Below, in pieces: positions 1 to 64,000 of a stretch of 64,000 bases of DNA (its first letter is position 1; every line of letters starts with the position of its first letter). The stretch spans positions 19,420,144-19,484,143 of the forward strand of contig OX485809.1 of the NCBI GenBank assembly GCA_950295325.1. The letters run 5' to 3'. The DNA comes from Polytrichum commune (lineage: Eukaryota; Streptophyta; Polytrichopsida; Polytrichales; Polytrichaceae). A program made the translations under genes and the position numbers. A model generated the notes under the pieces. That model had not been told where the DNA came from, did not search any database, and worked only from the letters and a program-made list of their open reading frames with translations.

Positions 1-1442
1 TGAGAGTAATGGGAGGGTCGCTCCGCGAGAATCCTACGACAATTATCGACCGGGTGATTACCCCCACAATGGTTGCAGACCACCCCCGTCTCGATCCAAC
101 ACTTACCTGGCCCCAAAATGTGAACCTTGCCGCAAGTGGGACAAACTCCTTTACCGTTGTTCCAGGCTTGAGTCTGGGAGTGGCCTTGTTGTGGACGGGG
201 GGGTGGGGCTACTAGGTTACCTGTGAACCTAGGCTCCGTGCAAAATTGATTACTGTGGCCAGGTTTGTTGCAATTACGACACCAAATGTTGGTGCCATAA
301 TTACCTGCCTCCGAGGCCGGCGGAACTGGTTGTGCTAAGGGCCTAGACGTGATTGCCATTGTTAGCTGCTCTGTGAGGGTCTTGAGCGACTGCATGACAT
401 CGCTCCTCAACTCGTCGTTGGCCTTCTTAACTCTAAGTTCTAGCTCCTCGATCGTGGTGTGGCTCGGAGGGCTAGGGAGTGCTAAGAGCTCAGGGGGTGG
501 CCTCGTAGCCAAAGGAACCGGGGCCGCTCGGTGGACTGCGTATGCATCCGGTCGGGATGGCTCCAGCTGAGGAGGCTTACTCTGCTCGGGAGGAATGTAG
601 GTTGTAGGTAAGAAGGCTGGCACAGGTGCAATAGTGCAATTCCACATCCGCTCATTTTGTTTGTCTACACCTTCGATCCTCCTAGCCTCGGCTTTAGCTT
701 CTTCCAAATCCTGAGGGTTGGAGTTAAGAATTTCTCGGATTGTACCTTGTTTGTTGAACCCTTGTATGAAGTAGAATTTAATCGTGTCATTTGTGAGAAG
801 AGTTCCTACATAACGAGTTACCACCGTCTCGAACCGTCGGATGTATGATGTAATACCCTCGGATGGGCCTTGCCGCATGTTCGTTAACGCCACGAGTGCG
901 CTTTGTTGGCCCATTTCCGGTCTAAATTGTCTAAGGAATGCCGTCTGCAATGCTCGCCAGTCCCTAAATGTCCCCTCATCGTGGGATCGGTACCACTCAT
1001 ACGCTATACCCTCTAGCGTAGTAGAAAACCAAACGAGTTTGTACGTGTCTTCGGCTATCACGTTGGCCAACATTACCTCAATATATCGTTCAATGTGGGT
1101 TGAAGGATCCTCATGCGGGAGGCCACCGAACTTCGGAAAATAACTCGGCATCGCCCTTGGCGCTAATGCTTGTGGCATTACAATGGGAGGCCCTCTAGGA
1201 GCCATCATTGCATCCAAAGGATTCGCCATGAGTTGGGGTCGTGCCACCCTAACCGGACTTTGTGGGGTGGGGGATTTCTCCCTCTCGCGCTCGGACTCTG
1301 GACCTAGACCTTGATATTTATTTTCCTTAGTCTTTCCGGGTTTTGGTGGTTCGTTCTTCGACCTCTTACCTGGTGTTGCCTCCGATGCAAATGCGGTTGT
1401 TGTTGTTGGGGTGTCGTACGATCGTCCCCTAGTACTAACCAT
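1..1442 (-). CDS. gag: Ty3/Gypsy retrotransposon gag polyprotein, 3' part beyond window
   Basis: The frame is open from an ATG at 1442 to the left edge, so the gag C-terminus and any pol lie outside. After a Thr/Pro/Lys/Glu-rich leader of about 70 residues comes a second Met (1229) that starts a typical retrotransposon gag domain, with the WF...L...A..WY hallmark and a following 'F...F' segment around residues 110-170. A basic, then proline-rich spacer leads to two zinc-binding stretches near residues 387-400 and 437-467. The first reads WCRNCNKPGHSNQFC (CX2CX4HX4C). The second contains CPTCGKVH and then CNHCGGNHPVDNC. Gag packages element RNA into cytoplasmic particles. No stop or frameshift is visible in this part. 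Start choice is uncertain between 1442 and 1229. Confidence 0.85.
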   Translation of the reverse strand, partial: MVSTRGRSYDTPTTTTAFASEATPGKRSKNEPPKPGKTKENKYQGLGPESEREREKSPTPQSPVRVARPQLMANPLDAMMAPRGPPIVMPQALAPRAMPSYFPKFGGLPHEDPSTHIERYIEVMLANVIAEDTYKLVWFSTTLEGIAYEWYRSHDEGTFRDWRALQTAFLRQFRPEMGQQSALVALTNMRQGPSEGITSYIRRFETVVTRYVGTLLTNDTIKFYFIQGFNKQGTIREILNSNPQDLEEAKAEARRIEGVDKQNERMWNCTIAPVPAFLPTTYIPPEQSKPPQLEPSRPDAYAVHRAAPVPLATRPPPELLALPSPPSHTTIEELELRVKKANDELRSDVMQSLKTLTEQLTMAITSRPLAQPVPPASEAGNYGTNIWCRNCNKPGHSNQFCTEPRFTGNLVAPPPRPQQGHSQTQAWNNGKGVCPTCGKVHILGPGKCWIETGVVCNHCGGNHPVDNCRRILAERPSHYS

Positions 1443-1560
1443 AGCACAAGTGGCCCATGACGTATGACTAATTTCTATTGGACTAAACTCTTCTTCTCTT
1501 AGTCTAAACGTATAAGTACTCAAAGAAATATCATTCGAGCATGGCAGGGGCATCCACCCT

Positions 1561-1577
1561 CCCGGCAGACGCACCAA
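1561..1577 (-). promoter_or_regulatory. Primer-binding-site-like sequence of the left Gypsy element
   Basis: Read on the minus strand this is TGGTGCGTCTGCCGGG, three bases downstream of the LTR edge and just upstream of gag. It resembles the TGGCGCC...GCCGGGGA primer-binding sites known from Tat/Athila-type plant Gypsy elements more than the initiator-Met type. A similar AGACGCACCA string recurs inside the LTR (about 1846 and 38858), so part of the match may be repetitive rather than functional. Confidence 0.45.
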
Positions 1578-1580
1578 TTA

Positions 1581-4380
1581 TGTGGTACTTTTGGGCCACC
1601 CCCTTTCGAGGGAGCCTAAAAGTATCACACAAGCCCTTCGGTGAAGGTGGCCTGCATTTGCAGGCGCCCAAGCCAAACCCGGATGATAGGTGTATAACGT
1701 GAGTAGTTAGATTTTTAAGGGAGATTAAATATGCGTCGTAGTACCTCCGGAGGTTAGGCCTTAGTTTTTTACTAGTGTGGCTTTAAACTCCACTAACGAA
1801 TTTCATATCTAGTTCTAACCTTAACCTACAACCTATTCTACGCGCAGACGCACCAGCCTTGAAACCAAGGCAATCCTAATTTGTGAATTGGGATGGTTCT
1901 GATACACCCAACCGGGTGTGACTCATACCACCCTAACTCAACGAACGGAATAACGACAATTTGATGGACCATTCAATTCTTCCTATTTCTTTATTTAGTT
2001 CTATTTAGTTTTCTAAGCGGGGGAACTTGGCCTAAGTCCCACCCTTCACACAAATTCCTTCTTAATTACTTACTTTTGTTTGCACGTCCTAACTTACTAC
2101 ATTAACATATTAGGCATCACCCCTTACCTCGGGTCTCTTGCCAACAAGGGTTTACGATTTATTTGGTATGTTTTGATTGTTAAATGTGTTTACACTGGAT
2201 AGACCACGAAATGCAACTCAATGGGACCAGGGTGACGGGCGACCTGTAGGTTCAACCTGTTGCGCAATCTTCATAAATTGGGGCCATTACTCCCAATCTA
2301 TGGGGCCAACAACATAATAGTGGATTCGCGGGTCATTAACCCCACCTTTCCACCAACAACATTCAGAATGGTCGTGTCGGTGATTAATCCGACTTACCAC
2401 ACACGAAACTTGCTAATAAATGAAGCTACTACCACAAAACATACCAAGGGCCCCGAAAACAATGGAATTGGGTACTCCCTTGGCGGTCAAGTGGTCAAGC
2501 CACTTGACCTTACGAGATAGGTGAGTGGGTTTAGAGATGCGTACCTTAGCCGTGCTCCCTCCAATCCTAAATGGAAGGCTTAAGGTTAGTTAATTTACCT
2601 CAATTTTCCTCGGTTGATTTGGGCTTGATGTAGGCCGAGCCGCTACCTCCTTCCTTGCTCCACTTTCCGAGCGTCGACCTTGCCTCCTTCTTTGTAACTA
2701 GTTTGGTAGTAAGCGTACCTTAGTTAACAATTAAAATATAAAGTGTTATTCTGCCCTGTAATTTAATCCTAAGCATAATATTTATACTTAGTGCACCAAA
2801 TTATCTTTCCAATGATCTAAAAATCACTCTAATCGGATAAGAAATGCAAAAGTTATGAGGGTTGGAAGTGTGAGGTCGATTCAACCGACCCTTCCAACCC
2901 ACCTATCTACCTTCTAACTTCAAGAATTCATAGCACATTCCTTACTACTTGGATCTAGGCTTTCCTTATACCATTGGAAAGCTATGAACAAGCTCTAACT
3001 AGAAAAATTATGACATCAGCAGGTTAAGCTAATAGAAATTCAGCGGACTCCTTGTAACACAGCAGTCAATCAAGAAGGCTTGAACTATGTATCTCGCCTT
3101 CAACAATTCATATCTAATTCAAATCTTAGTCAAATCAAACGTTCTATATGACCCTGGAGAGATATTAAAAATATGTATTTGATAAAAATATGTGATTAGA
3201 AAGGTAAGCCGAAGTGAACCCAGCAGGTCCTCTGTAATGCAGCAGTCAACCAAAAGTTCTCAAACTATGTGTCCCATCTTGCACAATTCAAATCTAATTC
3301 AAATCATGCTCAAATCAAATGTTCTAAGCCATTTTGGAAAGCTACACAAAAGTTCTACTTGGGAAAAATATAATTTCTTGGAATTAAAATTCCTATTGGG
3401 CTCGCAGGTCTGATCCAGCAGCCGCTACCCACAAGACCACCCAGTTTTTCTACTCCATCTTTGAAAATCCATAACTAATTGTCATCTCAACCAAATCACA
3501 AATGGGAAACGGCTATGGATAGCTATATGAAATCTCTCTAAGAGAAAAATGATAAGTATCTTGTTCTAGCTTTTGAACTAAGCCTTCAGGGCATTGGCAG
3601 ATGAGGTCTATAATGCCTCTACTCAAAACTCTACCATCCAACCTACCTCTACAAAAGAAGGAATAATTTTGTTGGTGTGTTAATAAACACACAACCTAAC
3701 TAGGAGAGAGAGAGTAGAGGAGGTTCTCAAGCCTTTCTTCTAGACCATTGAGAATACATGCTAAAGGATTTTTTCCTAACTACATTGAAGCAGGGCTTCG
3801 CCCAAAAACTAGAGAAAAAGAGAGAGCTACAAGGTGGAAGGAGGGGTTTTTAAACCCTCTCACAAAAGGGTTGGACCCCTCCTCCACCGGATCCATTTTT
3901 CAAACCCTTTCCCGAAATTTTGGCTCGGGGGTTTTCCCGGTTGAGGTTGCCACCCTCTCGCCGAGGTGGCTCCGACAAAAAACCTTTAGAAATCTTTCTA
4001 ATTTTTCCGCCATCGAGTTGGCAAGGGGGCAAGTGGGCAAGTATCCCCCTTGCTCTCTTTCTTTTTTGTCTTCAAAAGTCTTCAAGCCGATTTTATCTTC
4101 TTACCTAAACCACCTCTAATAGTCTTGTGTGCCTCACACTAACTAATAAACTAACACTTGCTTAGCTAGCATTTACTAACATTTGCTTAATAGCTAGCAT
4201 CTACTAATATTTGCTTAGCTAGTTGTTTTTACTAGCTAGCATATTTTTTCTACTTTGCTATCTTCTAGCACTACTTAGTTTCATTTTGACCTTCCTTCTT
4301 CTAGGCTAAATGCTAAATGAACTAATTTTTCCTAAATTCCCTATCAATTCTAACTTTTAATGCTAACATTCTAACTAAAA
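1581..4380 (-). repeat. Long terminal repeat (5' LTR) of the left Gypsy element
   Basis: The left edge (TGTGGT...) is set by where homology with the second copy at 35906 begins. Both start TGTGGT followed by T-rich sequence and a CCGAGGGAGCCTAAAAGT-type block. Matching blocks continue through about 2600, and again at 3840-4030 against 41340-41520 (a hairpin-rich, C-rich stretch with repeated CCCCTC boxes). The block at 3700-4100 encodes only overlapping spurious frames. The right edge near 4380 is estimated from where the next gene-like sequence begins. It would make an unusually long LTR of about 2.8 kb. No coding sequence is recognisable inside. Confidence 0.6.
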
Positions 4381-4622
4381 GTGATCCCGCAGAGTGGTGG
4401 ACCACTCAAAGGGTTCACAACAACCTTTGGAGGAGGGCTATCGACAACTCCGTCTTCAAACCCCGAGTCTTTGGAGTAATCAACAGCAGAGGCGGCATCG
4501 ACGGCTGAAAATTGAAATAGTGAAGGCATTGAAATGTCGGTCACACCGATGGAAGGGGAGTTGGGGCCCGGTTTAGATGCACACATGCCATGGACGAGAC
4601 TTTGGGATGCTTGGTGAGGCAA
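4371..4622 (-). pseudogene. Possible terminal exon of the ParB/methylase/FCP1-like gene
   Basis: This is an open frame of about 83 codons just downstream of the FCP1-like exon on the same strand, preceded by an acceptor-like TTGTGTCTTAG at about 4625-4635. The peptide is Ser/Pro/Val-rich with no recognised domain. Either it is an alternative 3' exon, or the gene ends at the stop at 4711 and this is untranslated. It abuts the LTR on its left. Confidence 0.25.
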
Positions 4623-4710
4623 CTAAGACACAAAAATACATTTACAAAATACGGGGAGAAATGTTAGATATAAACATGGAGAGTCCAAGTACAAACCCAA
4701 AAAGCAGTTC

Positions 4711-5478
4711 TCATATTAATTTATTGAGTTTGGCATAGCCGTACAACCTCCTAAATTCCTCATCTCTTGGGCCTAGAGGCCTATTGCCAATGGGGTTGGA
4801 GAGGACAAAATCCAGGACACTTCCGGGGTGATAGGCAAGCCTCCTAATGTAGGGTCCTAGTTCATTCTCTAGAAAGTTGTCATTTCTATCACTCTCCCAA
4901 GGATCCGGGAATATGCAACTGCCCGGGGGATTGAGAATACTCTTTGCCGGGCTGTCGTCAATGAGGAGCGTGTTCTCCGGGGTGGGCCAACAACCGTGGG
5001 GCACCCCCTCCAACATAGGGACGCCCACCCAAAGGTTCTTCCTCAGTACCTTTAGGAATTGAGGCCCTCGGCCTCCTCCGACCTTGGGTACAATGTTGCC
5101 ATTACGGTCATAAAGGTCATCGCAGTGTTCTTGACCGAGAAGCAAGCATGGCATTGCGAGTTCTCGGAAAAGGAAACCGACGATGGCCTTCGTGTTGTCC
5201 ATGAGCATAGAGCTCCAGATGATGACATGGGCCAAGCCAAGGACATCACGAAGGAAGCACCTCAACCCCGGCCGGGCCCGTACAACCTTCTTGTTAATGA
5301 GAGTATCGAACTGTCCGCCGTAATCCATGTCTTGTGGACTACGGAAGGGACCCTTCGACGCACTATTGGAGATATGCATGGAATGACAAAGCACCCCATT
5401 GAGGTCAAATATTATGAACGGTTTCCTCATGGGCCGGCTTGGTCTTTCAGCGGGGTTGCGACATATCTCCGACGGACC
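4711..5478 (-). pseudogene. FCP1/SCP-like HAD phosphatase domain exon
   Basis: This exon carries no stop itself but belongs to the interrupted gene. After an acceptor (TTTTCCATCACAG) and about 16 linker residues, MRKPFIIFDLNGVLCHS gives HAD motif I. Motif II is VIIWSSM, and motif III/IV is TLLIDDSPAKS, in the order and spacing (about 190 residues) of FCP1/NLI-interacting-factor domains. Relatives dephosphorylate serine residues of proteins such as the RNA polymerase II C-terminal tail. The usual DxD of motif I is DLN here: the nucleophile Asp is kept but the second, general-acid Asp is Asn, as also seen in a plant subgroup of this family. Activity may be low. A separate gene starting at the ATG at 5430 is an alternative. 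Confidence 0.7.
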
Positions 5479-5818
5479 CTGTGATGGAAAATACTATCTA
5501 GGTGAATGGTACTACCCATGAAAACCAATTGACAAGCATGCACAAACTCAACAAACAAATATAAGGCAAAAAAAATACGAATACGCAGTTCAAAAAATTT
5601 GTATTAATGTGATTGGTTTAATACATTTCGCGAATAATTTACATTGTCACAAAAGGTCTCCCCTAAAACTAATTGAATCTATGCTGGCAAAATTGCATCC
5701 ACCCGCCGGGCGAAGTCGAGCATCGAACTCGACAATATGTACACGCCACGAAGTTGGCAGACAAGGAAGTTTCGGACGCGCGTCCGTAACGTGGGAGGCA
5801 AGCTCAAAGGTGGATTAC

Positions 5819-7288
5819 CTCTTCAGCGGAGAGGTCCTCGCCAGCAGTGCCTCCCTCACCAGGCCCCATCGTGGGCACAGGTTCCGGACGCGCGTCCGCA
5901 AAATTGTGCATGCTATCCTCCACCACCAAGGCGCCTCCAGCCGCTTGCGACCCCTGGGTATCGACATGAGGTTGATCTTCATTTGTGGTGTCTTGGCTGC
6001 CCCGCATATGTTCATCTTCTTGGCTGCCCCGCATATGTTCATCCTCTTGGCTGCCCCGCATATCTTCATCTTCTTGGCTGCCAATGGTTGTGATGTCTTC
6101 AATGGCGCCTTTCTCGTGAGCACCTGCCGTATAACGTGCAGGTCTCTCCTCCTCTCGTACGCTATGAGAGGAGGGCTCTAGGGTGTGGGCAACCTGGGGA
6201 GAGGGCGGGACATACAAGGCGGGGGCTGGATAGGTATGCTCTGGTATGTACACCGTATGGCTACTAGACGGAGGCCGCATGAGAGTGGGAGGCATCGACA
6301 TGCCGGCTTCGGGAGCTGCATACATTACTGGGGGTCTTGCTTGCAAGCTCTGCATGAGGCTCATAAATTGTTGGCTCTGGGCCAAGAATTGTTGATTTTG
6401 AGCCATGAGATCGGCGTGCCTTCGAGCAGACTCCAACCTAGCCTCCTCCATCTCAGCTTGGATGGCGGCCATCTTTCTGGCGTGCTCCTCGTTAGCTTCT
6501 CGAAGCCGTTGGTCAAGCTCTTCCTTCATTCTCTTCTCCAGTTTCTCGTCCAATTCAGCCACAGACATCGGCTCTTTCTTCACCTTGCCAGGTTCAAAAG
6601 GCAAGGCAGAGAGGGCATTGTACATCCTAACCTCATCCTCGTCTTCATCGGAGAGTTCCAAGACGGCGCCTTCAGGGTACTCGTTGTAAGGAGTCTTCTT
6701 CCTCTGTCAACGACTCTCACGGTATGAGGCGATATCCGGCCTCAAAATCAACTCCAACACATCTCTACCCTCCATAGGTGGTAGCTCTGCCTGTTCAGAT
6801 CCCCCTCCAGATGAGGTTGTGCATTCGGCTTCTGTCGCAACGTCCACATCCTTCTCTGCCATAAGCCCAGCAGCACGCGATGGACCCGCAGTGGAAGGAA
6901 ACCCAACTCGAGAAGTGGGAGTCCCAAAGGGAGAGGAAATAGGGGTAGGATGGACCCTTATTGGAGTGAAGTCTTCATGCGCCCCCTCTGTATCCATGCG
7001 GTCTTCGCCCAAGACAAATTGATGAGGATGAACAGGATCACGAACAAGGCCGGGCACCTGATCTTCTCTGGGTGGCTGCTCTCTTGGGGAGACGGGCTCT
7101 TGGTCTCCGTCACTGTCCCACTCCGTCGCAGGAGTTCCCTCTTCTCTTTAGGCAAGAGGCACCACATGATGGGGGGTAAGGACATCGATGATGTCTTCGA
7201 TATCCATTTTGGAGGCAAGAACCCTATGAATATTCGCCTCATCCATGTCGCGAGCCTCCACAAACGAATTTACCTGCAACCCAAGCAT
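5819..7288 (-). pseudogene. Methylase-like C-terminus and coiled-coil/repeat linker exon
   Basis: The first 45 codons complete the methylase-like motif (MLGLQVNSFVEARD). A TAA at 7148-7150 and a TGA at 6707-6709 then interrupt an otherwise single 490-codon frame. The remainder is low-complexity: a Pro/Ser/Thr-rich acidic stretch, then from about 6640 an acidic cluster (SDEDEDEV), a long charged coiled coil (EKLEKRMKEELDQRLREANE onward to about 6350), a Met/Pro/Gln-rich segment, and four tandem GSQEDE(H/D)MR units at about 6000-6080. One palindrome copy (5885-5898) lies within the coding sequence. The exon ends at GAAGAG|GTAATC. It is probably a flexible or oligomerising linker. Confidence 0.45.
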
Positions 7289-7369
7289 CTGCACCAAACA
7301 CAAGGAAATTATAGTCATTCCATTGTTGCAAGCAAGTATGAGGACAAATATAATCATGAAGCACTGCAA

Positions 7370-7488
7370 TTTACGGACGCGCGGCCGTAAATTTGCACTG
7401 CATATGTGGTGGGCAATGTTACGGACGCGCGGCCGTAAATTTGCACTGCATATGTGGTGGGCAATGTTACGGACGCGCGTCCGTAAAT
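7370..7488. repeat. 48-bp tandem repeat carrying three palindromes
   Basis: Palindromes at 7373, 7421 and 7469 are separated by a 48-bp unit containing ATTTGCACTGCATATGTGG, identical in the two complete spacers. The first two palindromes share the GCGG variant in the right half, which shows that one duplicated the other. The array lies inside a proposed 245-bp intron (7289-7533). Confidence 0.9.
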
Positions 7489-7533
7489 TTCAATTCAGAT
7501 GGAGCATGGAAAGAGGTGCATACAAGTACTTAC

Positions 7534-8853
7534 CAATGCTGCGTAAACAAATTTGGTGCCTCCGAAGACGTTGTAGACTGTTTCACTCATCACAGTCACA
7601 GCCTTCAAGACTCCAATATAAAAATCCATTCGGAGCTCGTACGCCGGGTAGAGTGCATACATAGTCTCCGCGACAAGCTCCTTTGGGTGTGGTGGTGGCA
7701 ATGAGTATACTTTCTTGAACACGTTCTACGCTTTGATAGGCATCCGCCCACTTGGTGAAGACTTGTGTGTCAAGAAATAAAGTGCCAAAGCCCCGACCTG
7801 CTTCGCCCCTCTTGCCTCTTCAATAACACTGATCCCTTCCGTCTTCGCGGGGATGTATGTGCTGTGGTAAAGATCGTACTGGAGGTTCATCGTCGATGTG
7901 TAAAACTGGACGACCGACGCGGACCTCTCTTGATCTACGATCCAGAGCCACACATTTGGCTCGAAGAGGGCAGGTGACCGATAGCTCTTAAAAGCCTTGA
8001 AGAAGTTGTCATAGAAAGCGGTCCTGCTAGCGTTTTGTCTCCAAGATCCGGGAAATGCACGGAAATCAAAGAGTGCGAACGGACAACCCTGGGGGTCATC
8101 TCTCACAGAGGCTCTTGAAGCATGTGTGTCCCATATGCCAAACTTCAAGGCCGTTGTAACAGTGCAGAATCTTGCGACCCCTCCGAATTTTGCTTTCTTT
8201 TTTCTGTCAAGGAAATGGACGTACAACGCCGTCTCTCTTTCGTCGATAGACCCTTTCTTCTCGTTCCTCCTAGATCTTTGGGCTAGGAAGGGAGATGCGC
8301 CTCTTATCAATGATCGCATGGAGACCCCATTGATGTGATACTCCTCCTTGAGCGTCCTCCAGTTTTCCCACATTATCTCCCCATCTGTATTAGTGAGGTT
8401 GTGGGAGGGCAGCAGCTTACTTATCTCCCTTATAGCCATGGTCTTCTTCTTCCTGTATTCGCACCATTCCTTAATGTGGTATGTAGAAGGCTTCATGTGC
8501 TTTGGTCGCTTCAGAAAGATTTTGGGGTAGGGCAGTGTCCTCCTCGGAGTCTCCAACAGGATGTGTTGTGCCGCTCTGTAAAGCTCGGAGTCGAGCAATC
8601 CTTGGAGGGGACGAAAAAACTCTCTCAGGATAGGTGGCACTTTAACCTTTGAGTCGCTTTGGTACGTGTTTTCAGCATCCGGGTTGATAAGGTCTCCATT
8701 GTTGTGAGCATCGAAAAGGCGCAACCAAATTGCCCATGTCTCTTCTGTGGCAGTGATGAGCTTAAGTTCCCCCTTCAACTCCTGCACCGTCTTCATGCTG
8801 CTCGTCTTCATGTCAATGCTGGAGAACTTTGTCAAGATCGCATTGCTGAATGT
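7534..8853 (-). pseudogene. DNA-methylase-like region, main exon
   Basis: This is a 440-codon exon with one in-frame TAG at 7726-7728. The C-terminal part reads VYNVFGGTKFVYAAL at the donor, and the next exon continues LGLQVNSFVEARDMDEANIHRVL. Together these resemble the SAM-binding end of beta-class DNA methylases (V-x-D-x-F-G-G-T/S-G...AA...LG...v..E...). Upstream, FALFDFRAFPGSW sits where a DPPY/W catalytic motif would be expected but does not match it, so activity is doubtful even before the stop arose. A basic patch (RSRRNEKK, DRKKKAKF) lies in the middle. ParB-like plus methylase order is known from phage and bacterial proteins, which supports the reading. Without that context I would call it unknown. 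Confidence 0.4.
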
Positions 8854-8966
8854 CTGCACAGCCATGCATTTCAAGAAGTCAGCAGAGTTTAAATTGAAGG
8901 AATTAAAGAATGGGAAGGAGGAAGAGGTTTACGGACGCGCGTCCATAAAAATATACAGAGACATAC

Positions 8967-9623
8967 CTGCCATTTGGGATTCTTGATGACTGCATTCTCC
9001 CTCTCTTTTGGGGGACAATCGTGCTCCACCCACAAGGTCCTTCCAGCCACGATGTTGGCAGCCCATGAAGCCTCGAACCGCCTCACTTTATTCCCTTGGT
9101 TCATGAAGGCAGATATTGCGATGAGCTGGTTCGAGTCTTTGGAATGGACGACAAATGCCTTCCAGTATCGGATTGTCTTTTTCAAAGGACTCTTCCACTC
9201 ATCGTCCTCGAGGAGAGCTTTTGCAGCCATCACGCTATGTTGGCCGTCGACTATGTAGAACTCTCCATCTTTGAGGATTGGCCAATTTTGCGCTGTGACT
9301 TCAACCACAGGATCCTTTGGTGTCACACATATCGTTTGCCTATCAAACTTGGGGTTGTTCATAATGTTATTCATTTGCCACCACACCCCGCTCTCTTCTT
9401 TGGCACGAGTATTCATACTCTCCGTGCCCTTGTGGCATTTGTATACATCCACATCAAACGTGAAATACCTTCCAAGTGGCCAGCAGCCCTTTGTCTTCTC
9501 GTCGAACTCTTGGAAAATCTTTGTGGATAGTTCCGCGTCCGGGCGTTGTCCTTTCTTGAGAAGTGGGGCGACTGTAAGAGTAGAACTCACATCTGGACCC
9601 TCTGTTAGCCCAGACGACTCCAT
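8967..9623 (-). pseudogene. ParB/sulfiredoxin-like domain exon
   Basis: The exon encodes about 219 residues and is free of stops. Near residues 115-130 it has the motif FYIVDGQHSVMAAKAL, which matches the GxH-R/S-x-x-A signature of the ParB N-terminal/sulfiredoxin fold, followed by a beta-strand and the segment ISAFMNQGNK. In bacteria and phages this fold is found in ParB partition proteins and in ParB-methylase fusions; some members bind nucleotide or DNA. The exon starts at an acceptor (CACTCACAG|ATGG) and ends at a strong donor (TGGCAG|GTATGT). The intron that follows (8854-8966) holds one copy of the palindrome. Fold assignment rests on the short motif only. Confidence 0.5.
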
Positions 9624-9781
9624 CTGTGAGTGGGAGCGTTTACTGGCCTGCTTGCTCCCTCTTGATGCTCCACTCTGTGAGGCCTGGAGGCTTCTGGCAC
9701 GTGTTTAGGAACACGTTTAGGTCGTTCAGGAACTGGTTTTTTCTCCTTTCCTTTCTTCGCTTCCAGTAAGGCCCCATTTAC

Positions 9782-10252
9782 TCTTGTCACATTGTTCAAG
9801 AGACGACCAAGCCGTTTACCCGTTCAGGGTGCATTGCAAGCATAGTCAGTGAATTCATTCTGTAGATTGAAGCAAGACGCATCTGGGCTGGCATTTTCAC
9901 ATTCATTTTTGTTGAACGGATGGTACAACTCGTGCAAAATGATTGTGATCCTATCATTTTCCTTTTCAAGGTCTATGACAACATAATCGCCTTGGGCTAC
10001 CGCACACTCTACTGTCCAGCTTTTAACCTTCATCCACTTCTCGGATTCATGTATATCTGCTTTTATTTGATAGGCAAATCTAAGGACAAATATATCCTTT
10101 TCATTTTTTTCTACAATAACTGTCCAGTTATCTACGATGTCTTCGCGTGGCTTGTAATGGTCGTTGTGGCTTATGTCTTTAATTGTTTTTGGAAGCGGAG
10201 GATGGACAAGCTCTGCGAATATATCAATAGCGGGTCTTTTTGTAGATTCCAT
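9782..10252 (-). pseudogene. Exon 1 of the fusion gene, unknown N-terminal domain
   Basis: The start is the ATG at 10252, immediately after an acceptor-like TTACATTTGCAG, so an upstream non-coding exon is possible. The encoded region begins MESTKRPAIDIFAEL and continues as a mixed alpha/beta, acidic segment of about 140 residues with no family I recognise. An in-frame TGA at 9824-9826 interrupts it; the context CCC TGA ACG would be restored by a single CpG-type change. After it the frame continues into a Lys/Arg-rich stretch. The 3' end is placed at a GTAAAT donor (9781) so that the next exon joins in frame; this donor is the weakest of the five boundaries. Confidence 0.4.
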
Positions 10253-10309
10253 CTGCAAATGTAAAAAATACAAGTCAGTATTAAGGTCTAGGGATGCAGA
10301 GCCTATCTT

Positions 10310-10932
10310 ACGAACGCGCGGTCGTAAACCTTTGCGCACCCTTTCTTATAGAATGGGGTTAAGTATTATTATATAATACATATCAAGTTTACGGACGGAC
10401 GTCCATAAAACTTAATATATCTTATAAAAAGAAATCTCATTCATGATATATGTGCAGAGTTTACGGACGCGCGTCCGTAAACTCTGCACATATATCATCC
10501 AAAAGTCTCTATTTCTATATTCCATGAATATAATATATTTTTTATAATAATATAGCCCTAATTTACGGACGTGCGTCCGTAAATTTTTGGAAAATAAATA
10601 AATTTTTGTTGTGTAGAACTTGTATATTTTGTAGAACTTATTTTGAAAACCCATGACATGTATTATACTCTGAGATTTTCATAGTTTTCTCTGCCTAGTT
10701 CACGGACGCGCGTCCGTAAACTCTGCACATTTGTCATGTATTTGATTTAGTATACTTATATATCTCAAGTTTACGGGCGTGCGTCCGTAAACTTCTCATT
10801 CATGTTTTTAAATAGTTTTTTTAAAATATATCTAAAATTTACGGATGTGCGTCTGTAAACTGTTCACACCTAGTGCAATGCATATTCCCAGGGTTCCCTG
10901 AAGTTTACGGACGCGCGTCCGTAAACTTCAGG
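10310..10932. repeat. Cluster of eight palindromes upstream of the minus-strand gene
   Basis: Eight copies in 620 bp sit just 5' of the proposed start of the fusion gene, separated by AT-rich spacers. The copy at 10463 lies in a perfect 56-bp palindrome (10443-10498), and that at 10907 in a perfect 36-bp palindrome (10897-10932). Flanks are partly shared between copies: CTCTGCACAT follows the copies at 10463 and 10702, and CTCATTCATG occurs near those at 10463 and 10773. The cluster therefore grew partly by local duplication. Position suggests a regulatory, origin-like or transposase/partition-binding role; none is demonstrated. Confidence 0.85.
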
Positions 10933-11751
10933 CCATTTTTTAATTACTCTGAATTTAATTAATTTGCTCACTTAATGTGTTTCTGTATATTGTTCCGAAA
11001 TTTTCGGAACAGCTTCTTTGTTGCATTCCATTCATGTGCAATGTTCATCTTAACTTGGAATGCAACATGGATTTGCACTCCAAATTAGACTGTATCAGGT
11101 GTTGCATTGCAATAGCAGATTCTACACTCCAATCTAAGAAGAATGTTCCATTTCAATTTGCAATGTACTAGAAACACTTACCTCTGTACAATGTTTGCTT
11201 CTAAACCACAGCTCCAGCTAGGAGAGACTGCAAAATAACACTAAATTTGAAGTTAGAAACCTCTGGTAATGCAATGTGCACATTCAAGAATCAACTAAAC
11301 TATGTGTTGCTCCTCAAATGCATCAAACCCACAAAAAAACCCCTACTACAAAGATTGCACTGGATTGAACATGGACATCACATTGAAGTGAACAAAGCAA
11401 AACACATGATTTCTTAGAACTAGGAAAAAGTGAATTCAAGTGAAGTGAAGACAATTACAAACTGAAAGGAGGAGCACTCTGAAACAACTGAAAATACTCC
11501 AACCCTAAAACCCTTGCAACAACTGAAACTACTCCATTAATGTCCTAATGAGACTGCAAGCAAAAAACTACTCAATTTCTGATGTTACTTGCAATTGTGA
11601 GTGCAACAAAACATTGCATGCTCACACAATACTCACAATCCTCCTCTTGTGCATCAATACATAAATTCAAATCACCTAATTAGCACCTAGAACAACACAT
11701 CTTTCAAAGAGGGAAAGAAAAAAACACCTGCCTGGAGCTCCTAGCGCTCTT

Positions 11752-12020
11752 ATGGAACTAAGAGCAAGGAGGAGGAGAAACAACAAAGGAAGAGCAAGGA
11801 GGAGGAGAAAGAGGAGAAACAACAAGAAGAAGGAGGAGGAGAAGGAGGACCAGCAAGGGAGAAGGAGGAGCAGCAAAAGTAGCAAGGGAGAAGGAGGAGA
11901 ATACTCTGGAGCAACAAGGGCGACCAGCAAGGGCGAGGAGCAAGCGCGAGGAGCAAAGGAGCGATGGTGGGCAAGGAGGAAAGGAGCGAAAGGAGCGAAA
12001 TGAGAAAAAAGGAGCGAAAG
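11752..12020. repeat. Purine-rich (GGA/GAA/AGC) low-complexity tract
   Basis: About 270 bp on the plus strand are almost entirely G and A with occasional C, built from degenerate AAGGAGGAGGAGAAA and AGCAAGGGCGA-like units. All six frames across it are partly open, which explains the overlapping Arg/Lys- or Ser/Leu-rich frames. I do not treat these as genes. Confidence 0.85.
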
Positions 12021-12044
12021 GAGCACGAACAAGGGAGTGTATCG

Positions 12045-12062
12045 AAACCCTAAACCCTAAAC
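12045..12062 (-). repeat. Short interstitial telomeric repeat
   Basis: AAACCCTAAACCCTAAAC is two and a half units of the plant telomere heptamer, oriented opposite to the array at 13.87 kb. Confidence 0.85.
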
Positions 12063-13865
12063 GTCGCATCCACTTCCTACCTAGACGTCCCATCACCCCG
12101 CGCCCAAAGGCCACATGTAACCCTTACGTGGCATATGTCTATTGGTATTTTTTGTGATTGCTAGAGTCCACCCTCAATAAATGTTACACTTCCACATGTT
12201 AACTCATAATTGTATTTGTTAACAGATTCGTACTCCTCTCATATTGCTAACTAGAATGTAAACTTTGTTACATGTTAAGAATAATTTATTCCCCTCTTTG
12301 TTAATTTGCCACTTATAAATGTTAACCTACGAACTACATCCAATATTGTGAGATGACATCCATTACATTGAGTCACAACCTTTCAAAGTGGCAAAAGTCA
12401 CCAAATTTGACTTTTGTGATCAAATTATTAATATGGGTTATATTGTGATTGATACACATATTTTATATTTGATAATTTTACAAAACTCTCCCTCCATAAT
12501 TGTAATGAATCAAATTTGTTAAGCATTCAAAAAGCTCCCTTTATAGTTGTTACAATGTTAACTCACAATAAATGTAAGGAAAATTATATTCCAGAGCATA
12601 ACATTTATAGAGGATGGATTGTATGTGGTTTGAGTCCAAAAACGAATACCAAAAACAATTGTTGACCAAAAATAAAGGAATCTCAATGCTCTAATTAAAT
12701 AACATCAATAATAAAAAAGACAAAGCATTTTGTAACTCCAAACAATCAGTGAAACTAAATTATACCATTTCTAGTGTAGCAGGTATGGAGGGGACTTTAT
12801 ATTTTGAGAATAGTAATAATATTGAATATAAAGTATGTCTTCTTGATTAAGTTAAGTATAATATTTTTTCCACAAAGGTGGGATTCAAATGCAATTGGGA
12901 CAATAATATACCCATTGGCCAAAAATTCAATTAACCCTAAACCCCTACACCCTTATGAATCCCTCAATTATCGCAATAATTTGTGAAAGGGGATTTTCAA
13001 CCTAAATTATACTATCAATAGCAACTTGGGGACTTTATTGAAGTTGGACACTTGGGATGCTTTGATGTGAATATCATTATTAATGATATTTAAATTAAGC
13101 ATGTTTGAAACACAATTAACAAAACCAAACATCGAGATAATATGGGTTAAGATCAAATGCTTATAATATCCTAAACAACGTTAGGGGTTAATTCAATCCC
13201 TCTGCACATATTACGTCTAAGCTTGTATTAGAACAAAAGGAATGGGTAGGTGTTGAATTTACATCCCTCTTGTCTGTTAAACAACCTTCAGGATTCATGC
13301 AATCCTTCCAAACCTAGGCATGAGCTTGTATTATCGCCTATAAGTAGTAGCAAATTGTTGTTTATATTGGAGTTTTGTTTCCATGGCGACATGTATGGTT
13401 GTGTTAAGTATTCGATTATAGAATACCAATATATGATGTTCAAAACCTATCTTCAAAAGTAAAGGTTTAAATCAAATGGATAAATATGACTTAGAACATA
13501 ACTTTCATGATCTTAAATGTTTTGAAGGCTTAATTGTTTTCATATTGTATCCCATCAAAGAATAACAAGTCTCGGCTAAATCTTGTACTTGCCTCTAAGG
13601 GGTGGATTTTACCCAGGCAAACATAGATTAAAAAAATGAAAGGTAAGGTTACGCAACCCAAGTACCTTTTTCCTTAGCCAAATTAAGACCACATATCGGA
13701 TTGCCATTCACAATTTGATAAATCTTTGTTCTATGTCACCTACTTTTTCACCACTTACCATGTCTTCAAGAATAATTTTTGAACATAAATTTGCTTGACT
13801 TTTGAAATCTTTATGGTTTTGTTTTAGAGAATTTTAAGCCTTGACATGAGTCAGGAGTCGTTTAT

Positions 13866-13905
13866 AGGGTTTAAGGTTTAGGGTTTAGGGTTTAGGGTTT
13901 AGGGT
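13866..13905 (+). repeat. Interstitial telomeric repeat (TTTAGGG)n
   Basis: About five consecutive TTTAGGG-type units with slight decay at both ends. A shorter piece (GGGTTTAGGGTTGAGG) lies near 14155. This heptamer is the Arabidopsis-type plant telomere sequence and supports a plant origin. Confidence 0.9.
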
Positions 13906-15290
13906 TAAGGGTATCCCCCTTGTGTCACCGACTTAATATTGGTTGCCTTATTACTATTTGGATACCCTACCCTCCCATTCTGTCCATTATATTTTATGGG
14001 TTAATAGTATTACGTAGAACAACAATTGGTATAATTGTTTGCTTGCTTGGTTTGAATTACTTTCCAGTTAAGCCTTGACATGTATCAGGAATTGTTCCGT
14101 TAACCATGCTTGCATCTCTATATCCACATGTTTGTTTAGGTTTGGGTGGTTATAGGGTTTAGGGTTGAGGGTAATAATGTTACTTCGAGCAACAATTGGT
14201 ATTGTTTGCGTATTAATTAATGTAGGTAATGTACATGAGGTACTAAAATATGTTTTTCCTCACGTATAGTACATGAAGAAGGCTAGTATAATTAGTTTTT
14301 TTGAAGTAAATGTTGATGTACGGAAGGGGCCCCTAAGGTTTAGAGAGAAAATTGATAATATTGAATTTAATTAAACCTATGTTACCTAGGACAATAGATG
14401 TGCTACTATCATGGCCTTATGGTAATCAAAGTTTCTGTATCAGATATGAATACAATTATGTATAGGTGTGTATAGGTGGGTAAATTAAAAATGTTGGATG
14501 GTTAGGTGGTGGCCAATGTAATTATAATATTAAATGCAAGATGAGAGGAGATAGCATGATATTATGGTCAATACCATTACATTGTATGCAAAACAATAAA
14601 GTAGTTTCTAATTTAATTTTGATTACATGTATTTTTGTACTCCATGTACTATTGTTGTTGTTGTGGTTGATTTTTCACACGATTGTATAATTTTTTGTCT
14701 ACATTTTTTAAAATGTACTCTTCATATTAGGTACTCCAATATTATTGCTCCAATAAACCACCTCTCAACAATGTTTATTGCTCATATAATATTAGCCAAT
14801 CTACTTTGTTGTATACCACAAATACATAGATGCCTTTTTCTTTGTCATTATGTGGACTCATGGTCTATGCATGTTGTCCACATGAATACACATTCCATTG
14901 TAAGGCTGGCACACGGAATGTAGTAATGCTAGGTTTGTATTTATAGGACATAGTTGGTGGCTGGTATCCTATGTTGGAAAACGGATCCAAGGGAAAGCGA
15001 TCAGTACTTAAGGGGACACCCCCCCACCGTCGGGACTTTTTTTGCATCTCAGCTGTGGGTTGCGCTCCTTGGACCCTTGTAGTGTGCTCCTGCTACAGAT
15101 TTTGTGCAGGTAAAGATCCTATTGCATGGACCTATTATACACTAAACCCCAAGCCCTGAACCCATTAGGGTAGAGAGTTTGTATTTGGGTTGCACTCTGC
15201 GGATCGTTGTAGTGTGCTGGATTTTTATTTCGGACAGTTATCCTTTCTGGTACAATGTTCCTATTTTAACGCCGCAAATCACGGAGGTTT

Positions 15291-16118
15291 ACGGACGCGC
15301 ATCCGTAAACCCTTAATCATATTGGTTCTTTGAACCTTTATTTGTTTGATCCAATACTCATGTACGTTGAGGTTTACGGACGCGCGTCCGTAAACCTCCA
15401 TACCTTTGGTGCCATATGTCACCTACACCACGTGTCGTGTCGAGTCTGTATGTCACCTACACCACGTGTCTTGTCGTGTCTGTATGTCACCTAAACCACG
15501 TGTCGTGTCGAGTACCACAATACGAATATATTGCCATGGAAGTTTACGGATGCGTGTCCGTAAAACGTGAACCCCTTTTCGCGTTATACATCGTATCTAG
15601 GCTAGTACAGAGGTCCACAGAGGTTTACGGACGCGCGTCCGTAAACCTAGAAACCTTTGTTGCCATGATGTTGTCCATGTGCCATGTAGGGGATTGCACA
15701 GAGACTGTACGGTCATGAAGGGTTGGGAGATCGCATCCCTTAGCCTACATCACCCTATGTGTTATAGTATAATATTTGATATTGATAGAACATACTAGGA
15801 AGCGCGTATGATAACCTCTTCAAATTTCATGTGTCGTCAGGCCTGCGTATACATGGCCGTGTTGCCAGGACCTCTTGCTTGCCTGAACCTCCATGTCTAG
15901 GACTGCATTTTTACGGACGCGCGTCCGTATACCTATGTTGTGGTTTAGCATGATACTGCACTATGTGCACGAGCCGATTTACGGATGCGCGTCCATAAAC
16001 CAGTGGTGTTTTGGTTGTCATCACCTTTCTGCTGACTATGAACACATAAATGTATCCGTATGCGCGTGTGATTGTGCTGCTAATGTTGTTACATGGAGGT
16101 ATACGGACGCACGTTCGT
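15291..16118. repeat. Cluster of seven palindromes upstream of the DUF7869-like gene
   Basis: Seven copies of the CpG-rich palindrome lie within 830 bp, ending about 150 bp before the plus-strand gene. This mirrors the cluster upstream of the minus-strand gene. The copy at 15376 has extended arms (GAGGTTT/AAACCTC). Between the copies at 15376 and 15546 lies a 34-bp tandem repeat. Confidence 0.85.
15416..15515. repeat. 34-bp tandem repeat, three units
   Basis: Units start at 15416, 15450 and 15484 and contain ATGTCACCTACACCACGTGT followed by CGTGTCGAG-like sequence. Each contains a CACGTG palindrome (G-box core). The array lies among the upstream palindromes of the DUF7869-like gene. Confidence 0.85.
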
Positions 16119-16265
16119 ATACCAATGTGTCTTTGTTTCCAAGCCATGATATCAACTATTGTTCACATTGTGTTTCATTGACAATAATAAGCGTTAGGGC
16201 TATCCATGACATTTATTGAATGGGATATTTTGACATACTCTTCATTGGGCTTTCTTGTAGTGGCC

Positions 16266-19200
16266 ATGGATTCCAATGTCGGTGATAGTGCGGTTGAATT
16301 TTTTTCGGAAGCGTCAAGCTATGATAGCGAGTTTGAAGTTGTCGTGGAACAAGATACTACAATTGGTGTCGCCAATGTAGAGGATGAATTCCTTCCACCA
16401 TGTGAGGGTTATTCGCGGGAGCAGTGGATTGATCTTGATGTTGTCCTAGTCAATGGATGTGGCGTCCCCGTGGCCGATGGTGTTTGTCGGAACTCGAATC
16501 CTACGGATTGTATTGATACAAATCCCCTTGGGGAAGAAGATGTGGGGGTGTGCATTTTGAATTCCTTACATCCGTTGGAAGTGCCTTCTGATTGGAGATT
16601 ATCTCTTCGTCGATGGCCGTTGCGCAGTGTTCTTCATGATGGTGTCAGCTTGTGGAATCATTCCCGCCGTTTTGATCAAATGCAATCGGCTTTGTTCTCA
16701 ATACCGCGCCCTAGAATAGGTCGGCGTAAATATGATACCTTTCGTTTGCCTCATGAACCCACGCAACGTCGTCGAGATCAAACATTGGGAGATGCATCTA
16801 TTAGGTCCGTAGCAACAAAGGATTGTTGTGCAAAAAGATGTTGCCAACTATTTCCCTGTGACAAGATCAAATCTTTGAGACAAGAGATGTGGCTCGCGGA
16901 CTTTCGTATGCGATCTGCAAAGAAACTTGAAGTCCATCGCAACATGCACCTTGATATCGAAGGTCGTAAGGTTGTGACCTTGGAAAATGTAGAGATATGT
17001 TGCAAGGCATGGTACATTATACATGCAGTTTCAAAGGCAAATTTTTATAGGTTCCGGAACTACTCGATGCAAGGACGCCGTTCTCGGTTCCATGGCAATT
17101 CTGGCACAAAGAAGCCCAGGGAGGCAACACTCCAAGCGGCCGCAACACTATCAACCATCATTATGCCATTGGCAGATGCGATGCCACACAAGACGCGGAC
17201 TCTGCCGTCGGGGGAAAAGGTTGTTCAGATGGTTTTGTCTACAGGGACAAAATGGAAGAACATACTTATGGATGTTAATGAAGTTGGCGAAAAGGCTGGA
17301 TGTGGGCCGATTTCGTTGTCAAAATTGAGTGTGATCAAGAATCAACAATTCGCAGAATACATTACGAAGAGACCTGGGGATAAGTTTGCCAGGTGTTCTG
17401 CTTGTGAGAAATATAAAGGCCTTCGAGATGCACATCCCATTGGGACTGAGTCCCACAACCGACATCAACTGAAATACATTGAGCATGTCAACAACCAGGA
17501 GGCACACCGTCAAGACTATTACAAGAATCGCGCATTATCGATAATGAGGCCGAATGAGGTTTTGACAATCATTCATGACAAAATGAACCATGCAAAGATG
17601 GCGTGCCCTTGTTATGCGCGGAAAATAAAGGCTACACATGGATATTTCAAGCTTCCAATATCTGTCACAGGTTTGTTGGTTTTCACATTTATTTTTTGCG
17701 CGCCCACATACTCATTGTTAAGATTTACGGATGTACGTCCGTAAGTGTACATTTTTTTGCTTGCTTAGGGAAATTTTTGAATTTTATTCATATATACGAT
17801 TTGTGTGGCTAAATGCAGGTATGATCGCACATGGTCATGTGGACGTGAAATATGCACATTATGGCTTGGATTTCTATCCTGGCGACGCCAATCATACCGT
17901 AGGGTCTTTTGCAAAACTTCTACGAGATCTTGAGAGTCCGCCTACATCATCCTCTCGTGCTCTTTTTGTTGGATGTGGAACAACACCGATTTATGAGGCT
18001 GTGCTAGAGGGGAAGGAGGTTTGCCTATCTTCACTGCAAGAACCGCCTGAACAACCCGTTCTTGCTAAACCTTTGCCTCCAACTCTACACGTGCAACTTG
18101 ATAATTGTGCCAAGGACAACAAATGTTGATACGTATTTTGTTTTTGGTCATTGCTCGTAGCCAAGGGCATTTTCAAAGAAGTGTTTGTGTCTTTGTTGAT
18201 GGTTGGCCATACGCACGATGACATTGACGCTTCATTCGGACGTTGGAGTATGAAGTTGCACGAGGAGGATTTTCCCACAATTCCTCTTCTCATGAAATCG
18301 TACATGGATTTGGATAATGTGCCAGTCATCCCGCATTTGATTGAAGAAGTGCCCGATTTCAAATCGTTTATCAAACCATTCATTCTTAAGGGAGGTGACC
18401 GCTTAGTGGGCCATACTAAGGCTCAACAATTCCGATTCTATATGCGTGATGATGGTCTGCCGGCCATGCAATTCAAAGTTTTGTGTACCTCCCCGAATTG
18501 GGGCCCAGAGGAAGGGATACTCGTATGGCGCCAAAACGAAGATGGCAAATGTATGCTACCTGATGGGGAGCCGAAGCCCTACAAACCCAACCCCATGAGG
18601 AATGGACCAGAAATCATCAAAGGTATATCTGGATTCATCGAGTACTGGAAAGATTTGTGCGAGGAAGACATCACAAGACGTGTTCGGGATACCCACGAAC
18701 CATTGATTGCGTATTGGGATCGCATCCACTCAGCGTTGCTAGCACCCGAAGACGATAGACCATCATGTTTGACACAAGGTTTTTGGCCACTAAGCCGAGT
18801 GACAATCGTGGAATCTGAGGCCATATTCTTCAACAATGGGGACGTCCGTGAAGAGTTCGCGGCGGACGACCATTATGTTGGCCCTGCTCGTAATCGCCCG
18901 GCTCCATCATTTCGTGTGGCTATTGATTGCTACGAAGGTTATATGGTCCTCGTACGTCCTGGAGATGAGGAACATCCTAAACCGATTTGGTTGGTGAAAG
19001 CATTGTCATCACCAAATTTTGTTCCAACTAGCCCAAATTTTTGTCAAATTGAGGTGGAATATTGCCGTCCAAGCACCAAAGATCAAAATGTGCTCCGCAC
19101 ATATTTAGGGTGGGACACGAAAAAAAGTTTCAAATGGACAATGGACTCAGCATACGAACCAATATGGATAAACACGGATACCATACTTTGTGCTTGGAAA

Positions 19201-19341
19201 CCACGCAAAGGTTCCAAAACTGAAACAATGACCATCCCCCAAAAACATATAGATTTTGCCAAAGACAACTTGGCACGTATTGTTGCTGCAGAAAACAATG
19301 TCGAGAATGGAAATGAAGCAGAAGATGAAGATGGTGAATGA
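16266..19341 (+). pseudogene. DUF7869-like putative DDE-type transposase, one in-frame stop
   Basis: Exons 16266-17670 and 17819-19341 join in frame (CACAG|GTTTGT donor, AAATGCAG acceptor) to give 976 codons. The ATG at 16266 has a strong context (GCCATGGA) just after an acceptor-like TTTCTTGTAG. Cysteine-rich stretches (DCCAKRCCQLFPC near residue 200, RCSACEKYK near 385) precede a DUF7869-like domain with HDKMNHAKMACPC (about residue 437), QLDNCAKDNK (about 563) and VGHTHDDIDASFG (about 600). These acidic motifs are arranged like an RNase H-fold transposase core; the name rests on memory of the family and the catalytic role is inference. A TGA at 18127-18129 follows DNCAKDNKC and the frame continues normally (YVFCFWSLLVAKG), so this copy is a recent pseudogene or is read through. 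One palindrome (17727) sits in the intron. Confidence 0.65.
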
Positions 19342-19459
19342 TATTGACGTAGGTTTGGACCAAAGATATTTGAATGTGTATTGGTTTTTCATAAAATATA
19401 TGACATTGGGGTCGAATATTATATTAGACACATTTTATAGCAATTTTGTAGATTGCAAT

Positions 19460-19745
19460 TATATTGCATGGATGCATTGATTTACGGATGTGGAATCCAA
19501 ATGTTTTTTATGTTTGTGTTATTACGGATGTGGACCCTAAACTATATAATTATATTGCATGGATGCATTGATTTATGGATGTGGAATCCAAATGTTTTTA
19601 TGTTTGTGTTATAACGGATGTGGACCCTAAACTATATAATTATATTGCATGGATGCATTGATTTACGGATGTGGAATCCAAATGTTTTTTATGTCTATGT
19701 TTTTACGGATGTGGAACCTAAACTATATAATTATATTGCAGATGC
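19460..19745. repeat. 91-bp tandem repeat with half-palindromes
   Basis: Units beginning TATATTGCATGGATGCATTG start at 19460, 19551, 19641 and 19732 (last one partial). Each full unit contains TTTACGGATGTGGAATCC and TTACGGATGTGGACCC, which match the left half of the dispersed palindrome but not the right half. The array follows the stop of the DUF7869-like gene by about 120 bp and may be its 3' flank. Confidence 0.85.
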
Positions 19746-20797
19746 TAATTTGCAATTTTATGTCATTGGAATCTTGTGTTGGCATAGTTTTGATTATCAA
19801 CTGAATAATTACTATATTTAGAAACATATATATTCATCACATATGGATCTTTAAAACATTATGTTGCCATTGTTCCCCATGTTCCCCATGTTCGCTACGT
19901 TCACAATATTCGCATCCGAAACTACGGGTCCAATTTATTTTGAGACTTTCCAAAGTCTCCAATTAACGAATATAGTGTTATCTTCTTTTGACTGATGTGC
20001 ATGCTTTGTAGGTCAAGGATCTGTGCAATGAGGCTGGGGTGATTGGCATTGGAATGGTGTTTTTCCCACTCTTATCATGTTAAGTTTGTTATTCAGTTTT
20101 TCAAGCTGGGCACATTGTTAATAAGAGTGATTTGCCATGGATTTCTTCACCCCAACATGATATAAAGTGTAGGAGAAAGTGCATGTCAGGCTAGGTTTGT
20201 TGTTACCTCCAATATTAGTCTAACGTAGGGATTCACTTTGGAAGTGTTTGGATGACTGCACTTGTACAGACAGCAAAAGTTTCACTGCACCATGATGTTT
20301 TCTTGGCACCTGATGCAGCAGGGCTTTTTTCATGCATGTAGAGATTCAAGAGATTACATACCTGCATCGTATCACTGCAAGCAATCAACCAAGCATTGAA
20401 TTCTGTAAACCTGTGGTCGCAAGCCTTTCTGACTATTTCTTCTTCATTCCTTGTTGCTCGAGGACGATCTAACCAGGGTCAGTCATACTTTTGGTTTCTG
20501 TGACGGTGCTAGGACTAGTCACAGAACTTCATCATAGCACGACTTCAGTAGTCAGCACGTTGGTTCATGTAACTGACTGCAGTGACTGCAAGTTTAATGT
20601 AAACAAGTTACGTCCTCAATGAACTTGATGGTTAAATTGAGACTTCTTGGCATAACCAGTCAAGATCCTAGTATTTCCAAGTCCAACATGTTCCAAGTTG
20701 TGAAATTGTAGTGTGATTAGGGTACCTAGTTCATATGCTCAATTTCGCGTGGTTTTCTGAACAGGAGCAAGTGGCATTGACCGCTTTACATTGACAA
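19746..20797 (+). other. Boundary region between palindrome block and CACTA transposase
   Basis: No gene seen. At 19950-19986 lies a terminus-like sequence also found on a MITE at 34.6-34.8 kb. From about 20460 the sequence becomes rich in GTCA/TGACT strings (GTCAGTCAT, GACTAGTCACAG, AGTAGTCAGC), the subterminal-repeat style of the CACTA element that follows. I searched by eye for CACTACAAGAAAA at a 5' end and did not find it. Confidence 0.5.
19950..19986 (+). repeat. Possible right terminus of the palindrome block
   Basis: The sequence ends CCAATTAACGAATATAGTG and includes an AGACTTT..AAAGTCT inverted repeat. It closely matches the right end of the small MITE ending at 34830 (AAATTAACGAATATAGTG). 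I infer a shared terminal inverted repeat. The matching left end was not found near 4.4 kb, where the LTR abuts. Confidence 0.4.
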
Positions 20798-23700
20798 ATG
20801 GCTAGGCGTGGAGCGACGGGGGCAAGCGACCTCCACCTCTGGGAACTGGAGGAGAGAGAAGCAGATAGACTGGGGCTAACGCATTACCGTTGCCCATGCA
20901 GGAACTGTATGGGAGGTCGTTGCATCAGAAGGGCAACCATTCGCAAGCATCTCAGAACCATCGGAAGAGACCCTCAATTCACTGTGCCTATTTTGGTATG
21001 TCTACATAACTACTAGGAGAACAGCTGAAATATGACTAGAACAGTTCAATATGGCATGGCCAACATTACTGGTTTTTATTAGAATTTGTGACTAGGTCTA
21101 GTCACATATGACTGATTCTAATCAAGGTTGACTATCATAAGTAACATCCCACCAAAACTAGTCATGCATTCTCACTAAATCCAGTCATATCGAACATGCA
21201 ATCAGGTAATGTTCCAGTGCTAAAATACTTTCAACTATTAATTCCGGGGGTGTGCTATGTTCAGGTTGGACTCGTGGATGCGGAACAGGACCTTGTTGAA
21301 GAGGAAGTTAGGGAAAGCCCTCATCAGCTGGACAACAACAATGGGGGCATGGACACAATAAGAATGATCATGGAGTGCCTCTCTAGATACGATAACCTCG
21401 AGGACGAAGACCGTGAGGATTGTAGAAGAACAGACGATGTGGAGGAGGACGACGCAATCCCCGGGGAGGAAGGGGATTGCACGGCAGATTTAATGGAGGA
21501 ATTACTTGCGCATGCCCGAACTCCCCTCTTTGCAGGTGCCACAACAAGTCACTTGGTCGCAACTCTGCTGCTCCTCAATTGCTTTGCGGTGTTTGGAGTA
21601 TCGAATGCATTTGCTGATGAACTACTTCAACTGCTGCATATTCTCCTTCCAAGCGACAATTACCTACCCCGTTCCCACTATGAAGCCCGGAAGTATGTGG
21701 TGAAGCTCGGACTATCCTATAACAACATTCATGCATGCCGCAATGGATGTTGCCTATTCAGGAAGGAGTTGCAGGATGCGAAGTCCTGTCCAAAGTGCAA
21801 TGCCCCGAGATACAAGTCGGAGTCCAACCCAATCCCATCCAAAATCCTACGCCACTTTCCGTTGATTCCCCGTCTGAAGCGCATGTACCGGTGCAAAAGA
21901 TTGGCGGAACTTAACAAATGGCACGCCAATCAGAAGAAGGAGGGTATTAACGTGGAATGCGTCCCCGACTCGAAGGCCTGGAAGCATATTGATTCGTTGG
22001 ATGCCAACTTTACAGATGAGCATAGGAACATACGCTTGGGGATGGCATTGGACGGTGTGAATCCGTTCGGAAACCAGTCGCTCAGTCACTCGACATGGCC
22101 GGTCCTTCTGGTGAACTATAATTTACCTGCATGGCTAGTGACAAAGCCATTTTTCATCATGCTTGCATTGCTTATTCCAGGTATTGCTTACACTCAGAAC
22201 TGATGATTGCATCTAGTAACCAGCATGGTAAGAAGGTTGACTGTGAATAGTGCAATTTCTGAAACCAGTCACTGGTTCCAGTATCTACACTCACAATTGT
22301 TGACTGCATCTAGTAACCAGCATGGTAAGAAGGTTGACTGTGAATAGTGCAATTTCTGAAACCAGTCACTGGTTCCAGTATCTACACTCACAATTGTTGA
22401 CTGCATCTAGTAACGAGCATGGTAAGAAGGTTTACTATAATTTGTCTGCATGACTAGTGACAAAGCCATTTTTCATCATGCTTGCATTGCTTATTCCAGG
22501 TCGCGAGAGCGTGACCTCTGAGAACATCGATGTGTACCTTACTCCATTGATTGAAGAGCTCTTGGAACTTTGGAAAGGGGTACCAGCCATAGATGTGTCT
22601 GAAGAGCCCCCAAGACAGCATTTTAAACTACGGGCTCTACTTCTTTGGTGCATTCACGACTTCCCTGCGTACGGACTCACATCTGGCCAAGTCACAAAAG
22701 GGTATAGAGCGTGTACCGAGTGTGGGCCAGATGTTACAACTCGGCGGTCAAAGGCTCTCGGAAAGAATGTATATTTAGGTCACCGCCGGTATCTCAGTAG
22801 ATGGCATCCATATCGTAGGCTCAGGCATTCATTTGATGGTCAACAGGAATACCGACCTCCCCCTCCAATTCTAACAGGATGCGACATCAAGGGCTATGCA
22901 CAAGAAAGATTGTCCTTCCTGCAAGAGTCACAGGGAAGAAGAGGTGGAGGAGAAGGCGACCCCATTCAGCGCACCGGAGTGAAGCGGCTCTCCGCTCTGT
23001 ACAAGCTTCCGTATTGGCAGGTGCTTAGCGCATTCACAGGTTCCAGTAACTGACATTTAGAATTGTTGACTGAATCTAGTAACAAACACGCTTATCTGGT
23101 TGAATGTGAATAGTGCAATTTTTGAAATCAATATCTGGTTCCAGTAACTGACATTTAGAATTGTTGACTGAATCTAGTAACAAACACGCTTATCTGGTTG
23201 AATGTGAATAGTGCAATTTCTGAAATCAATCACTGGTTCCAGTAACTGATAGTTAGAATTGTTGACTGACTCTAGTAACAAACACGGTTAGCAGGTTGAA
23301 TGTGAATAGTGCAATTTCTGAAATCAATCACTGGTTCCAGTATGTTCAGTTATAATTGTTAACTGACTCTAGCAACCTGGTTGGTAAGAAGAGTGACTGT
23401 GAATAGTGCAATTTCTGAAATCCATGACTGCCAGTATGGATGAAACAAAATATGGACCTATATCTTTTCAATGAATGCTTAAGAGTCTTTGTCGAAAGTG
23501 AGTAAATCTGACGCTGGAATGCTTTGCTGGGATTTCTGGCAGGACCTCCTCATTAGACATCTTTTGGATCCCATGCACTGCGAAAAAAACATCTGCGAGA
23601 ACGTGATGAAAACAATTTGGGGAGTCCGTGACACTTTGAAGGCCCGGCTAGACTTAAAAGAGGCCAACATTCGACCATATCTGCACCCTCTTCCAGGAAG

Positions 23701-25303
23701 GAAACCTGGGTCTGTCGTACTTCCAACAGCTCCATATGTACTATCGAAAGAAGAGAAGGCAAAATTCATAGACATTATCCGCAATTTGAAGACTCCTACG
23801 AACTACGCTGGCCAACTTGCAAAATGCATTGCGTCGGATGGGGACTTGAAGGGGCTGAAATCTCATGACTACCATGTCTTGATGCAACAATTACTCCCCT
23901 TGTGTTTGCGCACTCTCTTAGACAGGGATACGCGGGTGGCAATAATGCGGCTTAGCCGGGTGTTTGTACGATTGTGCGCAAAATCCGTAGATCCCTTGTC
24001 CATGGAACAATTATTGGAGTACACAGCTGAGACTCTATGCATGCTAGAGATGGTTTTTCCACCTTCATTCTTTGATGTCATGTCGCACCTCCCCATTCAC
24101 CTGGTGCAGCAGTTGGATATATGTGGTCCCGTACACACCCGATGGATGTATCCTATTGAGCGGTACCTGAAGAGACTGAAGGGCTATGTTAGGCAACGAG
24201 CAAAACCTGAGGGATCCATGGCGAGGGGGTACACAATAGAGGAGGCGTTAGGATTTTGCACAGAGTACATGCAAGATTGTGAGCTAACACGCAGGAGGAC
24301 TTGGGACGATGAGGAGGAAGTAGGGGCCAAGAGTGAGGTCGCGGAGGGTACAGGTCGATATCGACTCTTGACATCAGAGCTGAGGGCACGGATTCACGAG
24401 TTTGTTCTCACGAATGCTGAGCCTCTACAGTCATACAGAGAGTAAGCATCACATGTTTTAGTCATGCACTCTGTCTAGAAGGGACAATGTGACTCTATAG
24501 TCAACAAAGGTCTATTGCGTACTAATTTCAATCATCATATTGCAACACATGACTAGGGAATTAGATGTTGATGACGTTTACATTTATCTGCCGGCTGTTT
24601 TTGTTATGTAAAAAATTTCCATCCACTGTGGCTTCCAATCAGACGTCACTACTTGGAGATGGAAGCGCGGCACAGAATGCGTGCAGAGATACGTCGTCGA
24701 TCACGGGGCAGAAGAGCAGAGTATCCAGCAATCGCAAAGAATGAGCAGTTTTCTGAGTGGTTTCCTATCGCGGTGCAACGGGATGTGGCAGCAGGCACAG
24801 AGGTCCATGAAGATATTCTTGGCCTTGTCCTACCACCTTCATGCGAGGGAAAATCGTATCGCAGCATGTATGCATACGGGAACCATATACGTGTGCGAGG
24901 AGCAGAGGGCCACTTGTCAACGTGCGACAGCGGAGTAGCTGCAACATTCTCACAATCTTGCCGTTCCAGCAGAAAGGACAAGAATCACAGGCTTGCGAAC
25001 GTGGAGTACGTGGGGTGGGTCGAAGAGATTATTGGGGCTGACTATGGGAAGTTCGAAATACTCCTACTGTATTGTAAGTGGGTCCGCGCCACGTGGATTG
25101 GGCCACGGGCAACTATGAAAAGAGATGAGTACGGTTTCACTCTCGTGAACATTGACCGTACCATTCCGTACTCATCAGATTCGTTTGCGTTTCCTCTTCA
25201 TGCTCAACAAGTCTTCTTTGTTGACGATGTGGCACATCCTGGATGGAAGGTAGTTCTACGCAAAGAGGCACGAAGTGTGAGAGTGACTTCCATCCATGGC
25301 TGA
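20798..25303 (+). CDS. CACTA (En/Spm) TNP2-type transposase, five exons
   Basis: Exons 20798-20995, 21265-22180, 22500-23020, 23543-24441 and 24643-25303 sum to 3,195 nt and give an uninterrupted frame of 1,064 residues with GT-AG introns. The first exon has the transposase-associated Cys/His domain (CPCRNCMGGRC...HL). Exon 2 carries ACRNGCCLFRKEL, CPKCNAPRYK and HRNIRLGMALDGVNPFG...WPVLL. Exon 3 continues LIPG-RESVTSENIDVYLTPLIEEL...HDFPAYG. Exon 4 contains DLLIRHLLDPMHCEKN and a DUF4218 domain (TNYAG, LPLCLRTLL, WMYPIERYLKRLKGYVR). Exon 5 has a DUF4216-like domain (LYCKWV...FPLHAQQVFFVDD). This is the full TNP2 order, and the protein cuts and joins element ends. Residue-level catalytic assignment was not attempted. 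The C-terminus is less certain: an Arg/Ser tail ends at 25303, while a further frame at 25296-25502 could be an extra exon. Confidence 0.85.
22121..22500. repeat. Exon-end duplication and 97-bp tandem repeat forming intron 2
   Basis: About 65 bp of exon 2 (22116-22180, encoding NLPAWLVTKPFFIMLALLIP) recur almost unchanged at 22435-22499. Both copies end TTATTCCAG followed by G. Between them lie 97-bp units starting at about 22209, 22306 and 22403 (TGACTGCATCTAGTAACCAG ... ACTGGTTCCAGTATC). Splicing from the first AG|GT to the second removes the interval without changing the protein. Confidence 0.85.
23040..23430. repeat. Tandem repeats in CACTA intron 3, same family as intron 2
   Basis: Four degenerate units contain GTGAATAGTGCAATTTCTGA, ATTGTTGACTGA.TCTAGTAAC and CTGGTTCCAGTA, the same words as the 97-bp repeat of intron 2. 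The first two units are nearly identical to each other; the last resembles the intron-2 type most. Confidence 0.85.
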
Positions 25304-26446
25304 AGGAAGACCAGATCTACACTGCCTAAGCTTATGCGACGATGTTGTAACTCAGGGATTGATGGCACATCATGTCGCTAATGATACCGTAGCAATGCCA
25401 CCTGTTTTATCAAGTTCCAGGGAGCTTTCTAGCAACGAGGTGCAGCTTGCTATGCAAATGGAGGATACAGAGGCAAACTACAATGATGAATCACCACAGT
25501 AGGACTGTAGGAGCCCAACTACTATCTGTAGAATTTTGGTATAGCAAAAGAGTAGTCACAGAGATTGCACAGTTAACAAATTAAAGTTGTATGGACAAAG
25601 GGGGTTCATTACCAATATAAGTAAAGGAAATTGTGCCTGTGACTATGTTATATCGCAGTCATGACTGAATCCAGTAAAGAAAACTGTCCACATGACTACG
25701 TTATTTTGCAAACACTTCGGCATCTCAAAAAACTATGGGAAGGTGATCAATAACGGCTTTGTTGTGAGCATGGGAATTTTGTAGCCTGGTTAAGCATACA
25801 CGGCAATGTCGTGCATCTGAAAAGAAAGTGGGAAGATATTCCAAGTGGAATCATGATTTCTGGACGCCCAAGCCAATTACTTACTAATTTTTGAAGGTGT
25901 GTTTAGTTCTTGTTTCTATGATGGGGTGCCTCTAAAATGACACGTGATCATGTTTGCGCGCAGACATGGTAGTGTTGAATAGACGAGCTATTATGTAAGT
26001 GAAGATTATAGACCTACTTCTATATCACAACACTCACCCATGGAGCCAACGACTAGAGGACTTCAAAATCATCTGATTGAAATATATGACAACTATTAGT
26101 CAGTTCATTTACTACAGGAAGTCATGTAGTCACCCAAACCAACTCTCTTACTACAGTAAGACATACATAACGCATTAGCATTAGCATGACTACACATAGT
26201 GAGCACATTAGCATGACTACACATAGTGAGCACTCATAGCATGACTCTGGGAACCGGCCAGGAGAACATATGTCCCGTTCCCGTAGACGTTCCCACCCAG
26301 GTCCTCAAAAATATGACTACGTATATGACTAGACCATGATTGGACCCTCTTAGGACTGATTTTAGACTAAACCAATGACTGAGGTGACTACATAGTCATA
26401 TGCCCTTAGTCACATCCGGTCACATTGGGCTGGTTTTCTTGTAGTG
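25304..26446 (+). mobile_element. CACTA 3' subterminal region and terminus
   Basis: The terminus TGGTTTTCTTGTAGTG at 26431-26446 is the reverse complement of the canonical CACTACAAGAAAA end. Inward of it, to about 25.5 kb, are many copies of TGACTA/TAGTCA words (for example CATGACTACACATAGTGAGC twice near 26190-26230, and GACTACATAGTCATATG near 26385), as expected for subterminal transposase-binding repeats. The next three bases, TTG, are the candidate target duplication. The 5' partner is missing or too diverged to see. The frame 25296-25502 lies at the start of this stretch and may be a further exon of the transposase. Confidence 0.8.
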
Positions 26447-26479
26447 TTGACAACCATACTAAACAACACTTGATAGGAA

Positions 26480-27729
26480 TTAAGAAAAATCATATTTTTT
26501 GAACAATATGAAATTGACATCATGTTATGAGTGTTGTCATAATCAATCAAAATCAATGAAGAGAAGGTAGAATTTAGAGGTCCCTTGATTTGAAGCACCG
26601 TCGGCTCTTTTTCGACTTCCATGTTATTGTTGTTGAGATGCTTGAGACCACTTCCTTGCTTGGCTCACCATCTGATCCATCACCATCATCTTGTCCTACC
26701 TCCAGTGTTGCTATCTTTCTTTTGATTATTGGGCATTTAAAACTCTGATGTCCAGGCTTGTGACACTTAAACTATAATTTCTTCTTGATATACTCCTCTT
26801 AATCATCTTTGCTCAGCATCAAAGTCTTGTTCTCTTTATTGAACTTTGAAAACTAAGAAGATTTAGAAGTTTTAGAAAACTTCGCAAACTTGGAGCTTTG
26901 ATTGGTAGGGTAATTAGACACTAAGGATATTTTCACCAATTGACCCTTATTTCTCTTCATCCTGCTATTGACTTCTCTTTCAAAGTTTATAGCCAAACCA
27001 TAAGTTTCATCTAAAGTCTTTGGACTATGAGCACAAACTTTAAACCGGATTGAATCCTTTAAGTTGCAGACAAAGAATTCAATTATGTCACTTTCACCCC
27101 AATTGGGAAAGTAAACAATGTATTCATCGAACTTTAACTTGAATTGGATAACTAATAAACAAATTTTTCTGTTTCAAGTCATAGAATCATTGGCGCCACG
27201 ATTGGCGCATATCCTCGCCATAGTTGTCAGGGAGAAATTAATGAAGAAACAATTCTCTGAAAGTAATCCATGTTGAAATAGGTCCCAGTCCACAGTTTTC
27301 ACGGTCTCTCTTCAAAGTATCAAACCAAACATGAGCTTTGTCTTGAAGAAAAATCACCGCGGCCTTGATCTTATCTACGTCCTTGTATTTTGACGGGAAA
27401 AAATCCTCCACTATCGAAATGAAAGACATAATTTCCTCTGGGTTGCAATTCCGCCCTCCAAAACTAGGTTCGATTGGATATTTTTTCAAGTCGTTCAAAA
27501 TATCAACTTCTCCACGAACAAACCTCCTTGGAGAAGACGTTGCATTCGACTCCACCTCCCTTGAGATAGGTGGTGAAACTACAGAATTTTCTCTTGGAAG
27601 AGGTGGGGAGGAAGGAGGAATCTCCGTAGGAAGAGGTGGGATTCCAGGTTGTGTTAAACCTTGGGCTTCCCTCTGTGCAGCCAAGATGGCTTTTACAATC
27701 ATTTCTTCAAAACCCTCCATAGGATCCAT
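26480..27729 (-). pseudogene. gag: Decayed Ty3/Gypsy gag
   Basis: The ATG at 27729 starts MDPMEGFEEMIVKAILAAQ. The first 163 codons are open: a Pro/Ser-rich leader, then a gag core (SFGGRNCNPEEIMSFISIVEDFF...KIKAAVIFLQDKAHVWF). After 27238 the frame is broken by several stops and shifts, but recognisable pieces persist, including a zinc-knuckle relic near 26730-26770 (KCHKPGHQSFKC, with the first Cys lost beside a stop). The 3' end is cut off by the CACTA terminus at 26446. The CACTA element may have inserted here. Confidence 0.8.
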
Positions 27730-27733
27730 TCAT

Positions 27734-27745
27734 GCTCTGATACTA
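27734..27745 (-). promoter_or_regulatory. Primer-binding site (initiator tRNA-Met type)
   Basis: The minus strand reads TAGTATCAGAGC, one base away from TGGTATCAGAGC, the site complementary to the 3' end of plant initiator tRNA-Met. It lies between gag and the LTR edge, as expected. Confidence 0.8.
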
Positions 27746-27748
27746 ATT

Positions 27749-28487
27749 TGTAACAAACCTCCCACAGGTTTGCCACCAACTTTCACAATAACAATTATCA
27801 ATCAAAATGATGAGTTGAAGCACTCGGTTTATTTTTCTTGTAACCTCAAATTACAATTGTAAACCAAATAGGTCTTGGTCTAAGCTCAACCACCCCACCA
27901 TAGGAGAGAGACAAGAAAATATCCTCTCTCCTCACCTGAGCTTCCTCTTATGCCAAAGGCAATACTTTTATTTTTATTTTCACATATAGTAAACGTATTC
28001 TATTGATAGCTCTATCTCTTAGTTCTACTATGAATCTTCTATCTTTGGTTCTTCTAGAGCCTTCTTCCATCTTTTAATTCAATCTCATTCTTCCAGTTGG
28101 AACTATCTAATTCCAACTAAATTCATCCATCCCTCCTTCTAGTTGGAACTGTCTTATTCCAACTAGATATGTCTATTCATTGAGAGTTGTCTAACTCCAA
28201 TGAATAGCATTCATCTTTCCAAATTTGGAGTGGTCTAACTCTAGTGCACCTCATCGAGAGATGTCTAACTCACATGCACATGTTCTCAATATGGAATGGT
28301 CTGATTCCAATGCATTAAATGCGGAGCTGTCTAACTCCACTGCACATGTTGTCAATCTGGAGTTGTCAAACTCCAGTTCATCCATCTTCAACTGGGAGTT
28401 GTTTAGCTCCCATCATCCTTTGCTTACACACTACCACATGTGGTTAGAATATTCAATCATTCATCAATATTTCTAGTTACCTTACAC
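27749..28487 (-). repeat. LTR of the decayed Gypsy element at 26.5-27.7 kb
   Basis: The gag-proximal edge is TGTAACAAACC, matching the TGTAACAAAAC edge of the related element at 56974. The distal edge is placed at GTTACCTTACA near 28487 as the inverted counterpart, which is a guess. The LTR contains the nine-hairpin array at 28095-28412. Confidence 0.5.
28095..28412. repeat. Array of nine short hairpins with a TGTCTAA-type loop
   Basis: Successive inverted repeats each have a different stem but a similar loop. Examples are GTTGGAA-CTATCTAA-TTCCAAC (28096-28117), CTAGTTGGAA/TTCCAACTAG (28139-28166), a 10-bp plus 5-bp stem around GTCT (28173-28207), CTGGAGTT-GTCA-AACTCCAG (28357-28376) and TGGGAG-TTGTTTAG-CTCCCA (28393-28412). 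Four further, partly imperfect members lie between 28225 and 28345. Stems differ while pairing is kept, and spacing is about 30-40 bp. Confidence 0.8.
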
Positions 28488-29317
28488 AACTGCAAGGTCC
28501 CTTCTAATTCTCGTGATGATTGTTTTGAGAATCGCATATAAAGTTTATATACCCAACTTGAAAATGTAGCAACACCATAATTCACAGAGAAAGGGAGTTA
28601 TCGCATACAAGTGTACCTCTTATCCCTTACCCCTATAAGTTTGTGGCCGCATCATCCAAAATCACTTGGACTAAACTAATTTGGAGCCTATAAAACTAAC
28701 TATGATGCCAAATCAAATCAAGAAAAAAAATGACCTTTGGACTGCGTACCTTTTCAAGGCTTTTGTGTTGGATGAATGAGATAAGATCCGCTTATTTGCG
28801 GCAATTACCTCTCGCTATGATTCGCATCGGTAGCAACATCGGAGTCATCTCCTCTTCTAATCGCCTACACAGACTTCCGAAGACTACAAGTACAGTGGTT
28901 TTTCTACCATTACACAAAACAAAATATACTATTCCTCTCTTAAAATGGAGGAAAATACGTACCACCAATTTTGGCGGCACAATGCAACTTGATTCGGAGG
29001 ATTTAGGAGGCCCTACCTATTCCAAAGTTCGTGTCCAAATTGTCAATCCTCCTCCAGTACGTGGGGAAGAACAATCATAATAATGTGTCTGTTGTGTGCA
29101 CAGACCCCAAAATGATTCCCGGCTCATGTTCTTCTTCTACCTAGAATATTCACACCATAGGGTCACAGCCCTCTCTGCAATTCAGACTAAAATAAATATC
29201 TTCCTAAAAAGAATGTTGACACTTGTCATACTCACATCACTCCAGACCCAATTGACTTCCTACATGGAAACTACTGTTGGCACTCAAAGTGGTGAACCAC
29301 ACGATATCACTCTACGA
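28488..29317 (+). other. Unassigned stretch with one modest open frame
   Basis: The segment 28580-28680 matches 63870-63990 near the window end (CCTATAAGTTTGTGGCCG, TCACTTGGACTA) and is a dispersed repeat. An open frame at 28730-29080 (116 codons) starts MTFGLRTFSRLLCWMNEIRS. It is Ser/Thr/Arg-rich, without a family I recognise, and I do not call it a gene. The rest holds nothing I can identify. Confidence 0.4.
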
Positions 29318-29319
29318 TA

Positions 29320-29788
29320 CAGTAACCTCCCACTTAAGTACGCAACTTGAACCTGCGGAGTTTGTGCGTACTTAGCCGGTAGGTGCATACTTTAGGGTTT
29401 AGGGTTTCCCAAATCACTTGTGTTTCGCTACAATGTCGAAGAAACCAAACGGAAAGCGTATCAATGAGCATCAACGCTGCGAAATCATCTCAAAGCTTAG
29501 CAGAACGAAGCAAGTTCTCGACATCGAGGATCAGTTGCTCTACCCTGAAGTTCAAGCAGAAGCAGAGCAAACATTCAATGACCTTAAGAAATCATTTCAA
29601 TCATTTCAAAGCAAGATCCGAGTAGTCGGCCTCAAAGCCAAATGCAAAAAAACTTCAAAACTTATGCCAAATGATGATTCACGACATGTTCAACTAACAA
29701 ATCTTGAACCCTAAATTTTTTGCCAAAAAATGCGTACTTAACCGGTATGCGTACTTAAATGGGTGTGTACTTAAGCGGGAGGACACTG
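29320..29788 (+). mobile_element. Pogo-like (Tc1/mariner) short non-autonomous element
   Basis: The left end is CAGTAACCTCCCACTTAAGT and the right end, reverse-complemented, is CAGTGTCCTCCCGCTTAAGT. Each is flanked by TA (29318-29319 and 29789-29790), the target duplication of Tc1/mariner elements. GTACTTA words recur just inside each end (29366, 29750). CAGT-type ends with TA duplication fit the pogo group. Length is 469 bp, containing a short frame with a possible DNA-binding domain. Confidence 0.75.
29433..29714 (+). CDS. Truncated pogo-transposase-like N-terminal fragment
   Basis: 93 codons from the ATG at 29433. The beginning, KKPNGKRINEHQRCEIISKL, resembles the psq/CENP-B type helix-turn-helix that opens pogo transposases (K-R-...-eII..L). 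The rest is a charged helical stretch ending in a stop shortly before the right terminal repeat. No catalytic DDD/E domain is present, so the product could at most bind the element ends. It may be a domain-only relic rather than an expressed gene. Confidence 0.5.
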   Translation: MSKKPNGKRINEHQRCEIISKLSRTKQVLDIEDQLLYPEVQAEAEQTFNDLKKSFQSFQSKIRVVGLKAKCKKTSKLMPNDDSRHVQLTNLEP

Positions 29789-29965
29789 TACTCCCCTGTT
29801 TGAATCATCCTGCATTGACTCTGTTGGTTGCTCAGAGGTCTTCAATGTAGAGAATGCTGTGTAAAAATCCCCATCAACGCAAAAATCGGTTACTTTTCTT
29901 GTTAGGACACCTATGTTTGAGTGGTGTGTGATCTGGTGCGGCTCTAAAAACAAACCAGAAAGACA

Positions 29966-31050
29966 TGGCAGACATTAAACACCCCCCCTACGAACTTTGG
30001 GGGGTGTCATCCAGGCAGGGGCAAGCCTCCTGGTATTTTTTTTGAACCCGACCGAAAATTGTTGCCTGCCCCGCCCAACTTTGAAAAAAACACTGCCCTT
30101 GCATTCTTGAAGGCTGCTTGACTACAAATCCTATATTGAGTGCACTTCACCTTCAAGGCCCAAAATCCAATATATATGTTCACTTTCATTGAGTAAATAA
30201 GCAAGTGACTGGGATTTCCTTATCAAAGTGAAACCGTCAATAGAGCATGTAATTGACTTGGAAGTCAAAAATATTACAAAACCCTCACTACCATTGAAGT
30301 TATAATTTTTGTGACTTACAATTTGAATTTGTCTTTGTCATTCCAAAATGACACTTGAATTAGTGTGCTGATTTAATATGTATATTTTATAATATTTTAG
30401 GTAATGTTGTCTACTTTCACATGTATTCATATGCATTCAATCATTAATTATAATATTTAATTCACTGGAATTAATTCCAAAAAAATAGAATTAATTAAGT
30501 AATTAATTAATTACAGTGCATTTTATAATCGATTATGTTTACTTAACTTGGTAAACATACTTTCTAATTTATTTGGGATTAATTAGACTTAATTACATTC
30601 AATCACACTTAATTAGTTTGAATGCATATGAATACATACTAAATCAGCACACTAATTTAAGTGTCATTTCAGAATGACAAAGACAAATTCAAATTGGAAG
30701 TCACAAAAATTATAACCTCAGTGGTAGCGAGGGTTTTGTAATATTTTTGACTTTCAAGTCAATTACATGCTCTATTGACGGTTTCACTTTGATAACGAAA
30801 TCCCAGTCAATTGATTGTTTCTTTTAATGGAAGTGAACATTTATATTGGGTTTTGGGCCTTGAAGGTGAAGTGCACTCAATATAGGTTTTGTAGTCAAGC
30901 GGCCTTCAAGAATGCAAGGGCAGTGTTTTTGTCGAAGTTGGGCGGGGTAGGCAACAATTTTTAGTCGGATTTAAAAATTTCCCGGGAGGGCTGCCCCCAC
31001 TCGGATATGACACCCCCCAAAGTTCGTAGGGGGGTGCTTAATGTCTGCCA
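29966..31050. mobile_element. Inverted-repeat (foldback) element, 1,085 bp
   Basis: The ends are TGGCAGACATTAA...CACCCCCC and its complement. The arms are inverted repeats of nearly 480 bp each with over 80% visible identity, enclosing an AT-rich loop (about 30440-30620, AATTAATTA-rich). The direct repeat AAAGACA flanks both sides (29959-29965 and 31051-31057). No transposase frame. A related repeat at 63.2 kb lacks the insertion at the equivalent point (AAAAGACACATGTTTAAAAGAG), supporting real insertion. Length of the target duplication (7-9 bp) hints at MULE or hAT-like mobilisation, unproven. Confidence 0.85.
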
Positions 31051-31540
31051 AAAGACATGTTTTCAAAAGAGATTAAATGGCGTGCTCAAAATATGATATT
31101 CATTCCATACTCAAAAGTGAACATAATTGGGAGGACCTATGTGACCATTTACTGAGCATTACTGAGCATGACAATCTTCAGTTTGATAATGAGTAAGAAA
31201 TTCATTCGAGCTCCAAAAATGACAAGGAAAGTGGCTACAGCCTACATTTGCATTTGCTAACCATCTCATACTTATCACATGTTTCATATCGTAGGGGAAG
31301 TGGGCTAGTTGGAAAAAGTAATCATATTTCAAGCAACGGGATCTTCTGTGTAGACATTTGAGGCTGTAACCCTAAGCTGTCAATGTTTATTGATTGATAT
31401 GGTCACTTTAGACTTCTAGGGTTAGTTTAGTGTTGCAACAAGAGGAATTTATAGCAGAAATTGAGTGAGGTGAGGTGCAGCATCAATGTTGCAATGGTGC
31501 AAAGTGAGGAATCGTCAATTCAGTTACACATAGATTTGAG
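31051..31540. repeat. Dispersed repeat, copy interrupted by the foldback element
   Basis: Together with about 29890-29965, this matches 61290-61780 and 63170-63330 (shared words include GGAAAGTGGCTACA, GAAGTGGGCTAG, TGAGCAT and TTAGGACACCTAT). It is probably LTR or other retroelement non-coding DNA. No gene visible. Confidence 0.6.
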
Positions 31541-32620
31541 CTAAAGGATTTCTTCAATGCTAGTATGAAGGGAATCCCTTTGACAATCAGTGCAAAGAGT
31601 GTTTCTAATTTAGTGGTTGCAACCAAAAAATCAGGGTGCAGATAATCCTATTGGATTCATCTGAACCTCAAAAGACAACCCAGGTGGAATTATGTAGATT
31701 GTCTCCTCAAGAATGCGCATCTGTGATATTTGAGTTCAAATATTTTCTTGAATTTTGATGAGGTTGAAACTGCTTGGATATGGTGTATACTGCTAGTGGA
31801 TATGCTCTGAGTTGAAATGTAAATGTAGTGAGTTCAAGGAAGTCTTCAATTCTAGTGTGAAGAGATTTCCTTCGACAATCAGTGCAAACAGTGTTTTTAA
31901 CTTAGTGGTTGCAACAAAAGATTAGGGTTCAGATAATCCTATTGGAGTCATCTGAGCTTTCAAAGGACAACTCAGGTACAATTCTGCACATTGTCTCCTC
32001 AGGAATGCGCATCCTATGATGAGTTTAAATATTTTCGTGAGTTCTGATGAGGTTGGAACTGCTTCAACATGGTGTATAATGCCAGTGGATCATATGCTCT
32101 GAGTTGAAATCAAGTTATGAGTTCAAGGATCTCTTCAATTCTAGTGTGAGGACAATTCCTTTGGCAATCAGTGCAGAGAGTGTTTCCAATTCAGTGGTTG
32201 CAACAAAAGATTGCTGGATTCATCTGAAACTTCAACCCCTCAAAGACCACTCAGGTACAGTTATGCAGTTCCTGTGGTGTTTGAGTTGCAATATATTCTT
32301 GAATCTTGATGAGCGTGGCAAAAGATTGGACATGGTGTATAATGTTAGTGAATTTGCACTGAGTTGAAATCAACTATGAGATCAAGGATCTCTTCAAAGC
32401 TAGTGTGAAAAGAATTTTTTTGGCAATCGTTGCACAAAGTGTTTCCAGTTCAACAAAAGAGTAGGATCAAACATTTAAAGACCACTCAGGTGTAGTCATG
32501 CAGATTTGTCTCCTCAAGAATGCACTTCCTATAGTATTTGACTTATATCTTTTGTTGAGTTTTGATGAGGTTCCCCCTTGCTTGGACATCGTGTATAATG
32601 TTTGTGGACATGCACTGAGT
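31541..32620. repeat. Degenerate tandem repeat of about 260-290 bp, four units
   Basis: Units can be anchored on TCTTCAAT..TAGTGTGA at 31551, 31843, 32132 and 32391 (spacing 292, 289, 259). Each carries CAATCAGTGCA.A.AGTGTTT, GTCTCCTCA.GAATGCGC, TTTTGATGAGGTT and GCTCTGAGTTGAAAT in the same order. Short open frames across it are incidental. Confidence 0.85.
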
Positions 32621-33465
32621 GACTCTTAATTACACCCTCTCCCATTTCAATTCTGGGAGAAGATTTATCTCCTCTTTCAAGCATATTTATTCCTGTGAGT
32701 ACTCGGAATCTTTTCTCAGCTCAGCTCGTCAACACTTTAGGTTGATGCTTGCATTTTGTAATTGAAGGTGAGTAAGCATTGTGTTAATACCAATGTACAT
32801 GTTTAAGGCTCCAGCTCAAATTCCCTTGACCTATATTTATGATCATAACTCCAATGCCAAGATTTCTTGAGTTATCCAACAAGCTTGAGCTAATCAACTT
32901 ACAGGGTGGTCACGTGGATGGAATTCTATGTTGTCTTAACATTCTGAATGTTGAATAGATGACATACTGTACTATTTGAGCGAATGGCTATTTTGCAGAT
33001 GATAATTTGAAGACTTCAAGGGGCTGGAGATTTGAAGATTGCTATTCTCCATACGCAGTAACTCATAATGCAACTTGTTTTGATCTCTTTTCTATGCACA
33101 TTGTATGTACATTGTAGTTTATAAAGATTTCAGAAGGGGGGAAACTTTTTTGTCATCGTCAACTCTATTTCATCCAGGGAGATTTTTGGGCATAATCGGT
33201 CAAGATCATTACCCTTTCACAGCGCACCGAGCAGCCCCACAGCTGGATTTGCTTATTTGAACCAACCATACAGTGAGAAATTACCTTGTAGAATTCCACA
33301 AACTATCGCTTGGCAAAAGGGAAAGGGCTTACAGGCATGCATATAAACCACAAATGAAGTTGCATGCAATCCTGTGTGGATATGGTAGATGGGCCTTATT
33401 TGGTTACTTTTTGTTGTTGGCTACATTGTATTGCTTACAATTGCAAACTTAACATGTATGTGCAT
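32621..33465. other. Unassigned AT-rich stretch
   Basis: I see no coding frame with family resemblance, RNA gene or terminal repeat here. It lies between the tandem repeat and the partial foldback arm. Confidence 0.5.
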
Positions 33466-34150
33466 CGGAGGACATTAAGTACCCCCCACGAACTTTTCGG
33501 GGGGGATATTCTGTCAGGGGCAGGGTTCGCCATTTTTTTGCACCCGCCCGAAAACTGTTGCCCGCCCGCCCGATTTCAAAAAAAAAATTGTACTTGGATT
33601 TTTGAAGGCTACTTGTCCACAAATCCCATATTGAGTGCACTTCATTTTCAAGGTCTCAAATCCAATATATATGTTCACTTCCATTGAGTAAATAAGCAAT
33701 TGACTAGATTTCATTCTCAAAATGAAACCGCCAATAAAGCATGTAATAAACTTGGAAGTCAAAAATATGACAAAATCCTCATTAGTACTGAGGTAATAAT
33801 TTTTGTCACTTCCAATTCAAAGGGACTTTCTCATTCTAAAATAAAACTATTTTTTCCGAATATTTTAATATAATCTATCATATATAATATATAATATAGT
33901 TAATACCTTCTACTATCACAAAGTTTTCATATGCATTAAACTAGTTAAGTAAGATTGAATGCAACTAAGTCTAATATATTCTGATTAATCCCAATTAAGC
34001 CCAATTAAATCAGAAAATATGCTTACCAAATTAATTAAGCCTAATTAATCATAAATTATATTTACTGGAGTTAATTCCATTTAAATCATGATTAATTTCA
34101 GTAAGTACATTTTATAATTAATTAGGCTTAATTAATTTGATTTTAATTAG
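33466..34150. mobile_element. Partial copy of the foldback element (one arm plus loop)
   Basis: It starts GGACATTAAGTACCCCCCAC and follows the left arm of the 29966-31050 element through GTTGCCCGCC, TTGAGTGCACTTCA, CCAATATATATGTTCACTT and TGAAACCG.CAATA.AGCATGTAAT. It then enters an AATTAATTA-rich loop. The second arm is missing. Identity is lower than between the two arms of the complete copy, so this is an older relative. Confidence 0.8.
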
Positions 34151-34206
34151 GATAAATAAAGATCCCATTCATTTTGAGTTGGACCAGCATAATGCCTTAG
34201 CATATC

Positions 34207-35905
34207 TTATAGAATCCTATTAACTCTCTTTGTTTGCCCATTTGTTTGAGGATGAAAAGCTATAGACATAGCTTGTTTTGTGCCCAAAACATTACAGAGT
34301 GCAATCCAAAACCGACTAGCAAATTGAATATCTCGATTACTAACTAGCTTGCTAGGAAGACCATGATCCTTATACACAAAGTCTATAAATAATTTGGATA
34401 TATATTCTACAGTAATTGTGGTCACTATGACTATAAAATGATCCATCTTACTCAATTTGTCCACATACACCAATATTGCATCATCCTCTTATTTTGTGGG
34501 AGTTAATCCAGTGATAAAATCAAGGCTACCACATTCTCACTTCCTTTCAAGAATTTCTAAAGGTTGCAATTATAACTATATTCGTTAATTTGAGACTTTC
34601 TCTTGTCTCAAATTAATATGTGGACCACAACAACATGGTCTAATGTTTGGGTCGTCCTATCTAAACCATCTTGATATGAGTTCTTAATTGGGTTCTTGAT
34701 ATGAACACCCGCTTCAAAGTATTTGCATCTTACAACATTCTCCAATATCTGTGTGATTTTATCCATGTTCTTATATATGTAATTGTCTCAAAATGCCAAA
34801 AAAGTCCCAAATTAACGAATATAGTGATTAATCTTATTATTCTTGTAGTAAAGGTTTTACTACGTTGACATACATCACATGTATTCACATAAGTCTTGAC
34901 ATCATCCCTCAATTTTGGCCACCAAAAATTGGTCTCAACATGTTTCAAGGTCTTCGTAATACCCATATGTCCATTATAAAAAACATCATGATATTCAAAA
35001 AGTAGATCTTTACAAAGGGAACCCATAGCAAATACCATAATTGCATCTGGCACCACCAAATGGCATCTTTGAAGACCAATTTTGCTAAATTAACCAGGTC
35101 CTTAAATCACGGGTCTAAAGCATACCCTGTAATGATCTTATTAAATAATTAATTGTCAAACTCAAGGGGATTTTTTCTAGTGTTGTAATTTTCATGGGAA
35201 CACTCCTCCCAGTGTCGGCCGCCACATGTTGGAAGCTACGACTTGAAGTGCTTCTTGTCAGTAAGGCTAACCTAACCCATATTTCATCTAATAAGTCCTT
35301 GCTTAATGGATTGGCGATATTGCACTTCCCAAGAAGATACTCCCATTAATAATAAAAAGTTTGTTCCAAATACTCTAACCACCAAGCTTGATGCCTTGAC
35401 TTTAGATAGGTTAATGGATTGTGATATGTAATCATTACACATTTTGAAACTTCTAAATAACAACGTCATGTTCGTAAGGCATGCATAACGGCTATTAATT
35501 CTTGTTCACATGTGGTATAATTTCTTTTGGCATGTGTAAGTTTGCGTTTTTCAAACGCAATTGGCCTACCATTCTATAAAATAATTGTCCATGTATCACA
35601 AAAAAAACATCACGTATGACTTCAAATCTTTTACCAAATATTGGTAAATTTAGAACGAGCACGTGAATTAACGCATACTTAACACCTTCAAATGACTCTT
35701 AACATTAATAAGTCCAAATGTACTTCACATTTTTTTTTATCAAATGAATCAAAGGGGCAACTAAGGTTGAATAACCTGAAATGAATCAACAGAAATAATT
35801 ACTAAGACCCAATAATGAACGTAATTGACTTACATCGTTAGGCTTTGTCCATCTAATCATCGTATCAATCTTTCGAGGGTCGATCTTAATCCCATCCTTA
35901 CCCAC
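34207..35905 (-). pseudogene. pol: Decayed Ty3/Gypsy pol (RT C-terminus, RNase H, integrase)
   Basis: From right to left: the end of reverse transcriptase (GIKIDPRKIDTMIRWTKPND..QLRSLLGLSNY, 35820-35905); RNase H relic (RPIAFEKRKLTHAKRNYTTC, about 35500-35560); integrase zinc-binding domain (HMGITKTLKHVETNFWWPKL...CDVCQRSK, 34830-35059); and integrase core (HGLPSKLVSNRDIQFASRFW...FHPQTNGQTKRVNR, 34207-34473). The third catalytic residue of the integrase, normally Glu in GQTE, is Lys here. Multiple frame breaks occur, and a MITE separates the two integrase domains. The reverse transcriptase is cut at 35905 by the LTR that begins there. Confidence 0.9.
34575..34829. mobile_element. MITE of about 255 bp inside the pol relic
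   Basis: The terminal inverted repeats are ACTATATTCGTTAATTTGAG at the left and the complement of CCCAAATTAACGAATATAGT at the right, about 24 bp with one or two mismatches. It interrupts the integrase between the zinc-binding and core domains. A clear target duplication could not be fixed by eye. The right end matches the sequence at 19967-19986. Confidence 0.75.
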
Positions 35906-36106
35906 TGTGGTGTTTTTTAGCTCCCCCCTCCGAGGGAGCCTAAAAGTACCGCACAAGCCCTTTGGTGAGGGTGGCCTACCTTAGCATGTGTCTAAGCCGA
36001 ACCCAGATGTTATGATATTACATGAGTGCTTCGGTTTGTGAAGGGAATTGGTAATTTCATCGTATCATTTCAGTAGGTTATACGTACATCTTAAGCATCT
36101 CAAGTG

Positions 36107-36115
36107 ATTATCTAA
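36107..36115. repeat. MULE target-site duplication, left
   Basis: ATTATCTAA, identical to 38805-38813. Confidence 0.9.
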
Positions 36116-38804
36116 GGATCTCTGTATTTTAGTGCTACGAGCGTTTGTAGGACGCCTCCCGCGGGCAGCGTTCATGCTCGGGCAGCCCGTTCCTGTCCTC
36201 CCGTCCCGACCCGTCTTACCTGCCCGACTTGGCCTTCCTGCCCGTGTCCAACTGTCCACCCGTCTGTCCATCCGTCCATCCGGCCGTTCATCCGGCCGTT
36301 CATCCGTCATATCCATCTCCACCACTACCCCACACCGAACCCGACCTCCGTCATTCTTCCTTGTTCACACCACTAGACAGCTCCGGAGCGAGTGAGGAAA
36401 TTGGGAAAGGTTGTTGCATTGCTAGTTTAGGATTTGGAAGAGTTGTAACTTTAGTCGATGTTGTTGTAGTCGCCCGCCATGGAGGTGGACATTGTGGATC
36501 TGGGAGGGAAATGTGTTTATTTTGAAGAAGGGTTTGATTTTGTAATAGAGGAGGCCACGGAAGATCTACAGGACAGACAGGGTTTAGTTTCAGATCTAGA
36601 AATTCTTCCGTCATTCTTCTGTCATTCTTCCTTGCTCACGCCACTGGACAGCTTCGGAGCGAATGAGGAAGTTGGGGAAAGGCTGTTGCATTGCTAGTTT
36701 AGGATTTGGAAGAGTTGTAACTTTGATCGACGTTGTCCTAGTCGATCGCCATGGAGGTGGGCATTGTGGATCTAGGAGGGAATTGTGTCTCTTTCGAAGA
36801 AGGATTTGATTTTGTCATAGAGGAGGTCACGGAAGATCTACAGGACGGACATGGTTTAGTTTCAGATCTGGAAATTCCTGCCATGATGGACGGTTATGAG
36901 GACAGGCGATTGTACCTGCTAGTTTCCGATCTGGAAGTTATGAGGACATGCAATGGGTTTGAGGCCATGCAGGCTGAGGCCTCGTCCTGGATGAGAGTTT
37001 GTTTCTGGAACGTCTGCTTGGATATGTTGGCTATGGACAAAGAGGATGATCTTCGTGTCCTGTGGTTGGACGCGTCAAAGGATACAAATTTTGGTGGTGG
37101 AAGGCGAGTGCAATGCAATCGTTGATAACGTTGTGGAGTTTAGTGTTATTTCTTAGAATAGTGGTGTGGGATGTTACAATAAGACAAGGTAGAACCAATG
37201 TAAGGTTGAATCATAATAGGACACAATTATGATAGGTGAGAGCCATTACATGTCCACTTCGGACACATGAGTATTGATACATTGGCCCTACCCATTTTCA
37301 ATAAAGTGTCATTGTTTGTTGGATTTTCAATGTAAATGAAACTTCGGCAATTGGGAATTTTCGGAAAACAAGCAATTTAGTAAAATATGACAGGACATGT
37401 ACAACATTGGTGTCCTGGAAAGACTTTATGCCTTTTTCATTGAATTCAGTAACATTGTAATATATCCTATCAATGTCATATATCAATCTATGCAACATCC
37501 ATTGTTTTCAGTGTTGTCCTAACATAATCTAAACTCCCATGACAGGCTTGTCCAACCTTGTTGAAATGGTTAATTTTATGGTATTGAATTTCACATAATG
37601 TGTTGTCCATATACAGTTGTTTCGCCACAAAATTGCATTGGCATCCTCGCTTAGAGGTTAGACTGGCTTACAATCTACTTGCCCTCCTTTGCTTTGTCTG
37701 TCATATTGGGAGTGGTTGCCCTGTAAGACTTTTAGGACAGCTTGTATCAAAGTGAGAGGCTGTAGAAACAACTGGACAACTAAATGTGGAACAAGAGGTG
37801 TCTTTGTACTATTTTGTTTTTCCACTGTCCTAGCATCTAGGGTTGATCCTACCCCGTCCTTGGTTGATTTTCTCCTCCCAAGAAATGTTTGTCCTGTCAA
37901 AGGGCCCAGGGGGTGGGATCTGCAACCTCGCCCACATATTTTCAAGAGTTACATCCCGCACCCTAAACCTTTCTTATGCACCAGCTTTCAAGCACGTATT
38001 GGTGTCCTTGTGGACGATTGTGCTTGCAGGAATTTCCAGATCTGAAACTAAACCATGTTCGTCCTGTAGATCTTCCGTGACCTCCTCTATGACAAAATCA
38101 AATCCTTCTTTGAAAGAGACACAATTCCCTCCTAGATCCATAATGCCCACCTCCATGGCGATCGACTAGGACAACGTCGATCAAAGTTACAACTCTTCCA
38201 AATCCTAAACTAGCAATGCAATAGCCTTTCCCCAGCTTCCTCATTCACTCCGAAGCTGTCCAGTGGCGTGAGCAAAGAAGAATGACGGAAGAATGACAGA
38301 AGAATTTCCAGATCTGAAACTAAACCCTGTCCGTCTTGTAGATCTTCCGTGGCCTCCTCTATTACAAAATCAAACCCTTCTTCAAAATAAACACATTTCC
38401 TTCCCAGATCCACAATGTCCACCTCCATGGCGGGCAACTACAACAACATCGATAAAAGTTACAACTCTTCCAAATCCTAAACTAGCAATGCAACAACCTT
38501 TCCCAATTTCCTCACTCGCTCCGGAGTTGTCTAGTGGCGTGAACAAGGAAGAATGACGGAGTTCGGGTTCGGTGTGGGGTAGTGGTGGAGACGGATATGA
38601 CGGATGGACAGACGGGTGGACAGACGCGTGAATAGCTGGACAGGCGGAAGGCCGCGTCGGGCAGGATGGAGGACACGGGCAGGAAGGCCAAGTCGGGCAG
38701 GTAAGACGGGTCGGGTCGGGAGGACAAGAACGGGCTGCCCGAGCATGAATGCTGCCCGCGGGAGGCGTCCTACAAACGCTCGTAGCACTAAAATACAGAG
38801 ATCC
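36116..38804. mobile_element. Non-autonomous Mutator-like element (MULE), 2,689 bp
   Basis: The ends are GGATCTCTGTATTTTAGTGC and its complement, with terminal inverted repeats of about 780 bp (36116 to about 36895 versus about 38030 to 38804) and an exact 9-bp target duplication ATTATCTAA. Both features are diagnostic of MULEs. The outer arm is C/G-rich with CCGTCC(A/C)TCCGGCC-type short repeats. The inner arm holds two 272-bp tandem units, each with a short frame beginning MEV(D/G)IVDLGG. The internal 1.1 kb (36896-38030) has a frame of 124 codons (36751-37125) without a recognised domain. No MULE transposase, so it depends on a partner element. Nested in the second LTR copy. Confidence 0.9.
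36360..36900 (+). repeat. 272-bp tandem repeat inside the MULE arm with conserved short frames
   Basis: The two units (ATGGAGGTGG starts at 36479 and 36751) each encode MEV.IVDLGG.CV.FEEGFDFVIEE.TEDLQD..GLVSDLEI. The opposite arm repeats both units in inverted order (minus-strand frames from 38437 and 38156). Amino-acid agreement across the four copies is high. Either arm homogenisation or a captured exon fragment (Pack-MULE) would explain it. Confidence 0.75.
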
Positions 38805-38813
38805 ATTATCTAA
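38805..38813. repeat. MULE target-site duplication, right
   Basis: ATTATCTAA, identical to 36107-36115. Confidence 0.9.
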
Positions 38814-41520
38814 GCTACATCAATTTTCCTAATCTAATGCTAAACTATCATAGTCTACGCACAAACGCACCAACCTTGGGATCAAGACAACCTAAACCTA
38901 ATGAATGAAATAACTTAGTCTACACTTTATGTGTGTGGCTTTAGTTATTCTTTGTTCAAATTGACGGAACAACGAGTGGACTTGCTTAATCAATTCGGCC
39001 ACATCTAATTATTTACCTCTTATGAATAAAATTCTCTAAACGGGGGGATCGTAATTAAGTCTCACCCTCTCAATTTTCCTTCTTAATTTATGGTTGATTG
39101 AACAAAGCCTATATTACTAGTTTGGTGCATACCCTAACCCGAGCCTTTCAAGGCCTTGAGCGGGTCTCTTGAAGATTGATTAACATGGACACATTTTAAT
39201 CTTTAGTGCCGGAGGGGATAGTGTCAATCCTCCGAATTAAGATTCCAATTGGTTTTTCTCCCACAGGGGTTATACAAATTTTGTTGGCTATTAATTAGTT
39301 TACCATGGTTTGACTACAAAATTTTAACTTAATGGGACCAGGGAATAAGACAACATGTTGCACGATATTTAAGAGTTGGGACCAACAACATGATGGTCGT
39401 AGGTCGTTACTTCCACCTGACCACATACAACACGCATAAGCTTAATGGTTATGTCGGAAATCAACATGATTTCATCACACACGAACGAGCTATGAACGGA
39501 AAAGCTACTACCACAACACTTATATGGAAGGCTTTACACACATGGGAGTTGGAAATCCCCCCTCGGGTGCTAACCCCCTAGCCTTACATGGATAATTGGG
39601 TTGGGTTAGAATTTACATTTGTTGCGCTCCTTCTAATCCTAAATTGAAAAATGTAAGGTTAAAGAATTTACCAGTTGACTCTCATCTTGGCTTGGCAATG
39701 GTCGGTAATGATATCCCTTATTTTTTACCACTTTCTTTTTTACTTTTATGCATGATAGTTTTTTTTTCTCAACCCCTTTCCTCACACTCCAAGATCACAC
39801 ATGTTTGAGAAGAAAATTCGGACTTCTCAACTCTTACCCATTATGAAAATTGTAAGCAATATGCAACCACTATGCCTTTGGCAAAAAAGCAAGTTGCAAC
39901 TGCCAAGTCATGCCAATAAATAATTACCAAGAGGATTTATAGGACTCCTCTTAGTGGAGTTTGGAGGTTTCTTCTATTTTTTCTCAGTCTTTTCTACGAG
40001 CTTAACTCTTCCATGAGATAGAGTCGAATTTAAGTTGATTGTCTCTTCACTTTTTTCTCTACGAATAAAGAGTTATTTTTGCTTGCAATACAGGGATGGT
40101 CACACAGTTCAATCAACTTTTATTATATAGTCAGTGAGGTGCGGCCGGTGCGGTATAGCCAATGTGGTGCGGCTAGTGCGGTGCGAATACACATTTAATC
40201 TTAATAGATTATCTCGATTTATGAGGCAAGGTCTATATCCCGAATGTATGTTTTGTGGGGTAAAGTCTAAGTCCGGATCGAACAGAGAAGTCTGAACAAA
40301 TGTTATGAAGCAAAGGAATGATTTTGGTTTAAACATGAATCGCATTTAGTTTGTCGTTTGTCGAGAAAGAAGATTGAAATATGCGCGAAATAGTTCGACT
40401 TGAGGTTTGTATGGAATAATTTGAACAATATTCTCTATAAAATTCTACGTGTTTCAATACGGAATCTTTATTCCAAGCCACGAGCATTGACCCAACTTCA
40501 ACTCTCGGCCACCCACAACATCTACTAATATTTTCCAAGCTTAAATGGACAAATATTTTCTTGATTGAATAGATAAATAAATTGATCTTCACACACCCCT
40601 CAAATATCGAACCTTGAATTAGTCGTGAGAACAACTTGGTGGATGGGTATCCGACTGGCGATAGGCCTTCTCTTACCTAGATCTTCATTCATTCATTATT
40701 TATTTGTTTACTTATTTATTCATTTATTAGGCAATATAAAACTCATAAAAAACATATTCAGATAATTGAAACTTAAATATTCAACGGTTTTGGAAAGCCG
40801 GCCTAAGCGACTCTAAGGGGATAGACACATTTTCACTAAAATCCTCACAACTTTTGCTTATAAACTTTAAATGAAACAAATTTTGGGTTTTTGAAAATTT
40901 TACAATAACACCTATAACTCCTCAAAATATCAAAACAATTTCATATTTCATCTTCAAAATATAAGCTTACAAAGTCAATGCTTACAGATTGAAAGGCAGT
41001 TGAGATACCTTTACTCAAACACTTATAACTTCTACTCACTAACTCTGATTTTAACAAGCTAACGTTTGTTGCAGAGCTAAATTTACGGGAAAAATTCACT
41101 CAAAATCTAAGAACTAAGTTATAAATTTTTCATTTATTACACTCAATTGAAAATAAGGCAGCAACTTAGGGATGTGTAAAAAAATACAGTAACTTATTCA
41201 CAATAATTCTAATAACAAAAACATGGTTTACGTCCACAATGGAAGATGGAGAGAGATGGTTTTTTTTAGGGGGAGAAAATTTGTTTATTTTATTTAGAAT
41301 TTTAGAGGACTTTGCTGTACGAAGTAAAGAGATAATTATGAGGAGAAGAGGGGATTTTTATCCCCCTTCAATGAAGGGTTAGGCTCCCCCTTCCTTCCAT
41401 TCACCGAGGGGTCCTTTCCCTTGAATAATAAAGACCAACCCCTCGGTGGTGAATACAGGGGGCAACGCCACATCGCAACTCACTTGCCCAAACCCTAATA
41501 AAAGATTTGTTAATTTAGTT

Positions 41521-42240
41521 TGAATTTGAATTTTGGTTGGCAATGGTAGGCACATGGCTCCGTTACTTTAGTTCGCAAATTCCTTACACACGTGGTCGTC
41601 ACCTTCATTTTTTTTCCTTAGCCGTTTCCAAAATTATTCATTTTTTGCCACCTCTTTGTTTTTGTCAATGAAATGTTTGTTTAAATTGGTTGCATCCAAT
41701 TTAAGCTACCTACTTACTATCTCACTGCTTAGTATTTCCGATTCAAATAAAGGGCTTTCCCTTTATCCCTTTGGTTCCTAATTGTTTACTTGTTCAAGAT
41801 TTTTACCCCAAGAGTAAAATACATCCAACCAACCTCGTAGGGTCTTTCTTTCAAAGTCATATTAATCTAAATGATTCTTTGGCTAATTTTTCCTACTAAT
41901 AATCTATTGTTTTTGCTTAAAGCCTTCAATTGTAAGTCTTTTTGCCGTTGGGGACAAATTTGAGGCTCACACCCACTACATAGCCAAGCTATTTTAATTC
42001 ACTTTTTACAAAGTGACATATACATTGTAGATAGTTTTTGAGGTTGGGTTCCAATTAAGAAACCCACACAGGGAAGACTAAATGAGTGTCAGGGTTCACA
42101 TCTAGGGATCACCATTAAGTTAATTGATAGATCACAAGGGAATTAAGATAAATTTAGGATAACAAATCCAGGGAAAATGACTTCTAGAATGAATTTTAGG
42201 ACATGTCTTATTAAGGTTGAAGGTCACTCACGGCAGTATA
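41521..42240. other. Unassigned spacer after the LTR
   Basis: No gene seen. The segment CAGGGAAGACTAAATGAGTGTCAGG (about 42058-42082) recurs almost unchanged at about 43994-44018, so this is dispersed repeat DNA. Confidence 0.5.
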
Positions 42241-42960
42241 TGCAATTGCTCAATCACTCCCTTACAACCCACTCTCGTCAGTAACATCACTCTTATGGTG
42301 ATTTGGCAACACAGAGAGTCGCGGCTCAACAATAGTCTTTTGAGTACGCCATAGTCTTATGCACACAAGGCCAAAGATCCTTGCTTTAGTCCAAAGTCTC
42401 TTCCAACGGTAACCAGTGACCATAAGCCATAACACTTGTTAGATAACACTGCCACTCTATCGCTATTACATTCCTGTAATTGCAATTTGAATTAATTAAA
42501 CTTAGTGTTATTATGTTCAATCTCCTCTTATTACTTCATAATTGGCAAAACAACGTTCAACTTAATATTTTCTAAGTTAAGTTGTTATGATTTGCAAAAG
42601 TTTAGTTACAAGTGACACGAGCTAAGCGAACCAGAACTAAGCGATTGAGTCTAATCCCTAGGACCATAGTCTAGCAAGTATCGACCATAGTATGAGAGCC
42701 ATCCATAGTCTGAGTGACCAGTCACTAGTAACCAAATCCAAGTAACGAGTCTCAAAGGAAGGCCATAGTCCGAGTAACAATCATCAGTAACCAATAAGCG
42801 TATTGTTCTCGAAGACGTACCTGGTGTCTACTCCTTTTATCCTGGCTCTTAGCAGCTTTCCCAATCGCTATGGGATAAGCCTTCCCCTCTTTCCCGCTAC
42901 CACGGCTCCATGTACGTACACGAAGACTCATCGCTACCGCACCATTTGAGTTCGTGAACG
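42241..42960. repeat. Diverged direct repeat, copy A (partner near 46.6-47.4 kb)
   Basis: Shared landmarks in the same order are AGAGTCGCGGCTCAACAATAGT (42316) with GGGAGTCACGGCTCAGCAATAG (46677), and CCCAATCGCTATGGGATAA (42859) with CCCAACCGCTATGGGATAA (47350). Offsets of about 4.36 and 4.49 kb suggest two long repeats of one retroelement. Words of the CCATAGTC type are frequent here (42349, 42670, 42708, 42765). Confidence 0.6.
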
Positions 42961-45520
42961 GATTGCTCCAACCAAATTCCCTCTGCTCCTCCTGCGAATA
43001 TTCTACTGACTTGAACGAGGTCTCATCTCATTCCGTCTAGGTTTCCAAGATCATAGCCAGTAACCATTCCTCATTGCGCACCCCGTTCAAACTTGGAAGT
43101 CACTTATGTCGTAAGCTCCAGAGACTAGTTTCTTTCATCAGTCTTCATTACCAAAACAATTTCTCCTAATCGTAGGAGACTCAATTGCGGTACCAATCTG
43201 ATAGTTCAAAATTCATCTTCGATTCTACTTCGAGAGATATTTTACTCTGTAAGGAAGCTTGTCAATTCACAATTCCTCTCCTTCCGAGGATTAATCACTA
43301 ATCCTTTAATGCGGGGAATCAGTTTGTTCAATCCCTTTACTACTCACCCCATTAATCTGCTACGAAGGATTTCACATCTCTTTACTTCTGAAATTTAACT
43401 TACAAAAGTGTCAGACAGGAAGACCAGAAAAATTTCTCTCTCTCTTCATGAGAGGATTAAAGAAAACTTCCCTAACTAATTTCGTAGGATTGAAACATGC
43501 ATTTACCCACATTAGAATTTCACATTCCACTTATGAGTTGCAATCAGGAATTAGAATAGGACTCTTGAGACACTTCAAGTGCTCTACGTATGATCAATTC
43601 TGGAATAAACTTATATCAGTCCTGACGAAATTGAAACTTCACCGTAATATGTTCAAACTGATTCCCAAAACATAGTTCCCAGAACAACTAAGGACTTCAC
43701 ATCCAATCTCAAAGACATACTTCTTCACCAGGGTAAAAGTCATACATAAAAGAGTCACTATCTTCACGAGGGTGAAGTGTGTCGTAATTCCTTTTGGATT
43801 CTTTCTTGGTCAAGGAATATCTATCCTTGACCTAGTTTATTCACAAAGAACACCAAAGCCAGAAGTGTAATCACTGCACGTATATCAGATAGAGTAGCTT
43901 CACAATATTATATTATGGAGAGTTAGGTGTACATAAAAAAGGGCTTCTGTAGATAGGTTTTTTGCTTGGGTTCAATTTTATATAAAATACCCCAGGGAAG
44001 ACTGAATGAGTGTCAGGTTGTTAATCTAGATGTCACTCTTAGGTTAATTGATAGTTCCTAGTTGTCAATGTAGGTGTGGAGGCCACCTTCAACCATCCAG
44101 CCTCAGACGGTGTAACCCGCTGCTGAACCGGTTTACATGGAAGTTACTCCCACCAAAATTAGATCTTCTTCTCTCTAAGTCTCGTGAAGGTGTATGAAAT
44201 CTTTTGTGTCTCAATACCGTAACATATAGTTCCAAAGTGCTTATAAGTTCCCTAGGAGTAGTTGATCTCCGTTCACAAGTTTATGTTTCCCTGAATCTAA
44301 TGTCCAGTTTTGGTGTTCCTAAACCTTTAAATAGATTTAGTAACACAATACTTTTCTTAATCAAGAATATTGTGTTCAAGACCCTTTTATAAATCCCTAG
44401 GGATAAAGTGTCCAAGTTGTCAAGTTTATGTTTCCCGAAAGTGCCCTTAACGAGAACACCTCTACAGTATCTCTCAGTATGTAGTTCTTTTTAAATCATT
44501 TCTTAAATGGATAGGTACCTTAGATCTTAAGTTTAATGTTTCTTAAACGTGTAATGTCAAGGTTAAGTGTTTCTCCGAGAGAAACACTCTCATACAATAT
44601 CTTTCATGGTTTAAGTTATCTAAAACATATTTTCAAGTTCATAACTCTCGTAACTTGAAATCATCTAAAATCTTCTACCTACAATTTCTTTCACGGTTTG
44701 AATTTATCTTATATTGATTCGTAAACCTATATAAAATCCAGATTCATTTGCTCAAGTCCTTAATGTAATAACTTCTATTCCATTCAAGGTCTCAAACTAC
44801 TTGCTTAAATGCTTTCACGTGATCAAAATCCCTCTACATTCCCTTAGTCATCAGTGTTTATCCTCGATGCCAAATCTCTAAGGTTCAATGCATTAATTGT
44901 TTAATTCCCTAGAACATACCTAATCCATGGCTAAGGTTGGCAATATTCCCAGCATATTCTCTCAAGCCACAATCACCTTTAGGTGCTATAATGGGGATCT
45001 GATGACAAGGCCAATACTTTAATCTTCGCTAGATCAATTCCTTTGTGCGTCGACATATCCGATTAGATTTGCCAAGTCCTATCAACAAGCTAATCATGGT
45101 AACTCATGACCGAGAGTGTATGTGAGGTAATCATGTAGGGATTCACTTAGGTGTCAATTTCGGCTCGAGGCCTCGCATCCATCTCTACCCATGATTACCA
45201 CTTACGTGATCAACTTTACTTAGCTTGATTTTCTTACCTAAAATATTGGCTAAGTTCGGGTGGCCTTACCGGATGCCATGTGTACTCCAAATTTGCTTAT
45301 AGGATAACCTCAAAACATGGCGTAAAGTAGTCGCTTCCCCGGTAGCCAACTTAATTGAAATCACGAGCTTTGATGAAATTCCTCTTGCGTGGTGCTCGCC
45401 AATAAATCGTAAGTAAATCCTTTAACTCCTTGTCGTAAGCTCACGCTCGTTGTACGTCGTAACAATTTGCCTAAGCCTATGTAGAAACCTTCCCCTTAGC
45501 TTCTCCACATGGTTTATTAC
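42961..45520. other. Non-coding, retroelement-like spacer
   Basis: Only short incidental frames (for example 43448-43675 and 44204-44392). CTTCACGAGGGTGAAG-type hairpin words occur at 43438 and 43758, as in 48.56-48.73 kb. Nothing else recognised. Confidence 0.5.
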
Positions 45521-45521
45521 C

Positions 45522-45795
45522 GCACCGAGGGTGCCAATTTCTTCTTTTAGAATTTACCGCACCGAGGGTGCCAATTTCTTCTCTTAGGATTTACCGCACC
45601 GAGGGTGCCAATTTCAATCCCTATCGCACCGTGGGTGCCAATTTGACTTAAGTGCACCGAGGGTGCCGATTTTCTATCTATTACCTTACCGCACCGAGGG
45701 TGCCAATTTCGATCCCTATCGCACCGTGGGTGCCAATTTGACTTAAGTGCACCGAGGGTGCCGATTTGCTATCTAATGCACCGCGGGTGCCAATT
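45522..45795. repeat. Tandem array of nine GCACCGAGGGTGC hairpin units
   Basis: Nine copies of GCACC(GAG/GTG/GCG)GGTGCC(A/G)ATTT at spacings of 23-38 bp. Each core can fold as GCACC-loop-GGTGC, and two longer sub-blocks (45592-45670 and 45690-45765) are near-identical, showing a higher-order duplication. It lies about 320 bp upstream of a TATA-type promoter. Confidence 0.9.
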
Positions 45796-46108
45796 GCGAA
45801 CTCAAGACTCAAGACTCGGGAGCTCGGACACTCATGTAGAATTTTGATATGCAAAATGACGTGTATTAGGGCCCTCAAGTGGCCTCCTTTTATAGTGTTT
45901 CACATCTAGGTATTTGTGGATTTTTGTAAATGTTAGCTTCGGCTATATTTAGCCCTGTATCTAAAAATAGCCTGATTTGAAAGTCTTAATCCAAAATTTC
46001 TAAATCTATTTTGCCTAATATGTATTTCCTACTTACATATCCCTTCGTATCCTATTGGTTAATTATTCATTTACAATTACATTCATCCCTTGAGTTCGGC
46101 CATGTGCC

Positions 46109-46150
46109 CTATAAATAGGGACGGCCCACCCCTTCAGTTCTCAGCTCGGA
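46109..46150 (+). promoter_or_regulatory. TATA-type promoter, probably of an LTR
   Basis: CCCTATAAATAGGGAC at 46109-46124 is a strong plant TATA box. Transcription would start about 30 bp downstream, near CAGTTCTCAGC (about 46134-46144). The downstream C/T-rich leader (46160-46480, repeats of CCTTGGCCGC and CGTTCCC) looks like an untranslated R/U5 region; its open frames are Ala/Pro/Ser-rich and not convincing. Confidence 0.6.
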
Positions 46151-46599
46151 CCCTGTTTCCACTACAGTAGCCTTGGCCGTTCCCTGCTCCCGTTCTCTTG
46201 GCCGCTTGCGTTCCCACAGCCGTGCTTGCTCCCTCAGCCGCTCACGTTCCCTTGGGTTCCCAGTCCCTCGCACGCTCCCCTTGGCCGCGCACGTTCCCTT
46301 GGGTTCCCAGACTTCCGAGCGTTCCCTTGGCCGCGCCGTTCCCCTAGTCGCTCCTGTTCTCGAACGGCTAGTCCCAGCGCCCCTGTTCTCACCGGTCTTC
46401 CCCCCGGTCCCGTTTCCACCGCCGTTTGTGAGCTCTTCGTCTTCCTCGTACCTCAGAGCTCCTCTCTCGCTTGGTTGCGGGCAATGTCTCTACAGTAGGT
46501 GATTTGCGCACACAACCCATGGAATACCTAACTTTTAGAGTTGTTTTAGGGTTAAATTATGATGTTTTGTGGCTTAGGGGCTCTCAGGTCCGTACATGC

Positions 46600-47400
46600 A
46601 TTTGCTCAGTCTCTCCCTCACATCCATTGTCCAATAGTGACCATGTGTTTAGATGTTTTTGGGATTTTTATGAGGTAGGGAGTCACGGCTCAGCAATAGT
46701 CTTTTTGAGTATCCAGTAACCACAATTTATCAGAGCCAAGGGCGCTCTGATTAATTCCATAATCTCTCCTTAATTAATTTGTGCCTTTAGTGGATCAAGA
46801 AATACGGTAGTAAAAACTCCTAAGAGTTGTTGTCCCTCCTTAATTAAATGTGAGTTTTAATTTGGCAGTATAATCAATGGACCGCACCCCAAGCTAAGTT
46901 GGTGGTACCGGAACCATCATATTTTAATGCCATTAATTCATATATTAATTCCATAATATGAAATCCCTTAATAGTTCCTTTACTTAGATTTAGAATTCAC
47001 TTCTAAATAGTTCTCAAGTTCTAATATTCCTTGTTTTATAACACAAACCTTATTGCTTTTCGTAGCTTGCGAAATAATTAAGAACATTGTCACAGTGTCG
47101 TGCAATTTAGCATTGAATTTATGTATGTTGTTTGATATGTTGGATGCCCATTTTGTTTGCTGTATGATGCAAAAGTTTTATGTTAATTTATGTGTGCAAA
47201 AGTTATTCTTTCCCGTTGATGTGTTGCTTGTAATTTCGGTGATTCCAGGTATAGGTTTGACTGTGGCTGCAGGTTGAAGACTGATATGGGCAAGTGTACT
47301 TGAAAGCTTTTGAACTTCAAAGGTTTTTATACATGCACTGTTTTGTTATCCCAACCGCTATGGGATAACTCTTCGGCTTCCAAGTGCTTCTTCACTTCAA
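46600..47400. repeat. Diverged direct repeat, copy B (partner near 42.2-43.0 kb)
   Basis: See shared landmarks listed for the 42.2 kb copy. The pair could be the two LTRs, or LTR-adjacent parts, of an element without coding capacity. Confidence 0.55.
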
Positions 47401-49475
47401 TATCAAAGGGATGACCATGAGAAACAAAGTACCTTGTTAAGACGAAGCTGGTTCTTCTTCACTGAATCTGCTATTGCACTTACAAAACAAGGAGGATTGA
47501 AGACGGGGAGGCAATTGTGAGGTCCACTTGTCCCTGCAATTGTGGCTTGGCAGATTTTGATTGACAATTGGGTTTCTCCAGGTCCTCAATATCCTTCAGT
47601 ATTTTCCCGCAATTGTACAACAAACGTTTCCTTGTTGCTAAGTGATACGAATCAAGCTGTTCACACTCTCAGAAACTTCGTCTGTCTCACCTGCTCACCT
47701 GCTCACTGCTTGCTTTTGTTGTGGTTGGTTTAAAGCGGACTCGCTTTCCTCCTTCATTCGTATTGTTCGCACCAGAAGCACGTTTCGAAGCAGAAGGTGT
47801 GGATTAAAACGAAGAAATTGGAGCAGCTGTTGTGTTCACCTTCGCCGGTTCTTCAACACATGTTGTCTCCGGAGCCACCGGTCCTTCTCCCAGTTCTCGA
47901 CTCTAGACTTCGGCGTCGCAGACTCCGAAACTTCCACTGGTTATTCCTCAAACTCAACAGGTTAATTTGTCTGGTTTTGCTGCGCCTTCACTCCGCATGA
48001 CATAAATCCATGGCTTCCCACTGCACGACAACGTCGATTGATAGTTTCACCTTCACCCGCATTCCAATTCCAGGGAGACTGGTGGGCATAGCTAATTGTG
48101 ATCACAGTGCTTCCGAGTCCAACTGGTTACGTGTTGACCTCTTTCAAATTTTGTTTATGAATTTAAAGCATCTCTCGAAGATGATCGGCAATATTTCTAC
48201 AGCTTTGAACTTCAACCGAGTATTTCTCGAACTACAATATCAAGCCAACCTCTTCACTCACAATTTTTTTTAGCAAAAGTAATCACACGCATAGAGAAAT
48301 AACTGACAATCTGTGAGCGTAAAAACATGACTTCACACCATTCGCACTTAATCCTTATTGATATCGTAGAAAGAATTAAAGTACTAAAGCTGATTAAGTC
48401 AAAGCCCATGAGCAATACGACAATGATTCATTAAGACTATGGCCTCACAAACCTGCTTCAATTGATTAGACAAAGCATGTACAAACTGATGAGATATACA
48501 CACAAAAGTAGGGCTGCATACCCACTTGCATTAATTTTAGTTACTTCACATGTCACAAGGATCTCCTCTCTTCACAAGAGGGATCTTTAAAATTCTTACA
48601 CAAATTCACTCCCTTCACGAGAGGTTCAAGTTTCTTTCACACAAAAACACTTTATGAATGGAGCACACAAACACATCACTCTCTTCACGAGAGTTCAAAT
48701 CAATTCTACTTAAAAGTACTTTATGAAAATTACAAGAAAAAATGCGGTACAACTTCCTCGTCTTCTTTCCTCTTACCCTTTTGCGGAGATTAGGTCATTT
48801 GCCGCACCGAACCTCTTCACAACGGGTGTGGCCATCCAAACCTAAGTTTCTAAGAGCTTTGGTAAATTACCGAATGCCCCATTTATTTACTAAATAAAAG
48901 TTTAGCCTAGTTTTTACCTTTTTACTTAGGCTGAGCTATTTTTTTCACTTTTAGTGATTAACCTCACCATTTACTCACTAATTCTATTTCCTAACTAGAT
49001 TTAAATCCTAATTTTCCCTAATTTAGGGCTTTGAGCTCTCGGAGCCAAAAAATTGGATTACAGCTTCACACCCGGAAAATCCCCCAGACTATAGTTTCTC
49101 TGTTCAACAAGAGGACGGAGAGCTACCCTCTTCACAAGTGGTAGTAACAATGATCCTCTCATCTCCCTTTGACTATGGTCATGGCCAACTTTTCTACACA
49201 CAGAAAGTAACCGTCTTCCCAACCAATGTATATGTTCATAGCCAGATTCCTAAGTTTTTCTAATCAATCCCAAAACTATAGTCTTACCTAGCCGACTCTT
49301 CAGCTCTGGTCTATGGTCATATTAGTTGGGAATAGTCATTTCTGCTATATCTTTACTATTTTTTTCCCATTTTTCACTATTCTCAAGTTCTAACCCTACG
49401 TCTGACCTTAAACCACATTTAATTTCAAAAGTAAGTCTAATTTATCCAAAAAAACGTCTCACATGGCCCCCTCCT
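47401..49475. other. Non-coding repeat DNA with short hairpin words
   Basis: Frames at 47642-47965 and 48010-48273 have no recognised domain. CTCTTCACAAGAGG, CCCTTCACGAGAGG and CTCTTCACGAGAG occur at about 48574, 48612 and 48681, each able to form a small hairpin. Near 49.1-49.3 kb are GACTATAG/CTATGGTC words. Confidence 0.5.
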
Positions 49476-52067
49476 TTACTGGTTGGCGTCCCTGCCAACC
49501 CGTAATCTCTTTACTGACCCGTCGATATCATCGTCAGCATCCACCTCCATGTAATCTCGACTGCATGATCCTCCTCTTTGCCAATTTTCCTTGGCCTCCA
49601 ATCGAATAATAGCCCGTTGTAGATCCTCGTCTTGGGCTACAACCTGGGGGTTATTTCTTCTTTGCCACTTAAGAAAACGCTTGAATGGGCTAGCCAAAGT
49701 GAAGAGAAATTCATTTATTAGGGAGATATGAGCCCCCTCAATAAAATGAGTCACAGCCATCGCCTCCACCACTCGGATCCAACGAGACGGCCGATACTGT
49801 AATTTCAAGAGCATCCAATACTCATGTCGCGACTCGTGGTGCATATAGACATTAATCGCAAAATTCCACCTCGGGCACCAATCAGCAAGAGTTGCACAGA
49901 ATATTGCATCTCTAAAGCATACTAGGTCTTTGTGCATCTTGTGTTCGTCAAAAAATCGTTGATAAGCCTCCTTGCATTGTGCCGGTGTATTGAAACCTGG
50001 AGCGCCTTGTATCTGAGGCCAATTATACTCCACTGAGGCTATGGTCGAACTAGGTGACAACTTATGTCTTCAGGCACAAGGACAAAAGTGAGGGTGCATC
50101 TGTACTGCTGGTGGGGGCTCAAAAGACCATGGTCCACTGACTTGTTTGTAGATTAGGTCCACTGCCACCTGCTCCGTACGTGAGAAGCCATAGTCTTGCA
50201 GAATCCAAGATATTACTGACCATGTGGGCACGGGTTTCTCCTGGACATTATCGAACAACTCGTCATACCGCCCCAAATATCTCTAATCCGCAACATTGCC
50301 TCCTTCTGGTATGACTATAGTCTTCGTGAAACTGGACACGTATCCTGGTGGGGCCACCATGAATTGTACTTGTCCCTTCATTGAGAATATTGGAGCCTTC
50401 CTCGTTTTATAGCCTGGATATACCGCTCCATTCTTTCTAGAGCTCTATCTCGATTGTAAAGGTAGTGGGATCCGATAAAGTCCTCATTCTCTCCCAGACC
50501 ATAGACCCTCTTAAGATTACAACTTAAAATTCGGAACATGTACTCCTCATGTCTCATTAGAGGTAACAAATCCTCCATGCTCTTCTTTCATATAGCCCTA
50601 GTCTCATGATTTTGCCCATAAAACTATTGGGACATCTGAGTTCTGTAATCTGACCAATCTACCTCTCGCTCTTCCGCTCGGCGACCTATGGTACGTCTGA
50701 TGTGTAACTGTTCCTCACAATCCGCGTAGTACAAGAAAATACGAGCTCCTACATCCCCCAATACTACATATGCTTCAAAAGGCTCTAATAATCTCAAGTG
50801 TTTTCTAGCCAAAACTTCTGTGAACAGATTTTCTACAACACAACTTACTGAAAAAACCCACAATTCCTGGAATTGGTCCTTGGTGATCCACGCCTCCAAT
50901 TCCAGTCCGATCATAATAAAAAACAAATCACGTTGGAACACATAGAATTGATGGAGATTGAAATGTGGGATCACCTTCTTCTCTGCCGCCACAATTTAAT
51001 ACACATTTCCAAAGGTAAGGCACTAGGTAAAAAAGGTAACCTCACCGGTTCGGCCGGTACCAGAGACGTTGAAGGGACTATAGCCTGGTCCTCCTTAGGC
51101 TCTGTATTACTGGATCGATCGACCAAAGTCACACTTCTCCCTCGTGGGGCTTCTTGGATCTGTCTATAGTCCTGACGAAGTTCCTCCAGCTACACTTTCA
51201 AGGTGGCATTTTGCACCTGCAGTTGCTCATAGCGACGATGGTCACTGGATTTCTCCTGCAATAGCTAGTTAATTTGTTGCAGATATTCTGCATTTTCCTC
51301 CTGCATTTCAACCAATTTATCCTTCTTCTCAGACAATTGCATCTCCAAGTCTCGTATTCGGACTCTAGTCTGAGCCATCTACACCTCAATCTCTGCCAAA
51401 GTTGGTGACGACGGCGACATTGGTGCCACCAAAGAGGAAGGTCGGGGAGGAGTTTCTTCGAGTCTCTTGTCTGTACCCTCGCACATGCATGAAATATAAA
51501 AAATGGAATACAAATAGATTGTGGGGGTGATGTTGTTTTCCAAACCTGAATTTCTTCATTCATTTTATCATGTACCACCTTGGCCCATTTTATTTCCTTC
51601 CCTTCTCAGGTTCCAATGGCAGCTACTATGTACTTCTGTTCCATTTTGTGTTCGTCTGGTCGGAAAAGCAAATAAATGTTCACGAATTCAAACCAAGCCT
51701 TCCAGTGATGCCTCGCTGCTCCAAATTTCCACTTGGTATCCTTTCCCCACTTGAATTTGTAGTCAAAGATTTCCTCTGCCTCAACTTTCCATATGTCATC
51801 CAAAGCCTCTAATTTCCCACCACTGTTGGGCAGAGCCAATATATGTGACATAGCCAAAGTGGAGAAATCCATTGTTTTGCCGCCTACTTGAGTTAATTTC
51901 GTCTTCAACTGGTAAGTATGCACAAATTGCGTAACCTTCCCCTCTTTTAATTCTTTCTCAACATCTCGTACCCATAACAAAAATTCCCACATCCCAGCTT
52001 GTTCCAATTTGCTGCAATTCTTCGTCATTGCCTGCTGAAGTCGACGGGTAATGTCGGGCAAGGCCAC
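49476..52067 (-). pseudogene. Decayed multi-exon gene of unknown family
   Basis: Reading leftwards from 52067, a frame starting MALPDITRRLQQAMTKNCSK runs 153 codons to a TGA (51606-51608) and continues in the same frame to a CAG|GTTTGG donor near 51545. After an acceptor-like GTGCGAG (about 51478), another frame encodes a Ser/Pro stretch and a coiled coil (RIRDLEMQLSEKKDKLVEMQ) broken by a few stops. Further pieces follow: 50624-50992 (IPHFNLHQFYVFQRDLFFIM...), 50378-50578, 50070-50276, and 49476-50060, which ends with an acidic/basic tail (DYMEVDADDDIDGSVKRLRV). I recognise no family. Coding for a repeat-associated protein (gag-like or transposon accessory) is the likeliest reading given the surrounding repeats. 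Confidence 0.45.
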
Positions 52068-52821
52068 TGGACTATAGTCTTAACAATGGTATCACCACTT
52101 TACTGCCTATGACCTCTAGGTTAACAAATGCCCGTAATCCCTAGACTATAGTCGGTAAGTGGCTTGTGTTGATCATGAAGTAACTGTCATTGAGCCACAC
52201 TCAGTTTACAAACCCATTCAATAAGTTTTCTCCAAACATTTGTGCTCCTTCTTTCTCCCAGAGGATTCCTCATTGAACAATTCCACTTTTAGTATTGATA
52301 TATCACTCTTGCTTAGGTTATGGATTTTCCAAATTTAGTCATATATGCTCGGCAATTTCCCTATTCAGTCCCAAGATCTCTCAAAATCTATACAAGTAAA
52401 AAGTTTCTTACTCATCTCTCAATTCTTCGGATTTATTGCTTTTTCTATTTCTATCTATTTAACTCCACTCCTTTCATTTACCCTAAAGAGGAAGGAGACT
52501 CAGTGATGAAGAATTTCTATGGCAGCAAGGGCCAGCTATGAGAGGAACACTCAGAGAAGAGCTAGAACTCCAGACTATCGTCAAAGGAAATAGACAATGG
52601 ACATAACTATGCCTTTTTCACTTGGTAACTCAACTTCCCTCTTGATTCAGTGTTCCTGACATCTTACTTCATTTACTCAAGACAATTCATCTAAAGTAAT
52701 TCATAAGTGATCCATAAGGTGAAGAGCTTGATTCTATTCACCTTTTATGGATATATTTTGTAATTTGCCTTTTGCTACTTTAATCTCCAAATGATTGAGT
52801 CTATAAATAAGTCTTAAAGGT

Positions 52822-52856
<35 letters not shown>

Positions 52857-53900
52857 ACTTCTTGAAACCCTACAAGTACGGGCTTCGTAAAGTTTTCTTA
52901 CGGGCAGCCCGAAAATAAGACCAGCTACAGTATTATATAAACCAACACAGAAGGGTGAAGCCTGTCCATATGGAGTTACTCTCAGTATGTTAAGTCAGGC
53001 CATGAAAACAGTTGTTCAAGAAAGTTCCTCTGCAAGAAGCCGCTGTAAGTAGCTTGATAGAAGGCGTGTTGAGCATGAAAGCCCTAAAGGCTTTGAAAGC
53101 AGTTGAGCAGTGAACAAAGAGAGACATACTTACTGCAGTAGTCGTGTAAACTGACCTACTGCTGCGGAGCAATCTAACTCGCTCGGGAGACAGGATTCAT
53201 TCTAGTTCCAATACGAACAAGTTGCATCAAAATGAGCAAGAAGGGCTCACTTGACAGTGACTTCAAGGTGTTATTCTAAGAGTTGCTATTACACAGATAA
53301 CACTTGAGAATGAATTCGATTACAGGGGAAATCCAGCCACTATCTGAATCCAGCCACTATCTGATTTCATCCAATTCTTGTTTCATGAACAGTTTCAATA
53401 TATGCATATATATGTAGATGATATTGAATATGTTATAAGTTCCAAGGAAGATGTATAGACTTGTTGACATCGATAACAAGTAAGAAGGTCCGCCTACACC
53501 TGTTGTACGCTCTACTAACTTATTTTTTGGTAATGTTGGGGAGCATGGGCACAGGTGAGGACCTCTTCTACAAGTGTTGAGCACCTTCCGAAGACTTGTC
53601 CATTCATGGCTATTTCCCAAGAAATTTCTCATTGAAATTTGAAAAACTGACCATGAGTTTAGCTTTCTTGATGAAAAACAATATATACTCTCTACATATT
53701 ATACCTGCTATGAGAGACAGATAATAAGATCTTGTTCTGACCAGTAGAACAAGGCAGCTATACTGTGATTTGTTTCCATGCTTGCTATCTGCTACCAATA
53801 AAATCTCACCAGTACTGTGGAACTTTAAAATAAGCACGCTGAAAAGCTGTAGGACTGCAGAGAAGTTCCTGGGTGTAATCGTAGTCACAGGGGTAGAGTG
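52068..53900. other. Spacer with (CT)n tract, no gene
   Basis: It begins with GACTATAGTC words at 52067 and 52144. A TATA-like CTATAAATAAG lies at 52801-52811, followed directly by the (CT)n tract (52824-52853), a combination typical of plant core promoters. Which transcript it would serve is unknown. Short frames (52990-53172, 53357-53939) are not convincing. Confidence 0.45.
52824..52853. repeat. (CT)15 microsatellite
   Basis: An uninterrupted CT dinucleotide run, preceded by a TATA-like sequence about 20 bp upstream. Confidence 0.95.
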
Positions 53901-55100
53901 GGCCAGAGATGAACTGGAGTTCTTATGGAACACTACCACAGTCTGTACATAAGAACTATATGAGAGAAGTTGCTTTTAAATATGGTACTGCAGCGTTTTT
54001 GTGAACTTACTCACTGGATAGCTATGTAGATGAAATAAAGACCCTTCAAAACAAAACGATTCAAGGATATGCTATGGTCAATAAGAGTATCCTGATGAAA
54101 GCTTGATTTACTAAAGAAAAACAGGAAACCCCATTGATCCATACATCTGTAACATCTGTGAATATAATTAGTATGAGAGATATGTTGAAAAATTATGACT
54201 ATACTCATCCTGATTTCATAATTCGTTAACTTGTGGAGTTAAGCGAACCAAGATGATAAGATATACAGATTCGGTATGAACACTGAATCTATGAGAGATG
54301 TTACAATTTTAATACCGGGGAATTACAACATAATAATGTTGTATAATCTATTTGAATACAGAAATTATTAAGTATGTAATCGTAGTGACCAGATGGGGTT
54401 GCTAGAAATGGAAAAAGTGCTTATGGAACAATCCTTAAGTCTTTTCTTGTACCCACTTGAGAGGTTTGCTTCAGTAATATGTGACTGCAGCATAAAGTAT
54501 GAAGATACTCATACTTATTATCGGTTTGCTAAGTCGATGAACTAAAGCCCTGAATAAATAATAATAATACGCGGAACCAGCCTGTGAGCATTGGAAGTAA
54601 CTCTGTAAGAGTTTGGTTCTTCGGATTGGTGCAGAAAAGGAAACCCGTATAGGTCCATGCACTGGATGTTTTTTTGTGAGTATGATCATGTACAAGAGAA
54701 AGGGTGAATAATTATGACTACTCTCGTACTTGTTACATGTTTCTAAAGACCTGTTGAGTTAGTCGAAACAGAGATGATAGAGTTCAGATCCAATAAATAC
54801 AGTAACTATATGATGCATACTACAATTACACAAATGGACAAAACACCAAATTAATGGTAGCAAGTGATGTTACCCATACTATGGTTAAGAAGGAAGACCA
54901 TTGGGGACCAGTCGCTACTTAGCACCCTTAAGTTTTTTTAAGGTGAATTATAAACCGAAATTATTGATACACATGAAGCTAGTACTGCATTCGATATGTG
55001 AAAACTCTATTAAGCCAGTGAGGTGTGCTTAATAAACACAGAATGATAGATTATCAGCACAAGATGGATACAATGAGAGATGTATAAGAAAGGACCATGT
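53900..55100. repeat. Highly degenerate tandem repeat of roughly 0.5 kb
   Basis: Blocks recur in order at about 520-560 bp spacing: AGGAAACCCCATTGATCCATAC (54121) with GGAAACCCGTATAGGTCCATGC (54639); AAAAATTATGACTATACTCATCC (54189) with GAATAATTATGACTACTCTCGT (54706); GTTCTTATGGAACACTACC (53921) with TGCTTATGGAACAATCC (54419). AT-rich, with no coding potential. Confidence 0.6.
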
Positions 55101-55218
55101 GATTATCGAGACCCCATTCGGACAGGGATGTATGTTGTCTTTAAATTCTACTTGACATAACTCTACCAGAGGGATAACATATCCTATTTTGACTAGAGAA
55201 TAATCTAGACAAGATTGG

Positions 55219-56937
55219 TCAGCTCTCTCTCTCTCGTAGAAGCCATGCATGTATGGGTTGAAATATATCTTTATATTCCTTCACCAAATACCCTACAAAA
55301 TTATTTTCCAACCTTGAAAATGATTTTTTTTTCAAATGAATAAGTAAAGGTGTACAACCTTTTTTTATTGCTCTCTTGAATTGCAAAGCTAATAACATGT
55401 TACCTTGAGGCATGGACTTGTTCTTGCTTGTTACCACACTTTGAATTGTAATTTTCTTATTGCCCTTATCTAATATACAAGCTTTAGAATCATAATCAAT
55501 GTGGGCTCTATGCTTATTCAACCAATTATTTTCCAAAATCAAGTCAAAGCCATCACTTGATTTGATAACCAAACAAGAGACTTGAAATTGGTATTGTTGA
55601 ATTTTTCACGTACACATTGACGGTCCCTTCAACTCCCAATTCCATTTCCTAATACCACTTTACAATTATTTTATTTCACATGCAAACCAATGCGTTTGAC
55701 ATATGATAAACTCAAATAACAATGACTAGCAATGGTATTTACTAAAATTTTCCCATCTGTTCTAGACACTTTCCCTAAAAATTGCATAATTAGATCATTA
55801 GTCAAAATAAAATTCAAAAGTCTAGATTGAGGTGGGTTATAACACATTTGCCATACGACTTTCTTCGTCAATCCAAAAGCATTTACATAATTGTATTTAC
55901 ACTCATGTCATAATTGGAATCTTGACAGTAATCTATTGTGGCCTTGACCATTTTTCTCTTCCCCTAAAATGCAAGCACTAGTCTCAAAGGGTTTTTTTCT
56001 TTTAACTTTTACTTGGATATGTTTTCGGAATATGTATCAAGAAGTAAATAATGACCAAAAACCTTGGAATCTTCACTAAAAAATGTATCTAGTGGGCTTC
56101 GGAGATAAGAAAATTGGTTAATTTTATTCATACCAAAGCTAAAATAATCAAGTTTCTTAGCTTCTAAGATTAGAACAAGATTGTCCAAAAATTCTAATCT
56201 TGATCTCCTTTCTACCTTAACAAATTGTCCACAATCTTTCTGTTGAGGATCTAAAACTCCTTTTCCGCTTTGTCAATAATGGAATTAGATTTCTTAGGAC
56301 AAGTATTAGCCCTATGGCCTTTTTCTTCACAAAAGTAGCATTTCCATTACTTCTTTAAGACTGCAACTCTTTTGTAGTCAATCTTTCTACCATTAGTGAA
56401 CTTCATGGCAAATTTCTTTTGACTCTTGATTGGACCACCTACTCCTATGAAAGGAGTCTTTTTCTCACCGTTCTTAGTAGATGCACTCTCTAACCCATAC
56501 TTAACTTGTTGAAGATTAATCTACAAAAACTGCATAGGTAATTAGCCTATGAAAATCCTCCCAAGGTTGGACATCATTCGATGGGTCCACCGCTACCTTT
56601 AGTCTTATTTATGGCTTAATTTCATTCATGAAACGGTAAATCTTATCACCAACACTCATAGATAAAGTAATAATTTATGCACATAAGTTATAAAACTCAT
56701 GGCATAACTTGTAATCGACGAGTGTTGAGATAACTTACCAAGCTTGGCATGGGCATGCTTACACTTCATTGGCTCCTTCACTATATTGGCTTCAACAATT
56801 GCCAACATCACCTCATTGCGCTCCTTGGCCTTTTTCAATTATTCCATCTCCATTATAAGGTTTTGAATCGTAACACTATTCTCTAACATAGTCTTCATCT
56901 TTGGGATTACTATAACATTCCTATCAAGAGATGCCAT
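55219..56937 (-). pseudogene. gag-pro: Decayed Ty3/Gypsy gag-protease
   Basis: The ATG at 56937 begins MASLDRNVIVIPKMKTMLEN and meets a TAA at about 56838, after which the frame resumes (KKAKERNEVMLAIVEANIVK). A zinc knuckle, CYFCEEKGHRANTC, survives near 56300-56345 beside a stop. The retroviral-type aspartic protease is recognisable at 55671-55871 (GKVSRTDGKILVNTIASHCYLSL, where the catalytic D-T/S-G is changed to NTI) and continues at 55219-55572 (DGFDLILENNWLNKHRAHID...VKEYKDIF). The reverse transcriptase that should follow is not found further left. Clearly dead. Confidence 0.85.
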
Positions 56938-56959
56938 CCTTGTTTTGAAACTAAAACCT

Positions 56960-56971
56960 GCTCTAATACCA
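56960..56971 (-). promoter_or_regulatory. Primer-binding site (initiator tRNA-Met type)
   Basis: The minus strand reads TGGTATTAGAGC, one mismatch from TGGTATCAGAGC, located between the gag ATG and the LTR edge TGTAACA at 56974. Confidence 0.8.
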
Positions 56972-56973
56972 AA

Positions 56974-57830
56974 TGTAACAAAACTTTAATTCTCTATTGG
57001 AATATTTCTTTGGTGTGAACCACTCAACCACGAGATAAGATAAATGGCCCATGTTACACTCTCATTGGTGGAAAATGCGGAGCCGGTCCAAGTTTGCTTC
57101 ACACTACGCTCGAGGGACCAACAAAGTATGTGAATGCAAGATGGATGTAAAGTTTACATGGATTCCTACATGGCATCGAATGGATCATGTTTCATGATCA
57201 CTTGGATTATTTTCAAAAACCACCTCTTGAAGGTAGGCCTAACACAAAACCAGGATATCATGGCACTTTGAACATTCACATCTATTGGTTTATTCTATTT
57301 TATCATGTTTGAGGACCCACATTAATAAAAATCCATTGAAATAGCATTTGGTTGAGGGCCTGGTCACATATGACTTCACACCACACTCGAAGATCCGTGA
57401 TCACATTACATGATTTTGGAGGTGTCTTGGGACGGGTTTTGAACACTTTCTTTTGGACTCTCACAATTTCATGATCGTGGCTCATGACTCGTGTGTGAAG
57501 TGGCCCTAAGGTGTGGAGCTTAAGTGGTCACGCATCTTACGTGTTGCCTTATTTTTCGATTTTGGTGATGAGCACCACCTTTTACTAGGCACGCACTCCC
57601 TTCAAGGAGGGAAAGCCACTTGTCAAATACACCTAGGCAATAAACTGCTACCCGGGATAAACCTTGGCATTGAAATCTAAGCTTATACACAAACCGTCTC
57701 CCCCATCTCTCTTCTATAGGCCATGACCTTTGTATTGTCAAACCCCCCAAGATCCGGTAGTGGAGGGGTGTATTACATTGCAAAATGCACTAATCGCACC
57801 TAGTGTATTCAAGAGGATAAAATGTCCCCA
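56974..57830 (-). repeat. LTR-like region of the 55.2-56.9 kb element
   Basis: It starts TGTAACAAAAC, the same edge as the LTR at 27749. The far end is not determined; 57830 is only where character changes. Frames at 57303-57485 and 57520-57783 are not credible genes. Confidence 0.4.
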
Positions 57831-57987
57831 CACACCTATTGTAAATAAATAAATAACCAACGTCGGCCAATCTGACGTCAATTTGAGTCCTTTGGTCTTA
57901 CATGTTCAAGAATACTCTTGATATAAGGTGGGGTTCACTGCCTACCTTGCGGTGGGTGGGCTCTTGGTTTCCTACTTATTTAGCTTG

Positions 57988-58085
57988 TTTTTTTTTTTTT
58001 TTTTTTTTGGTCAAGTAAAGAGAAGATTTCACAACGAGAATCGAACCGTCAAACACTTCATTCGGTAAGAATGTCCCACTCCACA
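57988..58085 (-). mobile_element. Possible tRNA-derived SINE with poly(A) tail
   Basis: On the minus strand, a box-B-perfect GGTTCGATTCTC (58036-58047) follows a box-A-like TGTGGAGTGGG (about 58068-58078) at tRNA-like spacing. About 28 bp after box B comes a 21-nt A run (T run 57988-58008 on the plus strand). This is the layout of a short tRNA-derived retroposon. No tRNA fold was confirmed. ACACCTATTGTA occurs both at about 57832 and 58072, but not at the expected ends. Confidence 0.4.
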
Positions 58086-58089
58086 CCTA

Positions 58090-61000
58090 TTGTACATGTT
58101 GGTAACTATCATAAACTCTACAATATGGCTTAATATACGAGAATAAGCTTATAGCAAACATCAATTACAAGATTATGACAAATGTGTGATAAAATGTTTG
58201 GGATCTTACAATGTATTAGTGACTAGTGATGGTTTGCACCAAACACCAGTTCAGTGACTATCTCATTCAACAAAATTATATTGAAATCTTGAAAAAAATA
58301 CAATGGATTTTTCATTTTATATTAATGATTGTTGTAGGCATTTGATTGTTAATCGATGCAACTTAGTACATTGATCATCCCAATTCGTGTTTGTGGTACT
58401 AATACTTGAAACACACACTATTTTGGCAAGTCTCAAAATTTGTGAGGGCTGAATTGTTTACTAAGTGATACTAAATTCATGAATACATGCTCATTTACCG
58501 TACATTATAAGAAAATCAATGCGTGCACTAAAGTGCTTGTGGAGTGATTAAAAATAGTATATGCAAGAATATGCTTGTCAGTTATAGTGCCATAATGAAT
58601 AGTCGGTATTTAAAGTGAATAGAATTGTTGTGAATAATATCTTTAGTGAATAATGTCAACATGAACGGTGTGTCCTAGATCTTTTGGTGGCACTAATTTC
58701 ATAGTGTAAACAAATGTAGTATGAGTTTCACTAATTTCTCACACTCACTATTAGCCCTCCCTTGCTAACTAGGATAATCAGTGTAGTAGAAATGGTTGAG
58801 AACAAATGATCATGTCTAAGTTAAGCTAAGCATGTCTATAAACCCATACAAAAAGAGTTGTGCTTTTCAATCCTTGTTGAAACATGTCTTATCTCTATGC
58901 AACTCCACTAAAAAACAACTCAAAGTTAAGGTAGGTAGGTGACACTTGGTCGCAATTTTCAAAGATTGCACTTAAACTATACCTCCTACTTTTATGATTT
59001 TTGTTCATCAATTTATCAAATTAAATAAAAATAAAAATAAAATTGAAGGGCCCGAGAAAGAAAATCATGGAATTACTCGATACAAACAACTAAGTCCATG
59101 TCCAACCTCAATTTTTGGTTGGAGTTCACCAAAATCTCCTTGAACTTGCAATTTGGTGACTCAATGTGCAACATGAGTCGGTATGACTTAGTACATGCAT
59201 GGGACGGGTGGGTTTTTTTTTTTCCAAGGCCATGATTATCTTCCAGTCGCAGGCAAAAAAACACCGCCCCTCCATGTATAATAGATGTTAGGCCAAGGGC
59301 TTCCTCAATGTTTGAAAAATGGGAACATACCTTTGTGATCTCAATGCAAAGTTACTAATTATATAAGAGTAATGTAATGTAATTGTAATCTTCTTTAAAT
59401 AATCAAAACTTCAAAATAATTACATCGTTGGCCCAAACCCTCACCTTTACTACGAGCATTCCAATGATGCTACGGTCATTGATATTCAAGTAGATATAGA
59501 TATAACATGCACCTCAGTCCCCCCCCCCCCCCCCCGTCCCCCCCAACACACATACATGTATGGTAGGAGGCGGTGAACAAACACCACTTGTCAATATTAA
59601 ACATTGAAATTCCTTTTTATTTTCTTTCATACTTCAATTCAATATCCAATGACATTAAATTTGAGTTATGTATTTTATGCTTGAATATCACATAGCTTTC
59701 ATTTTGTTGTTTTCTTCTTCTTTGTCATCATTTAAATAAATGTAAGCATTAGAGAGAGAGAGAGAGAGCATGTTGTCCCGACATGTTACATAGTAGATAG
59801 CAAGTTGAGCTTGCTATACATGTGGTTGTATGTACATAGCATTAATGTACCAATTATATTGGTGACTTCAACACTTTAAAATTGAATATCCACAGAGTTT
59901 TAAGTTGATGTTCAACATCTATACACATGTTCTTACATTTTTCAAATATAAGTATGATGTTCATATCATTCAAGGTGCCACAAAGGATCTAAAAGCCTCT
60001 TACCAATGACAACATGCCACATTGCACATAGAAACGACGCATTCATGATTAGGGTAAATTACCCACAAAACTAACACACACATAGGGTATTTTAGGATCA
60101 TTGTATTGACTCAAATATTAACATGGCTCGGTTTACAATTATTCCTCACCTTGTGATACCAAAAAGAATCATGCACTTGGATAGTATTGTAATTTCTAGG
60201 TATGCCAATTGGGCACCATGCTATTTGATTCCATTGTTGACGATGTATCGATACCATGCATCCACCTACATGCTAATCCGACATTGGTCATAACCAATCT
60301 CAAATTCCATGAAACTTTTGTTGTGGGACTTTATGTTTAAGCACATTTTGACTATGACATAGTCACCAACCGGAAAGCACCGCATCAACTTGATGCGGTA
60401 TCGGGCCAAAACCCAACACACAATTTAAAGGAATGGACTCTCTTGACACGACCTCGACGGTCTTTTGCCTTTCTTCTTATCCGAGGAAGATTCGACCTCA
60501 ATAGACAAACAAAATGAGCAACAAACAAAGCCCCATGGTTACGAATCTATTCCCCAACTCGTTTTTGATGCTTGTCCGCCCGCACCTTTCGAATGCTTAA
60601 GAAGTAAGCGAAGCGGAGGAAATTGTCAAGCCAAGAAGAGCTCACAAGTAGAGTGTTTTGTGAAGGTTCACGTGGCAATGCATGGCAATGTGTCACAATG
60701 AAACCGGGTCAATACCTTAGCTAGAGATATCATTTGGAAACGTAGGTATTGGAAATGCCACCAATACTTTTGAAGGATCCCCATGGAGAACCCACACAAT
60801 GGATTGATATCGGGCACCAAACTTGGTCCCCAAGGTGTGCATTGTTCTAAAGAATGGGATAAGGCTTGGGTGAAGATCCATGACAACATTCTAACTTAGC
60901 CAACCCATGGAAAATCTATGCATGATGACGATGATGATGGGGCATTTTATATTCCCCAAAGATGCTTGTAATGAGGCGATCGGGTATGTAGTGTACCTAG

Positions 61001-61280
61001 TCATCAACCTACACTAAACCCATATGTGACTCATCATGTTGACTTCCATAGAAGCCGCTCTATTCCATTTTTACTAGTGCCATAATGTTGTTTTCATGTG
61101 GGGTTCAAGCAGTCACAACCAATGTAGGATTGACACGTGGCAAAATTTATTAGGTTGTTATTAAAATAGAGAGCCCTCTATAGGTGTAGCACTTGGTTGC
61201 CTTGTCGCTCCATACACTGTGACTTCTTTCTTCTTACATGTTAGATTATGTTATAAGGTAGACGTGCCTAATTCAATTAC
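58090..61280. other. AT-rich DNA with simple repeats, no gene recognised
   Basis: It contains a C run (59519-59535), a short (GA)n (59753-59768) and many ordinary AT-rich stretches. Frames at 59073-59264, 60465-60701 (MPFFLSEEDSTSIDKQNEQQ...) and 60668-60889 show no domain. I do not call any as genes. Confidence 0.5.
59519..59535. repeat. Poly(C) run
   Basis: Seventeen consecutive C, followed by GTCCCCCCC. Confidence 0.95.
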
Positions 61281-61289
61281 TTAATTATA

Positions 61290-61780
61290 TCATACACCTC
61301 TATTTGAGTGGTAGTATGCGATTAGGTGTGATTCCAAGTAGCAATATCAAAAAGATACGTGTTTAAATGAGATTGAACTATGCAACATGTTAACCTTTTT
61401 AGACTTAGTAGTCAACACAACCACGCTCTTGTGCATGAGGGGGGGGGGACATGCTATACGACCATTTAATGAGCATGATATAACATTACTCAATGATGTG
61501 GGCCTTAAGAATATAACACTAAGATGTGGGAGATTAGTCTAAATTTGAGTCTTCATGTACAACTTTTTGAACATCCGATTATTATATTATGAGGATCCAC
61601 AAAACCAGAGCTAGACGTTGAGTAATGTTATGAAAGTCTTCGCTTTGATAAAGGATGTTAGAATGAGTTCCAAAAATCATGAGGAAAGTGGCTACATCCT
61701 AAAGCTAGACTTGGTAACCATGTAGCACTAATTGTGTGTTTAATATACCAGAAGGAGTGGGCTAGCTGGAAAAATGACGA
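61290..61780. repeat. Dispersed repeat, second copy
   Basis: Matches 29890-29965 plus 31051-31330 (ATTTGAGTGGT, AGAGATTGAACT/AGAGATTAAATG, ACCATTTA.TGAGCAT, GAGGAAAGTGGCTACA, GGAGTGGGCTAGCTGG). It includes a G run at 61440-61449 and no gene. Confidence 0.6.
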
Positions 61781-63080
61781 TTTTAGACCCATCTATACAT
61801 TAGATTGTTGAGGTCTCCAAATCTTTCCATTATGGTTGATCACTTTGTCAAGTATTAATGTTGTGGGACGGTATATAGAAAATACTATACATATGTATGT
61901 ACATATGCTTTTATTACTAGGTCCTATTAGGGTAATTGTAATAGCTGGAATATCTTCAAAGTCAATTTTCTATCCAATTTAAAAAGGTAAATTGCTGTGG
62001 GGGTAACATGACAACCCTCTTTGTATAGAAACACTACAACTTACAATTGTATTTAGTGCCACTCACTATTTGGAATTACGCAATGTTATAACTGTCAAAT
62101 TGGTTGGTTGGACATCATAGAACATTAACATCTTTACTTGGTAAAGAATTATGTTAACAATTTTGGAAATAGCATTGTATAACTCCATCTAGAATAATCT
62201 TGAACTCATCTATCATCCATGACAATAATTGTTCGCTTATTCGTATGAAGTGTCATTCAAAAAGTTATCATCACGGTTATCATATTGACTTTAACTACCA
62301 TATAACACTGAATATCTTATTTATTGTAGTTATTTCTCCCTTCCAAGTTGCCAAGTGTATTAATCACCATTGTAACACTATATATATACATACACACACA
62401 CATATACATATATGGTTGTTGATGAATAAACAAAGTTGTGAAAATGTGTGACCTAATTGTGACCCAAGATAATTTGCATGAGTCAACATGCAACTTGTTT
62501 GCAAATGCATCCAAATTGCACACATTAATGTACATATGGACAAATTGTGATAGTCTGCAATCCATTGTGACATAAAATATCCATGTGTGAGCAAGATGTG
62601 AGGGATTTTTAAGTTGCATGTAAAGATGTCCTCGTAAACATTAGGGTTATGTTCCATCTTTCTTCAATGTTAGTTATGTGCTCAAGGGCATGTGTCACAC
62701 CGATCTAACAATTAACATGTAAAAGGATACAACCACCATCTATGTAGATTTCTTTTTGCATACAAATTGGCAAGGTAGCCTAGCAGAGGGGGAGGGCAAA
62801 CCAACCCATACACTAGTTCCTTGTTGAATGATTGTACTTCTGCCTCCAAGGTACTAGTGCACAGGTTATTTTGCACAAGCCCTTGGCTGAGGAGCTTTGA
62901 GAGGTGTTTAGGCCCCATACAATACTATTCTACATGAAGATCAAAGTACCTAATTTATGTTCAAAGATAGATCTCAATAAACTTGAAAAAAAAAAAATTC
63001 TAGAAAATTTCACAGTTAAATTTCATTTTGCTAACTTTTTAAAATTTTGGTATTATATGAAGTAATATATTTTCCATCGA
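61781..63080. other. AT-rich DNA, no gene recognised
   Basis: An alternating TATATACATACACACACACATATACATATA tract lies at about 62381-62412. Frames on either strand (62200-62657, 62712-62918) are short and lack domains. CCTCGTAAACATTAGGGTTA at 62630 is echoed at 63107, a further dispersed repeat. Confidence 0.5.
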
Positions 63081-63099
63081 AGTTGCCCCGGTAGAATGG

Positions 63100-63500
63100 T
63101 AATGTCCTTGTAAACATTTGGGGGTTAGGTTCTATCCTTATGTAATGTGTTTAGGTGCTCTTTGGTTGATTTTCTTAGTTGGACACCTATATTTGATTGA
63201 GGTGTGGTTGAGTAAGGATCAATGAACAAACAAACCTTATAAAAGACACATGTTTAAAAGAGATTGGATTGCATATTCAAATCTTGAAATCTACTCCACA
63301 CTCAACAATGAACACACTTGAGAGGCCTTGTTTATTTATACAAGGAAGTGACAAACCTGCACTTCCGATAACCATAAGTGAATTAAGGGAAGTCCGATTT
63401 GTTGGTGTTGCTTCATCGCATAATTGCTAATGCATCACAAATATCATTTTGTATTGAAACTAGTTGGTTGAAGTGGAAGAGCATGAAAAACAAACTGAAT
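63100..63500. repeat. Dispersed repeat, third copy (uninterrupted at the foldback site)
   Basis: GGACACCTATATTTGATTGAGGTGT (63181) and AAAAGACACATGTTTAAAAGAGATTGG (63240) correspond to both flanks of the foldback insertion at 29966-31050. This copy therefore shows the pre-insertion arrangement. Confidence 0.65.
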
Positions 63501-63869
63501 AACACCCATATACCTTATGTCAATTATGTGCTCAAAACCATGGGCTTGACACCAACCTAACCTTACAAGAGATAAAAGAATGTTCCCATATATTCCTTGA
63601 AATGTTAGCATACCACTTGGTAGGGAGAGAGAGGGAGTTCTTGCATATGAGCGCCCCTCTCATTCATCCAACTTGAAAAGATATAGAAAGATACGGTTAT
63701 GGTTTTTTAACACCAAATGTAGCTTTGAAGACCCCGTATTAGTCTAGTCCAAGTCGGCCACACACCTAATATGGGTGTCATGGTTTACAAGTTGGTTTCC
63801 GAGGTTCCCTTTAGTGGTCATCCATGACCCATGATGAACTTGTGCTTTACAAAAGTCACCAACCCTACC

Positions 63870-63990
63870 AAGGAGAGAGAGGATATTATTGTCATTGTAA
63901 ATGAGTGTACTTCTCATCCATCCAACATAGAAAGTTCACCCTCTATAAGTTTGTGACCGGTTCATCTCAAATGACTTGGACTAGACTACC
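63870..63990. repeat. Dispersed repeat shared with 28580-28680
   Basis: Shared words are GAGTGTAC.TCT, CCTATAAGTTTGTG (CTCTATAAGTTTGTG here) and ATGACTTGGACTAGACTA. Probably LTR-derived. Confidence 0.6.
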
Positions 63991-64000
63991 ACTACTGTAG

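What the first reader, a model, noticed from the sequence alone, without database searches (positions are those of the whole stretch)
5773..17742. A dedicated 16-bp CpG-rich palindrome confined to a two-gene block
At least 22 copies of ACGGACGCGCGTCCGT or close variants lie in 12 kb and none in the other 52 kb. They cluster upstream of both divergent genes and in their introns. Position, number and confinement suggest a cis-acting site family belonging to one mobile element, not random repeats.
Basis: partly seen in the sequence, partly recalled or inferred. Interest (0 to 1): 0.87.

Follow-up and report, generated by a model that had tools for sequence, protein, structure and literature searches.

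The report
Jumping gene's private repeated DNA tag
A moss-like plant genome carries large jumping genes that label their own switches and introns with many copies of a private 22-letter mirror-image tag, and related jumping-gene families use different tags in corresponding places, which suggests a self-recognition system that can now be tested directly.

Summary
In detail: 22 copies (at most 3 mismatches) lie in window 5772-17742 and none elsewhere in the 64 kb (shuffles mean 0.02). The block is a damaged copy of a ~17.3-17.9-kb DNA transposon with 28-bp terminal inverted repeats and 4-bp target duplications (5 of 5 copies with both ends seen). It encodes a DUF7869 protein with a predicted RNase-H-like core and a divergent gene with a weakly ParB-like domain and a NIF/FCP1-type domain.

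The site is a 22-bp 10-N2-10 palindrome, TTTACGGACG-NN-CGTCCGTAAA; its 16-bp core has 3,663 genomic matches (control 25). Related elements with the same gene layout carry none of these sites. They have their own palindromes in corresponding places: GTTTGGGTCG-NN-CGACCCAAAC (11,977 matches) and CCCACGGGTG-NN-CACCCGTGGG (988). In the loci counted, no site crosses groups. In 4 of 5 copy pairs sites diverge less than their flanks.

Best reading: private recognition sites for an element-encoded protein, probably the ParB-like one, placed at promoters and introns as in Arabidopsis VANDAL/VANC anti-silencing. Binding and anti-silencing are inferred, not shown.

The parts
1581..4419 (.). right LTR of a nested LTR retrotransposon that splits this transposon copy; not part of the system
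   Evidence: 2839-bp direct repeats, 99.9% identical, L023:4168-7006 and window 1581-4419
4421..19979 (.). body of the transposon inside the window; left terminal repeat is outside, at L023:3177 (C7:19413320)
19952..19979 (-). right 28-bp terminal inverted repeat, followed by ATCT, which also precedes the left end (4-bp target duplication)
4711..10250 (-). divergent gene: N-terminal region, ParB-like domain, middle domain, acidic/coiled linker, NIF/FCP1-like domain; this copy is damaged by in-frame stops and a frame break, less damaged copies exist elsewhere
8967..9620 (-). ParB-like part with [DN]GQH[ST] motif
   Evidence: phrog_1033 ParB-like E 0.017 (below usual significance); motif conserved in three families
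4714..5493 (-). open frame with NIF/FCP1-like phosphatase domain PF03031, E 2.6e-12; DLNGV where the canonical motif (recalled) is DxDxT/V
16206..19341 (+). DUF7869 gene (putative transposase), intron 17672-17819; this copy has an in-frame stop
5479..5818 (-). intron 3 of minus gene, holds site 5772
7289..7533 (-). intron 2 of minus gene, holds sites 7373, 7421, 7469 (48-bp tandem)
8854..8966 (-). intron 1 of minus gene, holds site 8931
5772..5787 (.). site, 1 mismatch, intron 3
5884..5899 (.). site, 2 mismatches, predicted coding exon
7373..7484 (.). three sites (7373, 7421, 7469), intron 2
8931..8946 (.). site, 1 mismatch, intron 1
10310..10922 (.). eight sites upstream of the minus gene (10310, 10391, 10463, 10565, 10702, 10773, 10841, 10907); 10463 is centred in a 56-bp perfect palindrome
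15291..16118 (.). seven sites upstream of the plus gene (15291, 15376, 15546, 15627, 15913, 15981, 16103)
17727..17742 (.). site, 3 mismatches, intron of the DUF7869 gene
19457..19740 (+). 91-bp tandem array with half-site-like TTTACGGATG units (19481, 19662, 19702) near the right end
34571..34828 (.). short non-autonomous-looking element with similar terminal repeats and a decayed second-family site at 34645

Best explanation
The palindromes are the private recognition sites of a ~17-kb terminal-inverted-repeat transposon. SHOWN: the sites are 10-N2-10 palindromes, they sit at the promoter sides and introns of the two divergent element genes, they are conserved better than their flanks in 4 of 5 copy pairs, and related element families carry different palindromes in corresponding places. 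INFERRED: a homodimer of an element-encoded protein binds them, most likely the fast-evolving ParB-like gene product rather than the better conserved DUF7869 transposase. INFERRED, less sure: many bound sites across promoters and introns keep the element's own chromatin expressed or unsilenced (as VANC does for VANDAL in Arabidopsis) and may also autoregulate it. Family-specific sites would let each family act on itself only.
For: 22 sites in 12 kb of the window and 0 in the rest. Genome matches to the 16-bp core: 3,663, reversed-pattern control 25. In the capped list, 9 of 9 clusters on C1 coincide with element sequence. Exclusive partition in the loci counted (at most 3 mismatches): F1 loci 132/0/0 for F1/N/692 sites, N locus 0/31/0, 502 loci 0/68/0, 692 loci 0/0/18. 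Layouts correspond: in N and 692 the sites lie upstream of both genes, between ParB and middle exons, between middle and linker exons, and in the acidic coding linker. N and 502, whose ParB parts are 88% identical, share one site; F1 versus N/502 ParB parts are 38-43% identical while T1 is 59-66%, and the sites differ. Sites diverge less than 60-bp flanks in W-C 3.3/8.5%, W-A 6.8/12.1%, E-D 5.5/19.9%, E-G 8.4/38.2%. In N/502 the two arms are kept while the centre varies, as expected for a dimer site. Sites are gained with subfamily-specific tandem units, as reported for VANC targets (PMC5735166, Results read).
Against: No binding, expression or methylation data. ParB-likeness is weak (E 0.017, 0.096 and 0.25; nothing for the 502 copy), no convincing DNA-binding domain was found in the minus gene, and its structure model was useless (pLDDT 40.5). 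In the very close pair E-B sites diverged slightly more than flanks (2.7 versus 1.7%). Half-site-like units also lie near element ends, which fits a transposition role. One window site lies in a coding exon. The 4.4 kb between the two upstream clusters has no site.
Confidence: 0.58

Rival explanations
1. The sites are bound by the transposase (DUF7869 protein) or a TnpA-like helper and serve excision and integration, as subterminal motifs do in CACTA elements.
For: CACTA elements have family-diverging subterminal repeats bound by an element protein (PMC2613891 and PMC4219821, passages). Half-site-like TTTACGGATG units lie within 1 kb of the right end in 6 of 7 elements, and 1-mismatch half-sites lie within 1 kb of the left end in 4 of 4 (no chance expectation computed). 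A short element in the window has similar terminal repeats and a decayed second-family site.
Against: Full sites begin 2.35-2.37 kb from the left end (4 of 4) and stop 2.1-4.8 kb from the right end (7 of 7). They crowd promoters and introns instead. The transposase is the better conserved protein while the site differs.
Confidence: 0.2
2. The sites are targets of a host transcription factor or methylation reader that the elements exploit.
For: CpG-rich, placed upstream and in introns; unrelated transposons can share host factors (general knowledge).
Against: Each family uses a different palindrome, and the difference tracks the element's own proteins. The F1 core is not listed outside element clusters in the part of C1 shown.
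Confidence: 0.09
3. The palindromes act as hairpins or cruciforms (RNA or DNA), or are kept symmetrical by template-switch repair, rather than as sequence-read sites.
For: In F1 the arms co-vary beyond the 22 bp: 41 non-redundant of 175 sites, offset 4 from the 16-bp core 26 complementary versus 14.6 expected, offsets 5 and 6 26 versus 17.8 and 17.4; one copy is a 56-bp perfect palindrome.
Against: Arm sequence itself is kept: 11,977 matches at no more than 1 mismatch for the N/502 site, control 0. Family N shows no convincing extension beyond 22 bp (15 non-redundant sites). A 2-nt loop is poor for a hairpin (general knowledge).
Confidence: 0.07
4. Neutral by-product: tandem duplication of CpG-rich DNA that hitch-hikes with a successful transposon and decays.
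For: Many sites lie in tandem arrays; 123 of 177 core substitutions in 175 sites are C>T or G>A (copies not independent); E-B pair shows no conservation.
Against: Sites are kept while flanks reach 20-38% divergence (E-D, E-G); different palindromes at corresponding positions in several families; two near-identical repeats share little more than the site with a family-692 element.
Confidence: 0.06

Closest known systems
VANDAL/VANC anti-silencing system (Arabidopsis; PMC5735166 abstract and Results read, PMC10398659 abstract and outline seen)
   Same: Element-private short motif, mainly in non-coding DNA including introns and upstream regions, carried in fast-changing tandem repeats; related families have different motifs; accessory protein diverges faster than transposase; a VANC6 motif is also found in an unrelated element.
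   Different: Here the sites are 22-bp 10-N2-10 palindromes, not 8-9-bp motifs; the transposase is DUF7869; the partner is ParB-like plus NIF; no DUF1985 or DUF287 appeared in the partner pieces scanned; no functional data.
CACTA (En/Spm) elements with TnpA and subterminal repeats (PMC2613891 and PMC4219821, passages seen)
   Same: Two-function transposon with repeated family-diverging motifs proposed or shown to be bound by an element protein; ends contain the letters CACTA (AACACTA); methylation-sensitive in studied cases.
   Different: 4-bp not 3-bp duplications, no tnp2 domain found in the putative transposase pieces, full sites lie 2.1-4.8 kb inside the ends and in introns.
ParB-like accessory proteins of algal transposons (Ectocarpus Sola1-1_Ec32, PMC12477816, passages seen)
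   Same: Large DNA transposon with an opposite-strand accessory gene bearing a ParB-like domain, proposed by those authors to bind its own element.
   Different: That protein carries a DNA methyltransferase; here no methyltransferase domain was seen and a NIF/FCP1-like domain is present. The words subterminal and palindrom do not occur in that paper's main text.
Bacterial ParB-parS (recalled)
   Same: Clusters of palindromic sites beside a ParB-like gene.
   Different: No ParA-like gene recognised, no convincing HTH found, eukaryotic transposon; ParB-likeness itself weak.

Membership tests
Terminal-inverted-repeat DNA transposon | inverted terminal repeats | tested here: met
   28-bp repeats, differing by at most one base between the ends compared; 2,631 genomic matches at no more than 3 mismatches, control 0
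Terminal-inverted-repeat DNA transposon | target-site duplication | tested here: met
   4 bp in 5 of 5 copies with both ends seen: CCAT, AGTG, TAAA, CTTA, ATCT
Terminal-inverted-repeat DNA transposon | DDE/RNase-H-like transposase | tested here: inconclusive
   [not shown]
CACTA (En/Spm) | tnp2 transposase domain PF02992 | tested here: not met
   the DUF7869 pieces and relative P0012 match only PF25273; PF02992 is hit in the separate element at 21145-22200
CACTA (En/Spm) | 3-bp target duplication | tested here: not met
   4 bp; 3 bp for CACTA from PMC2613891 passages
VANDAL (MULE) | VANC domains DUF1985/DUF287 | tested here: not met
   Pfam scans of the minus-gene pieces and relatives list neither
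VANDAL/VANC-like mode of action | sequence-specific binding of own motif and loss of methylation | not testable with these tools
   needs EMSA, ChIP or bisulfite data
ParB-parS | ParB N-terminal domain | tested here: inconclusive
   phrog_1033 E 0.017, 0.096, 0.25 in three of four queries; conserved GQH
ParB-parS | HTH that reads the palindrome; ParA partner | tested here: inconclusive
   only a sub-threshold HTH_17 match (E 0.17, family N linker) and no ParA match in the pieces scanned; model of the minus-gene product unusable
Algal ParB-methyltransferase transposon accessory protein | DNA methyltransferase domain | tested here: not met
   no methyltransferase match in the pieces scanned

The most novel reading that the evidence does not exclude
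A eukaryotic transposon family carries a ParB-parS-like self-marking system: the ParB-like protein nucleates on its own family's palindromes and spreads or clusters over promoters and introns, shielding that family alone from silencing. Sites and protein swap specificity together, so sister families coexist with non-cross-reacting tags, and other repeats can free-ride by acquiring the 22-bp tag.
Probability: 0.24. Interest if true: 0.9.

Novelty: new variant of a known kind. Interest (0 to 1): 0.72.

Why it matters
Only a few transposons are known to mark themselves by a private motif. Here one genome holds at least three groups of one kind of element, each with a different, simple, abundant palindrome at corresponding positions, and intact-looking genes in some copies. 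That makes the co-evolution of a self-recognition protein with its sites directly testable in a land plant, probably a moss, far from Arabidopsis. It would also give DUF7869, a domain for which the paper library held nothing, a likely role as a transposase, and give eukaryotic ParB-like transposon proteins a candidate set of target sites.

Tried and rejected
Chance or satellite DNA: rejected by the shuffles, the reversed-pattern control and the gene-linked layout. Microbial or viral origin: no exact 22-mer in viral contigs or genome contigs; the window's 15250-19980 had no match in phages. Rfam: none at gathering threshold.

Terminal-repeat loci chosen to find non-autonomous copies (L032-L035, 2.5 kb each): all four have DUF7869 coding sequence, so they are not short non-autonomous copies over the stretch seen; one has an F1-like site. 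They say little about sites, which in the measured copies start more than 2 kb from the ends. L038 was meant to show the upstream sites of a related subfamily but showed no element homology and no palindrome; I read it as a nested insertion. Whether transposase relatedness or the ParB-like gene sets the site therefore stays open.

Structure of the minus-gene product: pLDDT 40.5, discarded. PDB sequence search with the transposase profile: one match, E 0.027, to an ATP synthase subunit, not credible. NCBIfam: no match for the two proteins given. Homologues of the ParB-plus-middle part: 4 proteins, then 9 with a profile, too few. A tally of ParB-like copies was not obtained.

Literature: DUF7869 0 papers; a combined search on moss, Physcomitrium, ParB and terminal repeats gave 4 off-topic papers in the listing. 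I found no description of these palindromes there; the library is open-access only.
Full report
CHECK. The window holds 22 sites with at most 3 mismatches to ACGGACGCGCGTCCGT, all between 5772 and 17742; shuffled windows give a mean of 0.02. Alignment shows the unit is longer, TTTACGGACG-CG-CGTCCGTAAA. With gene models made by eye from frames and GT-AG borders, 15 sites lie upstream of the two divergent genes, 6 in introns and 1 in a coding exon. Each of the four introns I modelled inside the two coding regions holds at least one site.

HOST AND ELEMENT. The own genome is held (407.8 Mb, 64 contigs). The named DUF7869 relatives in the listed hits come from the mosses Ceratodon purpureus and Physcomitrium patens, so the host is probably a moss (inference). 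Seven further site clusters on contig C1 were fetched. All 7 encode the ParB-like and middle parts of the minus gene, and 6 of 7 the DUF7869 gene within the fetched stretch; for the seventh, a DUF7869 exon lies about 19 kb away. Comparing copies gives the ends: terminal repeats AACACTATATTCGTTAATTGGAGACTTT or a close variant, length 17.3-17.9 kb in the four complete copies measured, and 4-bp target duplications in 5 of 5 copies with both ends seen, including the window's (ATCT). The window copy is split by a nested LTR retrotransposon and its genes are damaged; copies C and E have fuller frames. At least 103 DUF7869 exon matches, 89-98% identical apart from the window's own, were scored out of 1,723 candidates, and several are so alike that recent spread is likely.

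SITE GENETICS. Genome counts (forward strand; the palindromes are counted once per strand): F1 core 3,663 at no more than 2 mismatches, control 25. A neighbouring element on C1, family N, has the same layout but none of these sites even at 4 mismatches. It carries 31 copies of GTTTGGGTCG-NN-CGACCCAAAC. Two copies of a family with a 502-aa frame carry the same site 68 times in 20 kb, with a free centre. A third group, with a 692-aa frame, carries CCCACGGGTG-NN-CACCCGTGGG 18 times in 25 kb. Genome totals are 11,977 and 988 at no more than 1 mismatch, controls 0 and 0. In the loci no site type crosses groups. Places correspond: upstream of both genes, the gaps between ParB and middle exons and between middle and linker exons, and the acidic coding linker. 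The DUF7869 intron site is not conserved: it is present in W and C and absent from family N; 692 has a site in a gap between DUF7869 open frames elsewhere in the gene. The half-sites share a skeleton (GG, any base, C or T, G), which I take as a hint of a common ancestry of recognition.

CO-DIVERGENCE. Groups with the same site (N and 502) have ParB, middle and T1 identities of 88, 84 and 86%. F1 against N and 502: 38-43, 37 and 59-66%. 692 against F1: 25, 24 and 40% (some alignments partial). So the minus gene diverges faster than the transposase where the site changed, as described for VANC and VANA (PMC5735166, Results). This does not prove which protein binds.

SELECTION. Site versus 60-bp flank divergence: W-C 3.3 and 8.5%, W-A 6.8 and 12.1%, E-D 5.5 and 19.9%, E-G 8.4 and 38.2%; the very young pair E-B shows none of this (2.7 and 1.7%). 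123 of 177 core substitutions are C>T or G>A, as expected if methylated cytosines decay, though copies are not independent. F1 arms co-vary outward (41 non-redundant of 175), which may reflect palindrome correction by template switching (inference); family N does not show it convincingly (15 sites).

FREE RIDERS. Two 0.9-kb stretches 14.7 Mb apart, 99.7% identical, carry two exact 692 sites each, and beyond about 30 bp around the sites show no similarity to the 25 kb of the 692 element that I held. That stretch lacks the element's left end, so they could still be a part I did not see; but the listed exact sites on C1 show no other within about 0.45 Mb of them. If real, this mirrors the unrelated AT9TSD1 element sharing a VANC6 motif (PMC5735166).

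MECHANISM. I read the sites as dimer sites for an element protein that acts across promoters and introns. The anti-silencing role is chosen because the layout (non-coding, intronic, tandem, family-swapped) matches VANC targets and not the subterminal layout of CACTA: full sites start 2.35-2.37 kb from the left end (4 of 4) and end 2.1-4.8 kb from the right end (7 of 7). Half-site-like units near the ends in 6 of 7 (right) and 4 of 4 (left) elements keep a transposition role open, perhaps as a second function.

KNOWN WORK. A ParB-like gene on the opposite strand of a giant transposon is already reported in Ectocarpus, with a methyltransferase, and the authors suggest such proteins bind and modify their own element (PMC12477816, passages). 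So neither the idea of motif self-recognition nor a ParB-like accessory gene is new. What I did not find in the searches named above is the combination: DUF7869 transposons, ParB-like partner and family-specific 10-N2-10 palindromes.

Noticed in passing
window 1-4419 and L023:4168 onward: Nested LTR retrotransposon inside the transposon, LTRs 2839 bp and 99.9% identical, so recently inserted; a long minus-strand open frame at 3-1577 looks gag-like.
   Followed up: partly
window 21145-25300: Separate CACTA-type element remains: Transposase_21 (PF02992) and DUF4218 (PF13960), with 97-98-bp tandem repeats at 22189-22436 and 23034-23430.
   Followed up: no
window 34571-34828: Short element with terminal repeats like the big one and a decayed second-family site (GTTTGGGTCGTCCTATCTAAAC at 34645).
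   Followed up: partly
window 19457-19740: 91-bp tandem array with TTTACGGATG half-site-like units just inside the right end; similar half-sites lie near the right end in 6 of 7 elements examined.
   Followed up: partly
window 4714-5493: NIF/FCP1-like domain reads DLNGV in the 7 of 8 elements where the motif was found, where phosphatases (recalled) have DxDxT/V, so it may be inactive.
   Followed up: no
[not shown]
   Followed up: no
G000:C1:462875-478028: Other tandem arrays of the N/502 palindrome with spacings of about 32 bp in part, which may belong to yet another element type.
   Followed up: no
L036, L037: Near-identical 0.9-kb repeats with the 692 palindrome and a second palindrome-like unit GGCCTCGGATCCGAGGCC.
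   Followed up: partly
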